From assembly GCF_037975245.1 (NCBI RefSeq), contig NC_092563.1, positions 12,512,001 to 12,576,000 of the forward strand: a stretch of DNA of 64,000 nt, read 5' to 3'. The position numbers and the translations under genes are program-made. Positions 1 to 64,000 of the stretch are shown here, piece by piece. The notes under the pieces are model-generated. The model did not search any database and was not told the origin of the DNA. It worked only from the letters and a program-made list of their open reading frames with translations. This DNA is from Apostichopus japonicus (Eukaryota; Echinodermata; Holothuroidea; Aspidochirotida; Stichopodidae). How positions within the stretch are numbered: the first letter of the stretch is position 1; the number at the start of each line of letters is the position of its first letter.

Positions 1-3000
1 ACCGCGACGTCTTTTCTGACAAGCTTGATAATATTTGTTCTTCGGGAATGTTGTGTCATTACTTAGCCTTTATAAACCGTTAAATGTGGAAACAGCTATG
101 CTCCTGTTAGAACAACTTCACATTTCTTAAATGCTGATTTACTGAGGCAGGCGTTTGAAAGACAATGTGATACAAACAGGTACGGTAACGTCATAAACAA
201 TGCCACGAGCTCTCCGTGCATTAAAAACGATCGAAATGTGCGGTATTCATGACGGTACACAAAGCAGATAATGCGGATACAGCAGACATAGTCGAGAATT
301 AAACCTAGTAGCGTGGAGGTTTCAATTATGACATACTAGGACTTTCTACTGGTAAACTTTACTCATTGTCGAATAAATCTATCTAATTTCTACCTTATCT
401 AGCTTTAACTCTGTATTTAACGTATTATGAGCAAAACAAATATGAAATTCACGACAATTCCATGGGACTTGTTTATTCGTTTAAAAAATAGCTCCGTTCG
501 AATCTAACGCTCCATTGCTATGGTAACATCGTGAATAATAGCCCTGCCGCTAATGAATAGATGACATGTAGAAGATGGCCATCGATGGCGCTCTCAACTT
601 CTCGTGCCACGTCTGGCACCTACAAGAAGTAACCGACATATTACTGGCGCAATCCCGACCGAACATGATTTTAACTCTCCTACAGACTTTTCTACACTGA
701 TCTCAGAAATCATTATAAGTGCCGTCAAAATGCCTCAGTTGCTAATAGGTACATGTCCATGACGTAACACTGTTCTCGTTGTGCATAAAACTGAAGTCAA
801 AAGTAAGGCATATACTGATAGGCCTAAACTAGGTATACTGTGCAGACTATGTATAGGCTAACTTCACAGACAGACACACATGCATACAGAAAACTTCAGA
901 TCATGTAAAATATCACTAACCGTAATCACGTTATGTTAACTATGTCTTCAAATGTCGTCCTTTTCTTCTCTGCAACCCCGGGCCGTCATTGGAGTCGTTC
1001 GAACACACTAAATTAAGGCGAAGAACGACGTCAAGATATATCCAACGTCTAGACTACACTGCTTGCAATGGAGAGAGAACTGCCCAGTACAGTACAGTAC
1101 GTGTTGATATGAACGCCTACAAAATGACAACAAATATTTTCCATTGAAAACCACTGTGTATGACGGTATAGTAAACACTGGTATATAGATCAACGCACAC
1201 GCGCGCACGGAGGTATTATGTACATACAGCATGCAATGCAGACAAATATTTCGGAGCGCGCGCTTCTGATTTTGTGCCGATATTCTAGTGGGCGCTCTTG
1301 TATCACTGTTTGCATGCGCGCACGGACAAGATAGACGCCAGACTATCACGCTGTAGCTACTAAACCTTTACTTACATGTGTACAGCAGTAGACTACTGTG
1401 ATGGTTGCATGCGGCAGTTTAATTTTGTGTGCACAATATGTCAGCATTGTACGGTGGCTTAATGAGGACATAGGAAAGAAAAACAGTGTCCCGAAATCTC
1501 ACAATGTTGTCTTTTTATCTCAAATGTTGCCTCTTTTTTTCCCTTCAAAATTTGGATCCAATAACAAAAGTCCAAATGTAGAGACAAAAAGTCCAAATTT
1601 TTCAGATTTGAGCAGACTTGTTTCCTTTCCTAGGTCCCTATTAAGCCACCGTAGTATTGTAACTATTCTATGGTAAAAAAAAAAATGTACAAATCGAACG
1701 GAATTGCTAATGTTAAGAGACTGGCCTTTATAATCGCTGTAAAGTCAGAACGCGACGGTGTTTATTCCAGTCACGGTTGGCAGCCCTCTTAGGGTTTTAA
1801 TCAGGAGCTTTCTATTTTATAGCTGTTGTAGGTGTCGTACCAGAAGTAATCCTTCCAGTATCTTACACACTAAGTCCGTCACGTTTAGGGTCCGCTAAAG
1901 TATAGCTAGAAGTTGTCAACTGACAAATCATACCCCAACGTTGATATCTGAGGGCTTGGCCTGTCAGGGTGCATGCACATTTCTATATCATGACGCAGTT
2001 TAGACTTTGAGCTAGAAGAGGAGCAAGTTAAGCACACTGAACCGTCTGCTCGCACGGAGAAACATATCCAGATTTAAACACAGAATTTCTTAACTGCTCT
2101 GTGTCACCTCCAATCCTCCTTATTTGCACACCATCTCTACTTTGATTTAGGCGCTTCCACATCAAGACATTCAAAACGATCGTGGTGACTGGAAATATGC
2201 CAAAACTTCAAGCACTGCGTTAGGTCATTTTACGTCTAGTGTGTGTGTGTGCTTTTGCTTTACTTGTCTTTTCGTGTTTTTGTTTTTCTTGTTTTTTTTT
2301 TCGTTTTTTTTTTTTCACGGTTAAACTTTTGTGCGAATGTACAATACTCCAGTTGGGGCATGGTATGCATTCATATCACATTGTTTTGGAACAATCTGGA
2401 ACTCTAAGTATTATTTCGACCCAAGAATCAACAGGCTGGCGTGGTGGCCTGAACGGTTGGAAGACAGCACTGCGCGTCGGTGTTTGTTGTCAGGCTGTGT
2501 GAATCGCGCCGATCGGATGACAGACACTGCTTTGTTTATAATGGCATCGCCAAGGTGGAATTTTTATACGGGCCTAGGATCCCAATTCCGTATCCTCCCT
2601 TAGTTCGCAAAAGCATCCGGGAGATTACGATGAGAGTCCGGCCTTCGGGCCAGAAGTGGGCTAGCTGACTTGCAATGGAGAGCTCACGTCGATTCGGACT
2701 GGGTTGATGTTCAACGTTCAGTGAAACCATGGCCTCGATGAGGCGTAATCTCTTGTTAATTTTAGCTTTCTGTCTTCAATTTTATAAAACAATAATTCAA
2801 ATTAATTATTGCCTTTTTCATTCATCTTTTTCTCGCTAAGTAAGCACAATTTATTTAAGATTAAATTGATGCTCATGTTTGCCTAGGTTCGATTCCCCGC
2901 CGAAGCACTATTTTATTTTATATGTTATTATTATTATTTATTTTTGGGGGTTGTTGTTAATATCTGCATGTATATACATGGTGTTTTAAATGTGTTTTGC

Positions 3001-3258
3001 TTTGTTTGTTTGTCTGTTTTTTTATTGGGGGGGGGGGGGTTGTTTCTATTTGGTATTTTGTTTCGCGTAAACACAGTAGGTAGGTCATTGCAAAATTTTG
3101 CACAACTTGTCAATAGAAACCGATCGGAACTTAAGAGTGAATAGTAAATTTGATTTCCGTCTCGCTCGTCGCCTTTCACTGGAAATTTTAATGAAAGTAT
3201 ACATAAGGACGAAAACTGTACCTACAAAAGAAAGGCTTCTTTTGTACAGTGTAAGGCC
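1..3258. repeat. 3,258-bp unit, copy 1
   Basis: This is the reference copy. It has CpG-containing unique-looking sequence to about 2200, a T-rich stretch (2270-2320), a compact structured segment (2566-2752), an isolated tRNA-type B-box match GGTTCGATTCC at 2886-2896, a TTA-rich stretch, a G13 run, and a 10-bp inverted repeat at 3223-3246 just before the unit boundary. Confidence 0.95.
2566..2752. other. Candidate structured RNA or SINE-like segment (copy 1)
   Basis: This part of the unit is unusually rich in complementary segments: ATACGG 2566-2571 with CCGTAT 2588-2593; GAGATTACG 2621-2629 with CGTAATCTC 2744-2752; AGTCCG 2635-2640 with CGGACT 2695-2700; GGCC arms at 2640-2651 around a TTCG tetraloop closed by C-G; GTTGA 2703-2707 with TCAAC 2711-2715; GCCTC 2732-2736 with GAGGC 2740-2744. 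Some pairs compete for the same bases. Just upstream (about 2435-2510), GTGGCCTGAACGG loosely resembles a tRNA A-box. It does not match the snRNA, 5S, 7SK, U3 or tRNA sequences I know, and lacks the CUGAUGA core of a hammerhead. It could be a non-coding RNA gene, a composite SINE, or chance. Confidence 0.35.
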
Positions 3259-6200
3259 ACCGCGACGTCTTTTCTGACAAGCTTGATAATATTTGTTCTT
3301 CGGGAATGTTGTGTCATTACTTAGCCTTTATAAACCGTTAAATGTGGAAACAGCTATGCTCCTGTTAGAACAACTTCACATTTCTTAAATGCTGATTTAC
3401 TGAGGCAGGCGTTTGAAAGACAATGTGATACAAACAGGTACGGTAACGTCATAAACAATGCCACGAGCTCTCCGTGCATTAAAAACGATCGAAATGTGCG
3501 GTATTCATGACGGTACACAAAGCAGATAATGCGGATACAGCAGACATAGTCGAGAATTAAACCTAGTAGCGTGGAGGTTTCAATTATGACATACTAGGAC
3601 TTTCTACTGGTAAACTTTACTCATTGTCGAATAAATCTATCTAATTTCTACCTTATCTAGCTTTAACTCTGTATTTAACGTATTATGAGCAAAACAAATA
3701 TGAAATTCACGACAATTCCATGGGACTTGTTTATTCGTTTAAAAAATAGCTCCGTTCGAATCTAACGCTCCATTGCTATGGTAACATCGTGAATAATAGC
3801 CCTGCCGCTAATGAATAGATGACATGTAGAAGATGGCCATCGATGGCGCTCTCAACTTCTCGTGCCACGTCTGGCACCTACAAGAAGTAACCGACATATT
3901 ACTGGCGCAATCCCGACCGAACATGATTTTAACTCTCCTACAGACTTTTCTACACTGATCTCAGAAATCATTATAAGTGCCGTCAAAATGCCTCAGTTGC
4001 TAATAGGTACATGTCCATGACGTAACACTGTTCTCGTTGTGCATAAAACTGAAGTCAAAAGTAAGGCATATACTGATAGGCCTAAACTAGGTATACTGTG
4101 CAGACTATGTATAGGCTAACTTCACAGACAGACACACATGCATACAGAAAACTTCAGATCATGTAAAATATCACTAACCGTAATCACGTTATGTTAACTA
4201 TGTCTTCAAATGTCGTCCTTTTCTTCTCTGCAACCCCGGGCCGTCATTGGAGTCGTTCGAACACACTAAATTAAGGCGAAGAACGACGTCAAGATATATC
4301 CAACGTCTAGACTACACTGCTTGCAATGGAGAGAGAACTGCCCAGTACAGTACAGTACGTGTTGATATGAACGCCTACAAAATGACAACAAATATTTTCC
4401 ATTGAAAACCACTGTGTATGACGGTATAGTAAACACTGGTATATAGATCAACGCACACGCGCGCACGGAGGTATTATGTACATACAGCATGCAATGCAGA
4501 CAAATATTTCGGAGCGCGCGCTTCTGATTTTGTGCCGATATTCTAGTGGGCGCTCTTGTATCACTGTTTGCATGCGCGCACGGACAAGATAGACGCCAGA
4601 CTATCACGCTGTAGCTACTAAACCTTTACTTACATGTGTACAGCAGTAGACTACTGTGATGGTTGCATGCGGCAGTTTAATTTTGTGTGCACAATATGTC
4701 AGCATTGTACGGTGGCTTAATGAGGACATAGGAAAGAAAAACAGTGTCCCGAAATCTCACAATGTTGTCTTTTTATCTCAAATGTTGCCTCTTTTTTTCC
4801 CTTCAAAATTTGGATCCAATAACAAAAGTCCAAATGTAGAGACAAAAAGTCCAAATTTTTCAGATTTGAGCAGACTTGTTTCCTTTCCTAGGTCCCTATT
4901 AAGCCACCGTAGTATTGTAACTATTCTATGGTAAAAAAAAAAAATGTACAAATCGAACGGAATTGCTAATGTTAAGAGACTGGCCTTTATAATCGCTGTA
5001 AAGTCAGAACGCGACGGTGTTTATTCCAGTCACGGTTGGCAGCCCTCTTAGGGTTTTAATCAGGAGCTTTCTATTTTATAGCTGTTGTAGGTGTCGTACC
5101 AGAAGTAATCCTTCCAGTATCTTACACACTAAGTCCGTCACGTTTAGGGTCCGCTAAAGTATAGCTAGAAGTTGTCAACTGACAAATCATACCCCAACGT
5201 TGATATCTGAGGGCTTGGCCTGTCAGGGTGCATGCACATTTCTATATCATGACGCAGTTTAGACTTTGAGCTAGAAGAGGAGCAAGTTAAGCACACTGAA
5301 CCGTCTGCTCGCACGGAGAAACATATCCAGATTTAAACACAGAATTTCTTAACTGCTCTGTGTCACCTCCAATCCTCCTTATTTGCACACCATCTCTACT
5401 TTGATTTAGGCGCTTCCACATCAAGACATTCAAAACGATCGTGGTGACTGGAAATATGCCAAAACTTCAAGCACTGCGTTAGGTCATTTTACGTCTAGTG
5501 TGTGTGTGTGCTTTTGCTTTACTTGTCTTTTCGTGTTTTTGTTTTTCTTGTTTTTTTTTTCGTTTTTTTTTTTTCACGGTTAAACTTTTGTGCGAATGTA
5601 CAATACTCCAGTTGGGGCATGGTATGCATTCATATCACATTGTTTTGGAACAATCTGGAACTCTAAGTATTATTTCGACCCAAGAATCAACAGGCTGGCG
5701 TGGTGGCCTGAACGGTTGGAAGACAGCACTGCGCGTCGGTGTTTGTTGTCAGGCTGTGTGAATCGCGCCGATCGGATGACAGACACTGCTTTGTTTATAA
5801 TGGCATCGCCAAGGTGGAATTTTTATACGGGCCTAGGATCCCAATTCCGTATCCTCCCTTAGTTCGCAAAAGCATCCGGGAGATTACGATGAGAGTCCGG
5901 CCTTCGGGCCAGAAGTGGGCTAGCTGACTTGCAATGGAGAGCTCACGTCGATTCGGACTGGGTTGATGTTCAACGTTCAGTGAAACCATGGCCTCGATGA
6001 GGCGTAATCTCTTGTTAATTTTAGCTTTCTGTCTTCAATTTTATAAAACAATAATTCAAATTAATTATTGCCTTTTTCATTCATCTTTTTCTCGCTAAGT
6101 AAGCACAATTTATTTAAGATTAAATTGATGCTCATGTTTGCCTAGGTTCGATTCCCCGCCGAAGCACTATTTTATTTTATATGTTATTATTATTATTTAT

Positions 6201-6516
6201 TTTTGGGGGTTGTTGTTAATATCTGCATGTATATACATGGTGTTTTAAATGTGTTTTGCTTTGTTTGTTTGTCTGTTTTTTTATTGGGGGGGGGGGGTTG
6301 TTTCTATTTGGTATTTTGTTTCGCGTAAACACAGTAGGTAGGTCATTGCAAAATTTTGCACAACTTGTCAATAGAAACCGATCGGAACTTAAGAGTGAAT
6401 AGTAAATTTGATTTCCGTCTCGCTCGTCGCCTTTCACTGGAAATTTTAATGAAAGTATACATAAGGACGAAAACTGTACCTACAAAAGAAAGGCTTCTTT
6501 TGTACAGTGTAAGGCC
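3259..6516. repeat. 3,258-bp unit, copy 2
   Basis: This is a direct repeat of copy 1. It has one more A in the A-run near 4933 and one fewer G in the G-run near 6286; the two changes cancel, so the period stays 3,258. Confidence 0.95.
5825..6011. other. Candidate structured RNA segment (copy 2)
   Basis: Second copy of the segment at 2566-2752, with the same complementary arms and TTCG-capped hairpin. Confidence 0.33.
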
Positions 6517-9500
6517 ACCGCGACGTCTTTTCTGACAAGCTTGATAATATTTGTTCTTCGGGAATGTTGTGTCATTACTTAGCCTTTATAAACCGTTAAA
6601 TGTGGAAACAGCTATGCTCCTGTTAGAACAACTTCACATTTCTTAAATGCTGATTTACTGAGGCAGGCGTTTGAAAGACAATGTGATACAAACAGGTACG
6701 GTAACGTCATAAACAATGCCACGAGCTCTCCGTGCATTAAAAACGATCGAAATGTGCGGTATTCATGACGGTACACAAAGCAGATAATGCGGATACAGCA
6801 GACATAGTCGAGAATTAAACCTAGTAGCGTGGAGGTTTCAATTATGACATACTAGGACTTTCTACTGGTAAACTTTACTCATTGTCGAATAAATCTATCT
6901 AATTTCTACCTTATCTAGCTTTAACTCTGTATTTAACGTATTATGAGCAAAACAAATATGAAATTCACGACAATTCCATGGGACTTGTTTATTCGTTTAA
7001 AAAATAGCTCCGTTCGAATCTAACGCTCCATTGCTATGGTAACATCGTGAATAATAGCCCTGCCGCTAATGAATAGATGACATGTAGAAGATGGCCATCG
7101 ATGGCGCTCTCAACTTCTCGTGCCACGTCTGGCACCTACAAGAAGTAACCGACATATTACTGGCGCAATCCCGACCGAACATGATTTTAACTCTCCTACA
7201 GACTTTTCTACACTGATCTCAGAAATCATTATAAGTGCCGTCAAAATGCCTCAGTTGCTAATAGGTACATGTCCATGACGTAACACTGTTCTCGTTGTGC
7301 ATAAAACTGAAGTCAAAAGTAAGGCATATACTGATAGGCCTAAACTAGGTATACTGTGCAGACTATGTATAGGCTAACTTCACAGACAGACACACATGCA
7401 TACAGAAAACTTCAGATCATGTAAAATATCACTAACCGTAATCACGTTATGTTAACTATGTCTTCAAATGTCGTCCTTTTCTTCTCTGCAACCCCGGGCC
7501 GTCATTGGAGTCGTTCGAACACACTAAATTAAGGCGAAGAACGACGTCAAGATATATCCAACGTCTAGACTACACTGCTTGCAATGGAGAGAGAACTGCC
7601 CAGTACAGTACAGTACGTGTTGATATGAACGCCTACAAAATGACAACAAATATTTTCCATTGAAAACCACTGTGTATGACGGTATAGTAAACACTGGTAT
7701 ATAGATCAACGCACACGCGCGCACGGAGGTATTATGTACATACAGCATGCAATGCAGACAAATATTTCGGAGCGCGCGCTTCTGATTTTGTGCCGATATT
7801 CTAGTGGGCGCTCTTGTATCACTGTTTGCATGCGCGCACGGACAAGATAGACGCCAGACTATCACGCTGTAGCTACTAAACCTTTACTTACATGTGTACA
7901 GCAGTAGACTACTGTGATGGTTGCATGCGGCAGTTTAATTTTGTGTGCACAATATGTCAGCATTGTACGGTGGCTTAATGAGGACATAGGAAAGAAAAAC
8001 AGTGTCCCGAAATCTCACAATGTTGTCTTTTTATCTCAAATGTTGCCTCTTTTTTTCCCTTCAAAATTTGGATCCAATAACAAAAGTCCAAATGTAGAGA
8101 CAAAAAGTCCAAATTTTTCAGATTTGAGCAGACTTGTTTCCTTTCCTAGGTCCCTATTAAGCCACCGTAGTATTGTAACTATTCTATGGTAAAAAAAAAA
8201 AATGTACAAATCGAACGGAATTGCTAATGTTAAGAGACTGGCCTTTATAATCGCTGTAAAGTCAGAACGCGACGGTGTTTATTCCAGTCACGGTTGGCAG
8301 CCCTCTTAGGGTTTTAATCAGGAGCTTTCTATTTTATAGCTGTTGTAGGTGTCGTACCAGAAGTAATCCTTCCAGTATCTTACACACTAAGTCCGTCACG
8401 TTTAGGGTCCGCTAAAGTATAGCTAGAAGTTGTCAACTGACAAATCATACCCCAACGTTGATATCTGAGGGCTTGGCCTGTCAGGGTGCATGCACATTTC
8501 TATATCATGACGCAGTTTAGACTTTGAGCTAGAAGAGGAGCAAGTTAAGCACACTGAACCGTCTGCTCGCACGGAGAAACATATCCAGATTTAAACACAG
8601 AATTTCTTAACTGCTCTGTGTCACCTCCAATCCTCCTTATTTGCACACCATCTCTACTTTGATTTAGGCGCTTCCACATCAAGACATTCAAAACGATCGT
8701 GGTGACTGGAAATATGCCAAAACTTCAAGCACTGCGTTAGGTCATTTTACGTCTAGTGTGTGTGTGTGCTTTTGCTTTACTTGTCTTTTCGTGTTTTTGT
8801 TTTTCTTGTTTTTTTTTTCGTTTTTTTTTTTTCACGGTTAAACTTTTGTGCGAATGTACAATACTCCAGTTGGGGCATGGTATGCATTCATATCACATTG
8901 TTTTGGAACAATCTGGAACTCTAAGTATTATTTCGACCCAAGAATCAACAGGCTGGCGTGGTGGCCTGAACGGTTGGAAGACAGCACTGCGCGTCGGTGT
9001 TTGTTGTCAGGCTGTGTGAATCGCGCCGATCGGATGACAGACACTGCTTTGTTTATAATGGCATCGCCAAGGTGGAATTTTTATACGGGCCTAGGATCCC
9101 AATTCCGTATCCTCCCTTAGTTCGCAAAAGCATCCGGGAGATTACGATGAGAGTCCGGCCTTCGGGCCAGAAGTGGGCTAGCTGACTTGCAATGGAGAGC
9201 TCACGTCGATTCGGACTGGGTTGATGTTCAACGTTCAGTGAAACCATGGCCTCGATGAGGCGTAATCTCTTGTTAATTTTAGCTTTCTGTCTTCAATTTT
9301 ATAAAACAATAATTCAAATTAATTATTGCCTTTTTCATTCATCTTTTTCTCGCTAAGTAAGCACAATTTATTTAAGATTAAATTGATGCTCATGTTTGCC
9401 TAGGTTCGATTCCCCGCCGAAGCACTATTTTATTTTATATGTTATTATTATTATTTATTTTTGGGGGTTGTTGTTAATATCTGCATGTATATACATGGTG

Positions 9501-9774
9501 TTTTAAATGTGTTTTGCTTTGTTTGTTTGTCTGTTTTTTTATTGGGGGGGGGGGGTTGTTTCTATTTGGTATTTTGTTTCGCGTAAACACAGTAGGTAGG
9601 TCATTGCAAAATTTTGCACAACTTGTCAATAGAAACCGATCGGAACTTAAGAGTGAATAGTAAATTTGATTTCCGTCTCGCTCGTCGCCTTTCACTGGAA
9701 ATTTTAATGAAAGTATACATAAGGACGAAAACTGTACCTACAAAAGAAAGGCTTCTTTTGTACAGTGTAAGGCC
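6517..9774. repeat. 3,258-bp unit, copy 3
   Basis: This is a direct repeat that shares the A12 and G12 run lengths of copy 2, so copies 2 and 3 are closer to each other than to copy 1. Confidence 0.95.
9083..9269. other. Candidate structured RNA segment (copy 3)
   Basis: Third copy of the segment at 2566-2752. The truncated fourth unit lacks it. Confidence 0.33.
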
Positions 9775-10047
9775 ACCGCGACGTCTTTTCTGACAAGCTT
9801 GATAATATTTGTTCTTCGGGAATGTTGTGTCATTACTTAGCCTTTATAAACCGTTAAATGTGGAAACAGCTATGCTCCTGTTAGAACAACTTCACATTTC
9901 TTAAATGCTGATTTACTGAGGCAGGCGTTTGAAAGACAATGTGATACAAACAGGTACGGTAACGTCATAAACAATGCCACGAGCTCTCCGTGCATTAAAA
10001 ACGATCGAAATGTGCGGTATTCATGACGGTACACAAAGCAGATAATG
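9775..10047. repeat. 3,258-bp unit, truncated copy 4
   Basis: Only the first 273 bp of the unit are present. After GCAGATAATG the sequence leaves the unit and becomes single-copy DNA, 379 bp before the POLR2C start codon. Confidence 0.93.
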
Positions 10048-10426
10048 AACTATTCGTCACTTGTAAAAAAACCTCTTTACTCGGCCGTAAACAATCTTCG
10101 TCCGCTGCTCCTGGGAGGGCTAAACTGGTCTAAAATTGCCTCAGTTTTACCCAATTTTTTAACCACATGTGCTTCCATACATGTTCTTTAACATCCAAGC
10201 CACAAAAAAGCTCATCCTCATTGATAACATAGCAAAAAAAGGTGTTCTCCTGCTCCTAATTGGCACTTTTCCTGAAGGAGAACACTTGCCGCGGATTGAT
10301 ATAGACGCTAATATGAGTATGCCACCTGTAGAACGTTTCGCACGTTGCAACTATCACCACCATAACAGTATAATAGTAGCCCCTTTGTTTCTAAATTTGA
10401 AGTTTCTTGATCTCAAGGAATAGAAA
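10048..10426 (+). promoter_or_regulatory. Upstream region and 5' UTR of POLR2C
   Basis: This single-copy stretch lies between the broken repeat unit and the POLR2C ATG, so it should hold the core promoter and 5' UTR. I see no convincing TATA box. It contains a 10-bp inverted repeat (GTGTTCTCCT 10242-10251, AGGAGAACAC 10276-10285, 24-nt spacer). An 84-codon frame (10169-10423) ends three bases before the ATG and has no recognisable homology. The transcription start cannot be placed from sequence. Confidence 0.45.
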
Positions 10427-10512
10427 ATGCCGTACGCAAATCAACCCAATGTGACGCTGACGGAGCTAACAGATGACAACATCAAATTTATCCTCGAAGA
10501 CACTGATCTAAG
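10427..10512 (+). CDS. POLR2C: POLR2C exon 1 (coding part)
   Basis: Codes residues 1-28 plus two bases of codon 29. The start is fixed by the conserved MPYANQP beginning. The donor is AG|GTAAGG. A stop codon lies in frame 2 nearby (TAG at 10421) but not in the coding frame. Confidence 0.97.
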
Positions 10513-13500
10513 GTAAGGAATGACAGGTTCCTAGGCCTTTGACAGGTTCCTAGGTGACAGGTTCCTAGGTTCCTTTCATTTTGTATTATAATCGTTCGGG
10601 TACCTGTTTCACGAAAAAGCAATGCATATGATAGAGCAGGTTTAGACTAAGTTAAGGCTAAGTTTTTGTCGTTTTCATGGTGTGTGTAATATGACGAACT
10701 TATGACTTTGAACCAGCGATTTGTTGTTGTTTTTAAAATGATGCCACGTTATACTATACTAATGAATACTATGCATCTTACTTGGGCCTAATTGCTATTG
10801 TAAAATCATGAACATTTCCTGAAGTTAGTTGCAATGTGAAGCACATCATGTAAAGTCACAAGACTGCAATATGTCACTAAGCCTATGCTAGGCAAACATT
10901 ATGAATAAAATGTCAGAAACTTAAAATGTTTAAAATAAAACTAAAGCCTTCGGTTAACTTAGTGAGTCGGGGGGTGGGTTCTGAAGAATGTTTACCCATA
11001 ACTGTGATCAACAGAGTACAGACATAAGTCTTAAATTTGTATTTGGCATTGATGTTAGTGCCAGAGAATCGTTGCATGTGACTCTTTAATGGTTGCATAT
11101 TTGGGTCTCAAACTAAGTAGTCTTTAATCTTTGTTATAATGTAGACAGAACCGTGAAATTTGGGCTATGTACCGTCTAAATATGGTGGATTTTGCCATTT
11201 GCCAGGCACTTTTTCACCAGTAGACATTAAAAGAACAAACATATCTAGTCAGTTAACAAAACGATTGTTAGTAAAACAGTTGGCATGATTTCAGTACCTA
11301 ACATAAGTCTCTTATTACTTCTATTTTCAGCAATTAATGTTGCGTTGCTCTCATATAATTTGAATTGTCATTTAGGAATGCCAGTGACAAATTGATTTCA
11401 GCCATAGCATTTTTGTATAAGCAGTTTTCATAAATTTGTTGGCAAGTGGCTAAAATTGTGAAATTTTAGGCCTGGTAGACATGTATGTACAATGTTCTAA
11501 CATTCAAAGTTCACTGTGGCAGCCTTAAAGTAATTTCAGATACTGTCCTTTGTGTTCGTAATAATTTTAACTACAGGTAGAACATTGTAGAAAGATCAAT
11601 TTGTTAACATTTGTTCATTCTTTATGTTGTGTGCACACACATAACAATTGAACTGAGGTAACTTTACAAATATAAAAAAAAATACTTAAACAGTATTATA
11701 TAGTGTTGATTTTGAGCAAGTTTTGCAAAAATATGCATGTTCTTGTTTAGAACTTTATCAAAAGGACTAAGTAACAGATTCAAAGCATAAAAATTGCAAA
11801 CTTTATGAGCAAAATTAAAATCTTGAGTACAAAACTTTAATCATATTTGGAAGTATGTTGTTGTATCTGTTTCTCTTTAGTGTTGCTAATAGCATCAGGA
11901 GGATCATGATTGCTGAGGTTTCTACAATAGCTATTGACTGGATTCAGGTTCAGTCTAACAGCTCTGTTCTTCATGACGAGTTTATTGCACAGAGAGTCGG
12001 TGAGTACATCTCTAGTTTCTGACAGAAATGATGTATTAAGAATATTACTACTGTAGGTTGTACTTGCAACAACCAGCCTGAGGTACAGTGTAGGAATACC
12101 TTTAAAGGTTGTCTAATTTAAGCAAATATAACTATTGATCAATGTAAAAGACATTGTGTCTTATCAAACTCCACTTAGTCTATTTACACATCAGCAAAAG
12201 TCTGAATTTATGGAACTCAAGATGTGCAGTGCAGACGGGTTTTCATCGAAAACCTAGGTACCTGTCGACAATGATGTTACCTGGATCTCTATAACTTTGA
12301 GCTAAACAACAGTTTTTCCAATTTTTTACTCAACAGGTGACTGATGGGAACAGACAATTTACACTGAATAAAAGAATTTCATGTGGAAAAAAGGCACTTT
12401 CATATCCCATAACCTAGTTCTTTAACTAACACTAGTTTTGTAAATTTGTCACTTACCTACAGTAAACAACACTATCCTTCTGTTGAAAAGCTATGGCTTG
12501 ACAGCTATTAAGCCTAAGCACATTGGCAACTGCTGCCTAGTGTTTGAGAAATTTGTTACCAAACAGGGCAAAACATTTCCACCGAGCCCTGTGAAGCATT
12601 TATACTGTACATAAATGGCACCCAGGTCTGGTCTTTGTAAGGGATTATCCAGGTTATCCATGGTTGAATTTAGATTGTCGGAACAGCAAATTCGGTCAGT
12701 ATCCAAGATGTAAGGCCTATCAGTGAAGTAAGAACAATAACATAGCTATAGTAATAACATAGCAATAACAAAGCTAAGAACAATAACATAGCAATAGCTC
12801 AGTGATTAACGCCGGTGCCTTTCAATCATAAGGTCCCCGGTTCGAGTCACTCCCAGATTAATGTTTGTCGTCCAGTTACAGAGTTGTTGACAATGAACAA
12901 TTCATCATCGTGGACGTTAAATATGAATGTAAGAGACTGACTTCAGCTGGCTTGCAGCTTTGATAAGCCAATGAGGCTTCTTCGGGAGTTCCTGCTTGCA
13001 GGAGGATCTAGTATACAAACGTACATAACATATATCCAAGTTGATTGTCAAAGTGCTTCTGAACAGTATGATGCTTAAAATTACCTTTCACCATGTCATT
13101 GTTGCTAAAAGCCAGATAATCTTCTCATTGTAGAAATGGTGTTACAAAGTTAGTCAAAAAATGTTTGTTTTCATCAATTGCTTCAGATGCCTCCTAAGCT
13201 ACTGCAGCTAAAGATAAAAATAATCATGGACTGACGGCATAGTCCCAGATTATACAATGCATTATTCAAATAATAATTCCACTACGCTACAATTTATGGT
13301 TTGTTTTTCCAGGACTGATACCTGTTACCAGTGACGAGGTTGTGGACAAGATGAACTACATGAGGGTAAATGACAACACAGATCCATTTTTGCTGATCAA
13401 TAGTTTTACCCGGGGGAAACACTACTGCTGATTAGTAATATTAAACAAAATAATTCATTTGATCATCCAGATATTGGCAACTTAGATATATTTATATATA

Positions 13501-16500
13501 ATGTATCCATTTTCACCTCCTTGGCATTTTCTTTTAATGACCCTACTGTATAATATTTTTTATTTCTTATTGCCATGTCTTATATTTAGCTTCTTTCAGT
13601 ACATGTTTGTGCAGCCCGAGTCATCGATAGGGGAGGGGAGTGGGTAGAGGGAGGGTGATTATAGTGGAGTTCATTTGAATTCTATAGTTGTGCTTAATGT
13701 AAAGTGTAAATTTTTATTGTCCACATCTTTTTGTAAAGAGTGTTGACATGGTATAATGCACTGACGTACTGCCAATACATTATAACAGTTAACATGGATA
13801 AAGTGATAATTTTAAGGCTTCAAACTGAAAATTGTTCTTACGTGTGTCTCACACCTTTACAGTTACAAAGCAACATTATTAATTGTTCAAGATATTTATT
13901 CCTAAGCCACAACCGATCCAACAAAAGGGAAGATAATAAGGAGGAAATAAACACCAGAGTAATAAATTAAATTTGAAGCTTTAGTACCAAAGTCAGGACA
14001 TTATCTTGAAAGTTTTGTCTGACGTATGGAGTATTTATCGCCAAATCTAAGTGGAGGGATTAAATGTTTGGGTGGGTGAGGGGGGGGGGCGGGGGGGGAA
14101 TTTTCTTGTCATGGTAGTGTGTTGTTTACTACTGTACACGTTCGTGCCCAAACACAGAATGGTTGATATACACTAGTATCATATTGGGCAGTGTTTATAA
14201 TGGGGTATACAGGTATAATGTGGCTTTGAACACAAAGATTGATGTTTTCATGCTATATATTATGATGAGTTTCTTTTGTCTGAATTCTGACTCATTGTGT
14301 TAATCAATTGACATGTATGTGACTGTTAACACATTACAGGATTGCACCTGCGAGGAGTTCTGTCCCGATTGCTCGGTGGAGTTCATTCTCGACGTCCGAA
14401 ATGACACCGACGACACCAGACATGTCACATCCAGAGACTTACAGTCAACACATCCTAAAGTTGTACCAGTAAGTAAACAGTGGATATTTATTTTCTTTCG
14501 TTTAAAAAAGAAAAGGAAACAAGAAACTTTATAATTCAAGCTTAAAAATGACATCTCTGATCTGTTGAACTGCCATGGACAAATAACACAAAAACAGATT
14601 AAACTTAAACTGTCTCTGCTAAATTCTATAAGATCTGCATAGACTACTCTACACAAATTCACTTAGTCTGCAAATACATTGTGTACAATTGGTCTGGATT
14701 CTCTTACTATACAGCCATGGGCATCATGAGCTAGTTTGTATCCCTGGGCACAATCATGTCACTGGTCTCCCTGTTGCACTCTACCTACAGTATATATCCC
14801 ATACATTCTGACGTTCTCCTTGCTCAGTGGCTCTAAATTGACTCTCGTCTGGTCTTTATACAGCTACTGCAAAACCGTAGTGTAGTAGTAAACCAAACCA
14901 CTATTAAAAGTGGTGTAAATATTGTCACAATATACTGGATCAAATAGTGTACTTAGTGTATTTGTTATACGTTGTAAAGGATTCGATTTATAACTGTAGT
15001 GTTTCATGGTTTTTTCACAAAACCTTTTGTAAAAGTTATTTCCTGGAACTTTCACTTTCCTAGGTTCCATCCAGACCACGAGAAGATGAGACTAGCGAAT
15101 ACGGAGAAGCCGACGGTATGATCATAGTAACCTTTAGTATCTATTTCGGAATCTGAATTCAAGAGAGTAAAAGTACTGCCAAATATGCTGCAACCCCAAA
15201 CTATGATATAAATCCTTGGACAAGTGATGAAAATAATAAAAAACCATGGAAACTGCAGGGGTTTTTTTTTTAATGAATTTAACATCATATTTTTATGCAA
15301 ATAATATGACTGAAAATGTTTGGCTTCAGAAACTTTCATCAGGTGGGAACACTTTAGGAGTGTTTCTACTTTTGAGTCTGTATGGTTGTAGATCCACTAA
15401 TAAACATGGAGAGGCTTGACTCCGGTCTGATGTTAAATAAAAATCTTTCTGACCAAAATACATTGGGTATCAATAGTTCTCTCTGGCAGAAGTCTGGAAA
15501 ACAGCAGATACTTTGTCAACATCTGGTCTCGTCAAAATTGTTCCGAGCACAGACCTTAGCAGTGCTGCAAGCCCTCGGTATCTGCAATGTCCGTCTCAAA
15601 TGTCCGTCTGAATCTGATGATAAGACAGGCGTCAACACTTGATAGTCATGTTCCTAACGCTAGCCCTGTGATACAACCATCGACACCAAATCGAGGATAT
15701 AATATTAAATCATTTTTATGGTGGGGACAATCTTCTTTATATGGTACTATCATGTAACAGTATGTACAGTATATCTTGCTTGTACTTGATAAATGATTGG
15801 AACTGCTGGTTCTGTCAGTACAAGTGTTTTGAGGCATGATGTGTGAAGAGAGTCTAGAATGGTACCAGCATTAGAACATTGTCTCCCTACATGCTGTTTT
15901 AACAATACCAGAGAGTTCCTACTGACTTTGAACAGTTTGGTGGATGTCCTACTCAAAAAGCTCCAAGTTTTTAATCATCCTTGAAAAGTCAGTCAACTGC
16001 CTTGGGGGGGGGGGGGATGGGGGGTATCACACATTGAAGCAAAATAATGTGGTTTCAAAGATTTGACATAAAAACTTAAATGGAAGTTTATCTCACTCAT
16101 TGTTATATTTATGCAGTATTTTTCATAAGTGATTGGAAGTTTTTACTCATCCATAATTCCCAGAATGTCATACATTGCAAGATTTTTCTCGTATATTTGA
16201 AGCTGCAAATTGCAGTTAATAGTTATGAGCTACAAGAATTTTCGTACCACATCTTTACAGTACAACTCACTAAATCATCACTTATTACATTTATGATTAT
16301 TATTTTACTCTAACTCTTATAGATATTTTGATAGTGAAACTCAATCGAAGTCAGGAGCTCAAGTTCAGAGCATTTGGAAGGAAAGGATTTGGTAAGGAGC
16401 ATGCCAAGTGGATCCCGACGGCTGCAGTTTCCTTCGAGTACGACCCTGATAATGCTTTAAGACACACCTTGTATCCTAATCCAGCTGATTGGCCTCGAAG

Positions 16501-19500
16501 TGAATTCACAGAGTTGGACGAAGACTCAGACAAAAGTAATTGCCTCTCCTAACATGTACCAAGTCCTGCTACAGTAGCCTTCTGTTTTAAACAAATTTCA
16601 AACAGGCAAAGCAATATATGCCCTCTTCAAAGCTAAAGCATCAGCTGTAAAACTATTGCAAAACTAACAAAAGTTAAGACAAGCAGAAAAGAGGAGGGGG
16701 GGGGGGGGTAGATAGGAATGTGTAGATACTAGTGGGTTTTTTCCTCAAAAGTATTATATGATTTGATCTAATAATCTGCAAACCCAATGAAAATTCAAAC
16801 TTGTTCATGATTAGATTTTCTCACCAACTCTTTTAAACCCTGTTAAGGTCTCTTTCAAAAATACTGTAGTATTTCATGATGTGTTATCTGGATTCTATTC
16901 AGAGGACTGGTTCTTTTGTAGTATTGGCAGGCCAGTGATAAAGAAGATGAGTTTTACCCTAGTTTCCATTCAGTAAGGTACTTTAGAATGATTTAAATGT
17001 TAGCAACGTTTTATTGGAACCAAGATAATTTAAGCACTGTACAGCACATTTCAGACTGAGTAGGCCACACAATGTGTGATGCAGCATAGATATACAATGT
17101 ACTGTACAGCACATTTCAGACTGAGTAGGCCACACAATGTGTGATGCAGCATAGATATACAATGTACTGTACAGCACATTTCAGACTGAGTAGGCCACAC
17201 AATGTGTGATGCAGCATAGATATACAATGTACTGTACAGCACATTTCAGACTGAGTAGGCCACACAATGTGTGATGCAGCATAGATATACAATGTACTGT
17301 ACAGCACATTTCAGACTGAGTGGGCCACACATTGTGTGATGCAGCATAGATATACAATGTACTGTACAGCACATTTCAGACTGAGTGGGCCACACAATGT
17401 GTGATGCAGCATAGATATACAATGGACTGTACAGCACATTTCAGACTGAGTAGGCCACACAATGTGTGATGCAGCATAGATATACAATGTACTGTACAGC
17501 ACATTTCAGACTGAGTAGGCCACACAATGTGTGATGCAGCATAGATATACAATGTACTGTGCAGTACATTTCAGACTGAGTGGGCCACACATTGTGTGAT
17601 GCAGCATAGATATACAATGTACTGTACAGCACATTTCAGACTGAGTAGGCCACACATTGTGTGATGCAGCATAGATATACAATGTACTGTGCAGTACATT
17701 TCAGACTGAGTAGGCCACACATTGTGTGATGCAGCATAGATATACAATGTACTGTACAGTACATTTCAGACTGAGTAGGCCACACATTGTGTGATGCAGC
17801 ATAGATATACAATGTACTGTGCAGTACATTTCAGACTGAGTGGGCCACACAATGTGTGATGCAGCATAGATATACAATGTACTGTGCAGCACATTTCAGA
17901 CTGAGTAGGCCACACATTGTGTGATGCAGCATAGATATACAATGTACTGTACAGTACATTTCAGACTGAGTGGGCCACACATTGTGTGATGCAGCATAGA
18001 TATACAATGTACTGTGCAGCACATTTCAGACTGAGTGGGCCACACATTGTGTGATGGAGCATAGATATACAATGTACTGTACAGCACATTTCAGACTGAG
18101 TAGGCCACACATTGTGTGATGCAGCATAGATATACAATGTACTGTACAGCACATTTCAGACTGAGTAGGCCACACATTGTGTGATGCAGCATAGATATAC
18201 AATGTACTGTACAGCACATTTCAGACTGAGTAGGCCACACATTGTGTGATGCAGCATAGATATACAATGTACTGTACAGCACATTTCAGACTGAGTGGGC
18301 CACACATTGTGTGATGCAGCATAGATATACAATGTACTGTACAGTACATTTCAGACTGAGTAGGCCACACAATGTGTGATGCAGCATAGATATACAATGT
18401 ACTGTACAGCACATTTCAGACTGAGTAGGCCACACAGTGTGATGCAGCATAGATATACAATGTACTGTACAGTACATTTCAGACTGAGTAGGCCACACAT
18501 TGTGTGATGCAGCATAGATATACAATGTACTGTACAGCACATTTCAGACTGAGTAGGCCACACAATGTGTGATACAGCATAGATATACAATGTACTGTAC
18601 AGTACATTTCAGACTGAGTGGGCCACACAATGTGTGATGCAGCATAGATATACAATGTACTGTACAGCACATTTCAGACTGAGTAGGCCACACAGTGTGA
18701 TGCAGCATAGATATACAATGTACTGTACAGTACATTTCAGACTGAGTAGGCCACACAATGTGTGATGCAGCATAGATATACAATGTACTGTACAGCACAT
18801 TTCAGACTGAGTAGGCCACACAGTGTGATGCAGCATAGATATACAATGTACTGTACAGTACATTTCAGACTGAGTAGGCCACACATTGTGTGATGCAGCA
18901 TAGATATACAATGTACTGTACAGCACATTTCAGACTGAGTAGGCCACACAATGTGTGATACAGCATAGATATACAATGTACTGTACAGTACATTTCAGAC
19001 TGAGTAGGCCACACATTGTGTGATGCAGCATAGATATACAATGTACTGTACAGCACATTTCAGACTGAGTAGGCCACACAATGTGTGATACAGCATAGAT
19101 ATACAATGTACTGTACAGCACATTTCAGACTGAGTAGGCCACACAATGTGTGATACAGCATAGATATACAATGTACTGTACAGTACATTTCAGACTGAGT
19201 GGGCCACACAATGTGTGATACAGCATAGATATACAATGTACTGTACAGTACATTTCAGACTGAGTAGGCCACACATTGTGTGATGCAGCATAGATATACA
19301 ATGTACTGTACAGCACATTTCAGACTGAGTAGGCCACACAATGTGTGATACAGCATAGATATACAATGTACTGTACAGCACATTTCAGACTGAGTAGGCC
19401 ACACAATGTGTGATGCAGCATAGATATACAATGTACTGTACAGCACATTTCAGACTGAGTAGGCCACACATTGTGTGATGCAGCATAGATATATACAATG

Positions 19501-20133
19501 TACTGTACAGCACATTTCAGACTGAGTAGGCCACACAATGTGTGATGCAGCATAGATATATACAATGTACTGTACAGCACATTTCAGACTGAGTAGGCCA
19601 CACAATGTGTGATGCAGCATAGATATACAATGTACTGTACAGCACATTTCAGACTGAGTAGGCCACACATTGTGTGATGCAGCATAGATATATACAATGT
19701 ACTGTACAGCACATTTCAGACTGAGTAGGCCACACAATGTGTGATGCAGCATAGATATACAATGTACTGTACAGCACATTTCAGACTGAGTAGGCCACAC
19801 AATGTGTGATGCAGCATAGATATATACAATGTACTGTACAGCACATTTCAGACTGAGTAGGCCACACAATGTGTGATGCAGCATAGATATATACAATGTA
19901 CTCCTGCAAATTTGTCATTGTCCTGTTTTTGTTTCCTTTGTTTGCTAGCTCAAGCCGATTACGAGCCTGAAAGACAGAGGCCCAACAAATTCTGGATAAA
20001 TGTCGAGTCAATTGGCTCGCTGAAACCTGAAGTTGTCATGATGACCGGCCTTGCGGTGCTGAAGAAGAAACTGAGTGACCTACAGACACAGCTGAGCCAT
20101 GAAATGCAGGCAGAAGGCTTAGCGATCAATTAA
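10427..20133 (+). CDS. POLR2C: RNA polymerase II subunit RPB3 (complete, 7 exons)
   Basis: Joining 10427-10512, 11881-11999, 13313-13365, 14340-14468, 15064-15115, 16323-16535 and 19949-20133 gives 837 nt: 278 codons plus TAA. All six introns are GT-AG and keep phase. The product begins [18 protein letters not shown] and ends [16 protein letters not shown] plus AEGLAIN, collinear with animal RPB3 (275 residues in human). Known role: RPB3 pairs with RPB11 as the alpha-like platform on which RNA polymerase II assembles in the nucleus. The N-terminal part (about residues 10-50) and C-terminal helix (about 225-270) form the RPB11 dimerisation domain; the middle is the RPB3/RpoA insert domain. Zinc ligands are visible as C88, C90, C94 and C97 in [21 protein letters not shown] (exon 6) is another family hallmark. 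No frameshift or missing key residue is seen. Confidence 0.98.
10513..11880 (+). other. POLR2C intron 1
   Basis: AT-rich intron of 1,368 bp. Immediately after the donor are three copies of GACAGGTTCCTAGG (10522-10570). No gene or mobile element is recognised in the rest. Confidence 0.85.
11881..11999 (+). CDS. POLR2C: POLR2C exon 2
   Basis: Codes [20 protein letters not shown] and following residues up to EFIAQRV. The acceptor is TTTCTCTTTAG, the donor G|GTGAGT. The segment is the conserved dimerisation-domain core; human has VANSIRR in the same place. Confidence 0.97.
12000..13312 (+). other. POLR2C intron 2
   Basis: A 1,313-bp intron. It carries one tRNA-derived SINE (about 12783-13030) and short ATAACATAGCAATA duplications just upstream of it. 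Nothing else is recognised. Confidence 0.85.
12783..13030 (+). mobile_element. tRNA-derived SINE, plus strand
   Basis: The head has a Pol III A-box-like TAGCTCAGTGATTAACGC and a B-box GGTTCGAGTC about 35 bp later, as in a degenerate tRNA. The body runs through AGAGACTGACTTCAGCTGG and GATAAGCCAATGAGGCTTC to TGCTTGCAGGAGGATCTAG and an ATAC/GTAC-type tail. A second copy of the body, inverted, is at 29734-29850, which shows that this is a dispersed family. Exact ends are uncertain because no clear target duplication was found. Confidence 0.8.
13313..13365 (+). CDS. POLR2C: POLR2C exon 3
   Basis: A 53-nt exon coding [18 protein letters not shown], matching the family segment GLIPL-(S)D-(D/E)-VDK. 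The acceptor is TTTTTCCAG, the donor AGG|GTAAAT. Confidence 0.97.
13366..14339 (+). other. POLR2C intron 3
   Basis: A 974-bp AT-rich intron with a G-rich tract at about 14070-14100. The 76-codon frame inside it (13740-13970) looks random. No element is recognised. Confidence 0.8.
14340..14468 (+). CDS. POLR2C: POLR2C exon 4, zinc-binding segment
   Basis: Exactly 43 codons in phase 0. It holds the CxC-x3-CxxC zinc motif and the conserved TRHVTSRDL stretch. The donor is CCA|GTAAGT. Confidence 0.98.
14469..15063 (+). other. POLR2C intron 4
   Basis: A 595-bp AT-rich intron. Nothing recognisable beyond the splice sites. Confidence 0.85.
15064..15115 (+). CDS. POLR2C: POLR2C exon 5
   Basis: Codes [17 protein letters not shown], the variable acidic linker of the insert domain. 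It has the same length as the human linker but poor identity, as expected there. The acceptor is TTTCCTAG, the donor G|GTATGA. Confidence 0.93.
15116..16322 (+). other. POLR2C intron 5
   Basis: A 1,207-bp intron with a G-run near 16005-16015. Open frames on both strands have no recognisable similarity. Confidence 0.85.
16323..16535 (+). CDS. POLR2C: POLR2C exon 6
   Basis: The largest coding exon (213 nt). It carries [17 protein letters not shown] and [12 protein letters not shown], all RPB3 hallmarks. The donor AAAA|GTAATT is weaker than the others. It opens the 3.4-kb intron that holds the 65-bp repeat array. Confidence 0.97.
16536..19948 (+). other. POLR2C intron 6
   Basis: The longest POLR2C intron (3,413 bp). 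The first 500 bp are plain AT-rich sequence with a G-run near 16697-16708; the remainder is almost entirely the 65-bp array. Confidence 0.9.
17038..19902. repeat. 65-bp minisatellite, about 44 copies, inside POLR2C intron 6
   Basis: The unit contains ACATTTCAGACTGAGTAGGC, CACACAATGTGTGATGCAGC and ATAGATATACAATGTACTGT. Copies are over 90% alike. The variable sites are few: A/T at the middle of CACACA[A/T]TGTGTG, C/T in CAG[C/T]ACATT, A/G in GAGT[A/G]GGCC, G/A in TGAT[G/A]CAGC, A/G in TGT[A/G]CAG. 63-bp variants (CACACAGTGTG) sit near 18434, 18692 and 18820. Longer variants with an extra TA (GATATATACAATG) cluster after 19480. Minus-strand frames of 60-148 codons are by-products of the repeat. 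Confidence 0.98.
19949..20133 (+). CDS. POLR2C: POLR2C exon 7 and stop
   Basis: Codes residues 219-278 and TAA, including INVESIGSL and [14 protein letters not shown], the C-terminal dimerisation helix. The acceptor is TTTGTTTGCTAG, only about 48 bp after the last 65-bp repeat. Confidence 0.97.
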
Positions 20134-20700
20134 AAGTGGAGATCCGTCAAGGAGGAAGAAGGCACAAAGGTGGCAGAAGTGTGTAAGCCTCATAGTTAAG
20201 AAGATGGACTGATGTAAATATGATGAAGTCTTTAAGCCTGGCTAAGCATGATGGTATCGATAAACCAGTGTCAATGGCCGTGTAAAATATTTGAACTTGG
20301 GTTTTCCACTTTATTAGCTTAAAATGGACAATTAGTGGATACAACAGGTAGTACATTGCAAAGAGCAGGATGTGGTTTCATAGGGTCAAGAGGTGGAGGT
20401 AGAGTAGACTGGAAGCATCTCCAAGGAGGACTTGTCAGAATATCGGCAATCTGTTTATGGAACTACCGGTCTTTATACTGTGAGAAACCACATCTTATCA
20501 GCATGAAATATTATGATACTGTCAAAACAGGATAGGCAGTTTATCCTATGCATATAAACAGTGCAGTTGTTGGACAGCAACAGCAGGCTATCCTTTACCA
20601 AGGGGAGTATATGTGAAGTTCTAGCACTCTCGTGTTATCTGTGATACTGAAACACTGTAAATAGATTTTTACAAGCAATTAAACATGTGTCATCTTTGTA
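20134..20700 (+). other. POLR2C 3' UTR (predicted)
   Basis: This follows the stop codon without repeats and ends with a poly(A) signal at 20678-20683 followed by a GT-rich stretch. The 3' UTR length of about 560 nt is inferred. Confidence 0.6.
20678..20683 (+). terminator. Poly(A) signal ATTAAA for POLR2C
   Basis: ATTAAA with downstream GTGTCATCTTTGTAG (GT-rich), about 545 nt after the stop codon. It is the common variant of the metazoan signal. Other signals farther on cannot be excluded. Confidence 0.55.
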
Positions 20701-20904
20701 GTTATTGAGCATTTCACAATTTAAGGTAGATGTGGGTGGGGCAGATGGACATTACTTACTGACAAGAATAATTTCTGTTTACACTCTGTTTAAATAGAGT
20801 AAGAAATGTCAACGGTCAATAGCTGTTTTCACTCTCAATTTTAGCAAATCATTATAAATTTAAAGTCTTATGGACAGTGAACAGCAAATTCTTCTCTTTC
20901 AGTA

Positions 20905-20908
<4 letters not shown>

Positions 20909-20980
<72 letters not shown>
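20909..20980. repeat. (TA)36 microsatellite
   Basis: An uninterrupted alternating AT run of about 72 bp between the two convergent genes. Confidence 0.97.
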
Positions 20981-20984
<4 letters not shown>

Positions 20985-21107
20985 ATATCTGTCAAAGAAA
21001 ACGGTAGTACATTAGGAGACCTGCTCAGACACGTGGAAACATCTTGAAGCAAAATATGGAAGAGAACAGAATGATAAATAATGGGTAAACTATCATTTTT
21101 ATAAAAA

Positions 21108-21113
21108 TTTATT
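21108..21113 (-). terminator. Possible poly(A) signal AATAAA for the minus-strand gene
   Basis: TTTATT on the plus strand is AATAAA on the minus strand. If used, the 3' UTR after the stop at 25344 would be about 4.2 kb and the two genes would end about 400 bp apart. Many AATAAA-like strings occur in this AT-rich DNA, so this is only a candidate. Confidence 0.2.
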
Positions 21114-24100
21114 CACAAAATAAAAATACAAGAAACAAAGCAAGCCTGTGCCTTTATTTTTCACCTTGATGAATTATTAATTATATAGTCTGGATAGGAT
21201 AAATGTCTCTTTTTTATTACAGAGATACAGAATGAACTAGCTTTAAAACTTGTTGGACTGTGTTCAAAAAAAAAATTCGAATTTCAAATACAAATGAGGG
21301 GAGGGAATTGCTTTGCACTTGAAATATAGGACAACAAGTTCTCTACTGTCAAGTTGTGCAGACAAGATTTCAAATGTGATGGCTGTAACTTTGTTCAAGA
21401 TGTATAGTATTCTGTATATTCTACTTCAATAAGGGAAACTTCACTGTCCCATTTGCCACTCGACCCCATTCACAACAAGAATTAAATATTGATGTAATAT
21501 ACATCACTGATGTTTTCATTTTGTGAACCTCTCCATATCAGGGACTCCTCAATGTCACACATGTACACATAGGTTAATTTATCCTGTATCGCAAGATGCT
21601 ATAAACTATATCAGAAAATAGCAATACAAATACAAATATGTTTTGCAGTTTTGTACACAGGAACCTTAGTACTTTATAAACAGGCAATATTCAGAGACTG
21701 CACAAATTCCTACACAAAATTTGAAAACTAAATTTTTTCTTGGTACATCAGCTCTGATACAGGCAGCACCTTAGTCATGCAAAATGAGCCAATCGTTGCT
21801 TTCACTGGTGGAAGACTAGATATCAAAGTAATTTTAATTTGCCAAAGGTATCATTAACCATAATTACTAATATGCAAATTCATAAATTTGACGATTTCTA
21901 GATGATGATTGACCTCCAGATTATCTAGGAGTAGAAAGCAGAGATTAAGAGTCTTCAATGAGTCCCTGACAGAAATGACATGACATGGAAAATATCAAAC
22001 ATGCATCTGCAGCGACTTGGATTAAACCTCGGCTAATCAATTAAGAGACTTTAGTAGAAAACAACTGTGGAACATTTCATACCCATTTACTTTGAATTTT
22101 ACTCATAAATTAAGTACAAGGTTAGGAGGAACGGACTGAAATTGCTATAACTCAGTGTTACAACCATCACCCCTGGGGCCTTGAAACAATTGTTGACTCA
22201 TATTAATCTAGCATCTTTTGTGAATAGGAGATTGGCTCATTCAGTACCTCATATGATATTCCATACAATCTGTCAGAAAGGGCTAAAAACAAAAATACAA
22301 AAGTTTGGTTGAAAATGTATACTCTTAAGAAAAATCCTTATAAGTACTTAAAAAGTAAAATAAAATGTATTGTACTGAACCATACAAGACTATATATATC
22401 TTAAATCACTATAATTCGACAGCCATTTAATTAAATTTCCTGGCGTTTGGTGTAAACATATATAGGTTTCCACGTTTGTTCTGAAACATCTCACATGAAG
22501 TAAGTATCAAGCTGGAGTATAAACCCAAAATTTTAAAAAGAGATATAGAATAAAAGTTATAATCACACACTACTTAGAGCAGAAGATTTTTTTTCTTGTG
22601 TTCAAATAAATGGTGAATGTTTTGAATAATGATAAGTTACGAATGAAGTAAATTACTGAACATCACAGAGAAATACCAATTGTGGATCAGTCTTAAATTA
22701 CACTACTAAGATACTCCCTGTGTGCTTCATAACATTACAACAATATAAAGGAATGTTATCACCACTTGTAAACCAACCAAAGATGTTTTCTGGAATATAA
22801 TTTGTCTTTAGTCGTAGCAGATAACTTCTGGTCAAATATTCACACTATGCAGTGTCAGTTACAATATCAGTTTCATTCCAAACTGTTTCCATATGCAGAC
22901 AAAACTATCTTCCAATGTGAATATAAACACACACAGATAGTCTATGAATGAGCTAATGGACATTTTCTTGAAAAATGACCTTTACCCTCTGCCAATGTCA
23001 AAAGGTTTCTTGTACTCACCAAGCTGAATTTACATACCACACATCAAGTGCAACAAAAATGTAATTTTTGAGTTATCATGTTTACAAAGTTTTCAAACTT
23101 GACCTCTGGTGACCTCAAAAGACCTTTGAACTTCATGAAAATGAACAGGGTTCTGCTACTGAATAAGACATCCACATATCAAGTATGAACTTTTTGAGTT
23201 ACTATGTAAACAAGCAACACACCATCACCACCGCATAGATTCCTTTTGCCTCGATCCAGAAAGGAGTCAAACACAAAGTCAGATCAAACTCAGGTGACTA
23301 TAATTCCAATTGCAAAGAAGTGAATTTGAGCGACCATGTGACACTGTTACTTTGACCTACTCTGGCTTTGTCATGGAGGTTGATCAGACGTCCAGCATTT
23401 CAGTACACTGCCCTCTATGGCACATTCATTTACCGTATGCACCTATCCATGGCATTTTTAGTAAAAGGATTTGATATTTACAAAGTCTAGCAGCTACACA
23501 TTTAAAACAATTTATATACTTCTATGTGTACTGTACTAGCCTCTATACCAATGTAAATGTATGCATATAAATTTACCACCACAAAACAAAGTACCATTTC
23601 ATTATAGTCAATATAAAATCTACATTTATCATTACATATTACAAACATCATGAAACCTGTACCCTGCACAGCTTCCCCACAAGCTTCATGTCTAGCAGCC
23701 CATGTCATCTTCTCATATCTCTCCTCGAATCCTCAATGTGTCCAGGCCTGACCACTGTGGACTGCACCTCAGAGGTCAATCACAGGGCCAAGGAGAATAT
23801 AGGATAAAGAATTCTAATTTCATAAATATAGCTCTACTTAAAAGAAAAATGGAAAGTACAAAACAAGGTCCCATTGCCCACATTATTTAGTACTTAATTT
23901 TATTGCTTTTTCTTGCTAAATTTAGTTCATGTCACTTTAAAGACAGATATAAAACTTTTTTTTAAATTTAAACAAGTCTTTCTCGATGGTTAATTGGTAA
24001 TCGTATAGAATCTGTAAACAATCATACATGACAACCATCGAAGAGCAAGATAAAAAAAAAACTTTAGCCAAATATAGAGTGAAATTTGCATATTTTTTTA

Positions 24101-24884
24101 AATCTGTTTTTGTAAGTTAAATTTGGCTTTTCTCACCTCTATTAAGGCAGTGCATGCTTTTGATCAATGCAATAAGGGATGAATAATCAGTGTGACTGTC
24201 CAATAGTAAGATCTTTTCAAACCATTGACATTTATCTATCTGTTGATTGGCAGTACACAAAGTGTGATTTCTAATTCTACACCAAAGGACTAAGACAACC
24301 TCAGAAAGAAATAACAAATCATTGTGGTTTTATGCAATAGTGTTCGATCATCCAACTGTTTGTGTCACAATCAATCCTTCAGACACTCTACACTAGAGCA
24401 AAATGCTGTGTACTGTCACTGTAATAGCCCCATTTGTAGGGGACTGGCAGCATCAAGACCTGCAAATCATTAGTAATGTATGTATTTATTTGATATGGCC
24501 AATCATACTAAGTCTTACACTTTGTGCTGAACCTAGCTTCATGTCACTTGATTCATATCGGCAGAGGAACTGACATAAAAGGTGTTGAACAGAAGAGGAC
24601 CATCCCAGATAGCCTACTCCCCTCTCCTACCATCCCATACACCCCCCCCCCCCCGCCACACACACACACACACACACACATTCATTATCCCTTTCATGCT
24701 TCATTGCAGAATTCAATGAGAGCCTTCTCTGAATTAAGTTTAAAATGGCAGGAAATATCTTCATTGTTCATTGTTTTCAGGACTTACATGTTACGAGAAT
24801 TATAGTTCAGACTAGACTCGAACCGTAGCTCTCACATAATCAGCATGGTACATGACCCACCACCTATGAGACTCCCCAATATCA
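21114..24884. other. Convergent intergenic or 3' UTR sequence
   Basis: AT-rich DNA between the two genes. No coding exon is supported: frames of 60-90 codons here have no recognisable motifs. It holds a degenerate interspersed repeat (about 22970-23230) and, near 24644-24680, a C-run followed by (CA)n. It may be partly the long 3' UTR of the minus-strand gene. Confidence 0.5.
22970..23230. repeat. Degenerate interspersed repeat with internal duplication
   Basis: The segment around ACACATCAAGTGCAAC...TTTTTGAGTTATCATGTTTACAAA recurs about 120 bp later as ACATATCAAGTATGAAC...TTTTTGAGTTACTATGTAAACAA. The blocks are separated by GACCTCTGGTGACCTC and GACCTTTGAAC. The layout looks like an old tandem or mobile repeat of unknown family. 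Confidence 0.45.
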
Positions 24885-25263
24885 TCTGATGGTTACTCTG
24901 CTGCCCCTACTATGTGTTTCTTGTTGGGTATGTCTTCCTCTGATGGTTACTCTGCTGTCCCTATTATGTTGTCCATGTTGGGTATGTCTACCTCTGATGG
25001 TTACTCTGCTGCCCCTATTATGTTGTCCATGTTGGGTATGTCTACCTCTGATGGTTACTCTGCTGCCCCTACTATGTGTTTCTTGTTGGGTATGTCTTCC
25101 TCTGATGGTTACTCGGCTGCCCCTATTATGTTGTCCATGTTGGGTATGTCTTCCTCTGATGGTTACTCAGCTGCCCCTATTATGTTGTCAGAGGTTATAC
25201 TGTATATGTCTACCTCTGACGGTTACTCTGCTGCCCCTATTATGTTGTCCATGTTGGGTATAT
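24885..25263. repeat. 54-bp minisatellite, 7 copies
   Basis: The unit contains TCTGATGGTTACTCTGCTGC, CCCTATTATGTTGTCCATG and TTGGGTATGTCTACC. Because 54 is divisible by three, two plus-strand frames stay open through the array (a Cys/Leu-rich 140-codon frame and a Ser-rich 136-codon frame). There is no start context, splice evidence or homology, so I read it as non-coding. It begins 80 bp beyond the stop codon of the minus-strand gene and so may be transcribed in its 3' UTR. Confidence 0.93.
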
Positions 25264-25343
25264 CATCCTTCCTATCATATAGTCATGAGTGCATGGAGTT
25301 TGTTGTTATAGATGCCAGTTAATGCATCACAGCGGCCTCCTTC

Positions 25344-25419
25344 CTAGATCATAATGATGTGGGTATGAGGAGAGTCGTACATGAGTTCTGAATCGGACTC
25401 ACTGCGTGCAACAACGTTA
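25344..25419 (-). CDS. SOWAH-like gene last exon with PDZ-type tail
   Basis: Acceptor CTTCCAG, then T completing AGT (Ser), then NVVARSESDSELMYDSPHTH and IIMI followed by TAG at 25346-25344. The end I-x-I fits a class II PDZ-binding C-terminus. The phase match with the 30578 donor supports the exon. Confidence 0.65.
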
Positions 25420-28400
25420 CTGGAAGGAAAAAGAAAAAAGCAAGTTAGCAGTATTAACACACAATTCTTTAGAACATATAAATGGTTCTTTGGCCTGAAA
25501 AAAGAATGAACTATGTGACTCCAGCCAATATAACACAACAAACAGAAAACATTGTCATTCTTAGTACGGGTATAACCGCTGTACAATCACAAAGTTGTTT
25601 TTATAACAACATAGATAGCAAATTTGTAGTTTTGTGTTTAGGGTGTAACTAATTTAATTTTCCATTTGGGGACAGTTTACTAAGGTTCAGATTAAACACA
25701 TGAAGTACACTGTTTGAAAGTCCTACAAGAAATGATTCAAGGTGGTATTTTACAGTCGTGTCGGGTCAGGTGGGTCATTGCCAGGAATTTTCCAGACTGA
25801 ATGGTGAGTCATACCTGTCATACCTCTATGGGGTGAAAGTCTATAAAAGGAGTTGACAGTAGTCATGTGACATCACAACACTGACAGAATACTGATACAA
25901 TCAGAACCAGTTGCATTATGGGTAGCATAAATAACCAAGAGATCTATGCGGTAATTAAATCAATTTGCCTACTCCAAACTAGCTAAGAACATTTTGACAG
26001 CCTTAACTAATATATTTTATCTTCAGGCACAGTACTTGTTACCACCAAATAATAAAGCAAATACAACCCAAAAGCCAGATTCAATCGCTGTAGTTTGTTA
26101 TACTACAAATACGTTGTTGACCAATAACATTGATGATAAAACTGAATAAACCATCACCAACTGTAAAAACCGAGTTTGTAGAAGACCCTCTGGTGATATA
26201 TTTATTACATAATGGCTATGTTACCGTATACTGGCAAATAGTAGACAAACAAAGATGGTCACCCCAAAATGGAAATACAGAGACAAAAACAGAGAAAAAT
26301 GATATCAAACATTGATGGAGGCAAAATATGCTGAGACAAAAGAATATCATAGATGTGTAAATATGCAAATAATGCAGATTTAGGAGGTTTTTATTGGGTG
26401 TACAACAGTATAATTGTCAAAACAGTGTACTGTTATTGTTTTCAAAAACACAGCATATTTATAATTCTTAGATGTGTCCACTAAATATTACAAAGCAATT
26501 CAACTTTGACCGAAATTGTAACCTGCAACCATCTCTTTACTTGGAACGTGTTTATGACCTCATAATAATTTACACTCCTACTTCCTGGATATCCAACATC
26601 ACTGGAGACATGAAGTCAAGAATTTTAAAATTACATTCCTACCAACCTACTTGTGTAGATATGTATGCATCATATAAACAGTAGGGAAGGGGAAGGAGGG
26701 GAAGGAGGAGGAGGAGGGGAAGGGGAAGGGGAAGGGGAGGGTGATGGGGACAGAGGAAGAGTAGAGGGGGTAAACAGATGAAAGATTTTTAAAAGCTGCA
26801 TGAAAGCTCTTACGAAGATGTAACAAACATGTATAGATGCCAACTTTTACACTAACTTACACAATAACAGTGCAAACTTTTACACTAACTTACACAATAA
26901 CAGTGCAAACTTTTACACTAACTTACACAATAACAGTGCAAACGTTTACACTAACTTACACAATGACAGTGGCAAAGCAGTGATGTAGTTAAGGGTATTG
27001 AGGGATAACTAATAGATCACACAGAATGTTGCATGCTGACACAACAGCTCCCATACCGAACAGTAAATCTGGCTAATGATTAATGCCCCTATAAATGCAG
27101 TGGCAGTGTCTGTTGCATAATTGTGTGTAACAGAATAGTTTCTCTATGGACAATCCATCACCTATTCTGAAAAAGATGGCTAAAATAATATTATTCCGTG
27201 GTACAGCTTTATTTTATGTAGAAGTCGACCATGATTGGAAAGTAACCATAGAACTCACTGATGCTGAGGGTGAAACTATTAAAATATTTAATAAATCTCC
27301 TCCATGACCTGCTTCCATCTTTCATCACAAAGTATTGTTGTAATTCATACTGTAGTTTAATACACAAAATCCACACATTACTTATTTTTGTTATCTCTGC
27401 GATATAAATCACTTCTACAAACCTTGATATGTTTTTAGGCTATCGAATGGAAATATTCAACGTTAACAAGAGTCAGAAAGTAGTAAACGGACAGTAAATA
27501 TCAACGGGTAGTATTTAGTAATTACAGATTGAAATGCAGCATATTGTGTACTCTATTTATATCATATATTTATATATATATAGTACAGGCCAACAGAACA
27601 GAGGCTAGAAGTTTGCACATTTTAGAAGTTAATGTCTAATGTTATTGTTCCTGGTGTAATTTTGATGGATCTTCATTGGAAGTTAGGTTCGTACCTGTAA
27701 ATTTAAATCAGTGACCGAATAAATGCATTGTAGAAAGAAAAACAAGGTAAACCATACTGTCAATTTACCCCCAAAGCGCCTGTTTGATGATAACACTACC
27801 AAACTACCAATCGAGAGTAAAGCAAAGCAGATGTCTGTTAGGTCTACCTTACAAGCTAGAAGCTCCCAACTAATATCATGTGATTTATCACTGTATCCTG
27901 TTCACACTTCTGTTTGCCAGCGGTGAGATGACAGACATTTAAAGACAGATCGTTTCCAGTCGCAGCCCCCATGACTTGGAATAGCTTACCTGATTTTCTT
28001 CGAAATATTCATAGTTTTGAACGATTCAGCGTGAATTAAAAACTCACCTCTTTAAGAAAGCATTTTATTTAGACATTTCTTGACTGTATGAACTTTCTGA
28101 CTGTATGTACTTTTTTTTTTTGTACAGCGCCCCTGAATGCACTTTTTCTTTGTAGATATCGTGCACTTTATAAGTTAATAAACATAAAAATAAACAGAGA
28201 ATCAAGAACATGACACCCAGCCATGAAATTGATTATAATTTGACGTAGGGCAAACAGAATGCTATAAGGAGCAAACCATTCCCAGGAATGACTGTAACAT
28301 TTCACCACTTCATTTGCTGAACGGTTACATTTGTGAGCAAGGCGTAGCAATAGTTATGGAATATCTTTATACTTACAAGATAATTGCTTTTAAATTAAAT

Positions 28401-31400
28401 ATTTAAATATTTAATCTCCCTGTGAAAGTGCCACAAATGGGCAAAACAAGAAAACTTTATACAAAATTCATTCATACCAAGATATGAGTCATCCTGTTGT
28501 CAAAATTAAACTATTAAACATATCATCTTAATTCTGTATTATTATTATTTTTCCTTTTTTTTTCTTTAAACCAATATCTGGTGTGCTGACTGCATGAACC
28601 ACTCTTACAATTTATATTCTGTTTTAAGAGCTAACCAACAATTGTGTGTATACTTCTAATCACTACAGTTAAGTACTTATAAGTATTATTTTGTTTTGTT
28701 ATTTATTACTAATGAGCTTGTTGGACAGAGCGTTACTGTTTACATTAAGACACTAAAGCAACCCCTTTGCTATAGTTAGATGAAAATGTTCAGTTTAGGA
28801 CACATCCTGACATACATGTACCATATAGATACTACTTTAACACCTTATTGGCAATCTTGCTATACAAGTTATGGTTGTCATAGTTTAAACTTGTCAAATT
28901 ACCAAACTGATGAAAAAAAGACAGCTTGTATTTTACTCTCTGGTCAATATTGTCAGCAGCAATTGCATACATCACGTTTCACTAAAAAGTATCAGTTGTT
29001 CTAGAAGATGAACGGGAATTGGAACTATCACTGAACTTAACACAGCAGTTATTGGACAAGTGCTAAATAGCCCAGAATACTTTGGTTTTGCTAGGTCAGC
29101 AGCACACATATGTTATGCACTCTATAACACCATGCAGGTATTGTATTGCAGGTATTGTAAAACTGCATGCCAACCTGTTATTACTAGTGTTTTAAAATGT
29201 GGTTTCACACCCTATGTTCTTCACCAGAGACAATACAACACATAATGCTAAGTTTATAGACTAACATTTTCAACAGACTTCTTTCAGTTATTACTATCGA
29301 ATGTGACATCAAATATGTCCTTAATGTATCCATAGGTTCTTATTATTCTTCTTATTTTTAATAATACTGGGCAGGTTTGATCAAATTGCTGACCAGACAC
29401 AGAGAAGTCCTTTAACATTTAAAGCAACATATTGAGTAAGCATTGAGTCTCTTGTTGAGGAAGTTGGATGCTTGATATAAGAATCCATGAATGTTTATAG
29501 CTAATTAACCACACAAGGTTCCTGTTAGTTATTAGCAGTAATGCAGTTTCTCAAAGCATTCATAAAATTCTCCTTTTTAACAGAACTAATGTAATGTTTA
29601 ACATTGTTATCTTTCTCCTTAGTGATAATTGGGAAATTTGGTCAAAATTGAGAAATACGCACAAAAAGCCTGTTTTATGTCAACAACCCAAACCAAATTG
29701 TTGAATATGATTTATCTACTAAACAACACAAACATGTATGTATGTATGTATATTAGATCCTCCTGCAAGCAGGAACTCGCGAAGAAGCCATCATTGGCTT
29801 ATCAAAGCCGCATGCTGACCGAAGTCAGTCTCTTAGATTCATATTTGGTAATTCACATAGTAATTCAATTCTGTTTCCTCTTTAATAATCAGATAAACGA
29901 AGTGTTAAGAAACTGTACAGGGTTGTTCATCTTATCTGCTAACTGTGCGCTTTGATTGGTTAGTTCAACCACCCATATTATAAATAGGATTACTGACAGG
30001 GATTCCCACTTAATATCAAAACATAAGATTTCATTAATGTCATATTATATAAAGCAGTGACCAAACAAGGGTATTCCACGGTAGAAAGTTTGCATTGCAA
30101 CATCTTTAATGAATACATTTCCTAACGAAGAGGAAAAGAATCAAACTGCTTCTCACAGCATCGTTTCTACTTAATATGTTAAATGTGGTTGTTATATTAT
30201 TATGATACAGCAAATGATGTGAGAGTAATGTTCACAATTAGCTTTTGAAATTGTATTATGTAACACTGAACAAACCAATCTCCCTCTTTGGGCAATCACT
30301 TTAACACACACTAGAATGTTGTGTGATTACATTCATTATGCAAATTTTCATGAAATACACAAAATGAGTTTTGTCACTACGCATCTACCTGATCACACCT
30401 GGTTGCTTCAGGTTGATGTTTATTAATAAAAATATGTATCCAGCTCCAAGTCTTTTACGAAGATGACAACACAAAAAAATGACAAAGTAAGATATTAATT
30501 TGGCTGAACATGTGCATCCCTGAGCTATTGTTTTAATTAAGGCCATCGTCCAGCTCATATACACTTATTAAACTGACCTTCCTGGACTGCTGCGGGATCT
30601 ACGTCCAGCTTTCTTTTTAGACTTGCGATTCTGGAAAGGATGAGGAGGGGGCATGAGCTGTAAAGTAGGGCAAAAAGCAGATGAACTGATCAAATAAACT
30701 CAACAGAAACAAAAAATATATATAACAACAACAACAACAAAAGAGAACAAAATATCAAAAACTGAAATGACAATTTGAAAAGTAAAGAATACATTAATTG
30801 GTATATCTACTTCATGACATATCTGTTTCTTACATCATATATTCCTGCTTTAATCATGTCCAGCATGTAATTTGGTAGGTAGCTATATTTCAAGGGCATA
30901 TCAATTATTTATAATAGTGCCTCTCTATACGCTCTATATTATGATTGTCTATATCCATGCTCAGATATCACCAGCATGCAACGTAGTGGGTGGCTATATG
31001 ACCATATGTAGAACCTAGTGCACTATAATTTGTATCCATGCTCTATATTATGTTTGTCTATACTATATATCCATTCTCAAATATCACCAGCATGCAATGT
31101 AGTGGGTGGCTATATGACCATATGTAGAACCTAGTGCACTATAATTTGTATCCATGCTCTATATTATGTTTGTCTGTACTATATATCCATTCTCAAATAT
31201 CACCAGCATGCAACGTAGTGGGTGGCTATATGACCATATGTAGAACCTAGTGCACTATAATTTGTATCCATGCTCTATATTATGTTTGTCTGTACTATAT
31301 ATCCATGCTCAAATATCACCATCATGCAAAGTAGTGGGTGGCTATATGACCATATGTAGAACCTAGTGCTCTATAATTTGTATCCACGCTCTATATTATG

Positions 31401-34400
31401 TTTGTCTATACTATATATATCCATGCTCAAATATCACCATCATGCAACGTGGCTATATGACCATATGGTGGCTATATGACCATACGTAGAACCGAGTGCT
31501 CTATAATTTGTATCCATGCTCTATATTATGTTTGTCTATACTATATATCCATGCTCAAATATCACCTTCATGCAATGTAGTGGATGGCTATATGACCACC
31601 CTAGTGCTCTATAATTTGTATCCATGCTCTATATTATGTTTGCCTTTACTATATATCCATGCTCAAATATTACCAGCATGCAACGTAGTGGGTGGCTATA
31701 TGACCAAATGTAGAACCTAGTGCTCTATAATTTGTATCCATGCTCTATAGTATGTTTGTCTGTACTATATATCCATGCTCAAATATCACCATCATGCAAC
31801 GCAGTGGGTGGCTTTATGACCATATGTAGAACCAGGTGCTCTATAATTTGTGTCCATGCTCTATATTATGTTTGTCTGTACTATATATCCATGCTCAAAT
31901 ATCACCATCATGCACCGCAGTGGGTGGCTTTATGACCATATGTAGAACCAGGTGCTCTATAATTTGTATCCATGCTCTATATTATGTTTGTCTATACTAT
32001 ATATCCATGCTCAAATATTACCAGCATGCAACATACTTTAGTGGGTGGCTTTATGACCATATGTAGAACCTAGTGCTGTATAATTTGTATCCATGCTCTA
32101 TATTATGTTTGTCTATACTTTATATCCATGCTCAAATATCACCATCATGCAACGTACTGTAGTGGGTGGCTTTATGACCATATGTAGAACCTAGTGCACT
32201 ATAATTTGTATCCATGCTCTATAGTATGTTTGTCTATTCTATATATCCATGCTCAAATATTACCAGCATACAACGTACTGTAGTGGGTGGCTTTATGACC
32301 ATATGTAGAACCTAGTGCACTATAATTTGTATCCATGCTCTATAGTATGTTTGTCTATTCTATATATCCATGCTCAAATATTACCAGCATGCAACATAGT
32401 GGGTGGCTATGTGACCATATGTAGAACCTAGTGCTCTATAATTTGTATCCATGCTCTATATGATGTTTTTCTATACTATATATCCATGCTCAAATATTAC
32501 CAGCATACAACGTACTGTAGTGGGTGGCTTTATGACCATATGTAGAACCTAGTGCACTATAATTTGTATCCATGCTCTATATTATGTTTGTCTATTCTAT
32601 ATATCCATGCTCAAATATTACCAGCATGCAAAGTAGTGGATGGCTATATGACCATATGTAAAACCTAGTGCTGTATAATTTGTATCCATGCTCTATATTA
32701 TGTTTGTCTGTACTATATATCCATGCTCAAACATCACCATCATGCAACGTAGTGGGTGGCTATATGACAATATGTAGAACCTAGTGCTCTATAATTTGTA
32801 TTCATGCTCTATATTATGTTGTCTTTACTTTATATCCATGCTCAAATATCACCAGCATGCAATGCAGTGGGTGGCTTTATGACCATATGTAGAACTTTGT
32901 GCTCTATAATTTGTATCCATGCTCTATATTATGTTTGTCTATACTATATATCCATGCTCTATATTATGTTTGTCTGTACTATATATCCATGCTCAAATAT
33001 TACCATCATGCAACATAGTGGGTGGCTATATGACCATATGTAGAACCTAGTGCTCTATAATTTGTATCCATGCTCTATATTATGTTTGTCTGTACTATAT
33101 ATCCATGCTCAATTATCACCAGCATGCAACGCAGTGGGTGGCTTTATGACCATATGTAGAACCTAGTGCTCTATAATTTGTATCCACGCTCTATCTTATG
33201 TTTGTCTATACTATATATCCATGCTCAAATATCACCAGCATGCAATGCAGTGGGTGGCTTTATGACCATATGTAGAACTTAGTGCTCTGTAATTTGTATC
33301 CATGCTCTATATTATGTTTGTCTATACTATATATCCATGCTCTATATTATGTTTGTCTGTACTATATATCCATGCTCAAATATTACCATCATGCAACATA
33401 GTGGGTGGCTATATGACCATATGTAGAACCTAGTGCTCTATAATTTGTATCCATGCTCTATATTATGTTTGTCTGTACTATATATCCATGCTCAATTATC
33501 ACCAGCATGCAACGCAGTGGGTGGCTATATGACCATATGTAGAACCTAGTGCTCTATAATTTGTATCCACGCTCTATCTTATGTTTGTCTATACTATATA
33601 TCCATGCTCAGATATTACCAGCATGCAACGTACAGTAGTGGGTTTGCTATGCTTACATTGCCAGGGGATATTGTTTATACATATGACCATATGTAGAACT
33701 TAATGCTCTTTAATTTGTGTTCATTCTCTAAATCATGAATTGATGCTCTAAAAGCTATATATTTATGCTCTTTATACAGCCAGCATTTAAATTGATGTGA
33801 TGCCATGTTAACAGTTTAAGGATGTACATTTTATGTAGATGCGTAACACTTCATGCCCATTAGGCTTTGATGTCATAACACTGATAGATATGAACAGCGT
33901 TTAACTTGGTTTCACATCACAAATCAAGAATTATTTTTCTTATAGAATATGAATATTTAATTCATTGATTACCATAAACTTCCAGTTGCTTTTTGTTAAT
34001 ACGACCAGCATTTGATGTGTTGCCATGTTAATAATTTAAGGATGTATAGTTTATGAACATGCGTAAAACTTCATGCCTGTTACACTTTGATGTCATAACA
34101 CTGATAGAAATGAACAGCATTTAACTTGGTTTCACATCACAAATCAAGATTTTTATTCTGATAGGGTGACTATTAAATCATTGATTTCCATAAACTTCCA
34201 GTTGCTTTTTGTTAATACGACCAGCATTTGATGTGTTGCCATGTTAATAATTTAAGGATGTATAGTTTATGAACATGCGTAACACTTCATGCCCATTACG
34301 CTTTGATGTCATTACACTCATAGAAATGAACAGCATTTAACTTGGTTTCACATCACAAATCAAGAGTTTTATTCTATTAAATCATTGATTTCCATAAACT

Positions 34401-37400
34401 TGCAGTTGCTTTTTTTGTGAGTTCACAACAAACAGCTGGAACTGTGATTGATAGTGAGAGGATGAAGAAGGTACCTGACAACTGAATGTCCACCAAAGAT
34501 GCATGAAAAAGAATGGAATATTACATAAATGAAACAATAAAACATAAATTAAATTAACTTGTGGGACACAGAATCATTTGAATTAATTAATTTAGTTAAT
34601 ATACCTAGCTTATTAGGAGCAGTACAGCTGAGGTTGGGACAACTCACTCTTTTAGTTAGATGAGTAAAGTTTGAATATTACATGGTTGGTGAAAACGATG
34701 CACAGTTAAGTCAGTCATATCTCAAAATTATGTCCGATTTTTACATTTTAACAAAAATGAAAAACCGACAAAGATTCTTACAGTGATGCATAAGATTAGA
34801 AGTATATAAACACTAAAGAGATTAATATACCGACAAAGATTTTTACAGTGATGCACCAGATTAGAAGTATATAAACATTTAAGAGATTAATAATCCAACA
34901 AAGATTTTTACAGTGATGCATCAGATTAGAAGTATATAAACCCTAAAGAGATTAATATCAATGGAATATAAATTGAGTTACATGTTTAGTGGGAACCTCA
35001 TTATTTCCTGTACGAACAACGTCTTCACACAGACGAGATGTGACTGACGCTACTCACGTGATTATCCTTACTGAATCCCTCAAGCTGCGCGCTCTTTGAC
35101 CTCATACGAGGCGATGTTGGAGGAGTCTTAGGTGGGGTCAGACTTCGCGTCTTGAGGCGATCCGAGTCCAGGTCGTCTGCTGATCCCCAAATCCTAACAG
35201 ATCTGAAAGAACTCCTCAACTGACTTTTGAAAAATGTCCCAATCTTGGATTGGCGTTTATTCCTCTGTTCTGCAAGAGATTTGGCCGGATGACGTTCGTC
35301 GGGGTCTGCAGCAGATAGAAAGTGAGATTAATGTCATTGTTTGTTCAGTCACTTCTATCACGTTGTGGGCTATGGAACTCAGTAGAGTTGTTCATAACTT
35401 GTTTTCTTATGCCTGTTGGTAACAGACTGGTGAGAGTTATATCTTGATATTTTAGAATGAAGCGAGGAGGAGTTGATGGTACCTCATCTCATGCACTCAA
35501 GTATCAGCTCACATAACAAATCATTACACATGTTGATCGGATGGAAACTGATTTGAACACCTTATAAACAACATACTAGCAATCCATACTGCATTCATAT
35601 CACACTGAAAAGAGTGACTTGGCTAGCACTGAACAAACTGAAAAACAAAAACATGAACTTTAGTACACAGAAGTAGGGAAATATGTGTGGATAGGAAGTG
35701 GGGATGAGGAGGGGGAAAATAGGGAGGGGATAGACTTCCCCACTCCGGTATACATATCTTTTTTCTATCATATTCCGGTAGAAAGTGTTACTCCACGTTA
35801 TTTATGAGAATTTTTCTAAATTTTGTTTCTTGAAATGAATTTTAATTGGTTAGATATCTTGGATACCTCTAACCAGCTCCCCTCACCCCCCTTCTATTAT
35901 CTATTTGTCAAGGTATCTAATCCTTGCTAAGTTTTCTTCTTTCAGCTGTCAGGAAGAATAGAATTTCTGGAGAATGATTATTTACTACATGGCAAATCAT
36001 AAAGACTGTCAGTAGGTAATACAGTAAGATCACACAGTAGATTGGTAGGGATTAACTACAAGGGGTGAACAGAACCAAAATGAAATCTCTCTCCCTTCCA
36101 CCTGCATCCTCTAGAGTGATCCCAAAGTACCCTTCTAAACACTCTGCTAAGGGGGGCTGATGGTCTTGCCTTATTACTGCCAATTACTTTCAAACGACAT
36201 CCTATTAAGTTCTGAGTATGAACAATCAAAGCAAAAATTGGCAGTGAAGAAAACATGAAAGTATTGATTTAGTTTAGTGCACCATTTACACACTTGATAT
36301 TTATCTTCTGTGTATCATCTACCCTCAGTAACACTCTAATGGGTGTATCTACCTCCTACTGTGAGTAGTGACATAGCTACCAGAAGGAGGGTATATGGAC
36401 CGGGGAGAGGGGGGAGGGGGAGGGGGAGAGGGACCAGGCTCCTCATGCCCTAGCTATATTATGTGCAGTCTCTCCCACTACCTCCACATTGAAAAAAAAT
36501 ATAGTTGACAATGTTACTAAGCCATTTGTCTATATTTTATACAATACCACACAATCATAACTAGAACTACAGGTAGGAGGCCCTCAAACTAATTGGCCTC
36601 TCCTAAAACCAGAGAAAAGCTTCTGGACAGCACTAACCTGGCGTGCCACCTTTGATCAATTCTGAGATAGGAAGAAAGTAAAGAGAGTTAATAGACCAAT
36701 CACCAGTTAAGGTCAAAGGTTATTTGATAGGAACAGCAACAAACACCAAGAAATTCAGTTAGTTAGTCCTGTAGGAATTAGTAGTAGCAGCAAACAAAAA
36801 TTTGGCATTAGGTCAAATGTTAAGGAACGAAATTGTTTCCAAGAAAAGTGTCAAAAATGTCCAAATGTTGACATTTTTGGAAAGCAAAGCTACAATTTAG
36901 TTTGCAATGAGACTTGAATTTATATCCAGGACCCAAAAATGAATAAGCATTAAGCATAAAACATTAGTTGACCAAAAATTGGAAAAAAAATGATTTGCAT
37001 GTGGTTACTGTTAGTAAAATACGAGCAAATAAACTCGCTTAATTATGAAGAAAATGCAATTAAAATTTGATAATTATTACAACAAAAAAAGTTACCAATT
37101 CCCTGTAAATCAGTCATATCGTAATACTCCATGTGATAGAATATTGATTAATTCTTAATTAATATGCAATAAAATGTATAACAGGTAAATTATATTTGTT
37201 CTTCTTCCTCTTCCTGTAAGCTTATTGGCAGTGGTACATTATCACAAATTCAAAATGGATTTTCTTTGGTCTCTTTCTCTCATACTTCAATTTATACCCT
37301 GTTTACTTACTTTTGTTTGTTTTGTTCAATTATACGTATAACAAATATATAAAGAGAGTAAGCAACAAAATGAGACTTACCTACATTAATGTCACATAAC

Positions 37401-40400
37401 TTTTCATAGTTTCCACCTCATCCATATATTCCAGTATACTGCCCTCTTGATCATGATCAGTATATTATCTGTACGTAGCTATCATCGTAAGTGGAAGCGC
37501 ACTACCCTTTATACTTTCACCAATGTGAAATGCTTTGCATCCCCAGCCCCCCAACCCCCTTCTGATGGTGATTTCTATTTACTACAAAATGCTTACAGTC
37601 AAATCATGGTAAACAATGCTCCAATTAAAAAAAAAACATGAAGTTATAATCACCCTCATAGCATTTTGAATAAACTGATAACTTCTGGTCATATCTAGCA
37701 AACTAAGACTTTGGAGCCAGAAATGATGATCTATACTTTGAGGGTTTCATATATCATTCTTAACCAAAGTATTTAGGGGGAAAATGAGTAAATAAAATCA
37801 AGTAAAATGTCATATGCATTCTGTTTATTTGTTGTTACTTTTGTGCAAAAAGTGAACAAACTATTGAACCCCAACAAATAATTAAACATGAGATATTAAA
37901 ATGTAACTAAGATGGTGATAGGAAATCAATCCAACAAATCAAATCAAATCTTCACATTTATGCTCTTTTAATATTCAGTCTGAAGAATGAGTAAACACAT
38001 TTGATATAAACCACACAACTGTTGAATTTGTTCACAATGCATATACTGATATACTGCTACTGATTCACAAAGTAAACTACTATTCATGACCTACTTGTAT
38101 AGTCCCTGTAACAAATGGTTCTATCCACAACTGTATAGTAGAAGTAACTACATTTAACACTAACTGTTAACTGAGTTGGCTGTATAGTATTCAATTCATG
38201 CATCACTCACCACGACTGCATGCATAGTACTCTTACAGATGAATTAATCGATATTTCTTTGTACACTAATGTGCAAACTACAACAGTAATGAATACTGAA
38301 AAATTGTTATTAAAAAAAATAAATATCTTGAAACCTGAAATTGGATTTCACAAAAATTTAGCACTTTTCTTATTTTGCTCTCAAGGTTTAAATAGTATTT
38401 TTTAATTTATCTTCACATACTCTTTCTCCTTTTCTGTTTTTTTGTCTTTAGATCAAGGGAAGCACTTGAAAACACACATCAGGGAAAAGACACTTACATT
38501 GATGGGAAACTGATACAAAATATATCTTTGACAAGAAATATGCAGTCGGAATACTCCAAATTATATACCGTCGGCCATTTTAGGGTAAAGATAAATGAAG
38601 GTGAAGGGTTGGATGAGATATAACAACTAGGCCATTCTAAACCCACTCTTTTCCTTTGCACATTCTTCTTCCTAAATATTTATCTTCTCTCATGATACTT
38701 TGCTATGTGGTGGCCCATGCAGATCAACCATAAGCAACAATATCCTCTAATTAGTCATTTGTTTGTATTAATGGCAATTAGTCATTCTACCCTTGTGATT
38801 ATGCATAAATAACATTACTATCACAGTCATACAGACAAGAATGAAACAAACTTTAAAACAATTTGTTTTATACCACAGTTACTGTCCCGTAACCAATTAT
38901 AACCACAAATGTCAAGAATTCCTTCTACGTATTGTACTTTTCTAGATGCAAGTATTTTTTTATATAAATATTTTTTTTTTATGCCAGACTACTTATAAAT
39001 ATATTAATACTACTGTAATATTTTGTCACATTACTACATTATTAATATTAAAGCCACAGGTTGCAAAGCAGATAGAGCATAACAAGATAAACCATGTAAC
39101 AACGTCTACAACAGGGAATTGTGTGCTACAAAGTGAAGGTCAAACACATACATCATCACTGAGTGCCTGTGGCATTTCTCCTCTGTGATACAGTCATCTC
39201 TGTGGTAAAGTATCAACATAATGTTTAATGTTCATATGTATGTTTATAGAAATTTGTAAATTTCCTCTGCATATTATTTGGCATTTGTTTTAGGAAATGA
39301 CTTGAATTGTCAGCAAGACCTGAATTTCCATTGCCTTTTGGTTTGATATGTGTGTTTGTTATATGTCTTTGATATATGTGTCTGATGTATGTGTCTGATA
39401 TATATGTGATGTGTTCACATAAGCTATACACATCAGAAGACAACAATGGAATAGCTTACACACCAACTTCTTTTGCACCATCATTCTGGAAGACAGCCCC
39501 CTCTAACATTAAAAAAAAACAAAAAAACAACTGTACTATGAATATCTACAAGGAACAAACTTAGGCATGTTCTCATTTTCTGTTATGAGTTACTTAAATA
39601 ACCTTGAATAGTGATATTAATCTCATTAGCATCTCTAGATTGGTGGTAATATGAGAAATGTAAAAAGAAATGGTATATGTAATATACCTGTGGGCACTCT
39701 GCATGCATTAAATGAAAATGGAAAAGATAAAGAAAATGTAACCTAAGAAGAAACAAAATATATCAAAATTGTTATATTAGAAATTCAGCTAGTAAAATGT
39801 AATTTAGGTTGCTCAGCAACATTAACTGTTTTCAAATTGCAATGTAGATATGCTATGAATATACTGAATAATATGGAGCGTTACGACAGCCAGGGTTTGT
39901 TCTTTGAGCTGTACTGGAGGCCAGAGTAACAAGTTGGAGACTTTCAGTGAAATATTAAGTCAAGTACTTTATCAAGTTTACCATGTTAGGACATGTTTAA
40001 CAGAGGGGCGTGGGGAGCAAATATATTGTACTGATATAAAATTACTGTTTCAGGACACAGGACTGCAGTATGTATGACCTTGTTATTTACTCTAAAGATT
40101 AGTTCTATGTACTGATTGTGGTAAATATTTAAAATAGGATCGGATACCACAACTCTCTAAAATGCCAACCCTGCATAATAGCTTACTTAGTTATGTTTCA
40201 TGTCGCACAGCTAACAGAGAGAGACAACAACTTCTAAAAGTTTTTAAAATGTCATATATCAATGTTTAATATTACACGCACTGTAATTTTTTTTAATTTA
40301 CTTTTCCATTCTAGCCAATAATTTCTCTGCTTTCAAAAATTTGTTTCTACTTTCCTAGTCAAAAGCTAAATTTCTCTACATAACTGATAATCCCTCATTC

Positions 40401-43400
40401 CCTGCAACTATCTGGGTTTAATTACTAATTTTTGCTCTGTTGAATTTGCTAGTTTTTTATTTATTTATTTGGTTGGATGGAATTTTTTGTAGGTTTTAGT
40501 TATGCTGCAGTGATGTGTAGAATGTATGATATGTCATATGTCATAAAATGCATGTGTATGTACGACGATGTGTATTTACGACATACCTATAAGTATATAC
40601 AACATAAATCCAATGCAGAAACAGGAGTGACAACTACGGGTCACATAACCTACAAATTTCAAAAGTACTGTAGTAGCGAACAACACTCATTTTTTCTCGA
40701 AACAGACACAGGAATTATTTAATTATTTTCCCTGAGGCCAGTTTTTTTTCTGGTTGCTAATAGTAATAGTGATGTAACATGTACCAAGGTCACACTATAA
40801 CAGGCAAGAATGATAGTCAGCTGTCTTGACATGCACTGTACAAAGTAAAAGAGTACTGTACTAGTAGTCACAACAAGATTTTTTACTAATAATGCTAATT
40901 TGTCTTCAAATAAATTCCCTGGGAAGAAAAGTTTTGATGCTATTGATTACATATCATTTTAAATGTGTGTCAGACTATATACTACAGTATGGGGAATAAT
41001 TGCTCACTACTTAAAACATCAGTTTGATATGCAAGTACTGTGTTAGCACACATAACTTCTACTACAGAAGCAACAACTCTAGTAAATTCCTTTTTCCTTT
41101 CTATGCCATTTGTTGATACTGATCACTGCATTTACATACTGGCACAGATCCAGGGAGGGGGTGGGTGTGTGGGGGGTGGTGTACACCTATCCTTCCCCTT
41201 CTAACTTCACACAATCACAGAATCCCCAGAGCCCCCTTTATAGGGTCTGCTTCCACCAACACCAGTGGTACACCCCTACTTTGTATAAATCCTGGATCCA
41301 TCCCCTGACATATCATGTAACTACATATTAGGTTTTCAAATTTCCAGCAAAATTCTTTTACTTTTTTTAGAGCACCAACACACACTATAACTTCATTGTC
41401 CGTGGTACAACTTAATACAATACTAGCAAGCACTATACTACTACTGTCCGGAATGCGAGCTCAAAGACCAGTACAACTTTAAGTATGGTCAACATCAGTT
41501 TTCTAGCTTACAAAATCATCAAGAATCTCAGTTATAATAATTCCATTATTTAAAAGATGAAGAATGAAACTCTTGAATTGCATAGAACAGTGCTATCTTG
41601 AATACTGGGTTATAGGAGCAACTAATAATCTACATATAGGGCTAGTTACATAACAATTATAGTTATATTACATAAGTAACGACTATTGGTTGACTAACCT
41701 ATTGGTAAGAATTATGCAAGTACGAAGAAACTGTCATAGAGACCTATTGAACTGCTTACCACATACACACACAGTTATAGTACACATAAATATTATTTCA
41801 AAGGGATGATTTCAGTTTTGAACAGTAATATGGGCAAGAAATTGATTTATATCTATATAGTATCTTACTATGATATATAATATGTTATCTGACTATACTG
41901 CATAATATCTTATCTGACAACACTAGACAATAAAATATGTTATCTGACTATAGTATACTGTATAATATCTTATCTCACAATACTATACTATATAATAGGT
42001 TAGCTAACAATACTATACTGTATAATATCTTATCTGACAATACTTATACAATATAATATTTTATATGACAATACTATACAATATAGTATCTTATCTGACA
42101 ATACTATACAATATAATATCTAATCTGATTATAGTATACTGTATAATATCTTATCTCACAATACTATACTATATAATATCTTATCTCACAATACTATACT
42201 ATATAATATCTTATCTGACTATACTATACTATATAATATCTTATCTGACAATACTTATACAATATAATATTTTATATGACAATACTATACAATATAGTAT
42301 CTTATCTGACAATACTATACAATATAATATCTAATCTGATTATAGGATACTGTATAATATCTTATCTCACAATACTATACTATATAATAGGTTAGCTAAC
42401 AATACTATACTATATAATATCTTATCTGACTATACTATACTGTATAATATCTTATCTGACAACACTAGACAATATATTATCTTATCTGACAATAGTATAC
42501 TGTATAATATCTTATCTGATTATAGTATACTGTATAATATCTTATCTGACAATACTATATAATATCTTATCTGACAATACTATACTATATAATATTTGAT
42601 ATGACAATACTATACAATATAGTATCTTATCTGACAATACTATACAATATAGTATCTAATCTGACTATACTATACTATATAATATCTTATCTGACCATAC
42701 TATACTATATATTTTTTTCCCACTTATTGATACTCAGCAACATAGTGAAATAGGAAACAAGGGATGGAGACTTTAAAATGGAACTTAGGAACTTTGTGAA
42801 ACATGTAACTTTCAGACTATCAAACTATGTTAAAGTTTAAAAACAAAATTCTGACAGTGATAAACTAAAGCCTCAAGTGTTGACAGTCACAAACTTATAT
42901 TACAGTAATACATATAGGGGGAAAACAAAACTTGTTGGAGTTTCTTGGCAAATTGTGTGTTCATACCAACAGAAATAAATATATGTGGCTGTGACTTCAA
43001 TACATCCAGTATTAATTGAAAGAATTGTAACATTGGCTAAATGAATTTTGATCTCAAATCTCAAATCTCAAATCCTAGAGTAAACCACTGGTGAAACTAC
43101 TGGTTAACTAGAGAACGGCTATGGCAATGTGCACTATTAAAGAAACTACCTCAGGAACCCCTCAAACAACTAAAACTAACATAGAAATCAACTTGATCAT
43201 AAAAACCCACACTATTATATGATGTCATTCAGAATGTTACAGAATTAACTATACTGTGCTGTTAAATGTTTGATGTTTACCTCATGTTTTGGTGATAACA
43301 TAAAACTGTAAGGGTACTCAGCGACTTGCCATGCATACGTACAGACATACCATGGCGTAGACAAATCTAGCTGGTTTGCACCAGCTGTGACAATGAGCCT

Positions 43401-46400
43401 AGTTCATAGCGAGATGGAACAGTCTTTATGCATGTTATACGACGCCATAAAGTAGTGATATATTGCCCACAGCAGTATGAGCCAAACTATGTGTTTAAAA
43501 ACCACAAGATCCACCTCATTACACTTAAACACGAGAGTCCTGACATCCTTAAGATGAAAATCACAGGGTAACATTGTTTCAATTGCCCCTGTCACAACAT
43601 GAGGACAGACTACATGAGAGCCATCAACTATTGTTTTACGTTCTGTTTTGGAGGTAGACAACTAATAACAAATCACTTTAAATTGAGAATGTGACACATG
43701 AGGTAACAAACATCCTGTGTTTCGAGGCCTATTCAATCAACCATAGCTTTTCATATGAAAAAACTGGCAGAGTTCATCCTTTCCCCCACCCCCCCCCTCC
43801 ACCCTCCCCGTTAAAAAAACATATAGAACTGTTCTGATGCAAATTATCACAAAATTTTCAGTCATGTAGTTGATAGATGTACAGATAGTCCTGCGGAAGG
43901 ATCCTATGAGTCGAGTCCTACGCTATCCATTATATGGCAATGACCACATATCTTTGATCTCTGACCACTGCACAATAGAAGCGATCTGCTAGAAAACAGC
44001 CGTAAGAACACTACCGGGTAGAACAATTGACCTCAATATCATATTTAGTCATTAGCGAGGTATAACTTAATCAAATATTGTCAGTATTTTGGAGTATCTC
44101 TTAGCTTTGTTGTCTCCCTTTTGTTTCTGGTTCTCCTCCTGTTTCTTCCGAGCCTTCCAATCCTCCAGCTTCCGGTTCAGGTCTGTATCTCCTAAATCAG
44201 GAGAAAATAGTCATCACAGAAAGATATCAGAATGGAAGTGTATATGTAAGAAAGTATAGAACTAAATATCTAACCTCAGGAAACGGAAGCAGACCTGCTA
44301 TTGTTAGGTGCAATACTCGGGATGGACGATGTACAAAGGGACGAGCTATACATATATAAACTAATAGTGACATAACCAAGCCTTATAGCCAGGAGTAAAG
44401 AAACTTTTTAAATGCTGAACAGAAAATTAAGAGGAAGTGGGATGGGAAGTACAACATTCTGATAATTCTTACACCATGTATCCGTTATAAACCCACTCCT
44501 CCACATTCCAAACCAACACCATTCCCCCGCCCCCCCACCACCTCCTTTCAACAAATGGATAAAATGGATAGTTCCAAGCTACTGAGAATCCTTCCAAGAA
44601 TATCGATTAACAACAATACTCCCATTTGTCTTTCCATGGGTGCTTCTCTAACCTTGACCTATCTCACTTCCACAATCCCAGACCCCCATCCAACCCCCTC
44701 CCATTTCCCTCCAACTCAGATTTCTTCCATTCAAAATCTGTTCATTATCGCTGCAATAAACAAAAAGGCTTGATTATGCCACTGTTCACATTAACAATAA
44801 ATCACTACTAAGTACTACATAGTTTACAAGGCAAGCATATTTCAATCATGCTATTACAAGAGACATAACACATGCAAGACTGCAGCCAGCATTGAGCATA
44901 TGGTAGACATGTTTGGTGCAGATTTAGAAGGTACGGTAACAATAAGGTGGAATTAGGGGGTGGGGGAGGGGCTGTCCTCACATGCACACCACACAAACAA
45001 GTATCAAACTATATCACAACATAATCACTGACAACTTTCATTTCTTCATAAACAGCAAAATAATAAACATAGATATAAATAAAAGTCAAATTATAAATTA
45101 AAACTAAGTTAGCTGCTAAAAAGTATTATTAATTGTTACATAGTTAAAAGCTTAGGAGAATTCTATTTTTTTTTTGGCTATGTTATTTGGAAGAAATTAT
45201 AGTCATAAAATAAAAATGTTCTGTTTCACACTATACCACATGCCATGTACAGTAAACAATCTAAGTCAGAAAATTTGCATACCCTTCTTAATTATAGTTA
45301 CATTGTTAAACATAAATAACTTGAATATTTTTGCCTGCCAACAGTCGTCAGGTGAAAAAAATCCACCATTTAACTTTCTACCATATAGAACCATCATTTT
45401 GTTTATATACTCAAAAATATACTGAAAAAACAATCAAACTTCATGACCCAATATACTGGAGAAAACTCTAAAACTTTATGACCAAACATACACACTAGTG
45501 GCAAGTTGCTTTTTTTTTTGCTTTTTTTTATTCCTTTTTTAAAATCTAAAAATGTTTTTTTAAAGGGGATTCAGGCCCCTCACATATAACAGTTACTTTT
45601 GAATGACAAAATAATATATCCCAAATTATACTGTCCTGTTTTCATATCCACCTCCATGACTCTACCCCTCTGCCTGAACACAACATTTATTGATCTCTAC
45701 TCTGTCACTAAACTAATCAGCAATCAACAATTCAACATTGAAATCAGTTTAAACACATGTTACAGATACTGCACCCTTTACTGCATTTGGCTATGATCCT
45801 TAACACAGTGAAATAACCAAAGTGTCCCATGGAGGGGGGGGGGAGGGGTGACAGGGGGATGGCATGAACACAAATTCTTGGAACATCTGTTGAAATATGC
45901 ATTGGTGCAGTTTACAAAATCTCATCAGTGTCTACAAACCCTGTCACTGCTATCCACTCCCCTCACCCCCCCCCCTCCCACAACAAAATGAATAATGCCT
46001 TTTATCTTCTAACATTATTAACGGTCCCTTCACAAAACTACCAAATCAATAATACAAGCAAATTGGTAGAATATAGATATATTAAAGGATTTCAGTGAAC
46101 ATTTTATCTTGCTAACCATTAATCAATATCCAATAATCATAAATATCCAATGGTTTCTTAACACATTAACATCCCCCTCCCCCTCACCCCTCCACCAGCT
46201 CCATATCCTCTAAAAAGTACCTCAACAAAAAACCTTCCATGGTAACCAAATATTTGCCTGAAGAACAAAAAATTGTATATTTTGGCAAACTATTTAATCC
46301 AGTTTCCTGATGAAATCACTACTACCACCTCAGAAAAGTGTTCTTGCAAACTTGTAATTACAGTTCAAGTGGAACATTTATTTCTCACTAAATCAACCCT

Positions 46401-49400
46401 TTCCGCTGATTCTAATCTTCTTCATTTTACAGTTTTCTTGCTATTTTTTTTACTTTATTCTTTCCACTGGGATCAATCAAATTTGATAAAACCCCCAAAA
46501 TGTTGATACAATAATTCTACTGATTCCTTGTCAAATATTCAACATTGCTGATAATATTTCACATTCCTCCTCTTGGCCCTCCTCCTCTTAATGAATCCTC
46601 TCCAAATTCACTTTCCATTTGCTCAATATTCCTACCATGTCCTGCAAATCATAACCATAATGCCACATCCAAAGAGTCCATAAATTTTACCCAGGACCAC
46701 TAAAATTTGTTTTGATCAACATTTGTTAAACGCATCATCCATTAATACAGTCAAAACTTTTGAGCTAAAACTATCAAAGTCAAATAAACTCAGAGGCAGA
46801 AAATTAATGGATCATAAAACCAGGGGCTGGAGTACTTACCGAGGTGCACTGGGGAATTCGCAGACCCAAGATTTGCGAATTTGCTCAGACTACTGTAAAG
46901 CTATCAGTGAGCATGGTTTTCTATCACAGGCAAAGAAGTGCTTCACAGCGGTAATAAAATACAGACAATATTGCTTCCTCCGAGAAAAATCATAAAAAGA
47001 GTGGCAAGCATAACTTTCATGGAGTGATGACACCTCTTGACAATTAGCTTCAACTCTAGGGAGGAATGAAACCGTCCTATAATTGAATCTAATGGTAGCC
47101 AAACGTTAACGTAAACTTAACAGCAGCTCTTTTTTCCTTTTTTCTTTTTGATGTCAGGTACTTCGTCGACTTTCATCGGCGAGCACTCAAAAGTCTACAG
47201 TGGGCTATAACCAGTCCCAATAATTGTTAGATGGGTCCATACATATGACAGATGTAGTAGACAGTCTTTAGGAATTATTATCAATTCCTTTTCTATCTTT
47301 AGTACAGACTGGTTCTTTTTCCTCTTTTTCTTTTTATGATCACCATTTTATCGCTAAATTTAATACTTCAAAGTTTCCACGACAAAGGAAAATAAGGAAA
47401 CGACAAATTTAATAGATGAAATATATTTTATGTTTATTTTGTAGAGCTATCAAACCCAATTTACGTAAACGCTCCAAAGAGATCTGGCATCAAGGACAGA
47501 AACAGCAAGAAAAGAAAAAAATATTAACCTTAAAAAATCATGTGTTTAAATCATAAAAAATGCGCATTGCAATAAAAACTAAATTATTCATTTCCGTTTT
47601 TGCACTTGGAACACATCTTATTGTAGATGTTACTCCTCTTTGATTATAGAAACTATTTATCTCTGTTTGATCACAACATTTACTTGATTGCTGTTGCTAA
47701 TGGCAACTCATATCCTTCCCACCCCTTCCTTTTCCCAGCCCATCCATCCTCTACCAAAATTTCATCCAGTCAAGATCTGTTGTATTATGTTCCGTACACA
47801 GAGTAATGGAAAAAACGACACTTACTTCAATCCGCAGTTTTTTTTTAACGCAAACTATTATCTGCAAATTTTATCTATTTTAGAGCAAAAAAAAACAAAA
47901 CAAATATTCCCACAAACGGAAAAAGTGCTGGCATATAATGTCCTCTGAAATATCGCAAACACAGACACGATTGTGTCCATTAATATCTTGATGTATTATT
48001 CACCTCTTACCTGTGTGTGTAGGTCCTTTATCGTCTCACTAAAAAAACATATTACTGAACATTGAAAAAAAGGAACAGAGTTAATTAGAGTTAGCTCCAA
48101 ACAAGTAATATATATATATAAAAGATTTCACCACCAATAACATGACATCCCAATGAAAACAGAGTACAAAATGGAAGATTATTAGAATATTCATACTCTA
48201 AGAGAGGGGAGGGGGGTGAAGTAGGAAATGGGGGGGGGAAATGGGTAGGAGGGAAGGCAGTAAAGGCACTCTTGCGAAGGTTTCCCTTGTGACTTAAAAC
48301 TATTTTTTATCGTCACTTAATCTTCCATTTTGCATTCTCTGCTATCAGAATTAATCACACAGTAAACAAAGTGACATGAAATCATCAGCAGCCCCAAACA
48401 TGCTGTTAATTGCAACGACAGGGTTAATACAAAACAGAAATCAAAGGATGTAACACCGCAAGCAAACAGACCACAGCAGAGCAACAAAAGAATACAATAT
48501 AGCAACATAAATTAGAAAAGAGATAAACATATATTTCTGATGGTATCCCATTCAACTCTCCTACCAAAATATGACATGTGCACACACAGTCATGTTGAAA
48601 CCATCCCTCTATCCCCCAGCCCCCCCCCCCACATCTACCATTCATATATTATCACCCTCCCTGTGTATTTATCTTCCCCTCCAACTTCAAATCAAAGCAT
48701 TAGCATTAGGTCTTCATAATTCATGCATATTTATGAGTATAAGTGATTATAAATACACCAAGCAGCAGATGGGGAAAAAAAGGATGCATGCTTCCACATA
48801 TACAGCTATATATACAACAAAGCTATGGTGTAGTCCAAGGGTGGTTAGAAATGAAAAAATGCCGTTAAGATATAATAATCAAAGAGATACACGGTTCATT
48901 AATATAGCAGAACGAAATGCAATTTCATAATCATTATCTTTTTCATAACAGTAATACTTGACAAACTAATTGACAATTCCTTCTCACATCACAAACATTA
49001 TGATTCAAACTAATTCCATTTTTCAAAATGAAGCTAAGAGATAAGAAGGGTAATGTAAAGAGAAAACATGAAAAACAAACAAAATACACACAAATTGGCT
49101 GCCTTTTGTTTTTGTAATCAAGCAGAATTAATCGTTCTCAGCTTCTCTTAATACCACAGTCAACAGCTTTAGTTTCAACCAGTAAGCACACCTCCTGATA
49201 TTTCACCTTATTTGAAAACTTCTGACAAATTTTTGGGCAGTTTATTTCTTTCTCCTTTGGGATGATTTCTGACATTTTTCTTACTTACTTACACGTCCAT
49301 ATAAAATTGAATTTATGTAGCAATGCATCTTTTGAATATCTATTCTGTGTGAATAATCTGTAGTAAAATGAATACATATTTATAGTTTAACATCTATTCT

Positions 49401-52165
49401 GAGTTGGCAACTTCTTCATTACTCGATTCTATATTAAATTTGAGAGTGCATCATTTTATTTTGCTTATTTAAAACATTCAAACATAAGGGATTAAATAAA
49501 CTTCCTTGCTATCTATAATTTTGATTTTCTTTTGAATCTTTGTCTTGTCATTCATTAAATCAGAAAAAATATAAACACAATCACAATTGAAATGATTTCT
49601 CTATAAATTATGGAGATTTTTTATATTTCAGATTTTGTTTTTGTACTTTTTATGTTGATTCCTATTTTTTCTTATTTGTTCTATCACTCTTCATATTTCA
49701 AAGTTTTAAGCATTGATTTCAAATAACAAAATTTATAAAGGGCACAACAGCATTAAGGTTCAAGTTAAACAATTCCTATCCAATTACAAACACTACAAAA
49801 TGAAATATATATTGTTTTTAAATCGCTTCTATATCAAGTAGGACTGTAGTCCCTTTTTCCCTAGCTGTGTATTTTCTTGTCAACTACACTTTGAACTATT
49901 TCTAGTTCAAAAGTAAACTAACATTAAATTAAAACAAGTTCTCTCCATGGTACCATAACTATCAATTTACCACAACAAAACTTGTAAGTACATTTTAAGT
50001 TTGCATAAGATCAATCAGTGTAGAAAATAATTAAAAAATGAGTTATCTTGAAATGATACACATATTAAGTAATCCTGCCATTGAAAGCTTAACAACCATG
50101 ATAAAAGAAAAATTGGCATAGAAATTTGGATTGGAAGTTTGAAAAACACTGGCTTTATCTACTTCAAGATGTAAATTGAAAGTAACAAATTTAAAGGTAA
50201 TCGTTTGAAAGACATAAAAATCATGGCAGGAATAAATGTCAAGGATTCTCCTTTATCTACTTATTTTGATAATTTTTTAATTTGGTCTAACTCTATCGAT
50301 TCACTACATCTTTCCAATAGCTGCTGTTTTTAATTTAAGTCCAAGTTTTTCTAATAACTCAAATCAGGACTAAAGTGAATGCGTATGTTTTCGTCACTAC
50401 GTCATGACTTCATTTCGCAGTCGATTAAAATTAATTAAAAGGACAATCGGACCTATCTGTGCTACAGCCATGCAAGTCTTTATGTAGATATGGTACTAAC
50501 TCAAAGTCGATTTAATATCTTTAACATTTTGTTGAAGAACCATTTGCCCTCTAGATTGATCATTTTTGGAAATATGTTTACTTTTCAGACCTTTTTTGAT
50601 AATTTTAGGGTGGCATGTAACGCTTAAGTTTTTCACCATTGTGACTTGTAATAGTATTTTGTTTACCTCTGGTGGACAATTTCAACATAAAATTTAGAAT
50701 ATTCAGATATTTTGAAGACAACTGTGTCAAAAAATGCAATTTTTATCTATGAAGTTATGAATGTCTGTATTATTTTACTGTACTTCAGGACAACTCATTA
50801 AGTTACTTCCTATTTAATAAAATGTCATTTCACAAACAAATCAGAATTTAAAAGAGAAAAAGAGGTATTTGATTTTGTGGAGACATTTGTCCCCTCTGGT
50901 ATACACAGTACAACAATGGGTTCATATTTAACCTCTTGTCGGATGTCTACATATGTTTAACACAGGACTAATAGAGTGATGTTATTTATAAAGCAACTAA
51001 TATCAGTCCTGGACTCTGCAACTATATGGTGTGTGAACTAGTTTTCAGCTCTGCTTTTAGATTAAAACAAAATTTTATGCTATGGTTTACGATTCATGAT
51101 GATGGCTACTACCCGATTTTCCCTCAAACACAGTCAAGGTTGAATTTCGTTTCAGCAGGGTAGAATAATTCCTGATAATTTTAGAGATTCTAGAAGGAAA
51201 TGGTGATGGAGGGGCTGGCTTTTCGCGCTCATAGTGCTGTCTCTGTACTGTGCGAGGGCTAGGCATTTCCTCGTCCTCGGTGTAAGGGTTAGAAGGATCA
51301 AGCTTACTTTTAATGAAACTGGACGCTGTCGATTTGAGGTGGTGGTGAGGCTTTCTTCCGCTGTAATCTCGAATCTCAATATTTGCCTCTGTTGTGGAGG
51401 AAATGCAAAAAGATTATTTAATATGAGGTATCATCAATTAGAATATTGTATGTTCAATCCATGGCCAGTCTAGATTACCTTTGTCTTCAAAATTGTTAGT
51501 ACAAAAACCAACCAAAAAGGAACATTTCAATATAAATATGAGAGGAAACTTAATTTAACTTAATATCTCAATGCAAGGTACAGAAACAGCGACATTTGGC
51601 AGGTTTGTCTGAAGTCACATCTGTTTAAAGTAAGTTGCCTTTTAGTATTACATTCTTTGCATTTCTTTGTATTCTGAACTATGGATAGATTGTGAATAAC
51701 ATCTGCTGTATCATCGTCACCACCACCACCACCAACATCACCACCATCATCATCATTATCATGCATCATCATCACCATGCATAATCATCATCACCATCAC
51801 AGTCCTCGTCATCACCACCACCATCACCACCATCATCATCATCATCACCATCATCATCACCATCACCCTCATCATCATCACCACCACCAGCACCCTCATC
51901 ATCATCATCACAACCACCACCATCATCACCATCACTATGCATCACCACCATCAACATGCATCATCACTACCACCATCATCATCATCACCATCATCACCAT
52001 CATCATCACCAGCACCCTCATCATCATCACCACCATCATCATCACAACCACCACCATCATCACCATCACTATGCATCACCACCATCACTATGCATCACCA
52101 CCATCACTATGCATCACCACCATCAACATGCATCACCACCATCAACATGCATCATCACTACCATC

Positions 52166-52197
<32 letters not shown>

Positions 52198-55100
52198 ACA
52201 TTATCATGCATTATCATGCATTTAGTGGTCTTCATCCACTTTTCATCTCTTTACTCAGTAATTCATTGTCTATGTACATATTGTGAGACAATTTTTATTG
52301 GACACTTTTTTCTTGTATATACATGTTAGTGCTTTTTTATCCATGGTTATTGCCTTTTGTGTGCTATTTTACTTTTTATCATTCAGTCATTTGCTTCTTT
52401 TGCTGTGTGTTTGACTTGTATTCTTTATGTATTTTTTCACCTTTTTATTTGTAAAGCGCCCTGAGACTTCTGTTACGGGCGCTTAATAAGAACTGTTTAT
52501 TATTGTTATTCCATGATCATAACTACATGGCAGCAAGGCAACTTACTCTGGTTCTTGCTGCATTCTAACCAGAACCCCATTTATAACAGGTTAGAATTCA
52601 CTTGTACACTCACTTTAAACACACTTTAAACACACAATACACTCACTTTAACTCACTTTAAACACACAATACACTCACTTTAAACTTTAGCAAATAAAAG
52701 CTACATGCAACAATTTATGTGTGCAAATGAATCCATTCAGTGCACTTAAATCCAATAATTCATAACACATATAAATATTTCCATCCCAATGTAACAAACC
52801 GTAAGTATTATTGTATGATAAACCTAAAAGTTATTTTGAGTGATAATAAAGAAAAGGAATATTTACCACACTCTGATATCAACAGCTGCATGATAGCTTC
52901 CTTGTTATGCATAGCAGCAATATGTAGAGCAGTGTAGCCCTGGAATATAAAAGTGAAGTTACAGTGAACTTAAACATGTTCAATCATTCAACATATTAAT
53001 AATAATAATAATAAAAATAATAATAATAATAAATTGATTAAGTTTCCAAAAACTTGCATACACCCTGTAGCTACAACAATGAGAAGAATGACACCCAAGC
53101 CACTTGTAAACACCATCTTATAGAGTACACAATGTTCTCCCAGCTGGAGATTATCTCACAGAATGATGACCCCTACTTTAAGATTAAAAGAATCTTAATA
53201 TACTGATACAGCTAATAATCAGTTTAATATAGAAATAAGACCATCGTTGGATTATAAGAAAATACTGTATAGAATTGAATAGTTATGTGTGTAGGACTTG
53301 CAATAGGTTGTTTGAAGTTAGCAAATGACTCACAACCTATGATTTTTAAAATCCAGTACTCCAATCTAACTTCATTTCTTGTATATTTGTTATTTCATTA
53401 AAATTTAGGCCATTTATCAGACAACCCTTCATAACCTCATTTATCGATGCATCTTTCAAACTTTCAAGCTTTAATTCCACATTTTTTTCATGTTACTAAA
53501 CTTTCTTCTTCTCCTGTTCAAGCATAGCGTATATATACTTTCAAGCCTATATATGATAATACTTTCTTAAGCCATAGCTCATCCTTAATACAGTAGTTTA
53601 ATTCCAGGATAATTATCATTATTTTCACTGATCAGTTCATATTTTGTCTGCATTTTTTATTATTTTATTTTATTTTTATTGTTCTTCAAGGTTACATACC
53701 ATACTCTTTCCTTACTCAAATTTTGTAATAAACTTTTTTTCAAACAAGTGCACACACACACATGCTAACGCAATGCATAACACATTTCATACAAGTCCCA
53801 GACACCTGAAAGGATATTTAATTATAACAGTGATTGTTTTGATCTTGTTTGCAGACTTACACTTCCCATGCACATTTAACCTGTCTTCGTATTTGAGTTT
53901 TTGCCAGTTCTGCCAGGAGGAGGAGGTCAATGATATTTCCTAGGTTTCAGTTTTTAATTCCTGTTACCTTCAAAAGTATCTTCCTCCAAAGGCTTATAAT
54001 AAAAGTGCTCAAGATTACTTATTAAAGGCAAATTAAATATTAAACACACAGGTGCTTTCGAACTGTCTCTGCTAATGTTCTTTGATAAAATAAACCTAAT
54101 ATTCTTTTGCTTAACACCATGAAACAATTTTCTCCATCCAAGTTGATCAGTATCGGAGGGAGGGAGAAAACGTTAGCTTTTCTGGGTTTTGAAGGACATT
54201 TCATGTGAAAATTGACAAGAACCAATAATTTTACAAATCATTGACGTGTCTTGGGAATCAGGCACTGCAAAGTGCAAAGCCTCTCCAAAGACTAACGGTC
54301 CGCCTCTCGAACCCAAGTAACCCTAAAGGTAGAAATCTCTGAGGAGGAGAGATATTAGGGAGGTGTTGAAGTGTGTGAGTGCAAACAGCTAACGTAAATT
54401 GCTTTGAGAGATCTTGTTCCAAGAGGCATCAGCTCTATATGTGCCACTGAGATTTCATTTTTCGCTTTGTAAATGAGATCCAACGAATTAACACAGAAAA
54501 AGTTACTTTTGTTATTCCATTAAAAGGAGAATCATGAATGAGCTGAGCGGTAGTGGGAGATGGAGGTCAAAGCTGTCCATAAAGGTCTTCATATTTTAGA
54601 CAACTTTGTTTTGGAGCGAATAATGTTCGGTTAATTTATTAGAGAGTGATAAGTGAGGAGGAGAATATTTTCGTTGAAACAAACGTCCAGATGGAACTGG
54701 GGTAAGTGGTCTTATGCAGACAGCAGACAGTCACCTTGTGTTACCACTTTGACTTGGTATTGATGGGACGTTCATTAACTTTCATTGGTCTTTTCGAATT
54801 AAAACACCATGATTGGCGGTGGATTTTGATGTTTTAAAAAAGGAAAAAGAGGCGAAAATATGAACTGCACATTGTAAGAGTTTAAAATGAAATCTCATTA
54901 CTTTTTGATACCATGGAAATATACATTGACAGCTTGCTAAAACTACAATATCCGTTTGTAGCAGTGTGGACCAATAAATGGTAAGGTGACACTGCACTTT
55001 GTTTTATAAACAGACACAATGTGTAAATGTATATAAATTCCATTAATTATTGCAGATACTAACACAAATTTTGCAGAAAGTGAGATTATTTGCCCTGAGG

Positions 55101-58100
55101 TTCATTGAAGTCTGAGAGATATGATGAACCTGCAGAGACATCTACTGGAAAAAAAAATGTTTTTGTTGCCAGATAGGAAAAATAAGTCATTTTTTGGAGT
55201 TTGTCTTATTGTCTACTTTAGTCCAATAATTCCATCTATCGGTGATATTGCTTGGCATCTATCGGTAATTCCGAGTATCCTTTCCAGCTGGGAGATTTGA
55301 TCTTAATTATGAGACTTCTGTCGCACAAAGTTAATAGTGGACCACAGTGAGGTTTCTGTCACCATTACATGTAACTTGCGAGATGACGCTATTCAAGAAC
55401 AGTGCCAAAATATATCTGAAAAAAGCTAAGAGGAAGGATTTAACAGGTCCTACCAGAAATTTAAAAAAAAACATTTACTTACCCCTTGCTGCATTTCCAG
55501 TTACATCAAAAGAAATTTAAAAGAAAAGAGAGAAAAAAAATATGATAAAATGAAAAAACTGACAGAATAACTACTCATTCCTAAAGTTTCATAAGACTGC
55601 TAGGAACTAAAGAAGACAAACCGACTTCACAAAATTGTCCCACCTCACCCCTGTGCTCCCCCCTCCCCCAGCTCTGCCTCCAAAAAATACACACTTCACT
55701 TCCTACCAACAATTCTGACATCTTGAATTTAAAGAGCCAATTTAAAATATAACCCCACAACAAAACCTTTCAACCACCTACACCACCAACAATTTACCTT
55801 CCGTTGACATCTGGTATCTTTTCTAACACCATCCAGAAACGCCCTGACTAAACTTCAAGCAGTCACACGCCCACACATCCAACCATATGCTGTCAACAAA
55901 CTGAGTATCTTGTCCATAATCACCAACAAATGTACCTTCAACCAACATCAAACCAACAAATCCAACTATTAACCTTTTATTAGCAAACCTTACTATCTTG
56001 CCAATAACCACCCACAAGCCTCATTTACATACCTTTAGCCAACTATGAACCCAAACAACCCACCATTTGCCCATGTATCAACACACCTGATATCTCATAA
56101 CCACCCACATACACTTTAGTACCTTCATCTATCCACACACCCACACATATCACCATTTGACTTCAGTCATCTGTGTAACCACCCACAAGCACTATTAGTA
56201 CCTTCATCTATCCACACACCCACACATATCACCATTTTACTTCAGTCATCTGTGTAACCACCCACAAGCACTATTAGTACCTTCATCTATCCACACACCC
56301 ACACATATCACCATTTGACTTCAGTCATCTGTGTAACCACCCACAAACACTATTAGTACCTTCATCTATCCACACACCCACACATATCACCATTTGACTT
56401 CAGTCATCTGTGTAACCACCCACAAGCACTATTAGGACCTTCATCTATCCACACACCCACACATATCACCATTTGACTTCAGTCATCTGTGTAACCACCC
56501 ACAAACACTATTAGTACCTTCATCTATCCAACACACCCACATATCACCATTTTACTTCAGTCATCTGTGTAACCAGGGAGCTGCTACTCTAGCAGCTCCC
56601 TGGCATAACCACCCACAAACACTATTAGTACCTTCATCTATCCACACACCCACACATATCACCATTTTACATCAGTCATCTGTGTAACCACCCACAAACA
56701 CCATAAGTACCTTCATCTATCCACACATCTCACGATGTGCCCTCTATCAATGCACCTTTTATCTCCTAACCACCCACAAACACTATTAGTACCTTCATCT
56801 ATCCACACACCCACACATATCACCATTTGACTTCAGTCATCTGTGTAACCACCCACAAGCACTATTAGTACCTTCATCTATCCACACACCCACACATATC
56901 ACCATTTGACTTCAGTCATCTGTGTAACCACCCACAAGCACTATTAGTACCTTCATTTATCCACACACCCACACATATCACCAGTTTACTTCAGTCATCT
57001 GTGTAACCACCCACAAGCACTATTAGTACCTTCATCTATCCACACAACCACACATATCACCATTTTACTTCAGTCATCTGTGTAACCACCCACAAGCACT
57101 ATTAGTACCTTCATCTATCCACACACCCACACATATCACCATTTGACTTCAGTCATCTGTGTAATCACCCACAAGCACTATTAGTACCTTCATTTATCCA
57201 CACACCCACACATATCACCATTTTACTTCAGTCATCTGTGTAACCACCCACAAGCACTATTAGTACCTTCATCTATCCACACACCCACACATATCACCAT
57301 TTTACTTTCCAGTCATCTGTGTAACCACCCACAAGCACTATTAGTACCTTCATCTATCCACACACCCACACATATCACCATTTGACTTCAGTCATCTGTG
57401 TAACCACCCACAAGCACTATTAGTACCTTCATTTATCCACACACCCACACATATCACCATTTGACTTCAGTCATCTGTGTAACCACCCACAAGCACTATT
57501 AGTACCTTCATCTATCCACACACCCACACATATCACCATTTTACTTCAGTCATCTGTGTAACCACAACAAACACCATAAGTACCTTCATCTATCCAAACA
57601 TCTCAAGATGTGCCCTCTATAAACACACCTTTTATCTCATAACCACCCACAAGCACTATTAGTAGCTTCATCTATCCACACACCCACACATATCACCATT
57701 TGACTTCAGTCATCTGTGTAACCACCCACAAGCACTATTAGTACCTTCATCTATCCACACACCCACACATATCACCATTTGACTTCAGTCATCTGTGTAA
57801 CCACCCACAAGCACTATTAGTACCTTTATTTATCCACGCACCCACACATATCACCATTTTACTTCAGTCATCTGTGTAACCAGGGAGCTGCTACTCTAGC
57901 AGCTCCCTGGCATAACCACCCACAAACACTATTAGTACCTTCATCTATCCACACAACCACACATATCACCATTTGACTTCAGTCATCTGTGTAACCACCC
58001 ACAAACACTATTAGTACCTTCATCTATCCAACACACCCACACATATCACCATTTGACTTCAGTCATCTGTGTAACTACCCACAAACACTATTAGTACCTT

Positions 58101-60024
58101 CATCTATCCAACACACCCACATATCACCATTTTACTTCAGTCATCTGTGTAACCAGGGAGCTGCTACTCTAGCAGCTCCCTGGCATAACCACCCACAAAC
58201 ACTATTAGTACCTTCATCTATCCACACACCCACACATATCACCATTTTACATCAGTCATCTGTGTAACCACCCACAAACACCATAAGTACCTTCATCTAT
58301 CCACACATCTCATGATGTGCCCTCTATCAATGCACCTTTTATCTCATAACCACCCACAAGCACTATTAGTACCTTCATCTATCCACACACCCACACATAT
58401 CACCATTCTACTTCAGTCATCTACCTCCTCTTCATTTGCTCTGCCGCCTTTATCCACAATCAAATCCAATCACTTGCATTTAGTATCAACCTTTGAATCT
58501 CTGTCCTGGTATCCAATGCAACTTATCTTAAACTCTGAGAGGTAAATGATCTTACTAAGCTGTCCATAAAAAATTTACAGTGATGCCACCAAACGGTATT
58601 CACAATACATCAAACAGATTAGATTTCATAGAAATTCAATCATTTTAAACCGATGTGGTAAAGGAAGCTTTATGCATTTGGTCCGCGAACCTTTCAATCA
58701 TCACTCAAAATACGATTGCTGTATGATGATCAAACTATTATAGGCAACCCATAGATTTGCTTATTACTGAATAATGGTTAAAGAGCTATGACACTAACTA
58801 ATGGAGTAAGTTGATTCGATTCTCAACAATGGGTAGCTTTTTCATGTTATGATTAATCATACGTAGAAAGCAAAACTGGAAAACTGTAAAATTGTTTGCT
58901 TTTGCTTAAATATTGGGAATGAAAACTTTGGCTAGTGAAAGCTGGCATGCTAGACAATTTATGAGAGGTTTGAATCAAAGATTGTTGACAAACTAATCAA
59001 GATCAGTTCCCAAAAGCTGATTTTTAGGCTGATCAGGCTAAAGTTTGTAGTAGTAGGCTAGAGGCTTTACATTCAATCCAGGGTTTATCAAATGGTTTTC
59101 ATGCTGATCAAATGGAAGGTGGGAGGCTGACTATCAAGATCTTGCCTCAGATGTAATTTTCATGCCTGGGCTCTCGAGATCAGAGTCTAACTTTTCTTGG
59201 GTTATTTCATACCAGGCATACAGTATCGGGTCTTCTTTTATGGAGAAATTCACCAATTTTTTGCTTCCAACTAAGCATGGTCTTCATTGTGTAGTTCATC
59301 ACAACGGCTCACTGTCTGAAAACAAATCTTGGGAGGTGATATTCGTGTTGGGTCTTTTCCCAATTTGATGTTTATAATTTGATAAGGAAAATTTGGAAGA
59401 AATGGTACAACCACGAAGTTATGATAACATTTATGGTGTTCTATCTATCGGTAGAGAAGGAAGTAATTTGGAATTATGTGTTTTCAAGTTTATAATGGAT
59501 ATGTATAAAATGGGTTTCTAAGTAGCTGGTTGTATTTCATTACCATATTCCAGCTACAATTCACTCAAATAACAGGTGAACTCTATTATCTCCAAGTTTA
59601 CACAAAAATAGCCAGAACAATTGATGTCAATCAGGAATTTAGCCAATAGACCTATACGCAATGTAGGTTAGGCAAAGGCACTTGTTACATGAAACCTACA
59701 AAGCCTTAGGTCTATCACTAATATCATCATTTGTTTTGAAAAGTAACACAATATGTCAATCTTCTAGCTACCTGTTGAGATGTTTATTGTCGACAAAATA
59801 TGAAAATATAATTTCTGATATTCGAGGCTATTTGAAGACAAGAGTGGTTACAAACTGCAGATGCAACCTGCAGAGGCCGGAAATGTCCAGATTTGCAAGT
59901 AACTTTGATAAAATGTTTTGGGAGATGCCAAACTTACCGTTCTCATGTTAACATCTACACCACCCTTGACTGCCATTCTTATCATCTCTTTCTTGCCAAG
60001 TTTAGCTCCCCAATGCATCACAGT
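25344..60024 (-). CDS. Ankyrin-repeat protein, SOWAH-like (3' part, N-terminus missing)
   Basis: This gene is assembled from phase-matched exons on the minus strand. The core order is 59938-60024, 55483-55488, 52867-52939, 51091-51388. The core reads TVMHWGAKLGKKEM, then VNMRT-QG-GYTALHIAAMHN, then EIRDYSGRKPHHHL: two ankyrin repeats followed by the RDYSG(R/K)K segment typical of sosondowah (SOWAH) proteins. The next 70 residues are Pro/Ser/basic and likely disordered. From the phase-2 donor at 51091, three exon sets are phase-compatible: 48011-48038 then 47117-47194; 46840-46892 then 44067-44191; 36638-36661, 35058-35202, 30578-30630, 25344-25419. SOWAH proteins are poorly characterised; ankyrin repeats bind proteins. 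The SOWAH N-terminal domain was not found in the 4 kb upstream and probably lies outside the window. Family assignment is from recalled motif similarity, not alignment. Confidence 0.6.
26683..26772. repeat. Polypurine GGGGAAGG tract
   Basis: About 90 bp almost only of G and A on the plus strand, built from GGGGAAGG and GGAGG motifs. It is capable of triplex or G-quadruplex structure. Confidence 0.9.
26842..26973. repeat. 33-bp tandem repeat, 4 copies
   Basis: The unit AACTTTTACACTAACTTAC plus ACAATAACAGTGCA starts at 26842, 26875, 26908 and 26941. The fourth copy has small changes (ACGTTTAC, ACAATGACAG). Confidence 0.95.
27937..28196 (+). mobile_element. 5'-truncated non-LTR retrotransposon 3' end
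   Basis: Translation from 27943 gives DRSFPVAAPMTWNSLPDFLR, then NIHSFERFSVN, an in-frame stop, KLTSLRKHFI and another stop. This is the C-terminus typical of CR1/L2-type reverse transcriptase proteins (x-F-x-V-A-A-P-x-x-W-N-S-L-P). The 3' UTR follows, with GTACAGCGCCCCTGAATGC and CTTTATAAGTTAATAAACAT. The element is dead: truncated, and with a stop inside the conserved segment. Confidence 0.8.
29734..29850 (-). mobile_element. 5'-truncated SINE, minus strand
   Basis: The reverse complement reads AAGAGACTGACTTCGGTCAG, TTTGATAAGCCAATGATGGC, TTCCTGCTTGCAGGAGGATC and an ATAC-repeat tail. It matches the body of the SINE at 12783-13030 but lacks the tRNA head. The tail is the TATG/CATA microsatellite at 29734-29752. 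Confidence 0.8.
30578..30630 (-). CDS. SOWAH-like gene exon, basic Arg/Ser segment
   Basis: 53 nt in phase 0 to 2, acceptor CATCCTTTCCAG and donor AAG|GTCAGT. It codes NRKSKKKAGRRSRSSPG, a strongly basic segment that could act as a nuclear localisation signal (inference). Its phases join the exons at 35058 and 25419 exactly. Confidence 0.65.
30912..33750. repeat. 116-bp minisatellite, about 24 copies
   Basis: The unit contains TGCTCTATAATTTGTATCCA, TGCTCTATATTATGTTTGTC, TATATATCCATGCTCAAATA and GTGGGTGGCTATATGACCAT. Units vary by GCAACGTA versus GCAACGTACTGTA and by ATATGACC versus TTATGACC. Some contain a partial internal duplication of the ATCCATGCTCTATATTATG part (near 32945 and 33330). 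The 70-79 codon plus-strand frames are repeat artefacts. Confidence 0.97.
33779..34413. repeat. About 220-bp tandem repeat, 3 copies
   Basis: Copies start at CCAGCATTT in 33780, 34005 and 34221 (spacing 225 and 216 bp). Shared parts include TAACACTTCATGCCCATTA, CTTTGATGTCAT and TTTAACTTGGTTTCACATC. Copies 2 and 3 are closest. Confidence 0.93.
34764..34958. repeat. 65-bp tandem repeat, 3 copies
   Basis: The unit CCGACAAAGATTTTTACAGT plus GATGCATCAGATTAGAAGTA repeats at 65-bp spacing. The sequence is unrelated to the 65-bp array in POLR2C. Confidence 0.93.
35058..35202 (-). CDS. SOWAH-like gene exon rich in Ser-Pro/Thr-Pro sites
   Basis: 145 nt: one base plus 48 codons, acceptor AGTTCTTTCAG, donor CAC|GTGAGT. 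It codes SVRIWGSADDLDSDRLKTRS, then LTPPKTPPTSPRMRSKSAQL and EGFSKDNH. Several TP and SP dipeptides next to basic residues suggest a disordered region regulated by proline-directed kinases (inference). Confidence 0.65.
36638..36661 (-). CDS. Small exon (24 nt)
   Basis: Acceptor CCTATCTCAG and donor CAG|GTTAGT. The length is divisible by three and it enters and leaves in phase 2, coding IDQRWHA between two split codons. It fits both the donor at 51091 and the acceptor at 35202, so it may be a cassette exon. Confidence 0.45.
39340..39412. repeat. Short TATGTGTCTGATG-type repeat
   Basis: Irregular repeats of GATATGTGTGTTTG, GATATATGTGTCTGATG and TGTGTCTGATATATATG over about 70 bp. Confidence 0.75.
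39455..39510 (+). pseudogene. Possible tiny reverse-transcriptase C-terminal remnant
   Basis: One frame reads YTPTSFAPSFWKTAPSNIK, which resembles the S-F-x-x-A-P-x-x-W-N-S-L-P-x-x-I-(R/K) end of non-LTR reverse transcriptases. The match is short and may be chance. Confidence 0.25.
41855..42712. repeat. 30-bp AT-rich minisatellite, about 28 copies
   Basis: The unit is close to ATAATATCTTATCTGACAAT plus ACTATACTAT. Variants include TCTCACAATAC, TCTGATTATAG and GTTAGCTAAC. It lies in an intron of the minus-strand gene. Confidence 0.95.
43404..43661 (-). pseudogene. Ig V-set-like fragment (decayed)
   Basis: On the minus strand, after CTCCAAAACAG, one frame reads VVCPHVVTGAIETMLPCDF, then HLKDVRTLVFKCNEVDLVVF, KHIVW. 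The L-P-C-D-F strand followed by L-V-F-K-x-N and V-F-K-H resembles the first half of invertebrate V-type Ig domains. The core Trp expected in the K-W-N position is Cys here (TGT instead of TGG). The second half of the domain is absent: after VW the frame becomes hydrophobic and random. Probably an old duplicated exon fragment inside an intron, but similarity is by eye and low in certainty. Confidence 0.35.
44067..44191 (-). CDS. Terminal exon with Lys/Glu-rich helix
   Basis: From acceptor CTGATTTAG, phase 1 reads GDTDLNRKLEDWKARKKQEE, then NQKQKGDNKAKRYSKILTI, FD and TAA. The charged Lys/Glu/Gln stretch is likely helical. There is no GT donor in the exon before the stop, so it appears to be a last exon rather than one that leads to the exons at 36-25 kb. 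Confidence 0.55.
44192..46839 (-). other. Intron between alternative exons, 44.2-46.8 kb
   Basis: AT-rich intron with several C-rich stretches (44525-44545, 45960-45980, 46170-46200) and a G-run at 45833-45842. No exon or mobile element is recognised. Confidence 0.6.
46840..46892 (-). CDS. Alternative exon (53 nt)
   Basis: Consensus acceptor GCTTTACAG and donor CTCG|GTAAGT. The one open frame needs a phase-2 donor upstream (TC + T = Ser) and codes SLSKFANLGSANSPVHL, ending in phase 1. That is exactly what the exon at 44067-44191 needs. Confidence 0.55.
47117..47194 (-). CDS. Possible terminal exon with basic Cys-Cys C-terminus
   Basis: After a CCCACTGTAG acceptor, phase 0 reads TFECSPMKVDEVPDI and then KKKKGKKSCC and TAA. 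It joins in frame only to the 28-nt exon at 48011. A lysine-rich tail ending in Cys-Cys is the kind that is palmitoylated or prenylated at membranes. Against it: the acceptor has a poor pyrimidine tract, and the lysines come from an A-rich stretch that could occur by chance. Confidence 0.35.
   Translation of the reverse strand, partial: TFECSPMKVDEVPDIKKKKGKKSCC
48011..48038 (-). CDS. Small alternative exon (28 nt)
   Basis: TTTTTTTAG acceptor and CAG|GTAAGA donor flank 28 nt. Only one frame is open: it needs a phase-2 donor upstream (TC + T = Ser) and codes ETIKDLHTQ, ending in phase 0. The phase-2 donor at 51091 fits. The exon cannot continue into the 46840 exon without a stop, but it fits the phase-0 terminal exon at 47117-47194. 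Confidence 0.45.
48039..51086 (-). other. Intron, 48.0-51.1 kb
   Basis: About 3 kb of AT-rich sequence. It contains G-rich tracts (48195-48255), a C-run (48620-48631) and nothing recognisable as exon, RNA gene or mobile element. Confidence 0.6.
51091..51388 (-). CDS. SOWAH-like exon: RDYSGRK segment and basic tail
   Basis: After acceptor CCTCCACAACAG the frame continues as EANIEIRDYSGRKPHHHLKS, the end of the ankyrin domain. It then runs through SKLDPSNPYTEDEEMPSPRT, SPFPSRISKIIRNYSTLLKR and NSTLTVFEGKSGSSHHHE. The frame stays open for 98 codons and ends with a phase-2 donor TC|GTAAAC at 51091; without splicing it would stop at TAA 51087. A second, stronger donor A|GTAAGC lies inside the exon at about 51309 (phase 1) and would skip the Pro/Ser tail, so the 3' end may vary. 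Confidence 0.75.
51712..52202. repeat. CAT/CAC trinucleotide-rich array
   Basis: About 490 bp of CATCAC, CATCAT and CACCAC with interspersed TATGCATCACCACCATCA units (12-24 bp periods). It opens overlapping plus-strand frames of His, Ser or Ile/Thr up to 169 codons, which are artefacts of the triplet repeat. It lies in an intron of the minus-strand gene, where the transcript would read ATGATGGTG. Confidence 0.95.
52203..52515 (+). mobile_element. Non-LTR retrotransposon or SINE 3' tail
   Basis: It ends with TTGTAAAGCGCCCTGAGACT and CTGTTACGGGCGCTTAATAA followed by TTTATTATTGTTATT. That is the GC-rich hairpin and ATT-rich tail seen at the 3' ends of many invertebrate retroposons (compare GTACAGCGCCCCTG at 28123). 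GCGCCC and GGGCGC can pair. The 5' limit is uncertain; only the last 80 bp are diagnostic. Confidence 0.6.
52867..52939 (-). CDS. SOWAH-like exon: second ankyrin repeat
   Basis: 73 nt: 24 codons and one base. It codes GYTALHIAAMHNKEAIMQLL and then ISEC. This is a nearly canonical ankyrin repeat (G-x-T-A-L-H-I-A-A-x-x-x-x). The acceptor is TATATTCCAG, the donor TGTG|GTAAAT. Confidence 0.85.
52940..55482 (-). other. Intron between second ankyrin exon and microexon
   Basis: 2.5 kb of AT-rich intron. Apart from the (TAA)n run, no exon, RNA or mobile element is recognised. Confidence 0.6.
52996..53033. repeat. (TAA)n microsatellite
   Basis: About 12 TAA units with one interruption (AAAA). Confidence 0.95.
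55483..55488 (-). CDS. 6-nt microexon coding Gln-Gly
   Basis: CAAGGG sits between acceptor GGAAATGCAG and a perfect donor GTAAGTAAA. It has the right strand and order and adds two codons in phase 0 between the ankyrin exons at 59938 and 52867. With it the junction reads NMRT-QG-GYTALH, which matches the ankyrin linker x-R-T-x-G-G-Y-T; without it two residues are missing. This is inferred from splice signals and repeat geometry; no transcript is available. Confidence 0.65.
56573..56603. repeat. Perfect hairpin insertion 1 in the 79-bp array
   Basis: 14-bp arms (CCAGGGAGCTGCTA and its exact complement) around a CTC loop. The repeat unit is interrupted between TCTGTGT and AACCACCC, and AACCA occurs on both sides of the inserted part. 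Confidence 0.95.
57880..57910. repeat. Perfect hairpin insertion 2 in the 79-bp array
   Basis: Same sequence and same position in the unit as at 56573. Confidence 0.95.
58153..58183. repeat. Perfect hairpin insertion 3 in the 79-bp array
   Basis: Same sequence and position as at 56573. Its flanks on both sides also match those of copy 1 for about 240 bp, which shows that the block was duplicated. Confidence 0.95.
59938..60024 (-). CDS. SOWAH-like exon: first ankyrin repeat
   Basis: Exactly 29 codons in phase 0, with acceptor TTTATTTAG and a consensus donor ACG|GTAAGT. It codes TVMHWGAKLGKKEMIRMAVK and then GGVDVNMRT. The ankyrin signature T-x-L-H-W-A-A-K-x-G is clear, with Met and Gly replacing Leu and Ala. 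The repeat would continue in SOWAH proteins with S/x-G-G-Y-T; the two missing residues are supplied by the microexon at 55483. Confidence 0.75.
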
Positions 60025-60109
60025 CTAAATAAAAAGAAAAGATGATGTTATGATCAAACCAGCAACAATTCAATGACAGCTTTATATGTACATAGATATA
60101 TATCTATAT

Positions 60110-60255
60110 ATATATATGTATCATTGAAATTGTAGTGAGTTGGAAAATCCAGAAGAGTGAAAAAACTTCCAGCCTCCACTGAACCTAGGTCTCCCGCTAT
60201 ACAGTATATGCGGAAACCCTGACCACTAGGCTATGGACATTGATTGTATGTCCAG
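60110..60255 (-). mobile_element. tRNA-derived SINE-like element, minus strand
   Basis: The reverse complement starts near ATGTCCATAGCCTAGTGGTC (A-box type TAGCCTAGTGGTCAGGG) and continues to GGAGACCTAGGTTCAGTGGA, a decayed B-box in the right place. A short body and a TATA-type microsatellite tail (60095-60120) follow. It has a different head from the SINE at 12783. Confidence 0.6.
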
Positions 60256-63224
60256 AGGTTCGATACCGTTATGGAAGGACAGAATACATATCATATCATA
60301 TCATAGTATCACATTTCTAAAGAAAAGATTAGCGACATAAGTCTATAGTAAATCATGGATCATTGTATAAGTTCACATTTCCAAGTTATTATTCAGAAAA
60401 TCAAGATACTGAAAATTCCAGTCTTCAATATCTCAATGATGGATGATGAAGCAAATAAAGCTGTTGGACTGATCATTTTCTACATTGCAAAATAATGAAA
60501 ACAAGAGACAAAGGGACAGTAAAGGCTATTACATGAAAATTGCAAATTAATGGAAACATCGTAATTAATGGTCTCTGGTTAAAGTTAAACAACAACAAGT
60601 GAAAAACCCACGGTAAAGAAACCTGTCAAAAGCAAATAAATAAACATCAACAAGTAAGTGACTAAGGGTTCTAACTACCTGTAATTTAACCCCATAGAAA
60701 CCGTACAGCCCTACACAACAATGTAAAATAATGTAAGAAAGATACGAACGGATAGGAGAGACAAAAATGTGACTACCAACATTCAAAATAGCGAAGCCTC
60801 CTACATAATGGTGAATGACTAACGCTAACAACTACAAGTTCAAATATAATGTAAGGAAGAACCTCAGGGAAAAACAGCAACATGTGAAAATCACAAAGAA
60901 TGTTGCAGGACTCCTACCCTGTACGACCCCAATGGAAAGGCCAGCCTCGCCTCGCAGCTGTGTGCCACCCGCAAAGGATACAAGCCCCAAACCCTCCAGA
61001 AAGAAAAAGGATATTCATTCGAAACTTCTTGAACACAACTTTAACTTCCAAAGGACTCCAACTAACCACAAAAAGTGTAGATAGGAACCAGATAGTGTCC
61101 CTCCCAAAAGAGGAAAACTTTAGCACTGAAAGACACGTGTGTCCTAACTAATAGGCTGGCATAGAAGGAAGGAAGATCAATAGAGGGGTAGTGCCCCCTG
61201 TACCAACAGCTTTGCCAGAAATACATAAGTTAATAGGAGGTAAGTATCAGAGTGAAATAGACTTGAGAGTTTGCTACTTCAGTTCTAGACATTAATGAGT
61301 TCTTCACAGAATACAGTGCAGGGTGACATGTCTGTAGAGTAACACAATTTTCTAACCTTTGACCTATGTACCCATGTAGAGTAAGTTAGTACACTTGCCA
61401 CCATTCAGTAAATTAACACAAATATTTGGCCATTACTGGTTGTACCCTCTTTAAAGTGACTCCAACTAAAATCTAGAGTAGAATTTGAATTACTGACAAG
61501 TGGGCTTGCGATTGGAGCTGGTTAGGATGGAGAAGAAGTCACATAGTAATCTGTCCAACCCTCCCTTCCCCACCCCCTCCCAACCCTTCCTTCCCCCTCC
61601 CCCTCCTGCCTCCCCTTCCCACGAATCCCTCGATCCTCATACCATCAACCTTCTCTCCTCCTGCAGTTCATAACCACTTCTTTAAAAGCTCTCAAATACT
61701 ACTACATTTATCATTTCTCTTGATGCACTTTTCAATCAGTTACACTAAACATGGTAGGTAAGGTGGCTAAGTCAGATCTTATGTCCCTGCTCCACTTGCC
61801 AGTGATGATGAGACTAATACATTCAATAAACTCGCAGAGTAATTACCACAGACCACAAATGGAACTGCCAACTGTGACTCTAATTATAACACTAAATCAT
61901 TCCATTTACAACAGTAAAAAAAACAAAAAAAAGGGGGGGAACCTAAACTTACAACTGTTTCCTTGAATTTTTGATATCATATTGAATTCATGTTTTCTCT
62001 TTTTCTAATGTATTATCAAAGATTTACATTAACAACATAAATAAATTTTTTGATGGATTCGCTCGATTGGCAGTGGTATACAGAGACTGTCTGTCTGCGT
62101 AGCTAATTGGCCTAATTTCAGGCAGAGTTTTTCGTCACTGGCAAGCAGGACCAAAATGCTTCCATAACACACTGGGGACTGATAGGTCACACAAAATTTA
62201 TAGCAGCAAAAACAAAATGACTTTTCCCACTGTTTTTATCATTCTCAAAGATCAGTGTGTTTTTCTGTTGCAGTTTATAGAAATGTTTCAACAATGTCAA
62301 GTGGTCTAGGAGTCCCAATGGGGGGTAAAACCCATAATGACTGTGCCTTACACTGCCCGTATTGTTACAAAGAAGTTAAAACGTTGTCTAAGTGGTAACC
62401 AGAGGTTGATGCACTTTCCCTCTTTAATTGTCCACCCATAAAACAAGGGTTCTTGGCCTTCCTTACAAACAAGGGGAGGAATGAGAACATTGGCAGCATA
62501 ACGACCATGACACCTGTTTTACCGCTGTTCAAAATCCAAACTGTGAGCTTTGCAATTTGGGAGTCGTTAATAGAACGTTGGTAATTCCAATCATACAACA
62601 GGCTTGCATGGGGGGGTTAATGCCGACACCTAAACAGATTTCTTTTCCTCCCATGGCTGGTCTATCGTAACTCATCGGGGAAAAATAACGGGGAAAAAAG
62701 AAAATAGTACCAGCCAAAGGCAAGGAAACGGGTCTTTGTTTCATAAAAGTCACGTAATAAATAGGGTAGTGAACTGGGGCCTAGCTTACAATTAATTAAC
62801 CTTTGTTCTTTCTTACTAACATCACATCCTTTGTCTATCACAATAACATATAAAAACAAAACAAAGAGTTGGAGAAGTTTGCCCTTTTCGAATTTAACTT
62901 TAAAAAAAAAAAAAATCACTTTTTGAAAATTTTTGATTGGCAGGTTAGATATTTCACAAAGTTTTTAATAATAACAGTATATCCCTTCTTTGGCATATTG
63001 CTTTAACCTTTTGGTCATGAAAGTACCACATGACAAAGTATATCGAAACATTAAGAATATGGTTCTGAAGGAAAGTTATTCTTCTTTATTTGTACTATTT
63101 TCGGACCTCCTTGCTTCACATCTCCACATCTGTGGAGGAAATGAACAACACTGACCGTCCAACACATATGAGCTATAAGTACCAGAATTGACACTGAAAG
63201 TAACAAAAATCCACAATCACCATA

Positions 63225-63295
63225 GCGAGCTATAAATAGAAAGCTATAAATAGAAAGCTATACATAGAAAGCTAAAGCTATAAATAGAAAGCTAA
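63225..63295. repeat. AGCTATAAATAGAA repeat, 5 copies
   Basis: Five short copies of AGCTATAAATAGAA or close variants (one ATACATAG). Confidence 0.9.
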
Positions 63296-63723
63296 CAGAA
63301 TGAGTACCAAAGACTTTTGCGATTATTTAGAGACAGTTTTAGTATATCTAGGGGCAACCCTGTTTATTCTGAACATGTTTACCTTTTAAACTTCAAAAGA
63401 ATGTTTTCAATTCATACCTTACAGATAAATTACACTTTCTTTTCATTCTGGGCTTAATTAAATGGAGACACAGCCATCCATTCAGTTTACACAGGGAGAG
63501 ATACTGTCTTGTCTCAGAAACAGGATCTCGGAATTCATCTTAAATGTCTACCTAAACACTTGCAGTTAACCCCCCAACCCCCACCCCACCCCTCGATCCA
63601 CCCAGCCACCCCACCCCTCGATCCACCCAGCCACCCCCATGACCCACTATCTTGCTTTTCCATATTTATAACCAACAAACAACTTGCCTATTACAGTATG
63701 AGATTGCCCAAAACTTTTGTCAC

Positions 63724-63756
63724 ACCATGGAGCTATTTCGTTCATAGCTCCATGGT
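63724..63756. repeat. Perfect inverted repeat, 13-bp arms
   Basis: ACCATGGAGCTAT at 63724-63736 and its exact complement ATAGCTCCATGGT at 63744-63756, with a 7-nt loop. CAC flanks both sides. Confidence 0.95.
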
Positions 63757-64000
63757 CACACTTAGTAACAATGCCTTCACTAATATTAGTTCAACACTAT
63801 GAGTTCTTAAAGTGCGCCCTCTGTTAGACTTCAAGTCATTGGCTTCTCGACTCTCATAAAACCTGTCAACCTTTCAGTCTGAAAGAAAATGATTGTACAG
63901 ACAGGTTGTTTATCCTGTTTTGTGCTTTGGTTTGGAATAATTAAAGAAGTTCATGGATTCGCAGCTCTAGTAGTATAAAAAAAAAAAACTAAGAACTAGG

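Follow-up and report, generated by a model that had tools for sequence, protein, structure and literature searches.

Four candidate microexons of 12, 3, 3 and 6 nucleotides in the ankyrin region of a SOWAH gene of Apostichopus japonicus

Microexons of 3-6 nt, and microexons that neighbour each other, are already known, and the systems closest to the one reported here are the following. The 4-bp microexon of human MPC1, located between long introns, is reported to be constitutive; its major branch points map to -68 and about -64, close to a pyrimidine-rich distal region (PMC9929638). Human RPS24 is reported to make alternative use of microexons of 3, 18 and 22 bp located between its exons 4 and 6 (PMC11162997). 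The neural microexons of the eMIC/SRRM system follow a 3' splice-site code made of a weak proximal acceptor, a long AG-exclusion zone (AGEZ), UGC and UCUC motifs and a strong upstream donor (PMC8797185). Among 411 Drosophila microexons in an exon-microexon-exon arrangement, 283 were alternative and 128 constitutive, and the same source mentions tiny microexons in NCAM (3 nt), Drosophila TnT (3 nt) and chicken cardiac TnT (6 nt) (PMC8042270). Adjacent microexons of 5 and 12 nt have been reported in rice (PMC8831610).

The SOWAH gene analyzed here carries four candidates, designated DFIS, G, F and QG after the residues they would encode. It resembles MPC1 in having ultra-short exons between long introns and a distal pyrimidine-rich region upstream. 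However, MPC1 has a single exon of 4 bp, not a multiple of three, while in SOWAH there are four in-frame candidates for which inclusion is predicted. RPS24 too has a group of neighbouring microexons, with one of 3 bp, but they are alternatively used, whereas in SOWAH exons of 12, 3 and 3 nt are predicted in series within the ankyrin domain, two of them adjacent and of a single codon each. The likeness to the eMIC system lies in the 3' splice-site code of QG and in the eMIC domain encoded by the genome; in contrast, the QG donor is strong and DFIS, G and F are devoid of UGC near the 3' splice site. The microexons of NCAM, TnT and rice are alike in size, although they belong to other genes and the available text of their sources describes no series of two adjacent single-codon exons. 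Within the literature searched we found no case of two such exons in series inside a folded domain. The same search, which left subscription papers mostly outside, returned nothing linking SOWAH to microexons or a 6-nt microexon to an ankyrin repeat.

SOWAH (sosondowah ankyrin-repeat) proteins have an N-terminal winged helix followed by ankyrin repeats with the pattern GFTxLHWAAKHG ... VDVNxRTxGGYTALHxAAMH ... IRDYSGKK. The window, that is, the whole stretch of 64,000 nt analyzed (C3:12512001-12576000 of a 671.6 Mb assembly), holds the 3' part of a minus-strand gene of this family that extends over ~107 kb, and we followed the DNA 180 kb further upstream; positions beyond the window are given as c3 coordinates (contig C3 position minus 12512000), and all exons described are on the minus strand. 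The winged-helix exon E1 (c3 141885-141756) was detected by tblastn with a SOWAH composite (E=5.6e-5). It joins in phase with E2 (c3 137286-137225) and E3 (c3 136169-135717), giving ...KAANKKKFSQIVNEVAKVNIIEGEKFLVLKKKY, and Pfam models found no match on this winged-helix part. A microexon between E2 and E3 was suspected and ruled out, since E2 proved longer than first read and the gap closed. The first ankyrin exon, E4 (c3 97076-96975 = C3:12609076-12608975), was recovered with a SOWAH fragment (tblastn E=2.8e-4). A first search of the whole genome with a SOWAH fragment had found nothing, while local tblastn on the upstream DNA did match; regular-expression searches did not recover the exon upstream of exon A. 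The ankyrin region fits the family pattern, has 37/79 identities to a human SOWAHC fragment and exceeds the cut-off of the Pfam models Ank, Ank_2, Ank_3 and Ank_4. NCBIfam gave five ankyrin-type matches, every one far below cut-off. The finding of E1 together with the ankyrin exons bears out the SOWAH-like identity proposed in the original prediction.

The remaining conventional exons lie within the window. Exon A (60024-59938, 87 nt, phase 0-0) encodes TVMHWGAKLGKKEMIRMAVKGGVDVNMRT between the splice sites TTTATTTAG and GTAAGTTT, and exon B (52939-52867, 73 nt) encodes GYTALHIAAMHNKEAIMQLLISEC(E). Exon C may end in either of two ways. Its short form (51388-51308, 81 nt, ANIEIRDYSGRKPHHHLKSTASSFIK) uses the donor AAAA/GTAAGC, whose first intron base is 51307 and which leads in phase to the candidate last coding exon D (35305-35025, PDERHPAKSLAEQRNKRQSKIGTFFKSQLRSSFRSVRIWGSADDLD...), 16 kb away and proposed from frame and splice sites without a homology search. 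The long form (51388-51087) is read through to a stop and gives a C-terminus ending in SSHHHES. The protein may thus have two C-termini, one via exon D and one via the stop of exon C itself. In the resulting 12-exon model the phases agree throughout and the product has 430 aa; more exons may exist between E3 and E4. When the ankyrin segment was compared with its own genome, five matches appeared. Three were exons A, B and C and the other two came from C22 (L005), where there is a further ankyrin-repeat gene, and from an ankyrin-like gene on C6 (L006), with no second SOWAH copy among the five. On the opposite strand the window contains seven candidate exons of POLR2C (RPB3) at 10427-20130, including a divergent one at 15064 (=1.1), and a 65-bp tandem repeat (17036-19902, 44 copies, 96% match) lies between two of them. 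Other repeats are a unit of about 3.26 kb in three head-to-tail copies (96-9843), with identical ORFs at offsets of 3258, and nested higher-order tandem repeats of 35, 116, 151, 267 and 383 bp (30950-33630).

The original prediction concerned the 6998-nt intron between exons A and B. It held that these exons join in phase leaving a linker two residues short, and that CAAGGG (55488-55483), between a CAG acceptor and a perfect donor, encodes the missing Gln-Gly. The sequence is exactly as claimed. Exon A ends ...AACATGAGAACG/GTAAGTTT in phase 0 (VDVNMRT/gtaagt) and exon B starts TTCCAG/GGCTACACT, also in phase 0 (ttccag/GYTALH). The microexon, likewise in phase 0, is flanked by ...GGAAATGCAG upstream (...ggaaatgcag) and GTAAGTAAATG downstream (gtaagtaaa), with a TGCAG acceptor (...AAATGCAG) and the donor GTAAGTAAA. 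Its 3' splice-site region (55489..55560) presents a distal U/C tract with UCUC, an AG-free stretch of 68 nt, UGC at -5 and a best 15-nt stretch with 15/15 pyrimidines. In size, frame and splice signals the candidate corresponds to a microexon, and the predicted splice product is VNMRT-QG-GYTALH. A shift of the exon A donor or of the exon B acceptor by 6 nt was considered and discarded, as inspection of the sequences indicated that neither can yield the missing residues. Immediately upstream of QG, over 2 kb of the intron (56098-58422) consists of minisatellite arrays with a 79-bp unit, present in about 28 copies distributed over four blocks.

To what extent such a site could appear by chance was estimated in several ways. 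With a simple splice-site matrix (frequencies assumed, not trained), QG ranked first among the 41 sense-strand AG-N6-GT sites of its intron, and only 2 of the 518 others on both strands of the window equalled or beat its summed score. It is the sole YAG-N6-GTRAG in the intron. As acceptor criteria we used an AGEZ of at least 40 nt and at least 12/15 pyrimidines, thresholds chosen after QG was seen and before the other three microexons turned up. Dinucleotide shuffling of the intron (1500 shuffles) produced 928 YAG-N6-GTRAG sites, of which 6 passed the acceptor criteria, 48 coded for x-Gly and 0 did both. Among 10 such sites in 287 kb of strand sequence, QG was the only one that passed. Extending this to 487 kb of strand sequence with the GTRAG donor added one more passing 6-nt site, ATATAT, on the other strand and outside the gene. 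The 18-nt core around QG occurs once in the 671.6-Mb assembly.

When the QG form was searched against PDB with phmmer, 412 distinct chain sequences reached E<=0.001 (best 169.4 bits), and nearly all of the alignments listed (5 chains, parts of each) were ungapped at the junction. Omitting QG reduced this to 350 (best 119.5 bits), and most of the alignments listed (3 chains, parts) then needed a gap of two residues at that point. Five ankyrin loops from two other genes of the same genome, read by eye, are as long as the loop with QG. The claimed shortness of the linker agrees with these alignments and with the human SOWAHC fragment, and the 6-nt exon as the element restoring it is supported by the sequence. 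Pfam Ank_4 (40.9 bits with QG, 35.7 without) and Ank_5 (26.3 and 21.2) favour QG, while Ank_3 is slightly against it (44.6 and 45.1). Ank_2 gave 50.0 with all four microexons, 50.0 without QG, 47.8 without GF, 52.6 without DFIS and 50.4 without any of them. The generic Pfam models are therefore mixed on the microexons and neutral on DFIS. Since the Ank_2 score rises when DFIS is removed, this exon depends on the SOWAH pattern.

One microexon had been predicted; the gene appears to carry four, three of them outside the window. The last residues of E4 are ...DPTLAKKR and the first of exon A are TVMHWGAK, with phase 0 on both sides and an in-frame stop just before exon A. The human SOWAHC fragment, which reads ...LLLRKDFITGFTCLHWAAKHGR in this region, led us to expect six residues like DFITGF between them. 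The assignment of DFIS, G and F rests on this human fragment, of which the two versions used differ here (KDFITGF in one and RDFVTGF in the other); the fragment with KDFITGFTCLHWAAKHGR was fixed before microexons were searched for. The 36,950-nt intron between E4 and A contains, in genomic order, a candidate DFIS exon (c3 81353-81342, cag/GACTTCATTTCT/gtgagt, 12 nt, AGEZ 79), a candidate Gly exon (c3 79621-79619, tag/GGG/gtgagt, 3 nt, AGEZ 131) and a candidate Phe exon (c3 68041-68039, cag/TTT/gtaagt, 3 nt, AGEZ 139). The three were identified by splice sites, order and frame, all are in phase 0 and, joined, they would give AKKR-DFIS-G-F-TVMHWGAK. The two single-codon exons are separated by an intron of 11.6 kb.

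We carried out a strict scan for YAG-Nn-GTRAGT with AGEZ>=40 and at least 12/15 pyrimidines (n=3, 6, 9, 12, 15, 18) over 243.5 kb on both strands. For the donor we settled on GTRAGT, which was among the three forms applied earlier, once DFIS, G and F had been found. Five sites appeared, DFIS, G, F and QG plus a 9-mer on the other strand. For all lengths from 1 to 27 nt there were 8 strict sites, and those on the sense strand within the gene were exactly the four candidates. With the looser GTRAG donor (n<=27) the gene held 5 sense and 5 antisense sites, so that the strand excess hinges on the last base of the donor. The gene also has four longer strict sites on its sense strand (28-51 nt) that the model does not use: the length of three of them is not divisible by 3, and the fourth (33 nt) contains a stop. 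Shuffles of the 36,950-nt intron (400) contained a mean of 0.24 in-frame strict sites (n=1-27) vs 3 observed. None of the 400 reached three sites or spelled [DEN]...G. in 18 nt, and with the looser GTRAG donor 0/300 spelled it. At a length of 3 nt, the 487 kb of strand sequence yielded no strict site other than G and F; the expectation is 0.02 per shuffled intron.

The AGEZ was 68 nt for QG, 79 for DFIS, 131 for G and 139 for F, with a median of 48.5 for 18 control acceptors (8 from an ankyrin gene, 6 from POLR2C and 4 from SOWAH; 5 rows with further AGs near exon starts were dropped; Mann-Whitney p=0.0028). The comparison with the 13 controls having AGEZ>=40 is fairer, because the scan itself demanded this value, and gave p=0.0053. 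All four share a GTRAGT donor, and by the matrix the proximal acceptors of QG (-1.63) and G (0.10) are weak.

From these features we consider it probable that the gene has four phase-0 microexons (12, 3, 3 and 6 nt) that are mostly constitutively included. Large introns would cut the ankyrin region so finely that four of its coding exons are microexons, and the spliced chain ...AKKR-DFIS-G-F-TVMHWGAK...VNMRT-QG-GYTALH... would give their full length to the loops that precede two consecutive ankyrin repeats. The transcript should then contain 24 extra nt, GACTTCATTTCT-GGG-TTT before ACTGTGATG and CAAGGG after ATGAGAACG. The long AG-free stretches (68-139 nt) may allow the branch point and the pyrimidine tract to lie far upstream, easing the crowding of U2 and U1 on a tiny exon, and the GTRAGT donors would support default inclusion of each microexon. 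Such AG-free stretches and donors make inclusion the most likely default, as for the constitutive microexon of MPC1. Besides, the loss of G, F or QG would presumably shorten the loop entering an ankyrin repeat, which also points to inclusion. That there are four of them, all in phase 0, argues for a mostly constitutive chain and against one cassette switch. Tissue-specific skipping, above all of QG, is possible; it would keep the frame and shorten the ankyrin loop. Each microexon could be skipped in frame, and it seems rather unlikely that this is used to give up to 16 variants of the two consecutive loops. An introner-type origin of the extra introns was considered and rejected, the only similarity being one of 52 bp between two of six introns (E 1e-5).

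A different view of QG, compatible with the chain, would be that of an eMIC/SRRM-type neural microexon, included in neurons and skipped elsewhere, with the loop toggled by two residues as in the original prediction. Its proximal acceptor is the weakest of 19 compared (control minimum 0.38). Its AGEZ of 68, UGC at -5, UCUCUC tract and strong upstream donor, read as eMIC features after the site was seen, make it the only one of the four candidates with the whole 3' splice-site code (long AGEZ, UGC, UCUC, weak acceptor). None of the 18 control acceptors combined AGEZ>=60 with UGC no more than 12 nt away and UCUC no more than 50 nt away. An SRRM_C/eMIC domain is encoded in the genome (33.1 bits against a cut-off of 27), and the eMIC core RKRRDSPSFLDRRRITR lies in an SRRM-type gene, in the exon at C15:20692956-20693042 (L015). 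However, taken singly, UGC within 12 nt occurs in 3/18 and UCUC within 50 nt in 6/18 controls, exon D having both, and for DFIS, G and F the first was absent in all and the second present in 1/3. Fly eMIC exons are reported to have weak donors (PMC8797185), a property that the strong GTAAGTAAA of QG does not share. We regard this neural switch as a possibility, on the doubtful side.

The gap upstream of exon A could also be filled in another way, QG being real and the single codons due to chance. A single 18-nt exon encoding DWKGGW (c3 86312-86295 = C3:12598312-12598295, minus strand) would be used by itself or as a mutually exclusive alternative to DFIS-G-F, or else DFIS would be combined with another exon. 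One exon is simpler than three, exons of 3 nt hold almost no sequence information, and DWKGGW fits the D...G-aromatic pattern, keeping the D, G and aromatic positions. Weak single 18-nt sites of this type were seen in 1/300 shuffles, and DWKGGW is not trivially chance. Its splice sites are nevertheless weak (AGEZ 21, 9/15 pyrimidines, donor GTGGGT), while the rare strict 3-nt sites G and F fall in the needed interval with the needed order and residues. As for another exon to accompany DFIS, none of the 17 AG-GGNNNN-(GT/GC/AT) six-mers of the interval had both splice sites good. The other relaxed candidates of the same intron are the 18-nt TKDVML (window 62834-62817), TSNFCP and GSEHIK, which do not fit the D...G pattern, and the 6-nt KF. 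We judge this arrangement improbable. A third possibility is a gene without microexons, in which exon A is spliced directly to exon B and the loop is simply shorter. The phases of A and B permit it and Ank_2 scores the form without QG equally, but the shuffles and the strict scan oppose it, as do the junction gaps in most of the ankyrin alignments listed for that form and the length of the five loops of the two other genes. We consider it very improbable.

If the chain of four microexons is true, annotation can lose whole motifs of a conserved protein when they are coded by exons of 3-12 nt that lie kilobases apart. The gene would offer a natural test of spliceosomal exon definition for serial single-codon exons. 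Another question that would arise is by what route a stretch of 18 coding bases came to be delimited or interrupted by four introns (R/DFIS/G/F/T).
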